This document shows, one piece after another, positions 1 through 64,000 of a stretch of 64,000 bases of DNA. Origin of the DNA: Haliclona indistincta (taxonomy: Eukaryota > Porifera > Demospongiae > Haplosclerida > Chalinidae); assembly GCA_964017065.1 (NCBI GenBank), contig OZ024787.1, forward strand, positions 2,987,921-3,051,920, in the 5' to 3' direction. Made by a program: the position numbers and the translations under genes. Within the stretch, counting starts at the first letter, position 1; each line of letters opens with the position of its first letter. The notes under the pieces are model-generated. The model ran no database searches, was not told where the DNA came from, and was given only the letters and a program-made list of their open reading frames with translations.

Positions 1-612
1 AAGCTGACTGCATGAGCCCAAAACTGATTAAGTGCAGACCTACACTATCTAAGTTCAATTACTTTGCGTATAATGATCTAATTCTTCTTCAGCTTTTTGT
101 CCAAATGGAAAAGACACGAGTTGATGAGCTCATCTTGCTTGCCTATGAGCAAGGAGACTATGACACAGCATTGCGATTGCTTCCTACCCTACGAAAGCCA
201 GTGAATATAAGAACTTCTTACAATATAGTACCTCATATACCGGATTTAGCTAATGCTGACGATGTTACTTTGTTGCACTTGGCTGCTTACAATGGCTGGC
301 TAGACATTGTCACTGGTCTGGTAGATAAATATGGCTGTGATAGTAAATGTTGTGACAGCAAGGGTCAGACTCCATTACACTATGCTGCTTATGGTGGTAG
401 CCGGTCAGTGGTAGAATACCTCATCTCAGAGCAACACTGTGACCCAATGCATGGTATCGAACACAGTGGCGGAACCTCTCTACACTGTGCTTGTCTGGGT
501 GGTCATCTTGACCTCACAAAGTATATTATAACTGAACATGGTTGTGATGCTAGTCATCCAGCTGGAGTATATGGTGACACGCCATTACATGCTGCTTGCT
601 CTAGCAAGAATA

Positions 613-967
613 CAGTACCGCTCACGAGTAAGTGTACTCAAACCCGCGGGCTAACCGCGCGTTACTCGGGGGTGCCCGCGGGTCCGTGAACGTGTACCCG
701 CTGCCCGCACCACACTAACCCGCGGCCCTCATGCAGCCTTGCATGCACTCGCGACCCGCTGGATAGCTAGGCAGACTCACGTTGTCGTTGTGTGACTTTC
801 GCGAGCATATACAGTGCTCGCACGTATCCGCACTAGCGCGTGATGCACTCTGTATTCGCATCTACCCGCGGTTAATGATACACGGTTCCGCGGGCAAGAC
901 AAAATTACCCCCGGGTTGCCTGCGAGTCTCCCGCGGGTGTTGGTCCACTTACTCGTGAGCGGTACTG
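613..967. mobile_element. Tc1/mariner-like MITE inside ROCO-A exon 1
   Basis: The ends are perfect 22-bp inverted repeats beginning CAGTACCGCTCACGAG, flanked by TA at 611-612 and 968-969. Removing the 355 bp plus one TA restores the ankyrin-repeat sequence seen in copies B and C. A TA target duplication and CAGT ends are typical of the Tc1/mariner group. The interior is rich in CCGCGG-type motifs, unlike the AT-rich host. It has no coding capacity. Confidence 0.88.
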
Positions 968-3900
968 TAGTTGTCTGAGTGTTGTCAAGTATCTTATCAA
1001 TGAACAACACTGTGACCCGAACAGTAAAGGACAATATGGTAGAACACCACTTCATTATGCTTGTAATATAGGTCACATAGATATAATCGATTATCTCCTC
1101 TCAGATCTAAAATATGACTTGAATTTATTGGACAATGATGGCGACATGCCAATACACATTGCTTCTATTAACGGTTGTTTGAGTGTAGTTGAATACTTTG
1201 TCAATAAGCAAAATTGTGATCCAAACAGCAGAGGAGAGAATGGTAAGACACCACTGCATTATGCTAGCTGCGGAGGTCATATAAACATAATCCAATATCT
1301 CACAAAACAAATAAAATGTGATCCATCAGTAACTGACAATAATGGTGATATGCCGATACACTCAGCATCTATTAGTGGCCGCTTAAGTGCAGTTATGCAC
1401 CTTATCGTTGAATGCCGCTCTGATCCAAACAGTAGAGGTGAAAGTGGTAAAACCCCACTGCATTATGCTTGTTGTTATGGTCATATGGACATAATGCAAT
1501 ATCTCATAACCAATCATCAATGTGATCCAACACTACCAGATGATAATGGCAGCAAACCAATTATTTATTCTTGTCTTAGTGGTCACTTAGAAATGATAAA
1601 GTATCTTATCGCAGAAAGACACTGCAACCTAACCGAAACTGGACGCTCACTACTATCTAACGCTTGTATAAAAGGTCATATTGATATAGTAAGATATCTT
1701 ATAACTCAACAGAGTTGTGATCCAACTTTACCAGACGACAATCATAATATGTCAATACACATGGCTTGCTTTGGTGGTCATTTACATGTAGTCAAATATC
1801 TGATCACTGAGAATTATTGTGACTCAAACAGTAGAGGAAATAATGGCAGGACACCTCTTCATTTTGCCTGTAAAAATGGTCACTTGGATGTAATCCATTA
1901 TCTAATCAAGAATATTGGTTGTGACCCAGAGGTACCAGACAATGATGGTGTGCCATTGCACATGGCTTGTTTAGGTGGTCATTTAAATGTTGTCAAATGC
2001 TTAATCACTGAGCACCATTGCAACCCACACATTAAAGCAAGAAATGGTTACACGTCACTTCATTGCGCCTGTAGCAATGGTCATCTAGACATAGTACAGT
2101 ATCTTATTGAAGATCAAGACTGTGATCCTGAAATAACAGATAATGAAGGTTTTACACCAATTCACATTGCTACTCTTAATAATCACATAAACATACTCAA
2201 ATATTTGATGAACGGACAACGATGTGATCCAAACAGAAGAATATTTAATGGTAGGACACTGCTTCATGTAGCTTGTTACAATGATCATCCGGACATAGTT
2301 CAGTATCTTATTCAAGAAATTGGTTGTGACCCAGAGGTGAAAGATAATGAGGACTTTGTGCCATTGCACAATGCTTGTTTAAATGGTCACTTAAATGTTG
2401 TCAAATGTTTAATCACTGAGCATCATTGCAACTTGATCAGTAGAATAAAGAATGGCTTCACACCGCTTCATTGTGCTTGTGTGAATGGTCATCTAGACAT
2501 AGTACAGTATCTCATTGAATACCAACACTGTGATCTTGAAATAACAGACAATGAAGGTTTAACGCCAATTCACATTGCCTCTTCTTATAATCAAATCAAT
2601 ATACTCAAATATTTAATTGAAGGACAACAATGTGACCCAAACAGAAAAGGAAAAGTTGGTAAGACACCTCTTCATTATGCTTGTAGCTATGGACATATAG
2701 ACATTGTTCAGTATCTTATTACGGATATTGGTTGTGACCCAGAGATACCAGACAATCAAGGTTACTTGCCAATACATAGTGCTTGTATTGGTAGTGAATT
2801 AGAAGTAGTACAATACCTAATCACCAAGCAACGCTGTGATCCTAATAGTAAGGGATATGAGCAAGTTACACCTCTGCATTGTGCTTGTGGCAGCGGTAAT
2901 CTGAAATTAATCAAATATCTTATTCAAGAATGTCATTGTGATCCAGAAATAATAGACAATTATCAGCGCAAGCCGATACATATTGCTTGTATTGTTGGGA
3001 AATTACATGTGGTACAATATCTCATCAAGGAACAGCACTGTGATCCCAACAGTAGGGGACGTTTGGGTTTGACACCACTGCATAAAGCTTGTGAAACAGG
3101 AGATATAGACATAGTCCAGTATCTTATTAAGGAAACAGATTGTAGCCCTGAGGTTGTTGATGAAGGAGGTCTATCACCATTGCAAATGGCTTGTTATTTT
3201 GGTCGCACTTCTGTTGTAAAGCAGCTATTGCAAGACGAAAGAGTGGATGCTGAGCGTACAGATCGATATGGTCGATTTCTGCTACATTATGCTGAATTTA
3301 GTAAAAACAGCTTTGAATTGTTAAAACTATTAAAACCACTTTTAAAATCAGCAGAAGAATATCCAATTCAATCGTTCACCAAAGTAGTTTTTACTGGCAA
3401 CTGTGGAGCTGGAAAGAGTTCTCTTGCTCAAGTTATAGTCAAACTAGCTAACAGAGATACATTTTTTCGTGTAGTTCCAAAATTGGCAATGATGGATGGC
3501 GAACTCTTCTTTAATTTTGCAATTGAATACCAAAACATGAGTTTAGGTGAGGATGAGTTTGAGGCGAATCCTTTCACAGCTGGTATAGATTCATACGTTC
3601 TTAGAAGTAAGAGAATTGGCAATATAGTGTTGTACGACTTAGCAGGCCAATCAGAGTACTACTTCAGTCAAAGTGTTATAATGGAGACTGTGATGTGTAA
3701 ATCACCTGCTATTTTTATCAACGTTGTTGATCTCAGTAAGAGCGACGAAGAGATAGCACGAGCTGTCCATTACTGGCTTACATTTATTGTGAATGCTGCA
3801 TCTAAGGCAAGTGGTAGTTCCTGTGTTATAATGGTTGGAAGTCATGCTGATGTGCTTAGTGAAGAAGAACTAGAAACTAAGACAAATCTAGTGAAAGATT

Positions 3901-5508
3901 TGATGGACAGAAGGATTAAAAAGTTCTATTTTATGAGAATGGATTGTCGCAAAGGCAATGATGATAACTTATTTCCTATTCTTGCACAATGTCATTTTAC
4001 AATATCAGCTAACTCACAACCTGTGAGTATTTATTGTCACATGCTTTATTCATACCTTCAAACAAAGATAGACGAGATTGCTTGCCAATATCATCAACTA
4101 ATTGCTTACTTGTCTAAAGAAGAATCACTTGTACCATCAGACCATTCTCTTCTCAGTGATCTCTTGGAGTATTTGAGCGACAAAGGTTTAATAATCTATC
4201 TCAAGAACAATCAGTGTCTGGAAAGAAGCTGGATAGTGATAAAAAGAGAAGTAATATTGAAGGATATTAATGGAGAACTATATAAACCAAAATATTTTAG
4301 AGGACATCATCGAATTGCCAGCAGTACTGGTATAATTCGTATGTCATCTCTCTCAGAACTGTTTCCTCAGTATAATGTAGACATGTTGGTAGAGCTAATG
4401 GTTGGACTGGAGTTCTGTCATCCTGTACACTTGTTTGATATGAAAACTAACCTCTGTCCAATAGAGTCCACTTCTACTGAAGATGCAACAGATAAATTTC
4501 TCTTTTTACCATCTTTGCTAAAGACTGGGCGACCACCAATACTTCTTAGTGAAACTCAGCTATCAGAACCCGAGTTAGTTAGGTTTGGATGGTGTCTGGG
4601 CTGCATGGACTATGAGTACCAATTCTTCACTAGCAGATTCCTTCATGTTCTCCTTCTTCGATTGGCGTACACATTTCCTCTTCCTAGCGAGAACTATGCT
4701 AAAACCCATGCACTCAGTAGACTTGAACGGAGGTGTACTGTGTGGACAAATGGAATCTCATGGCAAAATGAAGATGGTATCAGCACAGTGGTAGAGATTA
4801 TCCAGCAAAACCGTTGGGTGGTAGTAACAATGAACCATGACAAAGAAATGTGCACACCAGTTGAGTACGGCAAGCATCGCAGTGCTGTCATCAGACTTGT
4901 ACTTGATCTCCAAAAGGAACTGGTTCCAGACCTCGACACAGTTGAGTGTCTTATCTCACCTAGCCTACTGCAGCAGAGCAAGCCATTGGATCATCTCCCT
5001 GAATCAGATCTTTTTGTCATTTCTGATGTGGCTAAGTCTATGCTAACTTGTAAGCCGAATATCCTCAATTACAAAGATGGTAGCACTAAACTTCCAACTA
5101 AACAAGCATTGTTGTTTGAGCCATATCATCTATTGAGCCCCTCCTCTGTGTGTGAGCTAATGGACGATAGCAAGAGTAACCAGTTAGTCTCCTCTGTCCT
5201 TCTTAATGAGGTTAGAGAGCGATGTCAGATGCCTCAACTGGAGTCACAGAGCTACTCAAGTCTGAGGAAGCATTTGGACAATATTAGCTTATTTGGTGGC
5301 AGAAATCCTCTGGTAAGTTTTATACTCGTAATGTTAAGACTCATGATTACATGTTTCATGTTTATAGGAAGTTGCAAAACTGGACGTAGATACTGTTCTC
5401 AAACAATCAGTATCAATTGTAAAAGGTTTGTAGAAATTCATGATCATTATGTGACTTAATGAAATTTCTATGCACACGTCAGTTCCTACAGACCATAGTG
5501 CTTCACCA

Positions 5509-5616
5509 TCGGTACCTACTGCACCATCTGTACCTACTGCACCATCGGTACCTACTGCACCATCGGTACCTACTGCACCATCGGTACCTACTGCACCATC
5601 TGTACCTGTTGCATCA
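5509..5616 (+). repeat. 18-bp coding minisatellite, 6 units (ROCO-A hinge)
   Basis: Six units of an 18-bp repeat encode the hexapeptide SVPTAP in the hinge between COR and the death domain. The same position holds 2 units in copy B and 12 in copy C, and exon lengths differ by exact multiples of 18 bp. Confidence 0.9.
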
Positions 5617-6013
5617 CCAGTATCTACTATTGATCTATCTAACATACCTGATGATGATACATTGAGTGAGTACTGTCGCAATGAGTGTATCTATGTGACT
5701 GATTTTGACTATAGAAATCTCTCATCTTGCTAATTTGTTGACATCACTGAAATGTGTAAGTAGTGAGTGGCTTGATCTTGGATTGTACCTTGGGTTGGAG
5801 CATGGTGCTTTAAAAGCAATTGAAGCTGATAACAGGAAGGTCAACCACTGCTTGCGGGAGATGCTGGCAGCATGGCTCAATGGTCAGGGAGGAGAGTGTA
5901 CTAAACAAACCATTGAAACAGCACTGTCAAAATTGTCTAGCTTCTGAATAATCAACACAGTGAGTTTGGAATATAATATTTTATAATGATCAACTTTATC
6001 ATTTGTGACTTAA

Positions 6014-6240
6014 ATGTTGGAACTCGGAGAAGACTATAGTAACACAGAGATAAAGAAAAATGGGGAGGAAGAGTATCTTGTGATATCATGTGAGAAATTG
6101 TCTCTGCACACTGAAGTTACAGATATATCTTTGGATTGCAGTGAACCAATTCCTACAACTTCACCAGCAGCAGATCCTGTAGAGGAGCAGGCTATGAATG
6201 ACATACATACAACATAGTCCCTCAATTCCTTTATAAGTGT
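6014..6240 (+). pseudogene. Junction: ROCO 3'-flank remnant fused to AIG1 gene fragment
   Basis: The first part (to about 6106) matches sequence found downstream of ROCO-B and ROCO-C. From about 6107 the sequence matches the C-terminal part of the AIG1 gene at 15768, including the short stretch TSPAADPVEEQ, and is then cut by a stop. No P-loop or other G-domain part is present. It is best read as a recombination scar where a ROCO unit was joined to the AIG1 array. Positions 6241-6721 hold no gene that I can recognise, only the 5' flank of the next gene. Confidence 0.7.
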
Positions 6241-6721
6241 ATCAGTAGTATATTGCTTCAGGTCGCTGTTGTCTATTCTGGCTGTAATAATTATTAATTT
6301 TATGCTTGATCAGCACTGAGAATAAACACTATTCCATACTGAAAAATTAATTAATTTGTCAATGCACATTATGGTCAGAGATGTTACCATATAGGTGAAA
6401 TCAGCACTGGGTGGGTACTGCTAATCCTCTAAAACCGTGCTGTCAAAGCCTGTAGCTATATAAATTACAAGTCAAAAGCTAATAACATGTATCTGATGTT
6501 GACACTTCATCAGAAATACAGGTCTGCAGTCATCATCCAATAATATTATTCCCAATAATTTTTCCCTATTCAAATTTTGCCGGGAATAGAATTTAAGTGT
6601 GTTGTTGACAGCTAACGAAATGTTTTTACAGTATTCAGCCGTAATCACACCTACCTTAGCTTGTGACTAGCTCCGCGAGACTATCTTGTGACCATGTGGG
6701 ACCATAATTTCTTGCCCAGAC

Positions 6722-7966
6722 ATGGCGGAAGCTGCAGCACCTGTACCGCTCATCAGTGACTCTATAGACCAAGAGTCAAGGATCCGCAATGACTTGATCC
6801 GGTCAATGTTACTAGCTAATCTGAACCACGACACCAAGAATCGACAACTTAAGCTCATTGCAATCGGAGAAGCAGGGCAAGGGAAGTCATCCTTAGTTAA
6901 TGGACTCTTGGGAGAAGAACTGGCAGCAGAAAGCAATTCACTGGAACCTGGGACGACAGAGATTGCGAAATATACACTGTCAGGTTCTGATGGAATCGCT
7001 CTAGTTTGGGACACGCCTGGATTCGGAATGGATACCGAAGCAAAAGAGCAAATAAACGTCGAGGCAATGGCGAAGGATTGTGGAGAAGTTGATCTAATCC
7101 TTTATTGCATTAGCATGGTATCTCCGCGATGGCCCAAGAATTCTGATATTACTACAATTACCATGTTGACAAAAGCTTTTGGACCAAAAATTTGGCGACA
7201 TTGCCAATTCGTGTTGACTTTTGCCAATCGAGTCGTTGTTAGTAGTCAAGAGGAAGACGTCGAAGACCCTGATCAGTACTTTTCTGAGAAAGTTTGGGAA
7301 TTTGAACAGCAAGTGAGGAAGGCTTTGAAAGAACATGGCCGTCTGTCTGAAGAAGAAATTCAAGAAATTCGTGTTGTTGCAGTAGGTGACCCTCGGCCAT
7401 GCCGGAAGAACAAGTCATGGAGGTTGCCCACTACTGACGACTGGTTTGTAGATTTATGGCTTGCAGTTTCTGAAAGGATTCAACAATCTGCTCTTTCAAC
7501 TCTCATTCAGCTCAATAAGCATCGTTTGGATCTTCATGTAGATGAGGATTCGATTAATCCACCAGAGCCTGATGCAGAGACCCATCTGCGTAGTTTGCCA
7601 TGCCATGCAGTGCACATGCATATGGATGAACACACGAAAACTCCAGACATGTCCATGGACTGCACTGAAACTCCAATACTTTCACTGACCAATCAGGTCA
7701 CAGTACAGGCCACGGATGACGTACAGCACAGGCACTCGATTCCTTTATATCGTATTATTTACGAGCAACTGAAAAATGATGATTCAGCTTTTGTAAATTA
7801 TGTCAAGTTATACTGGCAACAAGGTGGGCAGAAATATATGGTTTTTGGTCACTTACTTGGCTTGATGCGTGGCATACGCCTGTGGGTCAAATGCAAGTCT
7901 GATCATGAGATAATCAATTGGGAAGAAGAGCAAGATGACGACTATACAAGCTCTATTGGTGCTTGA
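6722..7966 (+). CDS. AIG1/GIMAP-like GTPase, copy 1 (414 aa)
   Basis: This is a single-exon ORF starting at an ATG. It carries an AIG1-type G domain: G1 GEAGQGKS at residues 49-56, a Thr pair near residue 78 as likely G2, G3 DTPG at 97-100 and a G4-like TFANR at 166-170. AIG1/GIMAP proteins are nucleotide-dependent scaffolds linked to immune and stress responses. The C-terminal 100 residues (HSIPLYRIIYEQLK onward) are shared with the copy at 15768 and may form a helical tail. I see no signal peptide or membrane segment. It is the first complete member of a tandem array and lies downstream of ROCO-A. The exact family name is inferred from motifs. Positions 7967-8291 hold no gene that I can see. 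Confidence 0.85.
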   Translation: MAEAAAPVPLISDSIDQESRIRNDLIRSMLLANLNHDTKNRQLKLIAIGEAGQGKSSLVNGLLGEELAAESNSLEPGTTEIAKYTLSGSDGIALVWDTPGFGMDTEAKEQINVEAMAKDCGEVDLILYCISMVSPRWPKNSDITTITMLTKAFGPKIWRHCQFVLTFANRVVVSSQEEDVEDPDQYFSEKVWEFEQQVRKALKEHGRLSEEEIQEIRVVAVGDPRPCRKNKSWRLPTTDDWFVDLWLAVSERIQQSALSTLIQLNKHRLDLHVDEDSINPPEPDAETHLRSLPCHAVHMHMDEHTKTPDMSMDCTETPILSLTNQVTVQATDDVQHRHSIPLYRIIYEQLKNDDSAFVNYVKLYWQQGGQKYMVFGHLLGLMRGIRLWVKCKSDHEIINWEEEQDDDYTSSIGA

Positions 7967-8298
7967 TTATCTACCTTGACTATGACAGCAGTCTTTTCTT
8001 AACTATAAATCCCAATGTCAACACTATCTTCACAATAACAATTATCTGTTATGTTATTGTGTATGCTGACAAAATAATTATTTTTTCCCCTTATCAAAAA
8101 TAAGTTGAATAAGTCGAGCTGTTCCACCACAACAATTATTGGTTATTTAACCTCATTTTCACACATGAGTACATGTCTTAATTCGTGGTCATCCTTACGT
8201 ATCATTGCTGAGTGGCTATGATAATAGATCAGCAAAATCCCCATATCAATTGCTAGTGAAATCACGTGGTTTCCTAAAAAATAATAGTTATTTCAGCA

Positions 8299-8601
8299 CA
8301 GGAGCGCATATAAACAAGGGAGCATGTAACTCTGTAAACGGCGAAATCCTAACATGGCTGCTGTTCTAAAAATAATAGTTTCCATATAAGAACTATAATC
8401 CATATAAGGTCTATAATTTCAACCGCACCTCCATCCGGTATATTATTAATAACGGGCGTGTACTAGTTATTACATCCGCAAACTTCACATTTATACTTTA
8501 TATGGAAGTAACTAAAAATAGCAAGTCCGCCATATTAGGATTTCGCCGTTATATGGGGTAGTGTTCAGAGTTACATGCTCCCTTGTTTATATGCGCTCCT
8601 G
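8299..8601. mobile_element. MITE with 7-bp TSD (CAGGAGCGC ends)
   Basis: About 60-bp inverted repeats begin CAGGAGCGCATATAAAC at both ends. The flanks carry TTCAGCA at 8292-8298 and 8602-8608, an exact 7-bp target duplication. Short relatives with the same CAGGAG..CTCCTG ends sit at 31388 and 46801. There is no coding sequence. Confidence 0.85.
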
Positions 8602-8730
8602 TTCAGCAAAAACAATTGAAAAGTGCTCAATCATCCCCTGTGGTCTAGAGGTTAGGATAACTCAGTAATCATATGAGGTGCTGCTCACATGTTTTCTGGT
8701 TACTGTTATGGGCATTACTCTAGTTAATCT

Positions 8731-8820
8731 CATCCTCATCCATGTTTTTAGAGAACCTGACACATCTTTATAACAAGAGAGAAGTCATCATGATTTCTGT
8801 ATCTTAGACATTGACTTGAT
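8731..8820 (+). pseudogene. Decayed fragment of a copy-3-type AIG1 gene
   Basis: Two blocks match the C-terminal coding part of the AIG1 gene at 18862 in the right order: AGAGAACCTGACAC at 8750-8763 and GTATCTTAGACA near 8799. They are separated by unrelated sequence and frameshifts. It probably marks a lost array member. An A-box-like TGTGGTCTAGAGGTTAGGA at 8639-8657 lies just upstream. Confidence 0.6.
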
Positions 8821-8880
8821 TACAAGAGTTCATGATGAACCCCGGCACCTATTCAGTTTTTATGGATAAGCTTATTAACG

Positions 8881-9190
8881 CTTTGTAAACTTTGTTAAAG
8901 AAGAGAAGAAATGATAATAATAAAATATAAACAGACATCACCTTTTATCGATTAGATGATAATTCTCATACACACAAAATGGTGTCAGTTCATTGTACAC
9001 AAAATGTTATTTTTTTTTGGTCGAGTAAATTGAGACAAGTCCATCTGTTTCACCAGCTGCTAGCCAAAGCTATAGATTTCGAAAAGAAAAACACTATTTG
9101 CCAAATAATACTACCAAGGCGATTGATTAGGAAGAGCAAAAACAACGATTGAAAATTAGCAGTTCCCATGTGGTCTAGTGGTTAGGATCC
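8881..9190 (+). repeat. AIG1 3' module, copy 1, ending in a tRNA-Glu-like A box
   Basis: The segment around TATAAACAGACATCA, TTTTATCGATTAGAT and CACCAGCTGCTAGCC recurs downstream of the AIG1 genes at 15768 and 18862. It ends with CCATGTGGTCTAGTGGTTAG at 9167-9186, the A box of tRNA-Glu, but no B box follows. It marks the tandem duplication unit of the array. Confidence 0.65.
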
Positions 9191-9588
9191 GGTGTGACAA
9201 CTTTTCCTATGAAATTTGGCAGCATCAGTGGCACTGTTTCCTAGGAAATAATTATTATGGTCACGTTTAGGAAATTATGCCGCTTACCGCTAGTGCTACC
9301 ACATGTACCTGCAGCTGCAGCATAAAAATTAATGGAGCCCAATTCACAGACTGTGTACATTCAATCTTTGTTGAAGCGGTACATTCCCTTCAGAATTTAG
9401 CAAGGCAGAGAAAGACAGTTTGAGAAGAAAAGCATCAAGATTGTGCAGGTGTATTGTGATCGTTTATTCTCTCGAGCATTGATTCTGATGTAGTACATGG
9501 CTCCTCTCCGATTGATTTGATGTTAAGAACAATTGCTACGGCATAACTTAATTTATTTCAACTCTGCACCTTACTTGGTGTGTTTCAC

Positions 9589-9590
<2 letters not shown>

Positions 9591-9619
<29 letters not shown>

Positions 9620-9978
9620 TTCATTTCTTCATCAGGTATAATCTTCTATCTATGTTGTGTTCAGTTTTCTGTTGACATAATAATAATAGTAATAATTCAA
9701 TAATATTTATTAATAACTATTACTTGTTATTTGTTTTTTTTTAATTACTTTCTTTTTTTTTGTTTGTTTGTTCTGTTTTGTTCGTTTGGTTTATTCTTAT
9801 TGCCAGTATGCCATATATCACTTAATCATTAATTTTATCACTTGTCTATTTATATTACAAAAAAAATTCATTTCTCTATCAGGTATAATCATTAATCACT
9901 TGTCTATATTCATTTCTTCATCAGGTATAATCTTCTATCTATGTTGTGTTCAGTTTTCTGTTGACATAATAATAATAA
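9591..9978. repeat. AAT microsatellite and a 66-bp direct repeat
   Basis: A run of AAT triplets lies at about 9591-9619. A block of about 66 bp beginning CATTTCTTCATCAGGTATAA occurs at 9624-9690 and again at 9911-9978. The stretch is AT-rich and I see no gene in 9191-9999. Confidence 0.7.
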
Positions 9979-10554
9979 TATTGCGCATGCAAATAACTAT
10001 TAGAGAGGCACGGTAGTGCCTCCCTATGTAGGGTTGAACGAGAAAACAAGATGGCGGCTACATACAATGTATTAGCGTTCAAACGCTGATATTTCGCCTG
10101 GTGACGAATTGTATACGTCAAAAGACACCTAAATCTGCTCTCTGGCGTTGCCCCATCTTACAGTAGCAAGGAGATCGCTCAAAATAGTTACTAAAGTGAC
10201 GAACCTGGAAACGGTGAAAATCGAGTTTCGTCATCTTCGTTTTCTTCTCTTTCTTCAGCGCGTCTAGCGCCTTTACGCGAGCAATGCCGAGACCAAAACA
10301 CCCACGCACAGTCGTGAAATTCTCCTGGCAGGTGCCTTTTGAACTTTGTTTTTAGCGAAACGGCGATATAAACTCCGCGATTTCTCGATCGTGATCCATT
10401 GTCAGCTGAGTGGTAGACGCCATTATTGTGATTGCGCAATACGCACGTGACCAAGTAGTGGTTAGCGCACGTGACAGGGACTAGCTTGAGTATATCGCCG
10501 CGCCGTATGGATCACGGAGAACACAGTTTGTCCGGAGTCTTCGAAGAACGGTAA

Positions 10555-12511
10555 TAGTCTGGCTGTTGAAGGCTAAAAATTGGTCAAACGCGGAAGAAAT
10601 TGGTATAGTAACAATTTTGGTATCAAAAGAAGCAGAATGTTTTACTTAATTACATATACAAAATCCACCTAAATCCACTTTGGGGAAAACTTTTTATGGT
10701 TATTTAAAATCAGTAAAATGTTACTTGTATTTTTGAGAGGATCTTGTATACAAGATCTTGTAAGTTTGCACCTTAGCTCGTTATTTTCTGGAAATATTAC
10801 ATGACCACTCCTTTGTGGTCATGTATTATGCACAAGCAAAATATGCATGTTCTTGATTCACAGAGTCACAGAGTCTGATTCAAAAGTGAAATGCATAAGA
10901 AAGTGACATTATTATAGAGATGTATGTGTAGGCTATGTGTGTGCTAAATACAACGTTTGCTCTGTTGTTTTTGATGGCTATCAAAGCCCATCAATCAAAG
11001 ACAGTGAGTACCAGAAGAGAGCTCAAAATGCGTGTGCCGATATTCAAGTTATAGAATGCATGAAAGCTCATGCAAATCAGTATTCTAACACAGATAACAA
11101 AGCACAGTTTATCTTACTGCTAAGTCGTTACTTAAAATCTGATGGTCAGGCAGTACACGTGTACGTATACACTCTACTGACACTTTAACAGTTAATTGTG
11201 TTCTTCAAATTGCAATGGATGGGCAGGAAGTCAATGTGGTTGCTGACAACACAGATGTGCTCATTTTGCTAATGCACCACTAGAGAGACAGCATGGCAGA
11301 TGTGTATATTCTTTCTGAACCCAAGAGCAAATCAAAGAAAGGCTTGCAAGTTTAAAGCATAATCGTATGTGATTTGGTTGCCAAAGCTGGAACCTTAGTA
11401 GTATCTCACCTCCTATTTCTACATGCATGGAGTAGATGTGACTCAACCTCTGCTACCTTTGGACAAGGCAAAACATTGCAGAGGTGCAGCAGATATCTTC
11501 ATTGATAAGCGATTCTCAAGTCACAGCTATAATATAGAATCAGAAAAGCTGGTGCTCGTCTGATTGTTATAGTATATGGTGGTAAGCTAGAAGACTCCTT
11601 AAACTTTTTGCGGTATGTGAAGGTCATGAACATGGTTTCATCCAGTAAGGAACTTGACCCACAGAAGCTATCACCTACAGAGAGAGCAGCACATTATCAT
11701 AGCTTGAGGGCTCATTTCCAGGTCATCTTCTGGAAGAAGCTTATGCTTGCAATTGAATCCTCAGCATTGGGGTTGGACACTTGAGTCTGATGGCACTATT
11801 CTGTCTCTAATAACGACAGACATGGCTGCTGCACCAGAACACTGCAAAAATTTGTACTGTGCAAATATAAGCTTTCTTCAAGAAATTCTTGTGGAACAAA
11901 TTATTTTGTGCTCTTGCCGAAAACATGGACTCAAGTGGTTCACAGCATTTGGAGACAGCAGAGGAGAAGGTTGTGGAAATGCAGAGAACATTATTTTCGA
12001 CTCAGAAGAAGATATTAACGCACTTTAATAGATGCACCATCATGTCAATAAGTCAGTCAAATTATCACTAAAATTTTCACTAAAATTTTACACTAGTTTC
12101 CATAAGTCTTACACTAAACACTTTACTTATGCAATAGTTATGGATATCAAAATTTTCCGAAAGAAAAATTTTTGATAGTGCCGGCTAAAATTCAACATTG
12201 GAGATAACATAATAATTATGACAACATCCAATCACAACAGAATTTTTCTTTTAGCACCTACAGGATCTATTTTTGATTAGGAAGTGCTGATTGTTCCATA
12301 TAATGACAAATTAGGAAAAAAATATTTAGAAAATAATTGTATTCATTGAATAATTAATTAGTTTTTATTCAAATGTCCATAAAAGATTTTCCCCGAAGTG
12401 GATTCAGGTGGATTTTGGATATGTTATTGTCCATTAGATTCTGCTTCATTTGCTACAAAAATTTCTTCTATACCAATTTCTTCCCGGTTCAACCCTTCAA
12501 CAGCCAGACTA
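10555..12511 (+). mobile_element. Nested DNA transposon with about 150-bp TIRs and TAA TSD
   Basis: Long inverted repeats start TAGTCTGGCTGTTGAAGG at the left and end with its reverse complement at the right. The flanks carry TAA at 10552-10554 and 12512-12514. The uninterrupted target can be read in repeat copy 2 near 25618. A 3-bp TWA duplication suggests a PIF/Harbinger-like mechanism (inference). It carries a decayed ORF at 10937-12028. Confidence 0.8.
10937..12028 (+). pseudogene. Decayed transposon-borne ORF of unknown function
   Basis: Reading across frames gives successive blocks of one protein: VVFDGYQSPSIKDSEYQKR (10960s), then VVADNTDVLILLM (about 11240), FLHAW..CD.TSATFGQGK (about 11420), a stretch with GGKLEDSLNFLRY (about 11580), and a C-terminal block with CSCRKHGLK (about 11910). 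I recall this pattern (H..x.CD.TS....GKG/GQGK) from uncharacterised transposon-associated proteins of cnidarians and arthropods, but no function is assigned here. Several frameshifts and stops separate the blocks, so it is not functional. It lies wholly inside the nested element. Confidence 0.55.
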
Positions 12512-12788
12512 TAAGCTCGTATAGGATCACCATTCTGCGCTTGCCAGATAATTTCAACCGCCGTACAGGTCTACAAGCAAGTGTGGGCGGGGCTCGTATC
12601 CACTGCATGCATGCATGCGTAGGCGAGCTGATATAACGAATATTTTTAGCTACAAATTTAAAATTCTTAATAATAAAGAAAAGCCATCCGCAACAGGAAC
12701 ACTAAGCCAATGGTGGAAGCAAAAACAGCTCAGTATGTGCATGATATTGAACTGCACTTCACTGAAAAAGAAAAAGGACACAAACAAG

Positions 12789-13172
12789 AAAATAAAAAGA
12801 TTTCTATCGAAATCAAAAGGATGTAGGGTTGTGAAATCTACCACTGGTCCACAATGTTAACTAACAAGGAACAAGCATGGAATGGTAACACGATTGACTT
12901 GCTAACAGACCATAGATCCCTACATCAGTGGCTGTACATAAGATCAATATTTTGTCACAAGCTGAATGCACGTTAGGTGTCAGTCAGCAGCAACTAGCTG
13001 AACTAGCTATAGCCAACCACAGCAGCCACTGATGTAGGGATCTATGGTCTGTTAGCAAGTCAATCGTGTTACCATTCCATGCTTGTTCCTTGTTAGTTAA
13101 CATTGTGGACCAGTGGTAGATTTCACAACCCTACATCCTTTTGATTTCGATAGAAATCTTTTTATTTTCTTG
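12789..13172. repeat. Foldback end of the 1.2-kb repeat, copy 1
   Basis: Arms of about 160-170 bp, ACAAGAAAATAAAAAG inward to CTACATCAGTGGCTG, face each other. The same hairpin ends copies 2 (25888-26278) and 3 (26782-27149). It is an intrinsic part of the element, because the flanks beyond it differ in all three copies. Confidence 0.75.
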
Positions 13173-13483
13173 TTAATTCTAGAGCGCATGATTTTACTGT
13201 AACAAAATTCAGGTTTAGCATGTAAAGTTGCCCTGTAAACGTATGTTGTTCCGAGTCACTGGAGACGCTGTAGCTGTTGTGCCGTTGACTTAGTCAATAA
13301 TTGGGGCGAGCCTGAGCGAGCCCCACACTGGTCGAAAAGGCTCCCCCGCGATCTATCTGTATACGTACGTCATTCCGTAAATGCCATCACGTTCTATTTT
13401 ATCGAACACTTTAAATTTACCACGTGTGTTCAAAGTTACTAATACTCTGACCGTTGACTAGTATAATCTGTACAACAGTCATT

Positions 13484-15295
13484 ATGGATCCGGCCTCCAA
13501 GAAGGAGGAGCAACTATCGAAAAGGAGAATACGCGAAAGAGCTCGCCGAGCTGCTGAAACCGCTGAGGAAAAGGAGCTGCGATTGAGCAAGCGTAGAGTT
13601 CGTGTTAAGGCGCGGCGTGCAGAGCGTACTGCTCAGCAAAGAGAAGAAGCTCTACAACAGCTGCGACGCCAACAGCAAGAGCGATGTGCTGATGAGACAA
13701 GTGAGCAAAGAGAAGACAGGCTACAGCTGATGAGAGATCAACAACGTACGTACACGACGTGCTGCTGAGAGTGATGAACAGAGAGAAGACAGGCTACAGC
13801 TGATGAGAGATCAACAACGTACACGACGTGCTGCTGAGAGTGATGAACAGAGAGAAGACAGGCTACAGCTGATGAGAGATCAACAACGTACACGACGTGC
13901 TGCTGAGAGTGATGAACAGAGAGAAGACAGGCTACAGCTGATGAGAGATCAAGAACATGAACGACGTGCTGCTGAGAGTGATGAACAGAGAGAAGACAGG
14001 CTACAGCTGATGAGAGATCAAGAACATGAACGCCGTGCTGCTGAGGATTTGTCGCTGAGAAACGGTAGACTGCAACGCTTGCGAGAGAGTCGGGAAAGAC
14101 AAGAAGATCGTTCACAAGTTTCTCTTCTTGACCAGCCTGCCGTCAGAGCAAAAGTGCTAAAATTTCATCAGTCTTTAATCGAAATAGAGGAGCCTTTATG
14201 CCTGACATGCCTAGAAAGTTTCCCTGGATTGACTGTATCTTCTGATGAATGCACCAGATGTCGCCGTGATGATTCTACACCAAAGTTGTACTCTGATGCC
14301 AACAACATGAACCCTGGAGAAGTACCTCCACATCTACAGGTAATTACTGTAGTTACATTTTTTAAATTAATTATGATTCCTTCTCACTGTTATTGCAGGG
14401 TTTAACTCCAGTAGAAGAAATGCTTATTTCGGCAGTTCTACTAATTATGACACTTTATCGGCTACCTCATGGTCAATATGGCTACAGTGGGCATATCATC
14501 AACCTACCTCAAGACGTTGCCTCTCTTGCAGACAAGCTGCCTCGTACACCTGCTGATCTTGATGTTGTTGTCATTCGTAAGGAAGGTGCAGTGGGACATC
14601 ACCGCGATTTTCGTGTAAGAAGATCAGTTGTACTACATGCTCTAGAGTGGTTGACTATAAATAACACCTACTATCGTAATGTGACTATTGATCACGATGT
14701 GTTAGCTCTTCTTCCTATTGATGGACATCTTTCTGGGCTTGTTACAATGTCAGTACAGTCAGATGAATTGGAGCCATCAGCACAGCAAGACATAGCACCA
14801 CAAGATACCCCTCTTGCCAGTACTTTCATTCCAATGCCTACTACTGGTCGTACTGAACAACAAACTATCAGACAGTCTGTACAGCAGCAACAGCATGAAC
14901 TAGCAATTCTCTCTTGGCCGTCATCAAGTGGTTCACCCATTAATGAGTTCACTACTGAGGGCTACATGTCTTGCGCTTTTCCTACTCTCTTTCCTACTGG
15001 TGCTGCTGACTTTGTTGCTCCACGTCCTCGCACTGTCACCATCGGAAACTATTTTAAGCACTTAATGCAGTATCGTGATGGTAGATTTGCCAAGCATCCT
15101 CGTTTCAGGCACTTTGCTTTAAACACTGAAATGAGACGTCGAGCTCTTGAGACTGGCAGAATAGAAATAGAGAAATTGAGATGGACATCAAACACAGAGT
15201 CAGAATTGAAGAAGAAGAACGTGAACGAATACGAATGGATATACAATCAAAGAAATTTTCATTCACAGGAGTGTACAATAAATAACAAGCTGTAG
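13484..15295 (+). pseudogene. Helitron-like N-terminal protein, frameshifted and truncated
   Basis: ATG 13484 opens a basic, Arg-rich coiled-coil-like region with five tandem units of about 23 aa (core EQREDRLQLMRDQ). A CGTA duplication near 13747 shifts the frame, which resumes at about 13770. A 59-nt intron at 14340-14398 joins, in phase 0, HLQ to GLTPVEEMLIS. The second exon then shows RLPHGQYGYSGHIINLPQDV and later FPTLFPTG, DGRFAKHPRFRHFALNT and MRRRALE, blocks I associate with the DUF6570/Helitron_like_N region. The protein stops soon after this, so the Rep nuclease and the Pif1-type helicase are missing. It is a deletion derivative inside the element at 13303-15538. Confidence 0.65.
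13700..14045 (+). repeat. 69-bp coding tandem repeat, 5 units
   Basis: The units encode about 23 aa with the core EQREDRLQLMRDQ. The first unit carries an extra CGTA that breaks the frame. Units 2-5 are each exactly 69 bp from 13770. Confidence 0.9.
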
Positions 15296-15767
15296 TACCT
15301 TAATCTTGTGAATAGTGCGTTATGATAAATCATAATACGTAAAATTATTATTCACCATGATAATCATAAAGACACTAGAAACTAGATCTATACTGTAGCA
15401 TGACTGCATACTCCTCGTGGGCTAATTCGTTTAATTAAAAATTATACTAATGATTAGCTGATACATTACATAGCCAAGAAGGGCTGGCAGCATAATTTTA
15501 TTTCAAATTTCAAATATACACTCGCTCAGGCTCGCCCCACATTGCTTTAACAATCGTCTAGTTATTTATACTGAGAAAACTACGGTGTATGATCAAAAAT
15601 ACGTACGCTGTGTCTACAGTGCGCATACGGTGCGTAAACGCATACGGTTTCTGACATCAGATTCTCTACTATTATGACGCACATAATTATCTGTTTGAAC
15701 TTTCGGTAGACGATATAGCCTTTCCACTATCGCTCAGTACAGAATAATAAAATTCTTGCTTTTTCAA

Positions 15768-16985
15768 ATGGCAAAGGGAACATCGGTTGATGCGTCGCTA
15801 AAACTTGGTGAGAGTCGCGATGATTTAATTCGTGATATTTTTCGCGGATATCTGAACTATGACACTGGTCACCGTGAGCTTAGACTGATTACTATTGGAG
15901 AAGCAGGACAGGGAAAGTCAGCTTTAGTTAACGGACTTTTGGGAGAAGAAGTGGCCGAAGAAGGCAGTTCACTGAAGGGTGTGACGAAGAAGGTTGCTAA
16001 ACACACTAATAGTGATGGGATCTCTGTGGTTTGGGACACGCCAGCTGGATTTGGGATGGACGACGTGGAGAAAGACAAGCAGAAAGTTGAACAAATGGCG
16101 AGTGAGTGTGCAGGAAAAGTTGACCTAATGTTGTACTGCATTCGCATGGACCACGATCGATGGCCCAAGAATTCTGATGTAGTTACAATTCGCATGATGA
16201 CCGAAACTTTTGGACCCAAAATTTGGCAATATTGCCAATTCGTGTTGACTTTTGCCAATCGAGTCGTAGTTAACAGTCAAGAGGAAGACGTCGAAGACCC
16301 TGGTCAGTACTTTTCTGACAAAGTTTGGGTATTTGAGGAGCAAGTGAGGAAGGCTTTGAAAGAACATGGCCATCTGTCTGAAGAAGACATTCAGGAAATT
16401 CATGTTGTTCCAGTAGGAGATCCTCGACCTCGCCGGAAGAACAAGTCATGGAAGTTGCCAACTATCGAAGACTGGTTCGTTGATCTATGGCTTGCAGTTT
16501 CCCAACGAATTCAACAATCTGCGCTTCCGACTCTTCTTCAGCTCAACAGGCATCGTTTGGATCTAGATGAAGATTCACTCAATCCAGCACCAGCAGAGGA
16601 GGCAGAGACTCACTCACGCCCTCTGACCTACCATGCAGTACACATTGATGAACACACTGAACTTCCAGACAGATCTCTGGATTGCAGTGAATCGATTCCA
16701 ATGACTTCGCCAGCGGCAGATCCTGTAGAGGAGCAGGTACCAAATGACAGACCACAAAGACACTCAATTCCTTTATATCGTATCATTTACGAGCAACTGA
16801 AAGATGATGATTCAGCTTTTAAGCGCTATGTGAAATTCTACTGGGAACAACAAGGACAGAAAAATAAAGTCTTTGGTCATATAAGAGGCTTAATGGATGG
16901 AATAAAAAATTGGATCAAAAGTAAACATGGACCTGCAATTAACTGGAAAGAAGAAGAAGATACTGACATTACAAGCTCTATATAG
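15768..16985 (+). CDS. AIG1/GIMAP-like GTPase, copy 2 (405 aa)
   Basis: This is a single exon. ATG 15768 is preferred because the ORF extension upstream has only a TTG. G1 GEAGQGKS lies at residues 44-51 and the G4-like TFANR is conserved. The G3 region reads DTPAGFGMD, with one extra Ala compared with the DTPGFGMD of copy 1, which could alter the switch II loop. The tail from HSIPLYRIIYEQLK is close to copy 1, and the middle segment TSPAADPVEEQ is the source of the fragment at 6107-6240. It sits just downstream of the Helitron-like element, with 15539-15767 as its only upstream space. It is probably functional unless the G3 change is harmful. Confidence 0.85.
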   Translation: MAKGTSVDASLKLGESRDDLIRDIFRGYLNYDTGHRELRLITIGEAGQGKSALVNGLLGEEVAEEGSSLKGVTKKVAKHTNSDGISVVWDTPAGFGMDDVEKDKQKVEQMASECAGKVDLMLYCIRMDHDRWPKNSDVVTIRMMTETFGPKIWQYCQFVLTFANRVVVNSQEEDVEDPGQYFSDKVWVFEEQVRKALKEHGHLSEEDIQEIHVVPVGDPRPRRKNKSWKLPTIEDWFVDLWLAVSQRIQQSALPTLLQLNRHRLDLDEDSLNPAPAEEAETHSRPLTYHAVHIDEHTELPDRSLDCSESIPMTSPAADPVEEQVPNDRPQRHSIPLYRIIYEQLKDDDSAFKRYVKFYWEQQGQKNKVFGHIRGLMDGIKNWIKSKHGPAINWKEEEDTDITSSI

Positions 16986-17390
16986 TATATTTAAACTCAT
17001 TTCCTTTTTGTAGCTACCTGTACTACATGTACTATAGAGACACTATAGTGAATGAAGTGTTATGTATACCAACAGTGAATGAAGTGTATGTGTACCAACG
17101 GTGAATGAAGTGTATGTGTACAATAAGAGGAACAGACTTGTGTACCTTCTTGCCAACTACTCCTGGCTATAATACAAATACACATGTAATCTTGGACGGA
17201 GTCCAGAATCTTTCACTGCAGAGTAACTCAGTTTTGACACTACCCTCTTTACAAAATTTATATTGCTCAGTATTATCTTTGGAACAAAAGTTATTACTGT
17301 TATTCTTTCAACATGCATGGGTGTATGCATATACATGTTGCATACAGATACCAGTACTACCCATTCATGTTCCTTGCTGCTTTGTAGTTA

Positions 17391-17476
17391 TTTGTTAATT
17401 TTTGTGTTAAAGAAGAGAGGAAATGATAATAAAATTATTAATAAATATAAACAGACATCATGTTTTATCGATTAGA
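17391..17476 (+). repeat. AIG1 3' module, copy 2 (left part)
   Basis: TATAAACAGACATCATG and TTTTATCGATTAGAT match the modules at 8881 and 20118. The module is then cut by the poly(T) insertion and its right part resumes near 18390. Positions 16986-17390 hold the 3' flank of the AIG1 gene, including three loose repeats of GTGAATGAAGTG, and nothing else that I recognise. Confidence 0.6.
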
Positions 17477-17477
17477 T

Positions 17478-18390
17478 CTTTTTTTTTTTTTTTTTTTTAT
17501 AATAGTTTAGCAAATTGCATGGACACACACAAATAGCAATGCATGCTAATACAAGGTGTGCACCCAAATGAATAAACAAATTAATTAAGTATACAAAGAT
17601 GATAGAATAGCATGAGTCCAGATATGTGAAAGAAGTCACTGATCAGTAGCCACAAGTATAGATAGATAGTAGAGGTCAGCCACGAATATAGTAATAGTAG
17701 AGAGGTAGAATCAAACAAAGTTAGGTGAACAGGTCAGTAAACAAGAGAACAGTAGAACAGCAAGAGGTCAAACAAGTACAGGCTTAGCAAGAGGTCAACA
17801 ATTAAGTACAGGCTTAGTAGAGTTTAGAAGGCGATGAGGGCAGGAACATTCAATGAAGAGAAAGAAGTAGAATAAAAGATAGAAGCAGAGAAAAAATTAG
17901 AGAGGCGTGAGAGAATGCTCGATTAGAAGTGAGAGGGTTGGATAGAGGAGCAGGAGGAGTAGGAAGAAGAAAAGGAGGGCGTCTTATGTGTGGCTTCCGA
18001 GGCAACGAATCAGACTCAGATTGACTAGGTGATACATGATACGGTGACTTAGGACAAGAGAAAGGGGGAGTAGAGTGCCGGTGGCTTTGAGGCGAGCCCT
18101 GACAAGTAGGAGACCTTTGAGGTGAGCCTTGACTGCTAGGAGACCGACTGTGAGCACAACTGGGCACGGGTGACCTGTTGTGCGCGGGTGACCTGTTGTT
18201 ACCACCAGCTAGGCGTGCACTCCTCCGAGGCACAGCCACCAAGGCCGCAGTCCCTCCGCCACGACTCCTTCTGCCACCGCCACCCGCGCTACGCGTCCGC
18301 GCCATGTCTTCTGTCTTGACTTCTGCCCTGTCCTCCTCGCCCAAATCGGATTGCTGCAGCGGATTGCTGATTGACTGCGGATTGCTGATT
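17478..18390 (-). mobile_element. Poly(A)-tailed insertion (minus strand), retrocopy or non-LTR element
   Basis: A run of about 22 T on the plus strand at 17479-17500, read as a 3' poly(A) on the minus strand, begins a block of about 900 bp missing from the corresponding AIG1 3' modules. The block is locally GC-rich and holds a minus-strand ORF. The right boundary is approximate and no target duplication was found. Confidence 0.45.
17850..18305 (-). CDS. Hypothetical basic Ser/Pro-rich ORF (151 aa)
   Basis: The ORF begins MARTRSAGGGGRRSRGGG, followed by PRRSARLAGG and RSP/QGSPQ repeats, and ends in a hydrophobic stretch rich in Leu and Phe. I do not recognise a family. The Arg-rich N-terminus could bind nucleic acid. 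The open frame continues upstream to 18425 into flanking sequence, so ATG 18305 is preferred as the start. Its position within a poly(A)-tailed insertion suggests a retrotransposed or element-borne sequence rather than a resident gene. The low complexity makes a spurious ORF possible. Confidence 0.3.
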   Translation of the reverse strand: MARTRSAGGGGRRSRGGGTAALVAVPRRSARLAGGNNRSPAHNRSPVPSCAHSRSPSSQGSPQRSPTCQGSPQSHRHSTPPFSCPKSPYHVSPSQSESDSLPRKPHIRRPPFLLPTPPAPLSNPLTSNRAFSHASLIFSLLLSFILLLSLH

Positions 18391-18522
18391 GACTCTACCA
18401 AACAGCTCCACCAGCTGCTAACCAAAGCTGTGGATTGAAAAAAACACTGAATTTATACTGCCAAAGAAATTATACAAGGCAATTGATTTTGAAGAGCAAT
18501 GACGGCGCTAAAAATCAACAAA

Positions 18523-18600
18523 TCCCATGTGGTCTAGCGGTTATGATCCGATCGACGCTCAACCGCTGTGGCCGGGATTCAATTCTCTGCACGCGACAGA
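18523..18600 (+). pseudogene. tRNA-Glu-like pseudogene or tRNA-derived repeat head
   Basis: The sequence starts TCCCATGTGGTCTAGCGGTT, a good match to the 5' half and A box of tRNA-Glu, and has a B-box-like GGGATTCAATTC at 18573-18584. The 3' end does not pair with the acceptor stem and the anticodon arm is imperfect, so it is not a working tRNA. Related heads occur at 8639 and 9167 in the other AIG1 modules. Confidence 0.55.
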
Positions 18601-18748
18601 GTAATTTTTTTACTCTTCAACAGTAGATTAATGAACTGACCCTGTGTGGGGGAAGGTGAGGGCTCTGGTGGGTCCTATCTTCTGACCCATGAAGCCGTCA
18701 TAGTATCTGATGTGTCTATCTGTAATTATTATGTTGTCTGTCTGTACG

Positions 18749-18806
18749 CACATGCGCAATAGCTAGTCTAGTTAAATAACTTTAATATCTAACTATTGCG
18801 CATGTG
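18749..18806. promoter_or_regulatory. Inverted pair of NRF1-like sites upstream of AIG1 copy 3
   Basis: CACATGCGCAATAG at 18749-18762 is repeated as its exact reverse complement at 18793-18806, with 30 bp between, about 60 bp before the ATG at 18862. The TGCGCA core resembles NRF1-type promoter sites. A promoter role is inferred. Confidence 0.4.
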
Positions 18807-18861
18807 CAATGGGCGTTTATAAAGATCGATTCATTAAAATTGCAGTATCAGCAGGTCAATT

Positions 18862-19920
18862 ATGGCAGGGATAGGTCTGACTCGGAGTGCCAACGAATTT
18901 TTTAGACAGAATATCCAAGAATTTTTTGACTTGCAGAGAGACGGCAGGAGTTTCATTAACGTCGTCGTCGTAGGAGAGACCGGCGTTGGAAAGTCGAGCA
19001 CGATTGCTGAAGTCACAGGGAAGCGAACGTCGGTAAGCCATTCTCTGGATCCTGAACACGGAACGCAGAGAATTGAAGAACATACATTTACTAACAATGG
19101 AATCACGATCAATTTGTTGGATATACCAGGGTTTGACGGCAATGTTGCCACAGAGACGACGCTTCAAGCTTTGCGAACAAATTTCTCGAGACAAACTGAT
19201 CTAGTTGTTTATTGCATTAGCATGGAAGCTAAGCGCTGGCCTACGCGGAGTGATGAAACTTCAATACGCAGGATGATCGACATACTTGGACCGACGACAT
19301 TCCTTGGCAACCGTTGTGTGTTCGCGCTGACTTTTGCCGACCGAATCATACAATCATGTCCTGCTGGACAAAATGTTGAAGAGGCTTTGCGTCACAAACA
19401 AAACGAATTTGAAGAACAGATTCTTAAAACACTAAAAAAATATCTGCCTGAGGAACATCTTCCAAGAAATCTTCTTATTGCCCCAATCTTTAACCAACCA
19501 AAGGCTAGTCTAAGATTTGAAAGAGCCAGTAGAATCCTAAGATTTCGGTTTTTGAAGGTAGTCTATGCTGTGCTGCACGAACATCTTCCCGCTTTTTCTT
19601 GCTTCTTTAATTACTTTATTCCACCTAGTGTTCAGCAAGATGACAATTCATCCTCAAATGAACAAGCTACTGACTCCAATCCTCATGTTTTCAGAGAACC
19701 TGACACGTCTCCATCAGACAATCCAGAGGAAATTCACAATGGAGCCGCTTACCGTATCTTAGACAATGATTTAGATGATGAGCAATCAGCTTTTATGCGC
19801 TTTATCAATGAGACGTGGGAAAATAGTCAAGCCAAGGTGATATGGACTGATATAAAGGAATTTTTTATTGCTTTACGTGAATATTTTAAAGAAGCATGGA
19901 AAAAGATCACCGAAGATTAG
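18862..19920 (+). CDS. AIG1/GIMAP-like GTPase, copy 3 (352 aa, divergent)
   Basis: This is a single exon from ATG 18862. G1 GETGVGKS lies at residues 38-45, G3 DIPG at 87-90 and G4-like TFADR at 157-161. It is clearly related to copies 1 and 2 but diverged and shorter, with the core VVYCISM and RWPTRSD preserved. The C-terminal region holds the DDEQSAFMRFINETWE block, equivalent to the SAF..YV..YW block of the others. The pair of NRF1-like inverted sites lies just upstream. A decayed relative of this copy lies at 8731. It is a likely functional GTPase of the immune-associated nucleotide-binding type. Confidence 0.82.
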   Translation: MAGIGLTRSANEFFRQNIQEFFDLQRDGRSFINVVVVGETGVGKSSTIAEVTGKRTSVSHSLDPEHGTQRIEEHTFTNNGITINLLDIPGFDGNVATETTLQALRTNFSRQTDLVVYCISMEAKRWPTRSDETSIRRMIDILGPTTFLGNRCVFALTFADRIIQSCPAGQNVEEALRHKQNEFEEQILKTLKKYLPEEHLPRNLLIAPIFNQPKASLRFERASRILRFRFLKVVYAVLHEHLPAFSCFFNYFIPPSVQQDDNSSSNEQATDSNPHVFREPDTSPSDNPEEIHNGAAYRILDNDLDDEQSAFMRFINETWENSQAKVIWTDIKEFFIALREYFKEAWKKITED

Positions 19921-20117
19921 TTCCATAATAGTCATGTAATACTCGCTATAGCTATAGTACAGCTAATCCCACATCACAAACACTTGGACATAAGAACTAG
20001 ATCAAAATCATTACCACAAACAACTGTTTGTATTATTCTTTGTAAACAATCTGAGGTCATGTTTTACTACAGACACCACAATCTCACTAGAGACACTACA
20101 ATCTCACATGCACTTTT

Positions 20118-20305
20118 GTTTTCAAATCTATAAGAGAGAAAATGATTATAGTAATAAAATATAAACAGACAGTCATGATGTTTTATCGATTAGATGACAA
20201 TTCTCATACACACAAAAATGGTGTTCATCGTACATTAATTCACTTCCTATTGGCCGAGTAAATTGAAACAAGTCTATCTGTTCCACCAGCTGCTAGCCAA
20301 AGCTG
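20118..20305 (+). repeat. AIG1 3' module, copy 3
   Basis: It shares TATAAACAGACA, TTTTATCGATTAGATGA, TTCTCATACACACA and CACCAGCTGCTAGCC with the module at 8881. No tRNA-like head follows. Positions 20306-21393 contain only short tandem copies of AAGTACTTAC near 20470 and no gene I can support. Confidence 0.65.
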
Positions 20306-21393
20306 TAGAGGGAAAAGAATGCTTTGTTATTATAAAAGTCACTAGCAGCTGATCCTACTACATGTTACAATGAACAATGTTCCCCACGAAAAAGTAAAAA
20401 AATTTCTAAGCCAACTTCTAGGTTCAGGAAATCACAATGTTTATTGTTAGTTTGACGGTCAACAATTACTGTACTTAACAAGTACTTACAAGTACTTAAC
20501 AAGTACTGAAATCAACGATGTACCTATGAAAACAAGGCAGTTATCACGCAATAGACAGTAAGAATACATTGTAAGCACTATTTTATCATGCTAATTCAGT
20601 AAATTTAGCAATTCAGCTAGCTAGAGTTTCAGGTAAGTAAAAAATTATAGTTCAAAATTTTGTTGCAGTGTACGAAATTTCATACAGAACCCTCGGATGC
20701 CAAATTTCCTTCCAACTCAGTTCCTAAACTTCCTTTACCATCTAAGGCACGCATGCATTGTATCAAGAGTATGATTAGGAAGAGTGTCATACCCGCTTAG
20801 AAACACTTCCTGTTGTCTAGTATTTTCTATTACTCGGTCGCTGTACATGTATTGCAGGGTGAGTATGAATCTTGTGTCAAAACTCATGTATGAGTGGGTA
20901 CCATTGAAAACATGCTCAAAGCTATAGTGTGAAGCTGATTAACTATCATGATGAGTGTCTAACCATTGCTCTTCTTTCATTGCGCATATATAGAACTACG
21001 TATGTAGATCGGTTTATGATCATCCCTTTTCTATTCTTACCAGAAGAATTTCTGTCCCTTGCGGTAACTACAACCCTACCTCTTCCATATTACGGTATCG
21101 GAGGTATCGGAAACGTATGTGTAGCGGTGCTTCAGGCCATGATGATTATTAATATTCCTGCAATGAGATGCATTAACTTCCGGTTGTGAAGCAACACGGA
21201 ATAAAAAGATGTGACCTACAATGTATCTTGTCACTGTATGCATAATTTTGAAAACATTAATGACAACTCTTGTTAGCACAGTTACGTATGTTCTCAGCAA
21301 GCTAACAGACAGTATTAATGTTTTTGATGACACTGCACAGTTATTATTTTCCAGCATATCAATGATCCAATATTGTTGTGTTTTGCACTTTAA

Positions 21394-21995
21394 CTCTTAG
21401 TGACTGAATTATTTTGACGAAAATTCGACTTGCTCTAAACTGACAGTTTGTCTTGCATTTTCTACAACATGCAGTACGTTAGCTGTTCCAAACTAGCACT
21501 GTTTTTTCCTGGTATGTCAAAGTTTATGACCATGTACTAAACTCTGAGTTGGCCACTCCCACTTCGGAACTGAAGCCGCTTAAGTGCTGCAACCTCGTCA
21601 TTTTTCAGCCAATTTTGGTCTTCGTTCAGCCCTTGTCACTGATACAAAAACCTGGTGGTGTCTAGGTGAGCAAACAGCATAGTTTAGACCATATTTTATG
21701 CCCAAGTATGCATTTCCGGGCATCCTGAAGCCTTAAAATGCCAAAAGTGGCGAGGGGCTCCGCCCCTTCGAACCCCGGGTTAACGGGGGGAGTCGGGGAC
21801 ACCCCCTTTAAAATCCCCCGTGCTGTACGTTTTAGTGGGGAGGGCGCGCCGAAAAACAGTGGTTTTGTTTAGGTAAAGTCATCTTTTGCAATTAAACTTG
21901 ATTTGACCTTTCTAGAGCACTTTTTCCACTTTTTATGACGTCTAGAGTAGGTGGAGTCAATTATGGCGGCTAAAGCCGCTATAGGCCTTAAAGGG
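21394..21995. mobile_element. piggyBac-like MITE, TTAA flanks (copy near 21.4 kb)
   Basis: TTAA occurs at 21390-21393 and 21996-21999. The right end reads CCCTTTAAGGCC on the minus strand, and the left end is diverged (CTCTTAGTG). Its interior, including the block CCCACTTCGGAACTGAAGCC, matches the element at 41184-41794 in reverse orientation. There is no coding sequence. Confidence 0.6.
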
Positions 21996-22183
21996 TTAAT
22001 GTACATGCATGTAGTCACCTTCCATGTCGTTTTACATAATATTGCATACAGTCCACTCTTGTTTTAATAAACATGTTAACTACAAATATACTCCACAGAA
22101 TATGAACTATAATTATGATACAGCATGCAGGTCTGTACACACTAGTATGTACTGTTTTTATGTACATAGTATTATACATGTAA

Positions 22184-25100
22184 CTATTTGTGGATGGCAT
22201 AAGCAGGGTTATTCTTGAAAGTCACTTCCTTTTTGTCATGGTCTATAACGTCATACACAGCCTCTGCTATTTTCTCAGCATTCTCCATTTCATACATTCT
22301 CTCTGTAGGTTCTATTTCATGAGCTACTCGTAGATTCTTCTTCTGAACTAGGAGCCTCTTCATTACCAAGAAGCACAACAGAGAACTGAGCACAAATGTG
22401 CAAACACAGGTGAGTAAAAATGTAGCCTCCACTGATATGATAAGTAGTGAAAAGCTATTGATAACGGCAGTATCCTGTGTTGAAGATGAGCATAATGTTA
22501 ATTGTGATGGCGATGATGCTGTAAAAAAAATCAACAGTAATTCAGGCATAGTTAGTTGACTTTCATACCGATTAGTTGTGCAAGACATCTCTTGTTGTTA
22601 TTAGTGCTTGTTCCAACTACAGTACTAGCTGACACTGTGATCCAATAGGTTAGTACAGAGCTCAACCCATCCAATACTGCTCTGGTAGAGTTAGCACCTA
22701 CAGTCACATGTAATGTTCCTCCAGCCTGACGTCTCTTCCGAGAGCTAGCAGGCTCTGCAGTCACTGTGTAGTGAGTGATGAATCCACGTGCTTCCTCCAG
22801 ACTGAGTGGCTTCCATCTCACTTCAAGTTGAGTAGAGGTTAGTCTCATGATCTGAACATCATGAGGACCAGTAACAGGTACTGCATTATATAGCAATAAT
22901 TACCGAAAGACGATTATAGTGACAGTTACATACTTCCTTGTAAAGTGAAGGCAACTTTTGTTCGAAATTCTCCATTTCCTTGACTCGTCAATGCAGCAAC
23001 AGATACATAGTAGGGCACAAAGTGACCTACAAATAGAGTGTGTAGTGTGAAATGTACACATAAATTGCTTACTAAGATTTGACAGAGTTATTGTATTATT
23101 TTTGATATTAGGAATCAAGTATACAATGGATGATGATGTTGATACATTAAGCAAATATCCAGTGATCACACCATTTGATACTGTAGGTGGATCCCACTTT
23201 ACTATTAGATCTGTGTATTGATTTCCTGGATTTAGCACTATGACTTTCTCGATCTTTCCTGGAACTTTCAGAACTATAATTCATGTGATGTTGTGCATGG
23301 ATGTCGCTTACTGCTTTCTTTAGTGGTCACACTGGTAGTTGCTGCAGGTCCTCCTCCAACACTGTTGTGAGCAGTGATGTTACAGGAGTAATTTGTGTAT
23401 GGTAGGAGTCCATTCAGTGTGGTTGTCAACTGTGAGCTATTTACAATCCAGTTGATTATTTGATTGCCACCAGAACACTGGAGTCGATACTCAGTGATCA
23501 CTCCATCTGGAGCACTCCAGCTAACAGTAATTGCAGTTGAGTTATCAGCAATACTCATAACCTGACAAGGAGGTCCTGCAGTGACTGTACAACACATAAT
23601 GAGTGATAGTTTATCTCAGGAATTTCGGAAATCAAATGGATATAGAATGGTATAGATGTCACTTGTCAATAATGTGCAGCAAGGATGTAACACAGAATCA
23701 ATTAATACATGCTATGTACATGTAGCTCATGCACTGCAGCCTACATACAGCTGCTGTTGACTTAGAGCCATACATTGAGTTATATCTACACAATAAAAAT
23801 AAGATACAACCCAGGCCTGTGTATAGACACTGAACAGATGAACGTCGTGTAGCTACATAGTATAGATCTAATGATGCAAATCATCGATTACCATTCTGTG
23901 ATACCTCCTTGTTGGTTCACATTGGTTAGTAGCCAATTGATCTACTTATAAACTATCTCTCCATATCTTTGTCGAGAATGATAATTTAACTTGTGGTAGC
24001 TAGTGATACTGTTGTACTAAGTGTATAATCATTGATATTACCAATTACAACAAAAGAGCATACTGATATTGCTATTAGGGAGGCACGGTAGTGACTCCCT
24101 ATGTAGGGATGAACGAGAAAACAAGATGGCGGCTACATACAATGTATTAGCGTTCAAACGCCGATATTTCGCCTGGTGTTGAATTTTATACGTCTTTAGA
24201 CACTTAGATCTGCTCTCTGGCGTTGCCCCATCTTACAGTAGCAAGGAGATTGCTCGAAATTGTTACTAAAGTGACGAACCTGGAAACGGTGAAAATCGAG
24301 TTTCGTCATCTTCGTTTTCTTCTTTCTTTCTTTCTTTCTTTCTTCCACTCGCCTAGCGTAGGGTCTCCAATGAAAAAATTGACAGTCACAGATTCAGCGG
24401 GCTTGCATCTCGGTGTGTAGAGTAGTTTGACCCGAACATAAAACGGACAAAGAGAGAAGCGCCAAGTCCTTCCTTTTTGCAGGAAAAAATAAAAACACTC
24501 GAAATAACTGGGTGGAGCTAGCCAATCGTACTTTTTGTTCAAACTGCATTCAGCGCCAAAGCTTGGTTTTGTTGGTAAGGATGCACAGGATCATGCTGTC
24601 AAGATTTCCAAGCTCTTCGACGTCGCGGCGATCTTTATGCGCTGTTTCCAAGCCATACATTGAAAGAGGGCGGGGCCCCAAGACTATCACGAAAATAGAC
24701 TTAGGACTCCAGCGCTTTTGTAAATTGTGCTGTAGCAACCCTAATGCAGATTTTGTTTAGTTAGGTATCAATACATCTGCACAGCGAGTTTTATGGAGTT
24801 CATACACTTCCTTCCATCTGGCTCAAAATTTTTCTGTTTTATTTTTGGTTTTTTGAGCCAGATGGAAGGAAGTGTATGAACTTCATAAAACTCGCTGTGC
24901 AGATGTATTGATACCTAACTAAGCAAAATCTGCATTAGGGTTGCTACAGCACAATTTACAAAAGCGCTGGAGTCCTAAGTCTATTTTCGTGATAGTCTTG
25001 GGGCCCCGCCCTCTTTCAATGTATGGCTTGGAAACAGCGCATAAAGATCGCCGCGACGTCGAAGAGCTTGGAAATCTTGACAGCATGATCCTGTGCATCC

Positions 25101-28100
25101 GTACCAATAAAACCAAGCTTTGGCGCTGAATGCAGTTTGAACAAAAAGTATTTAATTACGATTGGCTAGCTCGCCCAGTTATTTCGAGTGTTTTTATTTT
25201 TTCCTGCAAAAAGGAAGGACTTGGCGCTTCTCTGTTTGTCCGTTTTATGTTCGGGTCAAACTACTCTACACACCGAGATGCAAGCCCGCTGAATCTGTGA
25301 CTGTCAATTTTTTCATTGGAGACCCTACCTAGCGCCTTTACGCGAGCAGTGCCGAGACCAAAACATCCACGAACAGTCGTGAAATTCACCTGGCATGTGC
25401 CTTTTGAGCTTTGTTTTTAGCGTAACGGCGATCTAAGTTCCGCGATTTCTCGATCGTGATCCATTGTCAGCTTAGTGTTAGACGCCATTATTGTGATTGC
25501 GCAATACGCACGTGACCAAGCAATGGGTAGCGCACGTGACCAAGCAGCTAAAGTATCGCTGCGCCGTGTGGATCGGAGAACACACACCCGGAATTTGTCT
25601 GGAGTCTTCGAAGAACGGTAAGCTCGTGTAGGATCGCCATTCTGCACTTGCCAGATAATTATAACCGCCGTATAGGTCTACAAACAAGTGTGGGCGGGGC
25701 TCGTATACACTGCATGCATGCGTAGGCGAATAGGCAGACCTGATACGCACAGCTTAACAATTTTAGCTACAAGTTTAAGAAAAGCCATCAAAAACAGGAA
25801 TACTAAACTAATGGTGGAAACAAAGACTTCTCCGTACATGCATGATATTGAACTGCACTTCACTAAAAAGAAAAAAGGACACAAACAAGAAATTAAAAAG
25901 ATTTCTATCGAAATCAAAAGGATGTAGTGATGAAGAAATCTACCACTGGTTCACAATGTAAACCAACAAGGAACAAGCTTAGAATGGTAACACGATTGAC
26001 TTGCTAACAGACCATATATAGATCCCTACATCAGTGGCTGTACATAAGATCAATATTTTGTCACAAGCTGAATTCTATTCAAAGTGTCAGTCAACAGTAA
26101 ATAGCTTAACTAGCTATAGTCTGGCCACAGCAGCCACTGATGTAGGGATCTATGGTCTGTTAGCAAGTCAATCGTGTTACCATTCTATGCTTGTTCCTTG
26201 TTGGTTTACATTGTGAACCAGTGGTAGATTTCTTCATCACTACATCCTTTTGATTTCGATAGAAATCTTTTTAATTTCTAACAGTATGGTTAGTAGTAGT
26301 TGGGGAATATTTTTGTGCTTTGAGGTTTGACAATAAAATACAAGATTCAATTCCTGATGTCATTAAAAATTAGAAATAACACAAAATTTAAATTTGCACA
26401 CTCGATCTTGTCGCAAAATTGGACTTAAAAATAAAATTATAGCTCTCTCAAATATTACCCGCCATAGAGATTACTGGCTTTAATCACTGCAGATCATAGT
26501 TACTAACCATTGTTGCTGATTTGATAAACAATATTGCTCCAGCTACTGGATGGAGTGATATTTGTATTAATGCAGGCAATGTCATTTACACTTGAGGTGT
26601 AGGAGAGAGGATGCTCAGCATAGAAGTTAGAAGAGCTGCTAAATCCAATGCTAGCATTAAATCCCATCCAGTTTAGTTTTCCACATTCATATGTATAAAT
26701 CACATATGATACTACACCATCAGTCGCCAGCACAGCTTGAAATGTATTGGTCTACGATTTAAGTACAAAATTAGTTATTAACAAGAAAATAAAAAGATTT
26801 CTATCGAAATCAAAAGGATGTAGGGTTGTGAAGTCTACCACTGGTCCACAATGTAAACTAACAAGGAACAAGCATGGAATGGTAACACGATTGACTTGCT
26901 AACAGACCATAGATCCCTACATCAGTGGCTGCTTTGGCTGACTATAGCTAGTTCTGCTAGTTGCTGTTGATTGACACCTGACGTGCATTCTTATGTACAG
27001 CCACTGATGTAGGGATCTATGGTCTGTTAGCAAGTCAATCGTGTTACCATTCCATGCTTGTTCCTTGTTAGTTTACATTGTGGACCAGTGGTAGACTTCA
27101 CAACCCTACATCCTTTTGATTTCGATAGAAATCTTTTTATTTTCTTGTTTGTGTCCTTTTTTCTGATGTGCAGTTCAATATCATATGCATGTACTGAGCC
27201 GTCTTTGTTTCCACCATTGGTTTTGTTTTCCTGTTATTGATGGCTTTTCTTTATTAACAATTTTAAACTTGTTGCTAAAAAATAATTGTTATGCTGTATA
27301 TCAGGTCGCCTACGCATAGTGCATGCATGCAGGCTAGGCTAGGCATGCATTCGAGCCCCGCCCACACTTGTTTGTAGACCATACGGTGGTTATAATGATC
27401 TGGGGAGCGCAGAATGTTGATTCTACACAAGCTTACAGTTCTTCGACGACTCCAGACAAATATGTGTTCTCCGTGTTCCATACCGGCGGCGTGGCTATAC
27501 TCAAGCTAGTGCTCGGTCACGTGCGCTAGCCACTGCTTGGTCACGTGCGTATTGCGCAATCACACTAATGGCGTCTAACACTTAGCTGACAATGGATCAC
27601 GATCGAGAACTCGCGGAATGTATATCGCCGTTTCGCTAAAAACAAAGTTCAAAAGGCACCTGCCAGGAGAATTTCACGACTGTTCGTGAGTGTTTTGGTC
27701 TCGGCACTGCTCGTGTAAAGGTGCTAGGCGAGTGGAAAGAAAGAAAACGAAGATGACGAAACTCGATTTTCACCGTTTCTAGGTTCGTCACTTTAGTAAC
27801 AATTTCGAGCCATCTCCTTGCTACTGTAAGATGGGGCAACGCCAGAGAGCAGATCTAAGTGTTTATGGACGTATAAAATTCATCACCAGGTGAAATATCA
27901 GCGTTTGAACGCTAATACATTGTATGTATCCGCCATCTTGTTTTTCCGTTCAACCCTACATAGGGAGTCACTACCGTGCCTCCCTAATACATACCAGAAT
28001 ACAACTGGAAATTCCAAATGGGCATGTTTCAATCCAGTGTACTGCTAAAATCCAACTAGCTTTAAAAACTGCACAATTTAACACAGTATCAGTGATATAA

Positions 28101-28639
28101 CCATTAACAATATTGAATATAGCGAGACTGTTATTGAGTTGAGACTCCTCGCCTTGAGTCAGTGCAGCATACAAGATTAATCCTCTATCACGAAGATCAA
28201 TATCATCCCAGTATGGAGCAACAACCTTTTGGGTAATAGGAAACTACCTTGGTTTGAATCCAGTAAATGGAGCTCCAAAACTGATTAGTCCATTACTTGA
28301 AATCTATACATTGTGTAGCATCAACCTAATTAAAAAATTTTTAACTCACATAAACACTTGTCTCAGTACTATTGCCGAAGGGAAACAGAAGAGAGCCGCT
28401 TGGTAACGCACTGAGATTTACATGTACAGCCTGATCATCAACTCCAAAAAACTTGCCTGCCCCAGATACTCGAGATTCATCTCCCAAGTCAAGAAACGGT
28501 AGCTCAGATCCTTTGCCATTCATAATAATAGACACTCCATGAACCATGATTATGCATGCAACTCACCAATGCTCAAGGGCAGGATATACAAAGCCATCAT
28601 CAGAAGCATACAAATTACCACCGATAAGCCAAAAAACAT
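22184..28639 (-). CDS. NIDO-FN3-transmembrane receptor-like gene, nine exons
   Basis: Minus-strand exons are 28639-28567, 28510-28350, 28303-27995, 26751-26508, 23575-23312, 23273-23073, 23026-22934, 22880-22569 and 22518-22184. All splice phases agree, giving 664 codons. Exon 1 is a signal peptide (MFFGLSVVICMLLMMALYI). Exons 2-4 form a NIDO-type extracellular region (SNGLISFGAPF, VAPYWDDIDLRDRG, NTFQAVLATDGVVSY). Exons 5, 6+7 and 8 each give an FN3 domain bounded by phase-1 introns. Exon 9 gives a membrane segment (residues about 582-606) and a tail with YDVI and NPAY, possible SH2 and PTB docking motifs. An in-frame TAG at 28246-28244 (codon 98) interrupts NIDO, so this allele may be dead or misread. 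Extra exons in the 2.9-kb intron cannot be excluded. Confidence 0.78.
24078..26278 (+). mobile_element. 1.2-kb repeat family, copy 2 (in NIDO gene intron)
   Basis: It begins GGGAGGCACGGTAGTG after TTA at 24075-24077 and ends in the foldback CTTTTTAATTTC. The right flank TAA is not an exact duplicate of TTA. Removing the palindrome at 24358-25328 leaves about 1.22 kb. A CTTT microsatellite lies at about 24322-24344. The YY1-like AAGATGGCGGC is present near 24123. Confidence 0.72.
24358..25328. mobile_element. Palindromic foldback element, 971 bp, 5-bp TSD
   Basis: Arms of about 480 bp begin GTAGGGTCTCCAATG and are nearly perfect inverted copies around a short centre near 24845. The exact duplication CTAGC lies at 24353-24357 and 25329-25333, and the empty site can be read in repeat copies 1 and 3. 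Small mirrored ORFs on both strands are shadows of the palindrome. The superfamily is unknown. Confidence 0.85.
26782..27984 (-). mobile_element. 1.2-kb repeat family, copy 3 (uninterrupted, in NIDO gene intron)
   Basis: This is the only uninterrupted copy at 1203 bp. It is flanked by TAA at 26779-26781 and 27985-27987. On the minus strand it starts GGGAGGCACGGTAGTG, 8 nt after the donor GT (27994-27993) of NIDO gene exon 3. It carries the YY1-like motif near its start and the foldback at its end. Confidence 0.8.
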
Positions 28640-28660
28640 TTTGATACGCAATGTCTACTA

Positions 28661-30455
28661 TAGTCAGGTGGCTTATGTCCAAATTTTCAGGTTTTGGGGA
28701 CGTTGCGGATAAAAGCACCAAACTTTGTACATTTATTCACTAGTACATATGAAGTAATTTCAGGGTAGGTACCACCTCTGAAACCAATCTTAACATAGGA
28801 AAATAATTAATTAAAAAATTTGCAGCGTCAGCAAAAAATTGCAAGAAATTCTGGTGATGTTGCAGATAAAAAGCACCAAACTTTGTACATTTATTTACTA
28901 GTACATATCAAGTAATTTCAGGGTAGGTGCAATCTCTGAAACCAATCTTAACATAGGAAAATAATTAATTAAAAAATTTGCCGCGTCAGCAAAAATTATA
29001 AAAAATTCTGCTGATGTTGCAGATAAAGGCACCAAACTTTGCAAACTTATTCACTAGTACATATCAAGTAATTCCATGGTAAGTACCACTTCTAATGAAA
29101 GAATTCCTAACATAGGAGAGTAAATCATTATTATTAAAAATTGTCACGGCATTGTCAGCAAATTACTCTGTAGTCTAAGAAACAACTCAGCAGAATTTAG
29201 TATACAATTTATTTGTTGCAATTACATGTGGCTACACAGCTCTGTACAGTTCTACTGGGCTTTCCTACATGAATATCTTGCACTACCGGCAACCCTTGTC
29301 ACTCTTGCAGCCACATTTTACCAGTTCACTGCAGGCTGCAGAGGATAGTGGCAGTGTGTACCACACTGGCAGCCAAGACAAATTCTCCTGATTCAATGTC
29401 GAATGGTACTCTTCTCGTAAGGGTGATTCTTGTGGCTGGTCGCTGGTAGTCCAAATTCCAGCCTGATAGGGTACAAGTTTCTAAGTGCAACATTAACAGT
29501 GGGGTTTTTCGATGCGTCGAACACTTTACTGTTGCAATTTATATGATAGGACAAGCAGTTTGGAGTATGTATAAACGAAGCATGAAGAGAGCTGTTTTGT
29601 CAAAAGGACCGAACAATGGAAAACATGCATACCTCCAATGCAAGATGCTCTGCAACAGCACTCGAAACCGTAAAGTGTATCCTATCAGGCTGGAATTTGG
29701 ACTACCAGCGACCAGCCACAACAAGAAGCATCCTCACCACAAGAGTACGGTCGGACATTGAATTTGTCTTGGATGCCAGTGTGGTACCACTGCCACTATC
29801 CTCTGCAGCCTGCAGTGAACTGGTAAAATGTGGCTGCAAGGGTTGCCGGTATTGCAAAATGTTCATGTAGGTAAGCCCAGTAGAACTGTACAGAGCTGTG
29901 TAGCCACATGTAATTGCAACAAATAAATTGTATACTAAATTCTGCTGAGTTGTTTCTTGGATAGAGTAATCAAGATTTGCTGACGATGACATTGCATTTT
30001 TTAATAATTATGATTTATTTTCTTATGTTAAGAATTCTTTCAGAAGTGGTACTTACCATAGGATTACTTGATATGTACTAGTGAATAAATTTACAAAGTT
30101 TGGTGCCTTTATCTGCAACATCACCAGAATTTCTTGTAATTTTTTGCTGACGCTGCAAATTTTTAAATTGATTATTCTCTTATGTTAAGATTGGTTTCAG
30201 ACGTGGTACCTACCCTGAAATTACTTGATATGTACTAGTGAATAAATTTACAAAGTTTGGTGCTTTTATCTACAACATCACCAGAATTTCTTGTAATTTT
30301 TTGCTGACGCTGCAAATTTTTTTCATTAATTATCAAGAATGGTTTCAGAGGTGGTACCTACCCTGAAATTACTTCATATGTACTAGTGAATAAATGTACA
30401 AAGTTTGGTGCTTTTATCCGCAACGTCCCCAGAATTTCCTTAAGCCACCTGACTA
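28661..30455. mobile_element. Foldback transposon, 1.8 kb, CTA TSD, just upstream of the NIDO gene
   Basis: Ends TAGTCAGGTGGCTTA face each other and are flanked by CTA at 28658-28660 and 30456-30458. Each arm of about 800 bp contains three diverged direct repeats of about 155 bp. A central segment of about 200 bp (29475-29675) is single-copy. No transposase is visible. Its left end lies 21 nt from the start codon of the minus-strand NIDO gene. Confidence 0.8.
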
Positions 30456-30739
30456 CTAGGGCTAGACTGAGTGCAGGACGCTTGCGATGGCTTACCGACC
30501 GCTAAAATAATTCTATTACAGGCTCATAGACCAAAATCAGACGTTGATAATCAATTGCTTTGCACGCTACTCTAGAGAGTCAGCGTGTGTTATGAATTCG
30601 ACTGAATATTATTTACAAAACCAAAAGAATAACAGAAGGGCAGAATGGTCTAATGTTATATAAACAAATGATGACAACTATAGCGCAATAACAGTTGTGT
30701 AGGTTCACCACTCTAAACGAGAAATATATTATTGTCTGA

Positions 30740-32229
30740 AGAGGTGGGAGGAGCTCGTATACAGCGCATGCGTGGGCGAGCTAAAAATTAGAAACGCCTA
30801 CACGCTGGGCGTGGTGCTCGATCGTACAAGCTCAAAACTCGCTAATATTCTCGGCTGCTCCAGTTCCTCTGGTGATCTATCAAAGGTACTGTGGTAGTAT
30901 GATACTATTAGTGACAGCTACGTGTTTCTTTCTTCTTGCAGGCCTCTCTGCTAACCACTTGACAGGGACACAGGTCACATACTGGTAAAATCATCTATGG
31001 TCGACAGCTATGAGTAAGGACTTCGCTGTTAGAGCTGTATAAATTGAGGTATAAAATTAATGCCTCTAAGCTTAGGCCTGCATGTTGTACTAGACTCACA
31101 GAACAAAATGTTTGAAGTTTGCCGGTTGTCATTCAAAATAATTAATGTTTTTGATGTTAAATTTGATAATCTAGCATACAGTATTTTCTAGAAATTACAA
31201 AATGTATTGTTTTATTAAAATTAAAACAGCAATCAGTTCTACAGTAGTCAATGCTAGAACTTGGATTGTTACCAATAATAGCAAAAAGTGTGCTATTATT
31301 AGTAGCAGCAATGAATAATACCCAATGAATAATTATTGATTTCATTAATTCTCATCAGCATAGTAATGATACAGAACTTAAATAAACCAGGAGTGCAGAA
31401 TGAGAGAGCGCCGACATAATACGCTCTCTCGTCACGCGCTCTCTCATCATGCGCTCCTGAATCTACGTGATATGTACTGTATGTATACTGACATAGAAAT
31501 TACATAAATAATTAGTAGCTACAGTCAGCTCTAATTCAGGAACGTTGACTTGAATCTGTGTACAGTACGTATAAAATACAGATGTAAAACATGTATAGAC
31601 TATTGGCAGCATTGCGATAAGCCACCTCTTTGTATTGATAGATGCTTGAAATTGTTCAGCTATAAAATTAATATGTACTTAAATGTGTGACAATAGTATT
31701 CGAGATTCACAACCCAAATTTTAATGAATATCAATACTATAGCTGGAATTATTATGTTGATAACATGTATGCCTTGATGGCTGGAGCCACGATGCAAATC
31801 TAGAATCACTGTAAAAAGCAATACTACACTAGACATATATGTGAAGCTATGACACGGCATCATTTGCTTTTTCTGGTGATCTAGACTTCGCCTTCTGTCC
31901 ACACAGGCAGCCATGAATAGTGAGGGTTAACTGCAAAAACAGCATACAGCTTGAGCACTAAATACACTATGAATTCACGTTCAGACTTATTCTAATTGAC
32001 AGTTAGTGTGCACTCACATGCGATCGAACAGAATCAGTGTGATATAAGTTCAGTCATTTCATCAGTTTTGATTTATGCTTGGGAATTAAATTACATCTGA
32101 AAGCGTCATCACAATTGTGTAAGCTGATTAACCCTAGGTTTATCCAACTGGTATTAAGTGCAGAGACGCACTATCTTTGCTTGCATACCTATTTTCACTT
32201 TGCGGAATAATGATCTAATTCTTTTTCAG
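30740..32229 (+). promoter_or_regulatory. Conserved 5' flank and candidate 5' leader of ROCO-B
   Basis: This stretch is closely matched by 46185-47713 upstream of ROCO-C. A candidate 56-nt leader intron runs 30886-30941 (GGTACTG donor, TTCTTGCAG acceptor). A final acceptor AG at 32228-32229 sits 7 nt before the ATG, so the coding start would be in a later exon. The promoter itself is not defined. Positions 30459-30739 show nothing I recognise. Confidence 0.45.
31388..31459. mobile_element. Mini-MITE of the 7-bp TSD family (unit B)
   Basis: This 72-bp hairpin runs from CAGGAGTGCAGAATGAGAG to CGCTCCTG. The right flank is AATCTAC and the left flank AATAAAC is a diverged duplicate. The orthologous insertion in unit C is at 46801. 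Confidence 0.7.
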
Positions 32230-32236
32230 CCTTTCG

Positions 32237-35200
32237 ATGGAAAAGACACGAGTCGATGAGCTCATCTTGCTTGCCTATGAGCAAGGAGACTATGACATGG
32301 CATTGCGATTGCTTCCTACCCTACGAAACCCAGTGAATATAAGAACATCTTACAATATAGTACCTCATATCCCGGATTTAGCTAATGCTGACGATGTTAC
32401 TTTGTTGCACCTGGCTGCTTACAATGGCTGGCTAGACATTGTCACTGGTCTGGTAGATGAATATGGCTGTGATAGTAAATGCTGTGACAGTAAGGGTCAG
32501 ACTCCATTACACTACGCTGCTTATAGCGGTAGCCGGTCAGTGGTTGAATACTTCATCTCAGAGCAGCAATGCGATCCAATGCATGGTATCGAACACAGTG
32601 GTGGAACCTCTCTACACTGTGCTTGTCTGGGCGGTCATCTTGACCTCACTAAGTATCTTATAACTGAACATGGTTGCGATGCTAGTCATCCAGCTGGAGT
32701 GTATGGTGACACGCCATTACATGCTGCTTGCTCTAGCAGGAGTAGTTCTCTGAGTATTGTAAAGTATCTTATCAAAAAACAACACTGTGACCCAAACAGT
32801 AAAGGACAATATGGCAGAACACCACTTCATTATGCTTGTAACATAGGTCACATAGATATAATTGATTATCTCCTCTCAGATCTAAAATATGACTTGAATT
32901 TATTGGACAATGATGGTGACATGCCAATACACATAGCTTCTATTAGCGGTTGTTTGAGTGTAGTTGAATACTTTGTCACTAAGCAAAATAGTGATCTAAA
33001 CAGCAGAGGTGAGAATGGTAAGACACCACTGCATTATGCTAGCTGTGGGGGTCATATAAACATAATCCAGTATCTCACAAAACAAATAAAATGTGATCCA
33101 TCAGTAACTGACAATGATGGAAATATGCCGATACACTCAGCATCTAATAGTGGCCGCTTAAATGCGGTTATGCACCTTATCGTTGAATGCCACTGTGATC
33201 CAAACAGTAGAGGAGAAAGTGGTAGAACACCACTACATTGTGCTTGCCTCAATGGTCATATAGACATAATGCAATATCTCATAACCAATCATCAGTGTGA
33301 TCCAACTCTACCGGATGATGATGGCAACAAACCAATTATTCTTTCTTGTCTTAGTGGTCAATTAGAAATGATAAAGTATCTTATCACTGAGAAACACTGC
33401 AACCTAACAGAAACCGGAAGCTCACTACTATCTAACGCTTGTATCATAGGTAATATTGATATAGTAAGATATCTTATAACTCAACAGAGTTGTGATCCAA
33501 CTTTACCAGATGAAGATCATAATATGTCAGTACACATGGCTTGCTTTGGTGGTCACTTACATGTGGTCAAATATCTGATCACTGAGCATCATTGTGACTC
33601 AAGCAGTAGAGGAAATAATGGTTACACACCACTTCATTGTGCTTGTAGCAATGGTCATCTAGACATAATACAGTATCTTATTGAAGACCAAAACTGTGAT
33701 CCTGAATTAACAGACAATAAAGGTTTTACGCCAATTTACATTGCTACTCTTAATAATCACATAGTTATACTCAAATATTTGATCAATGGACAGCGATGTG
33801 ATCCAAACAGAAGAATATTTAATGGCAGGACTCTGCTTCATGCAGCTTGTTACAATGGTCATCCGGATATAGTTCAGTATCTTATTGAAGATATTGGTTG
33901 GGACCCAGAGGTACCAGACAATGATGACTATGTGCCATTGCACATGGCTTGTTTTGGTGGTCACTTGAATGCTGTCAAATTATTAATTACTGAGCATCAT
34001 TGCAACCCAACCAGTAGGGCGAGACAAGGTTCCACACCACTTCATTGTGCTTGTAGCGATGGTAATCTAGACATAGTACAGTATCTCATTGAAGACCAAG
34101 ACTGTGATCCAGAAATAACAGACAATAAAGGTTTAACACCAATTCACATTGCCTCTTATCATAATCACATAAATATACTCATATATTTAATCGAGGTAAA
34201 GCAATGTGACCCAAACAGAAGAGCAAAAAATGGTAGGACACCTCTTCATGGTGCTTGTTACAAAGGTCATCTAGACATTGTTCAGTATCTTACAGACATT
34301 GGTTGTGAACCAGATATACCAGACAATCAAGGTTGCTTGCCAATACATAGTGCTTGTACTGGCGGTGAATTAAAAGTAGTCCAATACCTAATCACCAAGC
34401 AACACTGTGATCCTAATAGTAGGGGATATTATCAAGTTACACCTCTGTATTGTGCTTGTGGCAACGGTAATCTGGAATTAGTCCAATATCTCATTAGAGA
34501 ATGCAATTGTGACCCAGAAATACTGGACGAAAATCAGCGAAAGCCGATACATATTGCTTGTATTTTGGGGAGATTACATGTGGTTCAATATCTCATCAAG
34601 GAACTGCACTGCGACCCCGATAGTGTGGGACGAGGTGGTTGGACTCCACTGCATGAAGCTTGTATAGAAGGACATATAGACATCGTCCAGTATCTTATTA
34701 AGGAAACAAATTGTAGCCCCGAGGTTGTTGACAAAGAAGGCCTATTGCCACTGCATTTCGCTTGTTTTTGTGGTCACACTCCTGTTGTAAAGTGGCTATT
34801 GCAAGATGAAAGAATGAATGCTGAGCGCATTAATCAATATGGCCGTTCTCTCCTAAATTATGCTGAGTTAAGTAAAAACAGCTTTGAATTGTTAAAACTA
34901 TTAAAACCACTTTTAAAGACAGCTAAAGACTATCCAATTCAAACTTTCACCAAAGTAGTTTTTACCGGTAACTGTGGAGCTGGAAAGAGCTCTCTTGCTC
35001 AAGTTATAATCAAACTAGCTAATAGATACCCACTGTTTCATATAGTTCCAAAACAGTCAATGATAGATGGCAAACTCTTCAATGATTTTCCAATTAACAT
35101 GAGTTTAAGTGAAGATGAGTTTGAGGTGAATCCTTTCACAGCTGGTATAGATTCGTACGTTCTTAGAAGTAAGAGAATTGGCAATCTAGTGTTATATGAC

Positions 35201-37444
35201 TTAGCAGGCCAATCAGAGTACTACTTCAGTCAAAGTGTTATTATGGAGACTGTGATGCGTAAATCACCTGCTATTTTTATTAACCTTGTTGATCTCAGTA
35301 AGAGCGATGAAGAGATAACACAAGCTGTTCATTACTGGCTTACATTTATTGTGAATGCTGCATCTAAGGCAAGTGGTAGTTCCTGTGTTATAATGGTTGG
35401 AAGTCATGCTGATGTGCTTAGTGCAGAACAGCTAGAAACTAAGACCAATCTAGTAAAAGATTTGATGGACAGAAGGATTAAAAAGTTGAATTTTGACTAT
35501 TTTATGAGAATGGATTGCCGTAAAGGCAATGATGATAACTTATTTCCTATTCTTGCACGATGTCAAAGTTCAATATCAGCTAATTCACAACCTGTGAGTA
35601 TTTATTGTCACTTGCTTTATTCATTTCTTCAAACAAAGATAGACGAGATTGCTTGCCAGTATCACGAACTAATTGCTTACTTGTCTAAGGAAGAATCACT
35701 TGTACCATCAGACCATTCTCTTCTCAGTGATCTCTTGGAGTATTTGAGCGACAAAGGGTTAATAATCTATCTCAAGAACAATCAGTGTCTGGAAAGAAGC
35801 TGGATAGTGATAAAGAGAGAGGTAATATTGAAGGATATTAATGGAGAACTGTATAAACCAAAATATTTTAAAGGACATCATCGAATTGCCAGCAGTACAG
35901 GTATAATTCGTGCGTCATCTCTCTCAGAACTCTTTCCTCAGTATGATCTAGACATGTTAGTAGAGCTAATGGTTGGACTGGAGTTCTGTCATCCTGTAGA
36001 CTTGTCTGATATGAAAACTAATCTCCGTCCAATAGAGTCCACTTCTACTGAAGATGCAACAGATAATTTTCTCTTTTTCCCATCTTTGCTAAAGACTGGA
36101 CGACCACCAATACTTCTTAGTAAAACTCAGCTATCAGAGTCCGAGTTATTTAGGTTTGGATGGTGTCTGGGCTGCATGGACTATGAGTATCAATTCTTAA
36201 CTAGTAGATTCCTTCATGTTCTCCTTCTTCGACTAGCCTACACCTTTCCTCTTCCTAGCGAGAACTATGCTAAAACCCATGCACTCAGTAGACTTGAACG
36301 GAGGTGTACTGTGTGGACAAATGGAATCTCATGGCAAAATGAAGATGGCATCAGCACAGTGGTAGAGATTATCCAGCAAAACCGTTGGGTGGTAGTAACA
36401 ATGAACCATTGCAAAGAAATGTGCACACCAGTTGAGTACGGCAAGCATCGCAGTGCTGTCATCAGACTGGTACTTGATCTCCAAAAGGAACTGGTTCCAG
36501 ACCTTGACACGGTTGAGTGTCTCATCTCACCTAGCCTACTGCAGCAGAGCATGCCATTGGATCATCTTCCTGAATCAGATCTTTTTGTCATTTCTGATGT
36601 GGCTAAGTCTATGTTAAATTGTAAGCCAAATATCCTCAATTACAAAGATGGTAGCACTAAACTTCCAACTAAACAAGCCTTGCTGTTTGAGCCATATCAT
36701 CTCTTGAGCCCCTCGTCTGTGTGTGAGCTAATGGACGATAGCAAGAGTAACCAGTTAGTCTCCTCCGTCATTCTTGATGAGGTGAGAGAGCGGTGTCAGA
36801 TGCCTCAACTGGAGTCACTTAGCTACTCAAGTCTGAAGAAGCATTTGGACAATATTAGCTTATTTGCTGGCAGAAATCCTCTGGTAAGTTACACTCGTAA
36901 TGGTAAGACTGATAATTACATGTTTCATGCTTATAGGAAGTAGCAAGACTGGACTTAGATACTGTTCTCAAACAATCAGTATCATTTGTAAAAGGTTTGT
37001 AGGAATTCATGATCATAATGTGACTTAATGAAATTTCTATACACACGTTAGTTCCTGCGGACCATAGTGCTTCACCATCTGTATCTACTGCACCATCTGT
37101 AACTGTTGCATCACCAGTATCTACTATTGATCTATCTAACATACCTGATGATGATACATTGAGTGAGTATTGTCGCAATGAGTGTATCTATGTGACTGAT
37201 TTTGACTATAGAAATTTCTCATCTTGCTAATTTGTTGACATCACTGAAATGTATAAGTAGTGAGTGGCTTGATCTTGGATTGTACCTTGGGTTGGAGCAT
37301 GGTGCTTTAAAAGCAATTGAAGCTGATAACAGGAAGGTCAACCACTGCTTGCGGGAAATGCTGGCAGCATGGCTCAATGGTCAGGGAGGAGAGTGTACTA
37401 AAGAAACCATTGAAGCAGCACTGTCAGAATTGTCTAGATTCTGA
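32237..37444 (+). CDS. ROCO-B: ankyrin-Roc-COR-death domain protein (1682 aa), intact
   Basis: Exons are 32237-36883, 36937-36994, 37052-37162 and 37212-37444, with introns of 53, 57 and 49 nt in consistent phase. The protein has a conserved N-terminus (MEKTRVDELILLAYEQGDY), 25 ankyrin repeats to about residue 880 in alternating TPLHxAC and xPIHxA types, and a Roc GTPase with P-loop GNCGAGKS at 911-918, DLAGQ at 988-992 and GSHAD at 1055-1059. A COR region covers about 1100-1470, then come a short SVPTAP-type hinge (2 units) and a death domain at about 1606-1680. ROCO proteins are dimerising GTPase regulators. DAPK1 shares ankyrin-ROC-COR-death order but has a kinase, absent here. The hinge and death exons resemble those of the convergent NLR1. 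It is the only one of the three copies without a disabling change. Confidence 0.92.
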
Positions 37445-37505
37445 ATAATCAACTACGTGAGTTTTGAATATATAATGATCAACTTTATCATTATTCTGTG
37501 TCTAT

Positions 37506-38098
37506 AGGTATCCATCATATGAGCCAGCTGCAGTAGGGACAATAGTGAGAGTGAGAGGAGAGGACTTAAATGTTGCAGGAACTCAGAAAAGACTGTATCA
37601 CTTGTAGTCACTGATATAAAGAGAAAAAATGGGAAGAGTATCTTGCGATATCATGTGAGAAACTGTCTCTAAAGCACTACAGTATTATCGTATCTTTCCA
37701 GGTCAATCTTTATTAGTGAAATCATTTGTAGATGGAGTAATGTACTGCTGATATTTCCAGAGTGATTCTAGTGATGGTGCATAACAACTCAGTCACTTAC
37801 CAGTACCCCCCTCAACAACAGTGTCTATACTGGACTAACACCTCAACAAACCATCAGATCGTGAGTGATGAGATGACCTTCAATTTCAAAAAGGTAGTGA
37901 TGAAGCAGTGAAAGATAATAATGGTTACTATGTTAATGATGATCTATTCCCTCAAGAGTATAGGACTGATATGCTAGAGTAGAAGAGATGACTAACAAAG
38001 TTACCACAAAGGAAGAAATGGAAGATAACGATGGATACTATATATGCCGATATAATGATGACATGTTTCGAGCAGAGTACATTGTACAAGTTTTCTGA
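37506..38098 (+). pseudogene. Degenerate Ig-like domain remnant downstream of ROCO-B
   Basis: Reading across frames, the stretch holds QCLYWTNTSTNHQIVSDEM near 37822 followed by DNNGYYV, and a second piece MEDNDGYYICRYNDDM at 38018. These have the Trp core and D-x-G-x-Y-x-C signature of an Ig domain. Stops separate the parts. The same remnant follows ROCO-C. It may be the end of a former neighbouring gene or lost 3' exons. Confidence 0.5.
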
Positions 38099-38444
38099 TC
38101 AAGAGAACAAATAAACTACAGTAATGAAGCCTAGGAAAGGAAAATTCAACTATCCAGTCGTAACTGAAGAAAAAAGTACAGCTTAATGTGCCTGTTCTTT
38201 TTATAATTATTTCTATCAGCTAAATCATGCATAATAATTTATTGTTAAGAACAAAATTTATGTTATGTTGGAATTCAACAGGGGAGTAGAGTAAAAACAA
38301 ACAAAAGGAAAGGCTGGTCAAAAGTCAACAAAGAAGTTCCACAACAACTAGCTAGTGAAGTGTAAATAATTATCGTAAATTAAAGATCAAGCTGAGTCTA
38401 CAAAATGACAAGAAGGATTGAGATGGAATGAAGAGAGTTGGGAA

Positions 38445-41400
38445 TTATACGATATTTGTGTTAGATTGTTTCAGCAAGTGCTTGTAGTTTTCTTGGATGT
38501 GCGGTGGAAGTTTGTCGTAATTTTTTGTTCGAATTCTCAACTCCTTTATTTGGCGGTTGGCAGCAGTTTCAATCAACTGAAGCATATTAGTTGAGGCATC
38601 TTTCAACTTATCGTGATCTCTTATTCGATCAAGTTCTAGGATTTCTAGTGTGTTGTGTGACTGTACAAGGTTAGTAAGAAGTGGTAGGTCATTGTCTTGA
38701 GGTTCTGCAATTGCCAGGTAGGTCAGCGAAGTAAATTTTTGAATCAATCTAGCAAGCTGGTGAAGAATATTACGTGAGATGGTGAGCTTTTCGAGTTTTT
38801 CATTCCTATCTGGAAGAAGCTCAGTTTTTATGATGATATCACCGCTAATTACCAATTGCAGTTCCTGAACCGAAGATTGTTGCAGCAGTAATGGTATAAA
38901 TGTGTTAATACCCGATTCACGATAGCCATTATAGTAGAATAGTAGTCTCAATCTACTCCCTGGTGCAATAAGCTGTCGTAAGATCACTTCGTCCTCATCT
39001 TGGATATCAACATTGACTAGTTCAAGATGCCAAAGATTGCAGTATTCTCTCAAAGAAGTGATTACGCGAGAAAGGGACAAGCAGTTGTTAAGTATTTGCA
39101 TACTTTGAATTCTTCCTTTTGCATCAGGAGAAGATCTCAGACCCTTCATCAGGAGATCAAGACCAGGCTCACATGCATCATCACCAATGTCAAGTCTCCA
39201 TCTTTCATCAAATCGGTTGATGCAGTATCCTGTGGCATACCAGTCAAAACCCACTAGTGGACAAACAGGCAATGAATCACATTCACTGTAGTCCACTTTC
39301 ACACTATCCATGATGCTATGACATTCATATGTGCAATGGACCAACTGAAGAGACTTTCTAACATTCAAACATTCGGTAGCAAGCAGTCGTACTAACTCAT
39401 CCTGGTGCACAGGTCGACTATCAGAATCATCATGATTACATATTCCAGCCAGAAATCTTACAACGACACTGCCATCCTTTAGCCACTTTGCCAGTTCAAA
39501 ATCACTAGGATTCACAATAGCAATATACAAGGCAGTTAAAAATTCTTGAAGAGTTAGATGGAGGAAAGAGAATGAGCACTCAGGACCTGTACTCACATTC
39601 ATACTTGTAGTTTTCTTCATCATTCCAAGGTGCTCAAATTCCTCACCAAGATCAGTGAAAATATAGCTTTTCTCACGCAATCTCTCATAGGCCACCCTGG
39701 CTAGTTGAAGAAGCTGCTGGGCCACTAGAGGAGAAAGCTTGCCTATGTCCTCAGCATGTCTAAGGGAAGAAGGCATGCGGTAAGTACGTGGAACTAGATG
39801 TGTGGACACTAGATGTCTCCGAACGAGAGCACGAGTGAGAGCATCAAAGAGCTGTGTCATGGTTGTAGGGAAGGGAGTATCAGTGTCATAGAGGTCTTGA
39901 TATATCAATACTACAATGACGGTATTGAGGGGGATGTACATCATACCATATATGGGAGGATTACTGGTAATATATGACAGAAACCCTGCTAGGATATCCC
40001 CACTAAACACACTCTCAGCAAACAGCTTGATATCCTCTTTAGTGAAGCCTATCACCTCAAGATGCCTGTCTATGTTATGTCGGCAGAGATTCCAGAGGTC
40101 AGCGCTTACTGAAGGACGACTGGTGACAACAATGACAGCCTCTGGCAGGAGTCTGCCCTTGAGCAGATCTATGTAGACTGAATCCTTCTCTCTCTGTTTT
40201 TGAGGAAGCTCATCGAACCCATCGCAAACTATAAGTATACCTTTTCCTCTACCTATCATATTCAAGAGCTCATTTACTTTAGTAGTAGCATCATGCGGCA
40301 ACAAATCTTCAAGACAGCATGCCTCTTGGGCCTTCTTCTCCCTCAGGCGAACAAGAATTACCAACTCATACTGCTTCACACTCTCCAGCTCTTCCCACTT
40401 GTGACACACCTCCCATGCCAGTGTGCTCTTGCCGATACCTGGTGCACCCTCTATCAGGACGCATCGTACCGGTGTACCAGCTTCACTGGCCTTTAAAATG
40501 TCTTTTAGTTCAATGGGAGCTTTCTTACGTAAGATCTCTTCAGTTAAACCGTGTAGACTTTTTCTAGTAAACTCATCTGCCAGCTTACTGGTGATACCCT
40601 CCTTGCTGATAACAGCTAACTCAATGTAGTGCTTGCTAGGAGTAACGAGTAACTTATCGTCATCAGGGAGTGGCTGTCGGTAGCAGTCTTTTAGAAACTG
40701 TTTGTATTGGTCCCTGGAAATAGCTGAGGAACAGAAATCATAATTGTTATAGTGTATGACTGAGTAAATCTCTACCTGTTGGTCCGGAGTGAACCGAGGA
40801 TGATATAATGCTATCACTCATAGTCGGTTGTGCTGTAAGATAGTCTTGACACATTGTACCATAATGTATTATTCATTGCTCACCAACTAATGAGTTTTGT
40901 GTTAGAGGCAGTTGATTCAAAGCATCTTGAAGAAACTTTTTGCTGCACTTTTCCTCTGGACCCTTCAGCCACATGGCCAGCATGTCTATCCGGCACATCT
41001 CCACCTGTCCTCTCTGGTTTTGGTCAATTGTCTTCAAATCATTGTAATCCAAACCAAGATGAATTCCAAGAGGAAACCATTGATATACTTTACTTAATGC
41101 TGCCTCTAATATTGGTAGGTGAGAGCTGTCTACAGTGAGGGAATGAAATGATGTGCTAAAATGTAATGTCAAGAGTACATTAACCCTTTAACCCCTATTG
41201 TCGCCTTTTGGCGACATACATACTTCAGACACCATAACTTTATGAAAAAGTGCTAAAATATCCCAAAATTGAGCCAAATTGAAGAATACAAATAACCGCA
41301 AAAAATTGACCGGTTTTCGGCGCGCCCCCTGCGCTGGCCCCCTGCGCTGCCGAAGCCACGTATTGGCTTCGGCATTTCTATGGCTTCAGTGCAACTTTCA

Positions 41401-43280
41401 CAGCATTTTAAGAAAAACAAAATGGCTGCCAAGAAAATTCGGACATTTTATGGCTTCAGGGTGCTCGGAAACACATTTTCGTGCATTCTCTATGATCTGG
41501 ACTACATTTTGCACTCACCAAAACCACTGCTAGTTGTGTGTACTTTTCAGTATCCAGCCCCAAAGCACTAACTTTGAGCAAAATTTGACGAGGTCGTTGC
41601 ACTTTATCGGCTTCACTTTCGAAGTGGGAGGGGCATATCGACTGACTTGAGTGTGGGCAATTGCGGCTACTCACTGGCGTAAAAGGACGCAAATTTGAGA
41701 CCAGTAGCACAAAAGACACACGAGATATTCACAAGAGAAGTGGTCAGCATTTACGAGGTTAAAATTTCAGCAAGATAATTTAGTAATTAAAGGGTTAAGT
41801 AATACCGTAGTATGCAACTGGTCAATGTATCCCGTTGGCCGGCTTTGGGCATTTTCTACGTCGGGCTGCAATGCAAATGATATTCACCGTTGTGTAATGA
41901 TATTCACAATAGCAGTAATGATAGCCATCACTGTGTATAGATGAGAACTCTCACCTTGTTCAAAATCAATTATGACGTACATTTAGGTTAAACCCCTTTG
42001 GAGTCAGAGCTCCGTGTTCGCCAAAGGCTGCGATACAAATTCGAGCAGGCCTGAGATGCTATCAAGCAGTGCTATAACCAAGAAACTGCTCCCTACAGAC
42101 TTGGCTAGAATAGTTAGACCTACGATAGGTAGGTTATGTTGCATCACTGCTCTGTTGATGTCTCAGGCCTGCTCGAGTCTCTATTGCAGACATTGGCGAA
42201 CGCTGAGCCTGAGCCCAAGGGGTGTAACCTCAGTAAGTGAGCTTGAGCGAAATTGAAGTGAAAATGGGCGTAATATCGACGCTTTAATCGTTTCTGAACG
42301 AGGTGAGAGTTCACACCGAAGTCATCTATAGGTAAACTTTAAATTTGTGAAGTAGAAAATGTCCAACACCGTCCAACGGGGGTATATTGAAGGCTGCATA
42401 CTCTTATTTTAATGTACTCTTGGTCATGTAATTACCTAGTGTGCCATTGGGAATGTTGAATAGGTCAACAGGAAGTTTTTGTTCTTCCAAAGGAGCAGAA
42501 CATGGAGTACTCTGATTTGCTGCTAAACAATCATTTATATTTCATCATACACACAATCTCTACTTACTAGTGGATGTACTTGGAAAGGATGAATCCGATT
42601 GCGATGGAACATATACTTCAACTGCATACAGAAAGACATGATCATAGTACGTAGTATATCAACTTATAAGCAGTGGCGTAGCTATGGGTGGGCCTGGACG
42701 GGCCTGTGCCCACCCAATCATAGGCTGTGCCCAGCCATTCCTGTTTTGATTCCAAACGTTGCCTGGACCCAGACTACTGACTACTCCTACATAATGCCCA
42801 TGCAAGCGCTCTTGTTAACTACTTCGACAGTCTTGGACCCTGATCATCACTTTCGATCGTCAGGACGCAAGTATACCATAACATTAGCGAGCAACATTTT
42901 TGCAGTGCGCTCCACGTGCCCGACCAATGTTCAGATCCTAGCTACGCCCCTGCTTATAAGACACACTCACCACGTGAACATCTCAGCTTGTCACAGAGTT
43001 CCTTCATTGAAGTTGAGTTGTCCTTCTCTAACTCTTCCACAAACTTGTATAAGGCCTGAGAATCTGATAGAATTTTTGTCTCTATCGCTTCTAGGAGCTC
43101 GGATACTTTCTGCTGTCTGAGGATCACCAATTCACAAATCCTCTCCTTTGTTTCACACGACAGTAGACCAGCTGAGTGCAGTCTCTTAGAAAGTGGAGTG
43201 GGATTCTTGATAATTTCTAACAGGTCAGCATAATGGTTCCTAAACAAGCGGTGCTCGGCGCTCTTGTACTGCTGCAACAT
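38445..43280 (-). CDS. NLR1: CARD-death-NACHT-LRR-like receptor (1009 aa)
   Basis: Minus-strand exons are 43280-42971, 42621-42568, 42519-42436, 41129-40884, 40832-40776 and 40723-38445. All internal introns are phase 1 and the total is 1010 codons. Residues 1-103 form a CARD-like helical bundle (LFRNHYADLLE to MKELCDKLR). A Ser/Thr/Pro linker follows, then a death domain at about 150-231 (WFPLGIHLGL, CRIDMLAMWLKG). NACHT has Walker A GAPGIGKS at about 343-350 and Walker B VCDGFDELP at about 416. The C-terminus holds weak leucine-rich repeats. This is the layout of NOD-like receptors, which oligomerise on sensing danger signals. It converges on ROCO-B, with about 1 kb between the two stop codons. 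ATG 43280 is the likely start, but an upstream exon cannot be excluded. Confidence 0.87.
41184..41794. mobile_element. piggyBac-like MITE in NLR1 intron 3
   Basis: It is flanked by TTAA at 41180-41183 and 41795-41798, with ends CCCTTTAA on both sides. The homologous intron of NLR2 has the empty site ACATTAAGTAATA near 56674. The interior is related to the element at 21394. Confidence 0.82.
41985..42230. mobile_element. Older MITE shared by both NLR genes (NLR1 copy)
   Basis: Inverted ends of about 70-80 bp begin AGGTTA..CCCCTTTGG and end GGGGTGTAACCT. The same element lies at 56866-57112 in the same intron of NLR2, so it predates the duplication. Confidence 0.6.
42671..42952. mobile_element. 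hAT-like MITE in NLR1 intron 1
   Basis: Ends CAGTGGCGTAGCTA and TAGCTACGCCCCTG are inverted. The exact 8-bp duplication CTTATAAG lies at 42663-42670 and 42953-42960. NLR2 has the uninterrupted intron. An 8-bp duplication with CAG ends is typical of hAT elements. Confidence 0.88.
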
Positions 43281-44105
43281 AGACAAACCACCTCTCTATC
43301 ATAGACTAGTAAGAATTACCTCATCCATATCAAATCCGACATGCAAATTCAGAGTCGACGTCTTTGGCTAGCTCGATCCACCGCTCGTAACAAACTCAGC
43401 ATCAACCGGCATCAACAAACGTTTCTGCTAATTCCGGTCCCTGCTGATAATTATAGGCTAAAGGTTAATTTATTACGGTATGTTTATTATTATTTTCCGC
43501 CGTGTACGGGGTTAATGTTATACATGAAGCTAGGGCGTAGCTTTACTGGCTAGGTGTTCAACAGTGAATTTCGTGTCTACTAAAAATTCAATTCTTTTAT
43601 GCTGCCCTTCTCGGTCATATTTCACTTCTTGCAAATGATGGAGACAACTGGTAAAGTCAACCAGCTGACTGCATTCACGGAGTCTTGACTGCCGAATCAC
43701 AAATTCAGCGATATTGCGTCTCAGTATTTATTATTATTATAGCATTAATTATTAGTTAATAGCGTTATGGTAACAATAATAGCAAGGTTACGTAGTATAT
43801 ATTATCAAGGGTGTATAGAGAGAAGAGGGCACGCAACGCATAGAAACATCGAAATCCTACGTTGTAGTTGTTACTAAAATGAGATTATAGTTAGTATTAT
43901 ACAGTTGAAAAATAAATAAATAAACAATGATAAATAAATAAGAGTCAGGTTTAAATTATAAATAATAATAAATAAATAAGAGTCAGGTTTAAATGTTTAT
44001 AATTATTATACGAGATTCACTGTTACTAGTTTTACGCCCACGGCCCCACGCGGATGTGACATCACGCAAGGTTCATTAAACGTGGACGCGTATTCCTGTG
44101 TATTG
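43281..44105. other. Intergenic spacer between units B and C, left part
   Basis: This is AT-rich sequence with repeated AATAAATAAATAAGAGTCAGG near 43930-43995. It includes the putative 5' flank of NLR1. I see no gene. Confidence 0.5.
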
Positions 44106-44107
44106 TA

Positions 44108-45501
44108 CAGTGCTTCCAGCTTAGAGAGTCCAATTTTGATGTTTTTACATATTATGCTGTAAAATTTTTATCAAAGGTAATACAATCTTCAAATCTGGTC
44201 TGAAGTATGGTATATCATTGTAGATTATGTGCATCAAATACGACAGCTCACAACCAACTATTGCAAAAGTTATCAACTATTAATTATAGGTCACTGGCTA
44301 AGCTCAGTAGCTGAAGTTTTTAGGCTTGGAAATGGCTATTTGGCTGAGTTAAGAAAATTCACTTTACACACAACTCACAGAATGGCTCATCTTTCACTAC
44401 AGCAAGTTTGCAAGCTCAACTTCCTTGCACAACGTTGTACGGTACAGAAATGCACCAAAAACGTGTGTTTTGGGAGTCACTGAAGTTTTTAGGCTTGCAT
44501 TTGCGCATTTTTGCGAGTTAAGAACACAGATACATGTATGTGCAATGGATAGCCAGATACCTGAAATTTTTACTTGCGTTGGAATTAAAAGTGTAGCTTA
44601 AACCATGCGCGCACGCGATCGTCGAGAAAGTGCAGTTCTGCTGTTCTTCGTCGCGTTAATGAGATTCATCTAGAGAAAGTAGTTTATCGATGACTCGTTT
44701 CCGCTCGCGCAGGGCCGCTTTTGTTGACCGGTGACAAGATGGCTGCTGATTGACAGCCCTAGTTTTGCTTCGTTCTCGATCAGTTGCAATTGTTTAACAA
44801 AATGATCGACTTTTCATCCGGTAAAACTGCAACTGATCGAGAACGAAGCAAAACTAGGGCTGTCAATCAGCAGCCATCTTGTCAATGGTCAACAAAAGCG
44901 GCCCTGCGCGAGCGGAAACGAGTCATCGATAAACTACTTTCTCTAGATGAATCTCATTAACGCGACGAAGAACAGCAGAACTGCACTTTCTCGACGATCG
45001 CGTGCGCGCATGGTTTAAGCTACACTTATAATTCCAACGCAAGTAAAAAGTTCAGGTATTTGGCTATCCATTGCACAAATCTGTGTTCTTAACTCGCAAA
45101 AATGCGCAAATGCAAGCCTAAAAACTTCAGTGACTCCCAAAACACACGTTTTTAGTGCATTTCTGTACCGTACAACGTTGTGCAAGGTAATTGAGCTTGC
45201 AAACTTGCTGTAGTGAAAGATGAGCCATTCTGTGAGCTGTTTGCAAAGTGAATTTTCTTAACTCAGCCAAATAGCCATTTCCAAGTCTAAAAACTTCAGC
45301 TACTGAGCTTAGCCAGTGACCTATAATTAATAGTTGATAACTTTTGCAATAGTTGGTTGTGAGCTGTCATATTTGATGCACATAATCTACAATGATATAC
45401 CATACTTCAGACCAGATTTGAAGATTGTATTACCTTTGATAAAAATTTTACAGCATAATATGTAAAACATCAAAATTGGACTCTCTAAGCTGGAAGCACT
45501 G
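44108..45501. mobile_element. Tc1/mariner-like foldback element, 1.39 kb, TA TSD
   Basis: Arms of about 690 bp begin CAGTGCTTCCAGC and are close inverted copies that meet near 44810. TA flanks lie at 44106-44107 and 45502-45503. There is no transposase. It separates unit B from unit C. Confidence 0.82.
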
Positions 45502-45503
45502 TA

Positions 45504-46184
45504 TATAATCTTAAAATAAAGGCATGTTTTAATCGTCTAAGGTTTAAGGTTTTTGGGTTGCCACTTTTATGATCTATACTCGATGATTGCTCATGTAGAG
45601 TGTCTCGACACGGTGCTGGATCTTACCAGCCTCATGTACAGTACTAATAACTTTTAGCATACTTTGTTATTTTTATAGGTTCAAGTTCACTTTCTGGTAT
45701 TCCTGGTTTCCAGCCGCGACTATGACCAGTTCTACACAACTCAATGATGACTCATCTCTCTAGCACTATTTTGTACTCCTTATTATACCATTTTTTGTAT
45801 TCTGTTGTTCCGTCTCAAAACTGGATTTAAATAATACCGGTGAGTCTGGGCTAAGAGCTCAGTTTGTCAGAGTTTTATTTAGAGGGGGCAGAGGGGAAGC
45901 TTCCTCCAAGAACCCAAGAAATTTTAATAATCATTCGACAAAAACGAAAATTAGTTACTTATTTAGACACTTTACCGGTACAGTGTTGAAACTCACTCTT
46001 GACAATAATTATTTCATGTCTTTCAAAAGTGTTACAAAAGTGTCAGTTCCAAATTTCAACCAGTTATGAATTATTATCCCCACAGTGTATCGCACCTACC
46101 CTCACAATTTTTTCTGGGTGAACAATGTTCGTTTGTGTAGAATCTAGCTACAAGCACTTGCTAGATGTGTAGAAATGGGCGGGG
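45504..46184. other. Intergenic stretch without recognised features
   Basis: It lies between the foldback element and the conserved 5' flank of ROCO-C. No ORF, RNA gene or repeat that I can identify. Confidence 0.5.
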
Positions 46185-47713
46185 CTCGTACATGGAGTGT
46201 GCGGGGGTGAGCTAAAACGCCTACACATCGGGCGTGGGGTGCACGATTGACTCGAAACTTGCTTGGTCTCGGCTTTTCTAGTTCCTCTGGTGATCTATCA
46301 AAAGTACTGTAGTAATAATTATGGTACTAATAGTGACAGCTACGTGTTTCTGTCTTATTGCAGGTCTCTATGTTAACAACTTGACAGTGATACAGGTCAC
46401 ACAGCTCGCTAGGTACTAGTCAAATCGCCTGTGGTCGACAGCTAGGAGTAAGGACTTCGCTGTTAAAGCTGTTTAGATTAAGGTATATAATTAATACCTC
46501 TAAGCTTAGGTCTGCATGTTGTACTAGAATCGCAGGAAAGTGTTTAAAGTTTGCTGGTTGTCTTGTTTTAGTTGTTAAATTTGATGATCTAGCATACAAT
46601 ACTTTCTAGAAAATGTATTGTTTTTATTTAAAATAATAGCAATCAGTTCTACAGTAGTCAATGCTAGAACTTGTATTTTGTTACCAATAATAGCAAAAGT
46701 GTGCTATTATTAGTAGCAGCAATGAATAATATACCCAATGAATAATTATTGATTTCATTAATTCTCATCAGCATAGTAATGATACAGAACTTAAATCTAC
46801 CAGGAGTGCATGATGAGAGAGCGTCGACATATTACGTTGCCGCTCTCTCATCATGCGCTCCTGAATCTACATGATATATGCTAATAATGTACTGTACGTA
46901 AACTGACATAAAATAGTTGAACACATTCCATAATTATTAGTAGCCAGCTCTAGAATTTTGACTTGAATCTGTGTACAGTACATATACAGATGTAAAACAT
47001 GTATAGACTATTGTCAGCATTGCGGTACGCCACCTCTTTGCATGAAAATATTCTACACTAGAGAGCTTGACAGTTGACAGCGAGACTTAATTGCCTAGAA
47101 TAATTTATATCAATAATTGCTAATAAATACACACATGGCAAGGAAGTGGATTCATGATTCCACTAGCTCCTTATCTGGTGTATGTGGTTACAAGTATCAG
47201 TATATGCCAAGTTGTATGCTGATAGATGCTTGAAGATAAAATATGTACGAACATGTTAAATAATGACATTCATAATAATGAGATTCAAAACCCAAAATTT
47301 AATTAGTACCTAGAATTATTATGCCAAAATGCAAAATCTAGAAGTACTGTAACAAGCAATACTTTGATATTTAAAATGTTAGTTCATAAGCTTTGACCGT
47401 CATTTGCTTTTTCTGGTGATCTAGACTTCGCATAGTGTCCTCACAGGCTGCTGCAGGCTGCCATGAATAGTGAGGGTTAACTGTATTACAGAAACAGCTT
47501 GAGCACTAAACGCGTCCTCCCGCATGCATTCAAACAGAATCAGTGTGATATAAGTTCAGCTATGTCAACAGTTTTTGGCAATTAAATTTTACTAACAATG
47601 CTTGAAAGCGTGCTGAGCCTAGGTTTATCAAACTGATGTTAAGTCCAGAGACATACTATCTTTGCATGCATGCCTATTCTCACTTTGCAGTATAATGATC
47701 TAATTCTCTTCAG
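46185..47713 (+). promoter_or_regulatory. Conserved 5' flank and candidate 5' leader of ROCO-C
   Basis: It is a duplicate of 30740-32229. A candidate leader intron runs 46304-46363 (60 nt, TCTTATTGCAG acceptor). The acceptor AG before the coding exon is at 47712-47713. Confidence 0.42.
46801..46863. mobile_element. Mini-MITE of the 7-bp TSD family (unit C)
   Basis: This 63-bp hairpin with CAGGAG and CTCCTG ends is flanked by an exact AATCTAC at 46794-46800 and 46864-46870. Confidence 0.85.
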
Positions 47714-47725
47714 CCTTTCTTCCAA

Positions 47726-50700
47726 ATGGAAAACACACGAGTTGATGACCCCATCTTGCTTGCCTATGAGCAAGGAGACTATGACACGGCATTGCGATTG
47801 CTTCCTACCCTACGAAAGCCAGTGAATATAAGAACTTCTTACAATATAGTAACTCATATCCCGGACTTAGCTGATGCTGACGATGTTACTTTGTTGCACT
47901 TGGCTGCTTACAATGGCTGGCTAGACATTGTCACTGGTCTGGTAGATGAATATGACTGCGATAGTAAATGCTCTGACAGCAAGGGTCAGACTCCATTACA
48001 CTATGCTGCTTATGGTGGTAGCCGGTCAGTGGTTGAATACTTCATCTCAGAGCAACACTGTGACCCAATGCATGGTATCGAACACAGTGGAGGAACTTCC
48101 CTACACTGTGCTTGTCTGGGCGGTCATCTTGACCTCACAAAGTATCTTATAACTGAACATGGTTGTGATGCTAATCATTCAGGTGTATATGGTGACTCGC
48201 CATTACATGCTGCTTGTTCTAGCAGGAGTAGTTCTCTGAGTATTGTGAAGTATCTTATTAATGAACAACACTGTGACCCAAACAGTAAAGGAAAACATGG
48301 TAGAACACCACTTCATTATGCTTGTATCATAGGTCACATAGATATAATCCATTATCTCCTTTCAGATCTAAAATATGACTTAAATTTATTGGACAATGAA
48401 GGCAACATGCCAATACACATTGGTTCATTTTGTGGTTGCTTGAATGTAGTTGAGTACTTTGTCACTAAGCAAAATAGTGATCCAAACTGCAGAGGAGAGA
48501 ATGGTAGGACACCACTTCATTATGCTAGCTATTGGGGTCATATAAACATAATCCAATATCTCACAAAACAAATAAAATGTGATCCATCAGTAACTGACAA
48601 TAATGGTGATATGCCGATACACTCAGCATCTATTCATGGGCGCTTAAGTGCAGTTAAGCACCTTATCGTTAAATGCCATTGTGATCCAAACAGTAGAGGA
48701 GAAAGTGGTAGAACACCACTGCATTATGCTTGTCATTATGGTCATATGGACATAATGCAATATCTCCTAAGCAATCATCAATGTGATCCAGCACTACTAC
48801 CAGATGATTACGGTAGCAAACCAATTATTCTTTCTTGTCTTAGTGGTCAATTAGAAATGATAAAGTATCTTATCGCAGAAAAACACTGCAATCTAACTGA
48901 AACGGGAAGCTCACTACTATCTAACGCTTGTTTAAAAGGTCATATAGATATAGTAAGATATCTTATAACTCAACAGAGATGTGATCCAACTTTACCAGAC
49001 AACAATCATAATATGCCAATACACATGGCTTGCTTTGGTGGTCACTTACATGTAGTCAAATATCTGATCACTGAGCAGCACTGTGACTCAAACAGTAGAG
49101 GAAATAATGGCAGGACACCTCTTCATGGTGCCTGTGAAAATGGTCACTTGGATATAATCCATTATCTAATCAAGAATATTGGTTGTGACCCAGAGATACC
49201 AGACAATGACGACGGTGTGCCATTGCACATGGCTTGTTTTGGTGGACACTTGAATGTTGTCAAATTCTTAATCACTGAGTATCATTGCAACCCACACATT
49301 AAAGCAAGAAATGGTTGCACACCACTTCATTGTGCTTGTAGCAATGGTCATCTAGACATAGTAAAGTATCTTATTGAACACCGAGGCTGTGATCCTCAAA
49401 TAACATACAATAAAGGTTGCATGCCAATACACATTGCCTCTTCTCGTAAACACATAAATGTACTCAAATATTTAATCAATGAACAGCAATGTGACCCAAA
49501 CAGAAGAGCAACAAATGGTAGGACACCTCTTCATTATGCTTGTAGCAATGGTCATCTAGACATTGTTCAGTATCTTACAGACATTGGTTGTGAACCAGAT
49601 ATATCAGACAATCAAGGTTACTTGCCAATACATAGTGCTTGTATTGGTGGTGAATTAAAGGTAGTCCAATACCTAATCACCAAGCAATACTGTGATCCTA
49701 ATAGTAAGGGATGCAATGAACTTACACCTCTGCATTGTGCTTGTGGCAGCGGTAGTCTGGAATTAATCGAATATCTTATTCGAGAATTTCATTGTGACCC
49801 AGAAATAATAGACAATAATCAGCACAAGCCGATACATATTGCTTGCATTATTGGCAGATTACATGTGGTACAGTATCTCATGAAGGAACATAACTGCGAT
49901 CCCAACAGTAGAGGGCGTGGTGGTTGGACTCCACTGCATCAAGCTTGTATAAAAGGAGATATAGACATAGTCCAGTATCTTATTAAGGAAACAGATAGTA
50001 GACCTGAGGTTGTTGATGAAGAAGGCCTATCACCTTTGCATTTGGCTTGCTTATGTGGTCACACTTCTATTGTAAAGTGGCTATTGCAAGATAAAAGAAT
50101 GAATCTGAGCGCATTAATCAATATGGCTGTTCTCTGCTACACTATGCTAACAACAGCTTTGAAATGTTAAAACTATTAAAACCACTTTTAAAGTCAGCAA
50201 AAGACTATCCAATTCAAACTTTCACGAAACTAGTTTTTACCGGTAACTGTGGAGCTGGAAAGAGTACTCTTGCTCAAGTTATTGTCAAGCTAGCTAATAG
50301 AGACATATTATTCCGTTTAGTTCCAAAACTGGCAATGATAGATGGCAAACTCTTCTTTAATGTTGCAATAGAATACCTAAACATGAGTTTAGGTGAAGAT
50401 GAGTTTGAGGCGAATCCTTTCACAGCTGGTATAGATTCATACGTTCTTAGAAGTAAGAGAATTGGCAATCTAGTGTTGTATGACTTAGCAGGCCAATCAG
50501 AGTACTACTTCAGTCAAAGTGTTATTATGGAGACTGTGATGCGTAAATCACCTGCTATTTTTATTAACCTTGTTGATCTCAGTAAGAGCGATGAAGAGAT
50601 AACACAAGCTGTTCATTACTGGCTTACATTTATTGTGAATGCTGCATCTAAGGCAAGTGGTAGTTCCTGTGTTATAATGGTTGGAAGTCATGCTGATGTC

Positions 50701-52906
50701 CTTAGTGAAGAACAGCTACAAACTAAGATGACTCTAGTGAAAGATTTGATGGACAGAAGGATTAAAAAGCTGAATTTTGATTATTTTATGAGAATGGATT
50801 GTCGTAAAGGCAATGATGATAACTTATTTCCTATTCTTGCACGATGTCAAAGTACAATATCTGCTCATTCACAACCTGTGAGTATTTATTGTCACATGCT
50901 TTATTCATTTCTTCAAACAAAGATTGACGAGATTGCTTGCCAATATCATCAACTAATTGCTTACTTGTCTAAAGAAGAATCACTTGTACCATCAGACCAT
51001 TCTCTTCTCAGTGATCTCTTGGAGTATTTGAGCGACAAAGGTTTAATAATCTATCTCAAGAACAATCAGTGTCTGGAAAACAGCTGGATAGTGATAAAAA
51101 GAGAAGTACTATTGAAGGATATTAATGGAGAACTATATAAACCAAAATATTTTAGAGGACATCATCGAATTTCCAGCAGTACTGGTATAATTCGTATGTC
51201 ATCTCTCTCAGAACTGTTTCCTCAGTATGATGTAGACATGTTGGTAGAACTAATGGTTGGACTGGAGTTCTGTCATCCTGTAGATTTGTCTGATATGAAA
51301 ACTAACCTCCGTCCAATAGAGTCTGCTTCTAGTGAAGATGCAACAGATAATTTTCTCTTTTTCCCATCTTTACTAAAGACTGGGCGACCACCAAGACTTC
51401 CTAGTGAAACTCAGCTATCAGAATCCGACTTAGTTAGGTTTGGATGGTGTCTGGGCTGCATGGACTATGAGTATCAATTCTTTACTAGTAGATTCCTTCA
51501 TGTTCTACTTCTTCGATTGGCGTACACATTTCCTCTTCCAAGCGAGAACTATGCTAAAAGCCATGCACTCAGTAGACTTGAACGGAGGTGTACTGTGTGG
51601 ACAAATGGAATCTCATGGCAAAATGAAGATAGCATCAGCACAGTGGTAGAGATTATCCAGCAAAACCGTTGGGTAGTAGTAACAATGAACCATGACAAAG
51701 AAATGTGCACACCAGTTGAGTACGGCAAGCATCGCAGTAATGTCATCAGACTGGTACTTGATCTCCAAAAGGAACTGGTTCCAGACCTTGACACAGTTGA
51801 GTGTCTCATCTCACCTATCCTACTGCAGCAGAGCATGCCATTGGATCATCTTCCTGAATCAGATCTTTTTGTCATTTCTGATGTGGCTAAGTCTATGTTA
51901 AATTGTAAGCCAAATATCCTCAATTACAAAGATGGTAGCACTAAACTTCAAACTAAACAAGCCTTGCTGTTTGAACCATATCATCTCTTGAGCCCCTCCT
52001 CTGTGTGTGAGCTAATGGACGATAGCAAGAGTAACCAGTTAGTCTCCTCTGTCATTCTTAATGAGGTGAGAGAGCGATGTCAGATGCCTCAACTGGAGCC
52101 ACAGAGCTACTCAAGTCTGAGGAAGCATTTGGACAATATTAGCTTATTTGGTGGCAGAAATCCTCTAGTAAGTTATACTCGTAATGGAAAGACTCATGAT
52201 TACATGTTTTGTTTATAGGAATTAGCAAAACTGGACTTAGATACTGTTCTCAAACAATCAGTATCATTTGTAAAAGGTTTGTAGAAATTCATGATCATTA
52301 TGTGACTTAATGAAATTTCTATGCACACGTCAGTTCCTACAGACCATAGTGCTTCACCATCTGTACCTGATGCATCATCTGTACCTGCTGCACCATCGGT
52401 ACCTGCTGCACCATCGGTACCTACTGCACCATCGGTACCTGCTGCACCATTGGTACCTACTGCACTATCGGTACCTACTGCACCATCGGTACCTACTGCA
52501 CTATCGGTACCTACTGCACCATCGGTACCTACTGCACCATCGGTACCTACTGCACCATCTGTACCTGTTGCATCACCAGTATCTACTATTGATCTATCTA
52601 ACATATCTGATGATGATACATTGAGTGAGTACTGTCGCAATGAGTGTAACAATGTTACTGATTATCATTGCAGATATCTCTCATCTTGCTAATCTGTTGA
52701 CAGTACTGATATGTAAAAGTAGTGAGTGGTTTAATCTTGGATTATACCTTGGGTTGGGGCATGGTGCTTTAAAAGCGATTGAAGCTAATTACAGGATGGT
52801 CGATCATTGCATGCGAGAAATGCTGGCAGCGTGGCTGAATGGTCAGGGAGAAGAGCGTACTAAACAAGCAATTGAAACAGCACTGTCAAAATTGTCTAGA
52901 ATCTGA
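47726..52906 (+). CDS. ROCO-C: ankyrin-Roc-COR-death domain gene with a one-base frameshift
   Basis: The inferred exons are 47726-52167, 52219-52276, 52334-52624 and 52674-52906, with introns of 51, 57 and 49 nt. The ankyrin half reads from ATG 47726 to a stop at 50170, and the Roc-COR half is open in another frame from about 50164. Comparison with copy B shows one missing base near 50104-50105 and a 9-base in-frame deletion shortly after. The encoded order is 23 ankyrin repeats, Roc (GNCGAGKS, DLAGQ, GSHAD), COR, a long SVPTAP hinge of 12 units and a death domain. It is either a recent pseudogene, two separate products, or a base-calling error. It converges on NLR2. Confidence 0.86.
52360..52575 (+). 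repeat. 18-bp coding minisatellite, 12 units (ROCO-C hinge)
   Basis: Twelve 18-bp units encode variants of SVPTAP or SVPAAP between COR and the death domain. The frame is preserved throughout. Copy A has 6 units and copy B has 2 (37078-37113). Confidence 0.92.
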
Positions 52907-52977
52907 ATAATCATGCAACATAGTGAGTTTGGAATACTGATCAATTGCAATCTTTATCATTACTTTGTGTCTATAGG

Positions 52978-53560
52978 TATCCATCATGTGAGCCAGCTAC
53001 AGTAGGGACAATTATAGTGAGAGTGAGAGAAGAGGACTTAAATGTTGGGAACTCGGAGAAGACTATAGTATCACAGAGATAAAGATAGATGTGCCATAAG
53101 AGCATCTTGTGATATCATGTGAGAAACTGTCTCTAAAGCACCATAGTATTTATCATATCTTTCCAGGTCAGTCTTTATTAACGAAATCATTTGCAGATCA
53201 GTGGAGTAATGAACTGCTAATATTTCCAGAGTGATTCTAGTGATGGTGCATAACAACTCAGTCACTTACCAGTACCTCAACAGCCCTGTCTATACTGGAC
53301 TACCACCTCAACTAACCATCAGATCGTGAGTGATGAGATGACCTTCAATTTCAAAAAGGTAGTGATGAAGCAGTGAAAGATAATAATGGTTACTATCGTA
53401 ATGATGATCTATTCCCTCAAGAGTATAGGACTGATATGCTAGAGTAGAAGAGATGACTAACAAAGTTACCACAAAGGAAGAAATGGAAGATAACGATGGA
53501 TACTATATTATGCCGATATAATAATGACATGTTTCTAGCAGAGTACAAGACTTCTGATCA
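52978..53560 (+). pseudogene. Degenerate Ig-like domain remnant downstream of ROCO-C
   Basis: It is homologous to 37506-38098. The MEDNDGYY piece at about 53484 has one extra T compared with unit B, which shifts the frame before the Cys. It is decayed in both units. Confidence 0.5.
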
Positions 53561-53924
53561 AGAGAACAAAATTACTGTAATGAAGCCTAGCAAAGGAAAA
53601 TTCAACTATCCAGTCGTAACTGAAGAAACAAGTACAGCTTAATGTGCCTGTTCTTTTTATATTTATTTCTATCAGCTAAATCATGCTTAATAATTTATTG
53701 TTAAGAACAAATAAATTTATGTTATGGAATTAAAATTCAACAGGGGAGTAGAGTAAAAAATAAACAAAAGGAAAGGCTGGTCAAAAGTCAACAAAAAAGT
53801 TCCACAACAACTATAGCTAGTGATGAAGTATTGTAAATAATTTTCGTAAATTATTAAAGATCAAGTCGAGTCTAGTGTCATAAAGGGATTGAGATGGAAT
53901 GAAGAGAGTTCTAGTCATTAAGAA

Positions 53925-56900
53925 TTATGCGATATTTGAGTTAGATTGTTTCAGCAGGTGCTTGTAGTTTTCTTGGATGTGCGGTGGAAGTTTGTCGTAA
54001 TTTTTTGTTCGAATTCTCAACTCCTTTATTTGGTGGTTGGCAGAAGTTTCAATTAACTGAAGCATATTAGTAGAGCCATCTTTCAACTTATCGTGATCTC
54101 TTATTCGATCAAGTTCTAGGATTTCTAGTGTTTCATGTGACTGCACAAGGTTAGTAAGAACTGGTAGGTCATTGTCTTGAGGTTCTGCAATTGCCAGGTA
54201 GGTCAGCGAAGTAAATTTTTGAATCAATGCAGCAAGCTGGTGAAGAAGGTTACGTGAGATGGTGAGCTTTTCGAGTTTTTCATTCCTATCTGGAAGAAGC
54301 TCAGTTTTTATGATGATATCACCGCTAATTACCAATTGCAGTTCCTGAACCGAAGATTGTTGCAGCAGTAATGGTATAAATGTTTTAATACCCGATTCAC
54401 GATAGCCATTATAGTAGAATAGTAGTCTCAATCTACTCCCTGGTGCAATAAGCTGTCGTAAGATCACTTCGTCCTCATCTTGGATATCAACATTGACTAG
54501 TTCAAGATGCCAAAGATTGCAGTATTCTCTCAAAGAAGTGATTACGCGAGAAAGGGACAAGCTGTTGTTAAGTATTTGCATACTTTGAATTCTTCCTTTT
54601 GCATCAGGAGAAGATCTCAGACCCTTCATCAGGAGATCAAGACCAGGCTCACATGCATCATCACCAATGTCAAGTCTCCATATTTCATCAAATCGGTTGA
54701 TGCAGTATCCTGTGGCATACCAGTCAAAACCCACTAGTGGACAAACAGGCAATGAATCACATTCACTGTAGTCCACTTTCACACTATCCATGATGCTATG
54801 ACATTCATATGTGCAATGGACCAACTGAAGAGACTTTCTAACATTCAAACATTCGGTAGCAAGCAGTCGTACTAACTCATCCTGGTGCACAGGTCGACTA
54901 TCAGAATCATCATGACTACATATTCCAGCCAGAAATCTTACAACGACACTGCCATCCTTTAGCCACTTTGCCAGTTCAAAATCACTAGGATTCACAATAG
55001 CAATATACAAGGCAGTTAGAAATTCTTGAAGAGTTAGATGGAGGAAAGAGAATGAGCACTCAGGACCTGTACTCACATTCATACTTGTAGTTTTCTTCAT
55101 CATTCCAAGGTGGTCAAATTTCTCACCAAGATCAGTGAAAATATAGCTTTTTTCACGCAATCTCTCATAGGCCACCCTGGCTAGATGAAGAAGCTGCTGG
55201 GCCACTAGAGGAGAAAGCTTGCCAATGTCATCAGCACTTCTAAGGGAAGAAGGCATGCAGTAAGTACGTGGAACTAGATGTGTGGACACTAGATGTCTCC
55301 GAACGAGAGCACGAGTGAGAGCATCAAAGAGCTGTGTCATGGTTGTAGGGAAGGGAGTATCAGTGTCATAGAGGTCTTGATATATCAATACTACAATGAC
55401 GGTATTGAGGGGGATGTACATCATACCATATATGGGAGGATTACTGGTAATATATGACAGAAACCCTGCCAGGATATCCCCACTAAACACACTCTCAGCA
55501 AACCGCTTGATATCCTCTTTAGTGAAGCCTATCACCTCAAGATGCCTGTCTATGTTATGTCGGCAGAGATTCCAGAGGTCAGCGCTTACTGAAGGACGAC
55601 TGGTAACAACAATGACAGCCTCTGGCAGGAGTCTGCCCTTGAGCAGATCTATGTAGACTGAATCCTTCTCTCTCTGTTTTTGAGGAAGCTCATCGAACCC
55701 ATCGCAAACTATAAGTATACCTTTTCCTCTACCTATCATATTCAAGAGCTCATTTACTTTAGTAGTAGCATCATGCGGCAACAAATCTTCAAGACAGCAT
55801 GCCTCTTGGGCCTTCTTCTCCCTCAGGCGAACAAGAATTACCAACTCATACTGCTTCACACTCTCCAACTCTTCCCACTTGTGACACACCTCCCATGCCA
55901 GTGTGCTCTTGCCGATACCTGGCGCACCCTCTATCAGAACGCATCGTACTGGTGTACCAGCCTCACTGGCCTTCAAAATGTCTTTTAGTTCAATGGGAGC
56001 TTTCTTACGTAAGATCTCTTCAGTTAAACCGTGTAGACTTTTTCTAGTAAACTCATCTGCCAGCTTACTGGTGATACCCTCCTTGCTGATAACAGCTAAC
56101 TCAATGTAGTGCTTGCTAGGAGTAACGAGTAACTTATCGTCATCCGGGAGTGGCTGTCGATAGCGGTCTTTTAGAAACCGTTTGTATTGGTCCCTGGTAA
56201 TAGCTGAGGAACAGAAATCATAATTGTTATAGTGTATGACCAAGGGCGTATGACTGAGTAAATCTCTACCTGTTGGTCCAGAGTGAACCGAGGATGATAT
56301 AATGCTATCACTCATAGTCGGTTGTGCTGTAAAAAAGTCTTGACACATTGTATCATTATGTATTATTCATTGCTCACCAACTAATGTGTTTTGTGTTAGA
56401 GGCAGTCGATTCAAAGCATCTTGAAGAAACTTTTTGCTGCAATTTTCCTCTGGACCCTGCTTCAGCCACATGGTCAGCATTTCTAACCTGCACATCTCCA
56501 CCTGTCCTCTCTGGTTTAGGTCAATGATTTTCAAATAAGAGTGATCTAAACCAAGATGAATCCCAAGATGGAACCATTGATACACTTTACTTAATGCTGC
56601 CTCTAATATTGACAGGTGAGAACAGTCTACAGTGAGAGAATGAAACGATGTGCTAAAATGTAATGTCTAGAGAACATTAAGTAATAGTATGCAACTGGTC
56701 AATATATCCCGTTGGCCAGCTTTGGGCATTTTCTACGGCGGCTGCAATGCAAAATTAATGATATTCACCGTTGTGTAATGATATTCACAATAGCAGTAAT
56801 GATAGCCATCACTGTGTATAGATGGAAACTCTCACCTTGTTCAAAATCAATTATGACGTACATTTAGGTTACAGCCCTTTGGGGTCAGAGCTCCGTGTTC

Positions 56901-57867
56901 GCCAATGGCTGCGATACAAATTTGAGCAGGCCTGAGATGCTATCAAGCAGTGCTATAACCAAAAAACTGCTCCCTACAAACTTGGCTGGAATAGTTAGAC
57001 CTACGACAGGTAGGTTATGTTGCATCACTGCTCTGTTGACGTCTCAGGCTTGCTCGAGTCTCTACTGCAGACATTGGAGAAAGCAGAGCCTGACCCCAAG
57101 GGGGTGTAACCTAAGTAAGTGAGCTTGAGCGAAATTGAAGTGAAAATGGGCGTAATATCGACGTTTTAATTGTTTCTGAACGAGGTGAGAGTTCACACCG
57201 AAGTCATCTATAGGTAAACTTCAAATTAGTGAAGTAGAAAATGTCCAATGCCAGGCTACATACTCCTACTTAATGTATACTCTTGGTAATGTACAATAAT
57301 AATTACCTAGTGTGCCATTGGGAATGTTGAATAGATCAACAGGAAGGTTTTGTTCTTCCAAAGGAGCAGAACATGGAGTACTCTGTTTTGCTGCAAAACA
57401 ATTATTTATAATAATTACTTCATCATAATACACAATCTCTACTTACTAGTGGTTGTACTTGGAAAGGATGAATCCGATTGCGAGGGAACATATACTTCAA
57501 CTGTATACAGAAAGTCATGATCATAATATGTAGTATATCAACTTAAGACACACTCACCACGTGTACATCTCAGCTTGTCACAGAGTTCCTTTATTGAAGT
57601 TGAGTTGTCCTTCTCTAACTCTTCCACAAACTTGTATAAGCTCTGGGAGTCTGATAGAATTTTTGTCTCTATCGCTTCTAGGAGCTCGGCTACTTTCTGC
57701 TGTCTGAGGATCACCAAATCACAAATCCTCTTCTTTGTTTCATACGACAGTAGACCAGCGGAGTGCAGTCTCTTAGAAAGTGGAGTGGGATTCTTGATGG
57801 ATTCTAACAGGTCAGCATAATGGTTCCTAAACAAGCGGTGCTCGGCGCTCTTGTACCGCTGCTACAT
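53925..57867 (-). CDS. NLR2: CARD-death-NACHT-LRR-like receptor (paralogue of NLR1)
   Basis: Minus-strand exons equivalent to NLR1 are 57867-57558, 57500-57447, 57390-57307, 56626-56378, 56326-56270 and 56203-53925. Exon lengths match NLR1 exactly, except one extra codon (Gln) in the death exon. Walker A GAPGIGKS and Walker B VCDGFDELP are intact, and the NACHT-LRR exon has no stop. The codon after the homologous ATG is TAG (57864-57862) where NLR1 has TTG, so translation must start later, or the exon is entered by splicing at the AG before 57858. The 66-nt intron 5 is open in frame. A 4.2-kb palindrome lies 45 bp upstream. The NACHT-LRR part is nearly identical to NLR1, which implies recent duplication or conversion. 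Confidence 0.85.
56866..57112. mobile_element. Older MITE shared by both NLR genes (NLR2 copy)
   Basis: It is the counterpart of 41985-42230 in the same intron, with inverted ends AGGTTACAGCCC and GGGGGTGTAACCT. Confidence 0.6.
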
Positions 57868-59339
57868 AATAGCCAAATTACCTTTCAGGCTTTCTATCAT
57901 AGACTAGTAAGGAGTTGTTTCTGGTGTCTGACATTCTTTTCTACTACGAGCCAAGTGGACCAGCCTTTTAAACTTCTGTGTGACAATGGAAAGCGTTGTA
58001 ACGAGGAAGAATCTCAGCTAGAATCGGCTGAATGTGACTAGTAGCTTGTTGATGGATTAGAAGTCCGATGCCATGCAAGCTCCAGTGCACACCTCTGAGT
58101 AGAGCTGGTGAGTCTATCAATAGGTGGAGATGGTCAGATTGTATTAGGAGCATTAAGAGTAGCACTGTTGTTGGTTTTCCTGTAAATGAGATCTATAGAC
58201 CACCTGCCTGCATGCTAGCTATATAGCTCTCTATAGCATTCAGCTGGTTTAATGATCGACAGAGAATAATGTTTCATGCTTGTCTTGTTAACCCATCCAA
58301 GGCTACTTGCATGACCAAGCACACTTGTAATGATGTAATCACAAACTGAAAAGAAGGTTGTCTTGTACCAAAAAATTGCCACTGAAGCACTTTACCTACA
58401 ATAGTTACAGATGCATGAAAATTAATTGTGGAGGATGAATGCAGCGAAATGGGTATGAGAAATAAATTATTCGCTCAAAAATCTTCTGTCTTCCTCTTAA
58501 CGACACACACCGCTCACGGCGGGTTCTGAACAATGACAATCGCCCAGTCTCGAAAGTATTGCAGTGAAAATAGCAAATCTAGGTAGTCCCACGCGACTGT
58601 TCACGAGAATTATTGCACAAAATCAATTCACATGGCCATCATAATTTTAAATTTTTAGCAGTGCTCTGCGCCACAAAAAAGAAGCCTCTCCGTAAATTCC
58701 TGGCTACGGCCTTGTACATGTATATTGACGGTTTTGTATAATCTACTAATAATAGCGATAGGCATAATAGGCTCTCTGGTTCGTATTATCGACTTTTTTT
58801 GTGTTTAGCCCTAGATTTAACCCTCTTAAAATTATCGAAATTTATCACATCTCTCTCTTTCTCTCTCAGGCCTTTCATTAATTCTGTAAAATCAGAAAGG
58901 GGACATGTGTTATTACTAAACACCTATTTTGTTCTAGGAGAATGAACATCAGGTTTGTCATAATGAGTGACAACGTGCTGCTTGGTTTGATGGTGTTATG
59001 TCCACAGGTGCAACTGAAAAAGTGATGGTCTGGCAAGTCGTAACAAGAAGATAATTATAGCTAAGTAGTTACTAATTCCAGACAACAATACTAGTAATTT
59101 TGTTACAATTATATATTTTCGTGCGTATCACTATTGAAACAATGAACACACTAGGAGTGCATAACACATTATGGTCTAATTGTAATACAATGATTATTTT
59201 GTTACAATGAATCGTACTATCCACTGAAATAGTCCTTAGCTAATCATAATAAACAGTTGCAAAATTTTTCCAGTGACCTTGCACTCTGGTAAACGCTGAT
59301 GAAGTGTAGCTTGACTGTAGGAGTAGTTTAATAGTAGTT

Positions 59340-60120
59340 AAATGCCATTTCATAGTGATCTTGAGACTATATTGTAGTAAGTTGAATACTAATCTGGTAG
59401 ACTTGATGTCTAAGGATGCATGCTGTGACGGCACTAAAATGAAGAAAATGACATTTAATAGTGATCTTGAGGCTAAAGCGCAGTAAGTTGCATACTAATC
59501 TGGTAGACCTGATGTCTAAGAATGCTGTGACAGCACTGAAATGAAGAAAATTCCATTTCAGAGTGATCTTGAGGCTAAAGTGCAGTAAGTTGCATACTAA
59601 TCTGGTAGACTTGATGGGTAAGAATGCTGTGAAAACACTGAAATGAAGAAAATTCTATTTCAGAGTGATCTTGAGGCTAAAGTGCAGTAAGTTGCATACT
59701 AATCTGGTAGACTTGATGTCTAAGGATGCTGTGAGTCGGCCACAGCACTGAAATGAAGAAAATTCCATTTCAGAGTGATGTTGAGAGTAAAGTGCAGTAA
59801 GTTGCATACTAATCTGGTAGACTTGAAGTCTAAGGATGCTGTGACAGCACTGAAATGAAGAAAATTCTATTTCTGAGTGATCTTGAGGCTAAAGTGCAGT
59901 AAGTTGCATACTAATCTGGTAGACTTGAAGTCTAAGGATGCTGTGACAGCACTGAAATGAACAAAATTCCATTTCAGAGTGCATGATGTTGAGAGTAAAG
60001 TGCAGTAAGTTGCATACTAATCTGATAGACTTGATGGGTAAGAATGCTGTGAAAGCACTGAAATGAAGAAAATTCCATTTCAGAGTGATCTTGAGAGTAA
60101 GTTGCAGTCTAATTCAGTGG
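59340..60120. repeat. About 102-bp tandem repeats, roughly 8 units
   Basis: The recurring core is CTAATCTGGTAGACTTGATG, followed by ATGCTGTGA and AAATGAAGAAAATTC. The period is 102 bp between 59539 and 59641. It forms one side of the palindrome centre, and one inverted unit lies at 60245-60365. Confidence 0.85.
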
Positions 60121-60951
60121 ACCTAGTGTGTGAGAATACAAAGATGCACTCTCATTGTGATTGTGGTACTAAAATGATGTAAACTGTGTAGTATTTCAGT
60201 AGATCTGCTGTGTGATAATGCTGTAATGTCACTAAAGTCTTTTTATTTCAGTGCTGTCACAGCATTCTTACCCATCAAGTCTACCAGATTAGTATGCAAC
60301 TTACTGCACTTTAGTCTCAAGATCACTATGAAATGGCATTTAAATGCTATTTAAACTACTCCTACAGTCAAGCTACACTTCATCAGCGCTTACCAGATTG
60401 CAAGGTCACTGGAAATATTTTGCAACTGTTTATTATGATTAGCTCAGGACTATTTCAGTGGATAGTACGATTCATTGTAACAAAATAATCATTGTATTAC
60501 AATTAGACCATAATGTGTTATGCACTCCTAGTGTGTTCATTGTTTCAATAGTGATACGCACGAAAATATATAATTGTAACAAAATTACTAGTATTGTTGT
60601 CTGGAATTAGTAACTACTTAGCTATAATTATCTTCTTGTTACGACTTGCCAGACCATCACTTTTTCAGTTGCACCTGTGGACATAACACCATCAAACCAA
60701 GCAGCACGTTGTCACTCATTATGACAAACCTGATGTTCATTCTCCTAGAACAAAATAGGTGTTTAGTAATAACACATGTCCCCTTTCTGATTTTACAGAA
60801 TTAATGAAAGGCCTGAGAGAGAAAGAGAGAGATGTGATAAATTTCGATAATTTTAAGAGGGTTAAATCTAGGGCTAAACACAAAAAAAGTCGATAATACG
60901 AACCAGAGAGCCTATTATGCCTATCGCTATTATTAGTAGATTATACAAAAC

Positions 60952-61336
60952 CATAGTTGCCAACTCCAGAAAAATTTTGCCCGGGACACTCATTAATATT
61001 CAAACCACACCCACAAAATTAATTGACCACACCTACAAATTAATTGGACACACCCATTAATTTTAATAAACACGCCTATTAATTAGTTTTCTCTGTACTA
61101 GTTTGAGGTAGTCTGTGGAACACTGCGTGAAGCAGACCGAGTGACACGACTACCAGAGGCGAGAGCAGAAGTGGAAGCGCTTATGGCAGAGGACGAAGCG
61201 CTTGTTGAGGCCGAGGAATGAGCCAAGTGCTAAAATTCCGGGACAATCCGGGACAATTGTCTTCCCGGGACACCGCCGGGACAATAGCCATTTTCCCGGG
61301 ACCGTCCCGGCCAAACCGGGACGGTTGGCAACTATG
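60952..61336. mobile_element. MITE in the right palindrome arm, 7-bp TSD
   Basis: Ends CATAGTTGCCAAC and GTTGGCAACTATG are inverted. ACAAAAC is duplicated at 60945-60951 and 61337-61343. The left arm keeps the empty site near 58735. The interior is rich in CCGGGAC repeats near the right end. Confidence 0.88.
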
Positions 61337-62186
61337 ACAAAACCGTCAATATACATGTACAAGGCCGTAGCCAGGAATTTACGGAGAGGCTTCTTTTTTG
61401 TGGCGCAGAGCACTGCTAAAAATTTAAAATTATGATGGCCATGTGAATTGATTTTGTGCAATAATTCTCGTGAACAGTCGCGTGGGACTACCTAGATTTG
61501 CCATTTTCACTGCAATACTTTCGAGACTGGGCGATTGTCATTGTTCAGAACCCGCCGTGAGCGGTGTGTGTCGTTAAGAGGAAGACAGAAGATTTTTGAG
61601 CGAATAATTTATTTCTCATACCCATTTCGCTGCATTCATCCTCCACAATTAATTTTCATGCATCTGTAACTATTGTAGGTAAAGTGCTTCAGTGGCAATT
61701 TTTTGGTACAAGACAACCTTCTTTTCAGTTTGTGATTACATCATTACAAGTGTGCTTGGTCATGCAAGTAGCCTTGGATGGGTTAACAAGACAGGCATGA
61801 AACATTATTCTCTGTCGATCATTAAACCAGCTGAATGCTATAGAGAGCTATATAGCTAGCATGCAGGCAGGTGGTCTATAGATCTCATTTACAGGAAAAC
61901 CAACAACAGTGCTACTCTTAATGCTCCTAATACAATCTGACCATCTCCACCTATTGATAGACTCACCAGCTCTACTCAGAGGTGTGCACTGGAGCTTGCA
62001 TGGCATCGGACTTCTAATCCATCAACAAGCTACTAGTCACATTCAGCCGATTCTAGCTGAGATTCTTCCTCGTTACAACGCTTTCCATTGAGTTTAAAAG
62101 GCTGGTCCACTTGGCTCGTAGTAGAAAAGAATGTCAGACACCAGAAACAACTCGCGCGTCGACGTCTTCAGTGAATACAGCAGCCA

Positions 62187-62204
62187 TCTCGCGAGAGCCA
62201 TCTT
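62187..62204. promoter_or_regulatory. TCTCGCGAGA palindrome beside YY1-like GCCATCTT
   Basis: TCTCGCGAGA lies at 62187-62196 and overlaps GCCATCTT at 62196-62203. This combination is known from core promoters of constitutively expressed animal genes. It lies just beyond the palindrome end. Which gene it drives, NLR2 to the left or the edge gene to the right, is not clear. Confidence 0.4.
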
Positions 62205-62830
62205 TAGACTACTAAAGTAGGCGTGTGCTGGTAGTCTAGTACCGTCCTTATGTATTATACATGACATTCGTATTATAATATATGGTGATTTTGTACAGTC
62301 AAGACCTGGTCATACGCAATGATTTTAACCAGTCATTTCCTGGGTGATTTTAGGTGAAGCGGGTGGCTCAGGCCAGAAATCTCAGTCACAGGCCGGAAGC
62401 TTCTATACAGCTCCACCAAAGGTATCACAGAGGGCACTATCTGGAGATTGCTAGGAATATGATTCTCCATGCTCCCGGTGCTGACGCTGACGTTTAGCCG
62501 TCTTCAAGTTCATGCACGTCAGCACGTGTAAGCACCCAACAGTGTGCGAAATATAATTATAAATACCTATGTGTAGTGCAAGTTTTCGTTTTGTGTATGC
62601 TGTGCGTATGTTGTGTGTACGTGCGTGCATAGATAATAAAGTAATCCAGAACTCCCCAATGTCAAAATGCAATGCGTGCATGTACTATGTACATCACGCA
62701 TACTGCATAGAGTGAGGTTTATAGATGCCTAGTCGATGTGTAGGCATTAGAGGGTTAAGCATTTTGTTTGTAGGTCATTATGTGTGTCATCAATAGCATG
62801 CATGACTATGTCTTATCCCTGTGTCTTCCT

Positions 62831-62875
62831 CTACCTACCTACCTACCTACCTACCTACCTACCTACCTACCTACC

Positions 62876-62925
<50 letters not shown>

Positions 62926-62940
62926 ACGGTCTGTCTGTCT
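62831..62940. repeat. CTAC/CTGT compound microsatellite
   Basis: About eleven CTAC units pass into about twelve CTGT units, with one interruption near 62925. The rest of 62205-63847 shows pyrimidine-rich simple sequence near 63360-63480 and no gene I can support. Confidence 0.9.
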
Positions 62941-63847
62941 CACTCTCTCTTCAATGACCAGTTGATATATAGCATTTATGTGTCGCAGGGATGCTGTTCT
63001 CTATTGGCCTTGCATTCTATGCTTGCAGTGCTGTGCATGTGTTGATGTAATACCAAACAGCTAAACCACAAACCAACAACAAAGTCACTACGGAGTTTGG
63101 ACAGCAGTTGAGAACCACTCACAATAGCAGGTGATCTACTGAAATTGATGGCTACTGCTTGCTAGACACTGCCATATACAAATGTACATAATTATGTGGT
63201 TGGTGCCCTGAACTGTTCATGCCTATAGCAGATGGCTTCACCAATAGCTGAACCTTGATCTATAGTTGTTGTTGATTTGACATGGGTTGTCAGCTAGGGC
63301 GGCACGGATAGTGGTCAGGGTACTTGTCATCATGGAATCCGTAGCCATCAAGGAGTTAAATCATCGCTCTCCCTCTTCTCTCTCCTCTATCCCCTCTCTG
63401 TCTCATTGTCTTTGCCCATCTCTGTATTTTCATCTGTCTCTTACTCTATAGCTCTCTCCAAATCTGTCTGCCATTCATCTCTTTCACTCTCTATACGCAA
63501 AAGCAAATCTGTGTGTGCGCGTGTGTGAGTGTGCATGAGTGTGTACAGATGTAGTACAGATGTATCACATTATTATAGCATGTGAGACATTGCTTTGAGT
63601 TTGATAAACATGAATCAAACGACCTGTACGTGAACTATATCTGTGATGTAGTTCGTCCTGTGTAGCAGGTCAGCTTTGAGTTAGTGCATAGTGCAATGAA
63701 TATTCCTGCCTCAAGACAATAAGGACAAGAACATTAAAAAGATTTCTATTTCACAATCTCTGCTGTCAAGCAACTTGCGAAGGTCTGTACTACTGAAATG
63801 TAACTTTTATCAAACCTGTCAAAATTTTATATTTGTCTGTCCTGCAG

Positions 63848-63943
63848 TGTCGTTATTTTGTTGATGCTGATGTCCATGTGCCGTGGTCACCTGACGTTGA
63901 AGTACAACAAACTGTATTGATCAACCCTCCAAAGAACATAGTG
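63848..63943 (+). CDS. Internal exon of an unidentified gene running off the right edge
   Basis: A 96-nt block is open in only one frame (32 aa, with DADVHVPWSPDVEVQQTV). A CCTGCAG acceptor precedes it and GTGAGT follows at 63944. A typical 54-nt intron (63944-63997) then ends in CCTATCAG, so the next exon would start at 63998. I do not recognise the protein. The evidence is the splice signals, the intron size and the open phase-0 frame. Earlier exons were not identified. Confidence 0.45.
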
Positions 63944-64000
63944 GTGAGTGATCATGTGACTGCTGTAATGTGATTGGTCACCTTGCTTTCCTATCAGTGA

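Follow-up and report, generated by a model that had tools for sequence, protein, structure and literature searches.

The window is a stretch of 64,000 nucleotides from the sponge Haliclona indistincta that carries the ROCO genes ROCO-A, -B, and -C together with the NLR gene NLR1 and its copy NLR2 (Table 1). ROCO GTPases and NLR receptors are families unrelated to each other, and both are predicted to act as immune proteins inside the cell. The main exon of ROCO-B encodes ankyrin repeats (Pfam E 9e-194), Roc, and COR. Its Roc scores 22.7 bits in Pfam, under the cut-off of 27, and is recognized as the Roc GTPase of a ROCO protein by its match to LRRK2 Roc structures (E 1.9e-7). COR-A is weak at the expected place after Roc in 3/3 window copies (13.7-15.3 bits, cut-off 35.3); a match at E 0.028 is to 4wnr, the structure of a leucine-rich-repeat protein, a bacterial Roco. 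The terminal exon encodes a death domain (DD) that scores above the Pfam Death cut-off of 22.6 bits, while its structure model (pLDDT 61, TMq about 0.4) was too poor for use. DAPK1-type ROCO proteins have ankyrin repeats, Roc, COR, and a C-terminal death domain, and ROCO-B follows the same order; unlike these, its main frame shows no kinase domain in Pfam and a phase-1 linker exon precedes the DD.

Table 1. Features of the ROCO and NLR genes, in window positions; all exon borders were read from the sequence of one genome assembly.
Feature	Position	Strand	Basis or detail
ROCO-A linker exon and DD exon	5483..5947	+	motif 5629-5664, DD from 5717, DD end 5944
ROCO-B main exon (ankyrin repeats, Roc, COR)	32219..36883	+	open frame from 32219
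ROCO-B small exon, 58 nt, COR-to-linker position, EVARLDLDTVLKQSVSFVK plus 1 base	36937..36994	+	splice borders read
ROCO-B linker exon, 111 nt, phase 1 at both ends, ending in IDLSNIPDDDTL	37052..37162	+	sequence
ROCO-B DD exon, terminal	37212..37444	+	Pfam Death 27.4 bits
NLR1 NACHT exon, leucine-rich C-terminal part	38445..40817	-	Pfam NACHT 78.2 bits
NLR1 DD exon, 246 nt, phase 1-1	40884..41129	-	homology to ROCO-B DD, and fold
NLR1 linker exon, 87 nt, phase 1-1, ending in VDLFNIPNGTL	42436..42522	-	sequence
NLR1 CARD-like exon, 5' border approximate	42957..43300	-	Pfam CARD 18.1 bits, below cut-off 23.9
ROCO-C linker exon and DD exon	52334..52906	+	motif 52588-52623, DD from 52676, DD end 52903
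NLR2 NACHT exon	53925..56366	-	open frame; Pfam NACHT 79.6 bits
NLR2 DD exon	56379..56627	-	C5:3044299-3044547 converted to window positions
NLR2 linker motif VDLFNIPNGTL and phase-1 donor	57308..57340	-	sequence

NLR1 and NLR2 are assigned to the NLR family by their Pfam NACHT domains, and the NACHT of NLR1 also matches NLRP3 structures (E 1.7e-14). The N-terminal death-fold domain expected of this family is supplied by the DD exon, which is identified through homology and not through Pfam; the CARD-like exon stays below its cut-off. The NLR1 DD has no match in the Pfam profile search and is classed as a DD by homology to the ROCO-B DD and, tentatively, by fold: the model (pLDDT 68) has five helices of at least 4 residues, and its best Foldseek matches are PDB death domains (TMq 0.56-0.74 for ranks 1-15, all E > 0.1). 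Profile searching of the PDB yielded nothing beyond weak matches to PIDD (E 0.027 and 0.047). The C-terminal 290 aa of NLR1 and NLR2 are leucine-rich by eye only; Pfam finds no LRRs in these last 290 residues at E up to 10.

In both ROCO-B and NLR1 a phase-1 intron joins the linker exon to the DD exon, as the first-pass annotation had described, and both linkers end in [VI]DL.NIP..TL. In ROCO-B, IDLSNIPDDDTL is followed by one base A and the donor GTGAGT, and the DD exon, which a stop codon closes, opens with (A)AA and then ISHLANLL; in NLR1 the linker end is followed by one base G and the donor GTAATT, and the DD exon opens with (G)AC and then SSHLPILE and ends in phase 1. Phase 1 at both ends is a property of both linker exons and of the NLR1 DD exon, unlike the terminal DD exon of the ROCOs. 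The named residue matches (W..LG..LGL....LK.I; V..C..(E/D)ML..WL; C(T/S)K....AL..L) are present in both DDs, and the likeness is not due to chance: the global score is 119, where 2000 shuffles gave a mean of -11.4 (sd 8.8, max 26.5) and where the highest score against 30 other DDs of the genome is 48.5 for the ROCO-B DD and 43.5 for the NLR1 DD. Five sites in the window have the linker motif and a phase-1 donor, one upstream of each of the 5 DD exons, and the module is present in otherwise unrelated genes, the ROCO and NLR hosts.

ROCO-B and NLR1 lie tail to tail, about 1 kb apart, and were duplicated together, both as first proposed: positions 32133-43281 are colinear with 47618-57868 in blocks that are 90-95% identical, intergenic DNA included, the exceptions being about 620 and 290 nt unique to the NLR1 introns. 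The two DDs themselves are 38% identical, and blastn gives no match between them. It had been stipulated that a tree placing them far apart among unrelated families would speak against a shared cassette; in the DD tree they do fall in separate clades (100/100), yet both clades belong to one linker-DD family, so the distance was borne out and the unrelatedness was not. The ROCO-B and NLR1 copies in the window are to be regarded as diverged members of two main DD types, and not as the products of a recent swap.

Across the genome, 27/30 ROCO-B-type and 27/30 NLR1-type DD loci (54/60) have the linker motif and a phase-1 donor upstream, as against 0/30 other DDs, 0/60 reversed strings, and 0/60 downstream flanks; the expression was composed after linkers had been seen, and it missed L082 although this locus has a linker. 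The control DDs (L001-L030) are the Pfam-top DDs of the genome, drawn from 150 scored of 1372 candidates, and many are DD-NACHT genes on contig C8; none of those listed lies inside the window. An acceptor of matching phase is present at 60/60 loci of the two types by a loose test (any right-phase AG within 15 nt), and at 1/30 of the control DDs, a count that does not compare directly, since many of the latter are embedded in longer open frames. One genome pattern search gave 39 sites, against 0 in its backward control, and a second gave 78, against 1 in its control; 35/39 and 73/78 of these sit no more than 700 nt upstream of a DD in the list. The hosts of the 35 are 16 ROCO, 12 NLR, and 7 unassigned; those of the 73 are 22 ROCO and 51 unassigned.

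The NLR1-type DDs, taken as the 48 listed at 70 bits or more, serve both host classes. COR lies within 400 nt upstream in 16, and L073 and L074, which also have COR upstream, bring the ROCO-hosted copies to 18, two DDs that follow a ROCO at a greater distance (1893 and 3978 nt) having been left out; NACHT lies within 400 nt downstream in 17 and within 2 kb in 19. COR upstream and NACHT downstream were found together in no case among the 48. Seven loci carry no host label in these counts: L069, L070, L081, L084, and L089 (CARD-like upstream, flank without NACHT), L040, and L048. The 30 matches from searches of protein databases were all short frames with no name, 29/30 of them sourced to ENA and one without a source. 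As far as sequence can tell, the anatomy of the module, its tie to one DD family, and the use of one DD type by both hosts are established.

DNA likeness across the host classes is seen between the ROCO L074 at C1:3582309 and the NLRs L083 at C1:4581655 and L086 at C1:2872403, which share 179 identical nt across the intron/DD boundary; the exon part is identical at 151/151 bases, including 50/50 third positions. This tract was matched in 0/1000 permutations of a cassette alignment covering 18 of the 30 NLR1-type loci (8 ROCO, 8 NLR, and 2 CARD-like). It has the features of ectopic gene conversion, namely excess identity, sharp edges, and non-coding bases, with an edge in the intron. When L073 and L074 are removed the run test is weaker, at 9/1000 against NACHT-bearing NLRs and 58/1000 when CARD-only loci are included. 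In a divergence profile of chosen rows (4/8 ROCO and 6/8 NLR of the alignment), ROCO and NLR rows differ by 35-60% in the 5' part of the intron and by only 1-3% at its 3' end and the DD start. The COR exon of L074 has a broken frame, and no more than 53 COR residues are seen in the flank examined at L073; the most recent exchange may therefore concern genes in decay.

ROCO and NLR hosts are interleaved in the NLR1-type clade of the DD protein tree, with 3 host changes. The best DD DNA tree also has 3 changes, but the test does not reject that all ROCO-hosted copies arose once (p-AU 0.09, whether L073/L074 are kept or removed), and repeated ROCO/NLR swaps were therefore dropped as a firm claim from this tree. 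One transfer of the cassette between ROCO and NLR can be regarded as firm on the DNA evidence, additional transfers are likely, and three is only the count of the best tree.

Exchange is also seen among the ROCOs. The COR exons of L090, at C1:6613737, and L043 are 94.7% identical over 1152 nt of DNA, while their DDs are of different type (39% identity), with no DNA match in linker or DD. The DD end and 3' flank of L090 are common to the ROCOs L087 and L074 and not to L043, which indicates that this DD replacement was ROCO to ROCO. In a COR tree of 31 loci (L042, L045, L049, L052, and L073 being omitted for short COR), the ROCOs with an NLR1-type DD need 4 changes, and their grouping as one clade is rejected (p-AU 3e-8). 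That ROCO cores of near identity carry different DD types, and that identity across hosts takes in intron and exon alike, are both seen directly in the DNA.

It is proposed, with a probability of roughly 0.75, that a linker-DD module multiplied with both families, and was exchanged between ROCO and NLR and between ROCO and ROCO. The module comprises a short linker exon (phase 1-1) and a DD exon with a phase-1 5' border; it forms the C-terminal end of the Ank-Roc-COR-Death proteins and sits between the CARD-like domain and NACHT in the NLR proteins. Recombination or gene conversion would have moved the copies, its borders falling in introns or within the DD exon; such exchange would be tolerated, and the copies would be interchangeable, because both protein classes may signal to the same death-domain partner(s). 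The shared hosts, the switch of DD type, and the 179-nt identity suggest that ROCOs and NLRs draw their DDs from one exchanged exon pool. The first-pass annotation was right about a shuffled cassette with phase-1 borders common to ROCO and NLR: it is shared by the two families in general, more strongly than one window could show, and its passage between them at the DNA level is seen elsewhere in the genome. We infer that ROCO and NLR proteins may signal via one adaptor or bind each other. A wider reading, for which we would give somewhat less than even odds, is that a common DD-exon pool of the two superfamilies is kept homogeneous by ectopic recombination. Signalling specificity would then be a common currency upheld by gene conversion; the same adaptor platform would be engaged whichever sensor fires, and a sensor could switch pathway by taking the other DD type.

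A single old capture of the DD by one family, with independent divergence afterwards and a likeness due to common ancestry under protein selection, would suit the ROCO-B and NLR1 DDs themselves, given their identity and their separate clades, and the single origin allowed by the DD DNA tree is in its favor. It is nevertheless improbable, as intron sequence and every third codon position compared are identical between one ROCO and NLRs and the distribution of DD types is at odds with the ROCO core tree. That the exchanges are assembly errors joining pieces of recent duplicates is conceivable for such highly similar repeated families, in which the COR exons of L074 and L073 are damaged or incomplete; this is considered very improbable, since the 18 ROCO-hosted NLR1-type DDs occupy different sites, COR stands 267-371 nt upstream of 16 of these, and the COR frames of L078, L082, L087, L090, L072, and L077 are open through the 1.1-1.5 kb examined.

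The first-pass annotation had further suggested a dedicated pair: ROCO-B and NLR1 would be a linked sensor and transducer in contact through their death domains. Such a pair would agree with the convergent genes about 1 kb apart, the four close pairs in one array, and the block duplication, but the evidence makes it quite unlikely. The NLR1 DD ranks 144/149 among the listed DDs for the ROCO-B DD; for the NLR1 DD the best ROCO DD of C5, the contig of the window, ranks 120/150, and the ROCO-B DD is absent among those 150. DD identity in tail-to-tail pairs (38-42%) is no higher than among non-neighbours, whose means are 40.6 within C5 and 43.3, 41.4, and 42.4 in other combinations. In the array, 3/7 ROCO DDs have no convergent NLR beside them and 2/6 NLR DDs no convergent ROCO. 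Among 67 ROCO loci (2 partial rows of 69 being dropped) and 92 NLR loci, ROCO/NLR neighbours within 25 kb were found on C5, with 4 close convergent pairs, and none outside it, so the linkage seems peculiar to a single array. The pair-specific reading was set aside on these ranks, identities, and neighbourhood counts, and the exchanged module is preferred.

As a rule, exon shuffling is deduced from traces of great age. In the available text on the zebrafish NLR-B30.2 family, single domains evolve by gene conversion apart from the rest of the gene, and exon exchange with the fintrim immune family is proposed for ancestral genes (PMC4852459). Haliclona resembles this system in its large NLR family, domain-wise conversion, and exchange with another family; in zebrafish, however, the recognition domain B30.2 spreads among NLRs (PMC4852459), whereas in Haliclona a signalling DD is common to NLRs and ROCO GTPases, and the DNA identity extends into an intron. 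Brown algal ROCO genes are candidate immune receptors, mentioned beside NB-ARC-TPR genes, and likewise show exon shuffling at a fixed intron phase; there it is LRR recognition exons that are shuffled (72 bp, phase 2), in place of a phase-1 DD cassette in ROCO and NLR, and the accessible part of that account describes no ROCO/NB-ARC exchange (PMC11378527). Among sponges, Dysidea avara is reported to have similarly large NLR families with an N-terminal CARD or DEATH domain; in Haliclona a single NLR holds both a CARD-like domain and a DD, the latter in common with ROCOs, and the words Roco, intron, shuffling, and tandem are absent from the main text on the Dysidea NLRs (PMC12909245). Amphimedon has expansions of Death-like and TRADD-N combinations, comparable as lineage-specific death-fold combinations with many partners in a sponge; the constant unit is TRADD-N, other than the linker-DD module of Haliclona, and the sections available describe no ROCO/NLR exchange (PMC8195603).

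In Haliclona one signalling domain occurs in the two host families, ROCO cores that are nearly identical bear different DDs, and intron DNA is common to one ROCO and NLRs. These genes amount to a natural experiment, in which it could be seen if a sensor's pathway is set by its death domain alone. They would also tie the ROCO proteins, which have an unclear role in animal immunity, to signalling by the NLRs.

ROCO-A, ROCO-B and ROCO-C, three genes of Ank-Roc-COR-Death type, lie on the + strand of the window (C5:2987921-3051920), and two NLR genes, NLR1 and NLR2, on its − strand. The presence of death domains, CARD-like domains and NACHT proteins indicates an animal, perhaps a sponge. The linker exons of ROCO-B and NLR1 both close with [VI]DL.NIP..TL and one further base, and the remaining two bases of the split codon open the death domain (DD) exon; the ROCO-B linker, NLR1 linker and NLR1 DD exons have phase 1 at both ends and lengths divisible by three. 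Since linker ends, split codons and phases agree, the linker-DD cassette with a phase-1 intron described for both genes in the first-pass annotation stands. An in-frame 18-nt minisatellite (SVPTAP) lies inside the linker exons of ROCO-A (5504-5628, ~6 copies), ROCO-B (37073-37125, ~3) and ROCO-C (52350-52587, ~12), and linker length is not the same in recent duplicates.

Features of the window (window coordinates)
Feature	Position	Strand	Basis
ROCO-B main exon	to 36883	+	exon borders read from sequence
ROCO-B small exon	36937-36994	+	exon borders read from sequence
ROCO-B linker exon	37052-37162	+	exon borders read from sequence
ROCO-B DD exon	37212-37444	+	exon borders read from sequence
NLR1 CARD-like exon	near 43300-42957	-	
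NLR1 linker exon	42522-42436	-	exon borders read from sequence
NLR1 DD exon	41129-40884	-	exon borders read from sequence
NLR1 NACHT exon	40817-38445	-	
Three AIG1/GIMAP-like GTPase frames between ROCO-A and ROCO-B	6692-7966, 15699-16985, 18838-19920		Pfam AIG1 above cut-off
Helitron-like frames	13734-15295		DUF6570 90.4 bits, weak Helitron_like_N

Compared with solved structures, the Roc segment of ROCO-B hits LRRK2 Roc (E 1.9e-7); its COR part gives a weak match by profile comparison. NLR1 has a Pfam NACHT (78.2 bits) and matches NLRP3 structures (E 1.7e-14); a Pfam search of its C-terminal part found no LRR. Pfam recognises the DD of ROCO-B as a Death domain (27.4 bits); that of NLR1 is not detected by Pfam, and its predicted model resembles solved death domains with TMq up to 0.74 but E > 0.1. 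ROCO-C is read in two overlapping frames (47699-50170 and 50095-52218). This break of frame (50095-50170) falls where the ankyrin repeats end, and could mean that ROCO-C is a pseudogene or that its sequence contains an error. A 69-nt tandem repeat matching STPRs lies upstream of the Helitron-like frames.

The assembly (144 Mb, 46 contigs) was searched with both DDs, 150 being scored of 708 (ROCO-B) and 846 (NLR1) candidates, together 190 distinct DDs. Of 60 related DDs, 54 are preceded by the linker motif and its phase-1 donor, against none of 30 other DDs; searching reversed strings or downstream flanks gives 0/60 in each case. The motif expression was composed after linkers had been inspected. 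Two degenerate DNA patterns for the linker end hit 39 and 78 genome sites (backward controls 0 and 1), of which 35 and 73 are followed by a listed DD within 700 nt; the exceptions are four sites on contig C1 and five on C8. A separate DD-NACHT gene array on C8 (11.89-12.24 Mb), holding about two thirds of the control DDs L001-L030, is without the linker cassette; its DD mostly lies inside an open frame of ~890 residues with NACHT ~400 nt downstream.

The proposal that ROCO-B and NLR1 form a special pair was not borne out. The NLR1 DD ranks 144 of 149 among DDs listed for ROCO-B; the ROCO-B DD is absent from the best 150 of NLR1's candidates, where four ROCO DDs of C5, the window's contig, rank 120 to 147. 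The two DDs share 38% identity, blastn finds no DNA match between them, and a 60-DD tree places them in separate clades (support 100/100), the input of 30 picked by each query favouring two clades. The C5 array holds 7 ROCO and 6 NLR DDs in the best-150 lists, with four close convergent pairs; among at least 67 ROCO and at least 92 NLR loci, no ROCO outside C5 has an NLR as neighbour within 25 kb. Block 32133-43281 is colinear with 47618-57868 (90-95% identical), therefore ROCO-B and NLR1 were duplicated together, as the first-pass annotation held; nothing found in these comparisons marks them as partners. Stretches of ~620 nt (41184-41807) and ~290 nt (42667-42956) in NLR1 introns, missing from the colinear NLR2 introns, look like mobile-element insertions; by eye, a long imperfect, MITE-like inverted repeat spans 41960-42260 in the NLR1 intron.

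The cassette is common to both gene classes, and NLR1-type DDs sit on both hosts. Among 48 listed (≥70 bits to the NLR1 DD), a ROCO COR precedes 16 by no more than 400 nt, and NACHT follows 17 within 400 nt and 19 within 2 kb; none has both. Two further ROCO hosts, L073 and L074, were recognised when the loci were read. ROCO-B-type DDs (31 listed, ≥75 bits) have a ROCO host in 16 cases, an NLR host in none and no assigned host in 15.

ROCO L074 shares 179 identical bases with NLRs L083 and L086, 0.7-1.0 Mb away on the same contig. Of these bases, 28 close the intron and 151 belong to the exon, with third positions identical at 50/50; the rest of the DD exon matches at 42-44 of 61. This run exceeds all 1000 permutations, for the whole alignment and the cassette alone (18 of 30 NLR1-type loci); without L073 and L074 the test gives 9 of 1000 against NACHT-bearing NLRs, or 58 with CARD-only loci added. 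Four ROCO rows differ from six NLR rows by 35-60% in the 5' intron; the difference falls to 1-3% where the intron ends and the DD begins, and is 9-29% thereafter. L081, with a CARD-like host, is a mosaic: its linker (34/34) and intron (54/55) are as in L083, and its DD end is nearer L074 (56/61 vs 45/61).

In NLR1-type loci the intron end is more conserved than the DD exon; its last 27 nt are identical in 9 of 30, of both host classes (L068, L070, L074, L076, L080, L081, L083, L085, L086). Six NLRs with 91-96% identical NACHT DNA have DD exons differing by up to ~19% (20-column windows).

DDs have also been replaced among ROCOs. L090 and L043, 18 kb apart, are 94.7% identical over 1152 nt of COR exon DNA; the match ends near the exon end, and their DDs, one of each type, share 39% identity. 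Because the DD end and 3' flank of L090 match L087 and L074, not L043, the comparison indicates that one of the pair had its end replaced by another ROCO's. In the COR tree (31 loci, five with short COR left out) ROCOs with NLR1-type DDs need 4 changes, and a single clade for them is rejected (lnL 174 lower, p-AU 3e-8). In the DD DNA tree a single origin of ROCO-hosted NLR1-type copies is not rejected (p-AU 0.09), and the most recent exchange may involve genes in decay, the COR of L074 having a broken frame and that of L073 being incomplete in the flank examined. Owing to these damaged loci, the weaker run test and the p-AU of 0.09, what is claimed from sequence is at least one ROCO/NLR transfer, plus DD replacement among ROCOs; repeated exchange between the classes is probable.

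Gene conversion of single NLR domains, with proposed ancestral exon sharing with fintrims, is described for zebrafish (PMC4852459), LRR exon shuffling for brown algal ROCOs (PMC11378527), NLRs with CARD and DEATH for a sponge (PMC12909245) and death-fold domain combinations for Amphimedon (PMC8195603); by title and start of abstract, no description of ROCO/NLR death-domain exchange was found among the open-licence papers listed. Phase-1 borders would allow the module to be spliced in a ROCO or NLR context. Exchange within intron or exon would leave the outer borders of the recipient gene intact; this is important, as the DD closes the gene in ROCOs but lies inside it in NLRs. ROCO and NLR proteins may touch directly, but this is not favoured over a shared adaptor; exchange is likeliest to be tolerated because ROCO and NLR proteins would talk to the same DD partner or partners.
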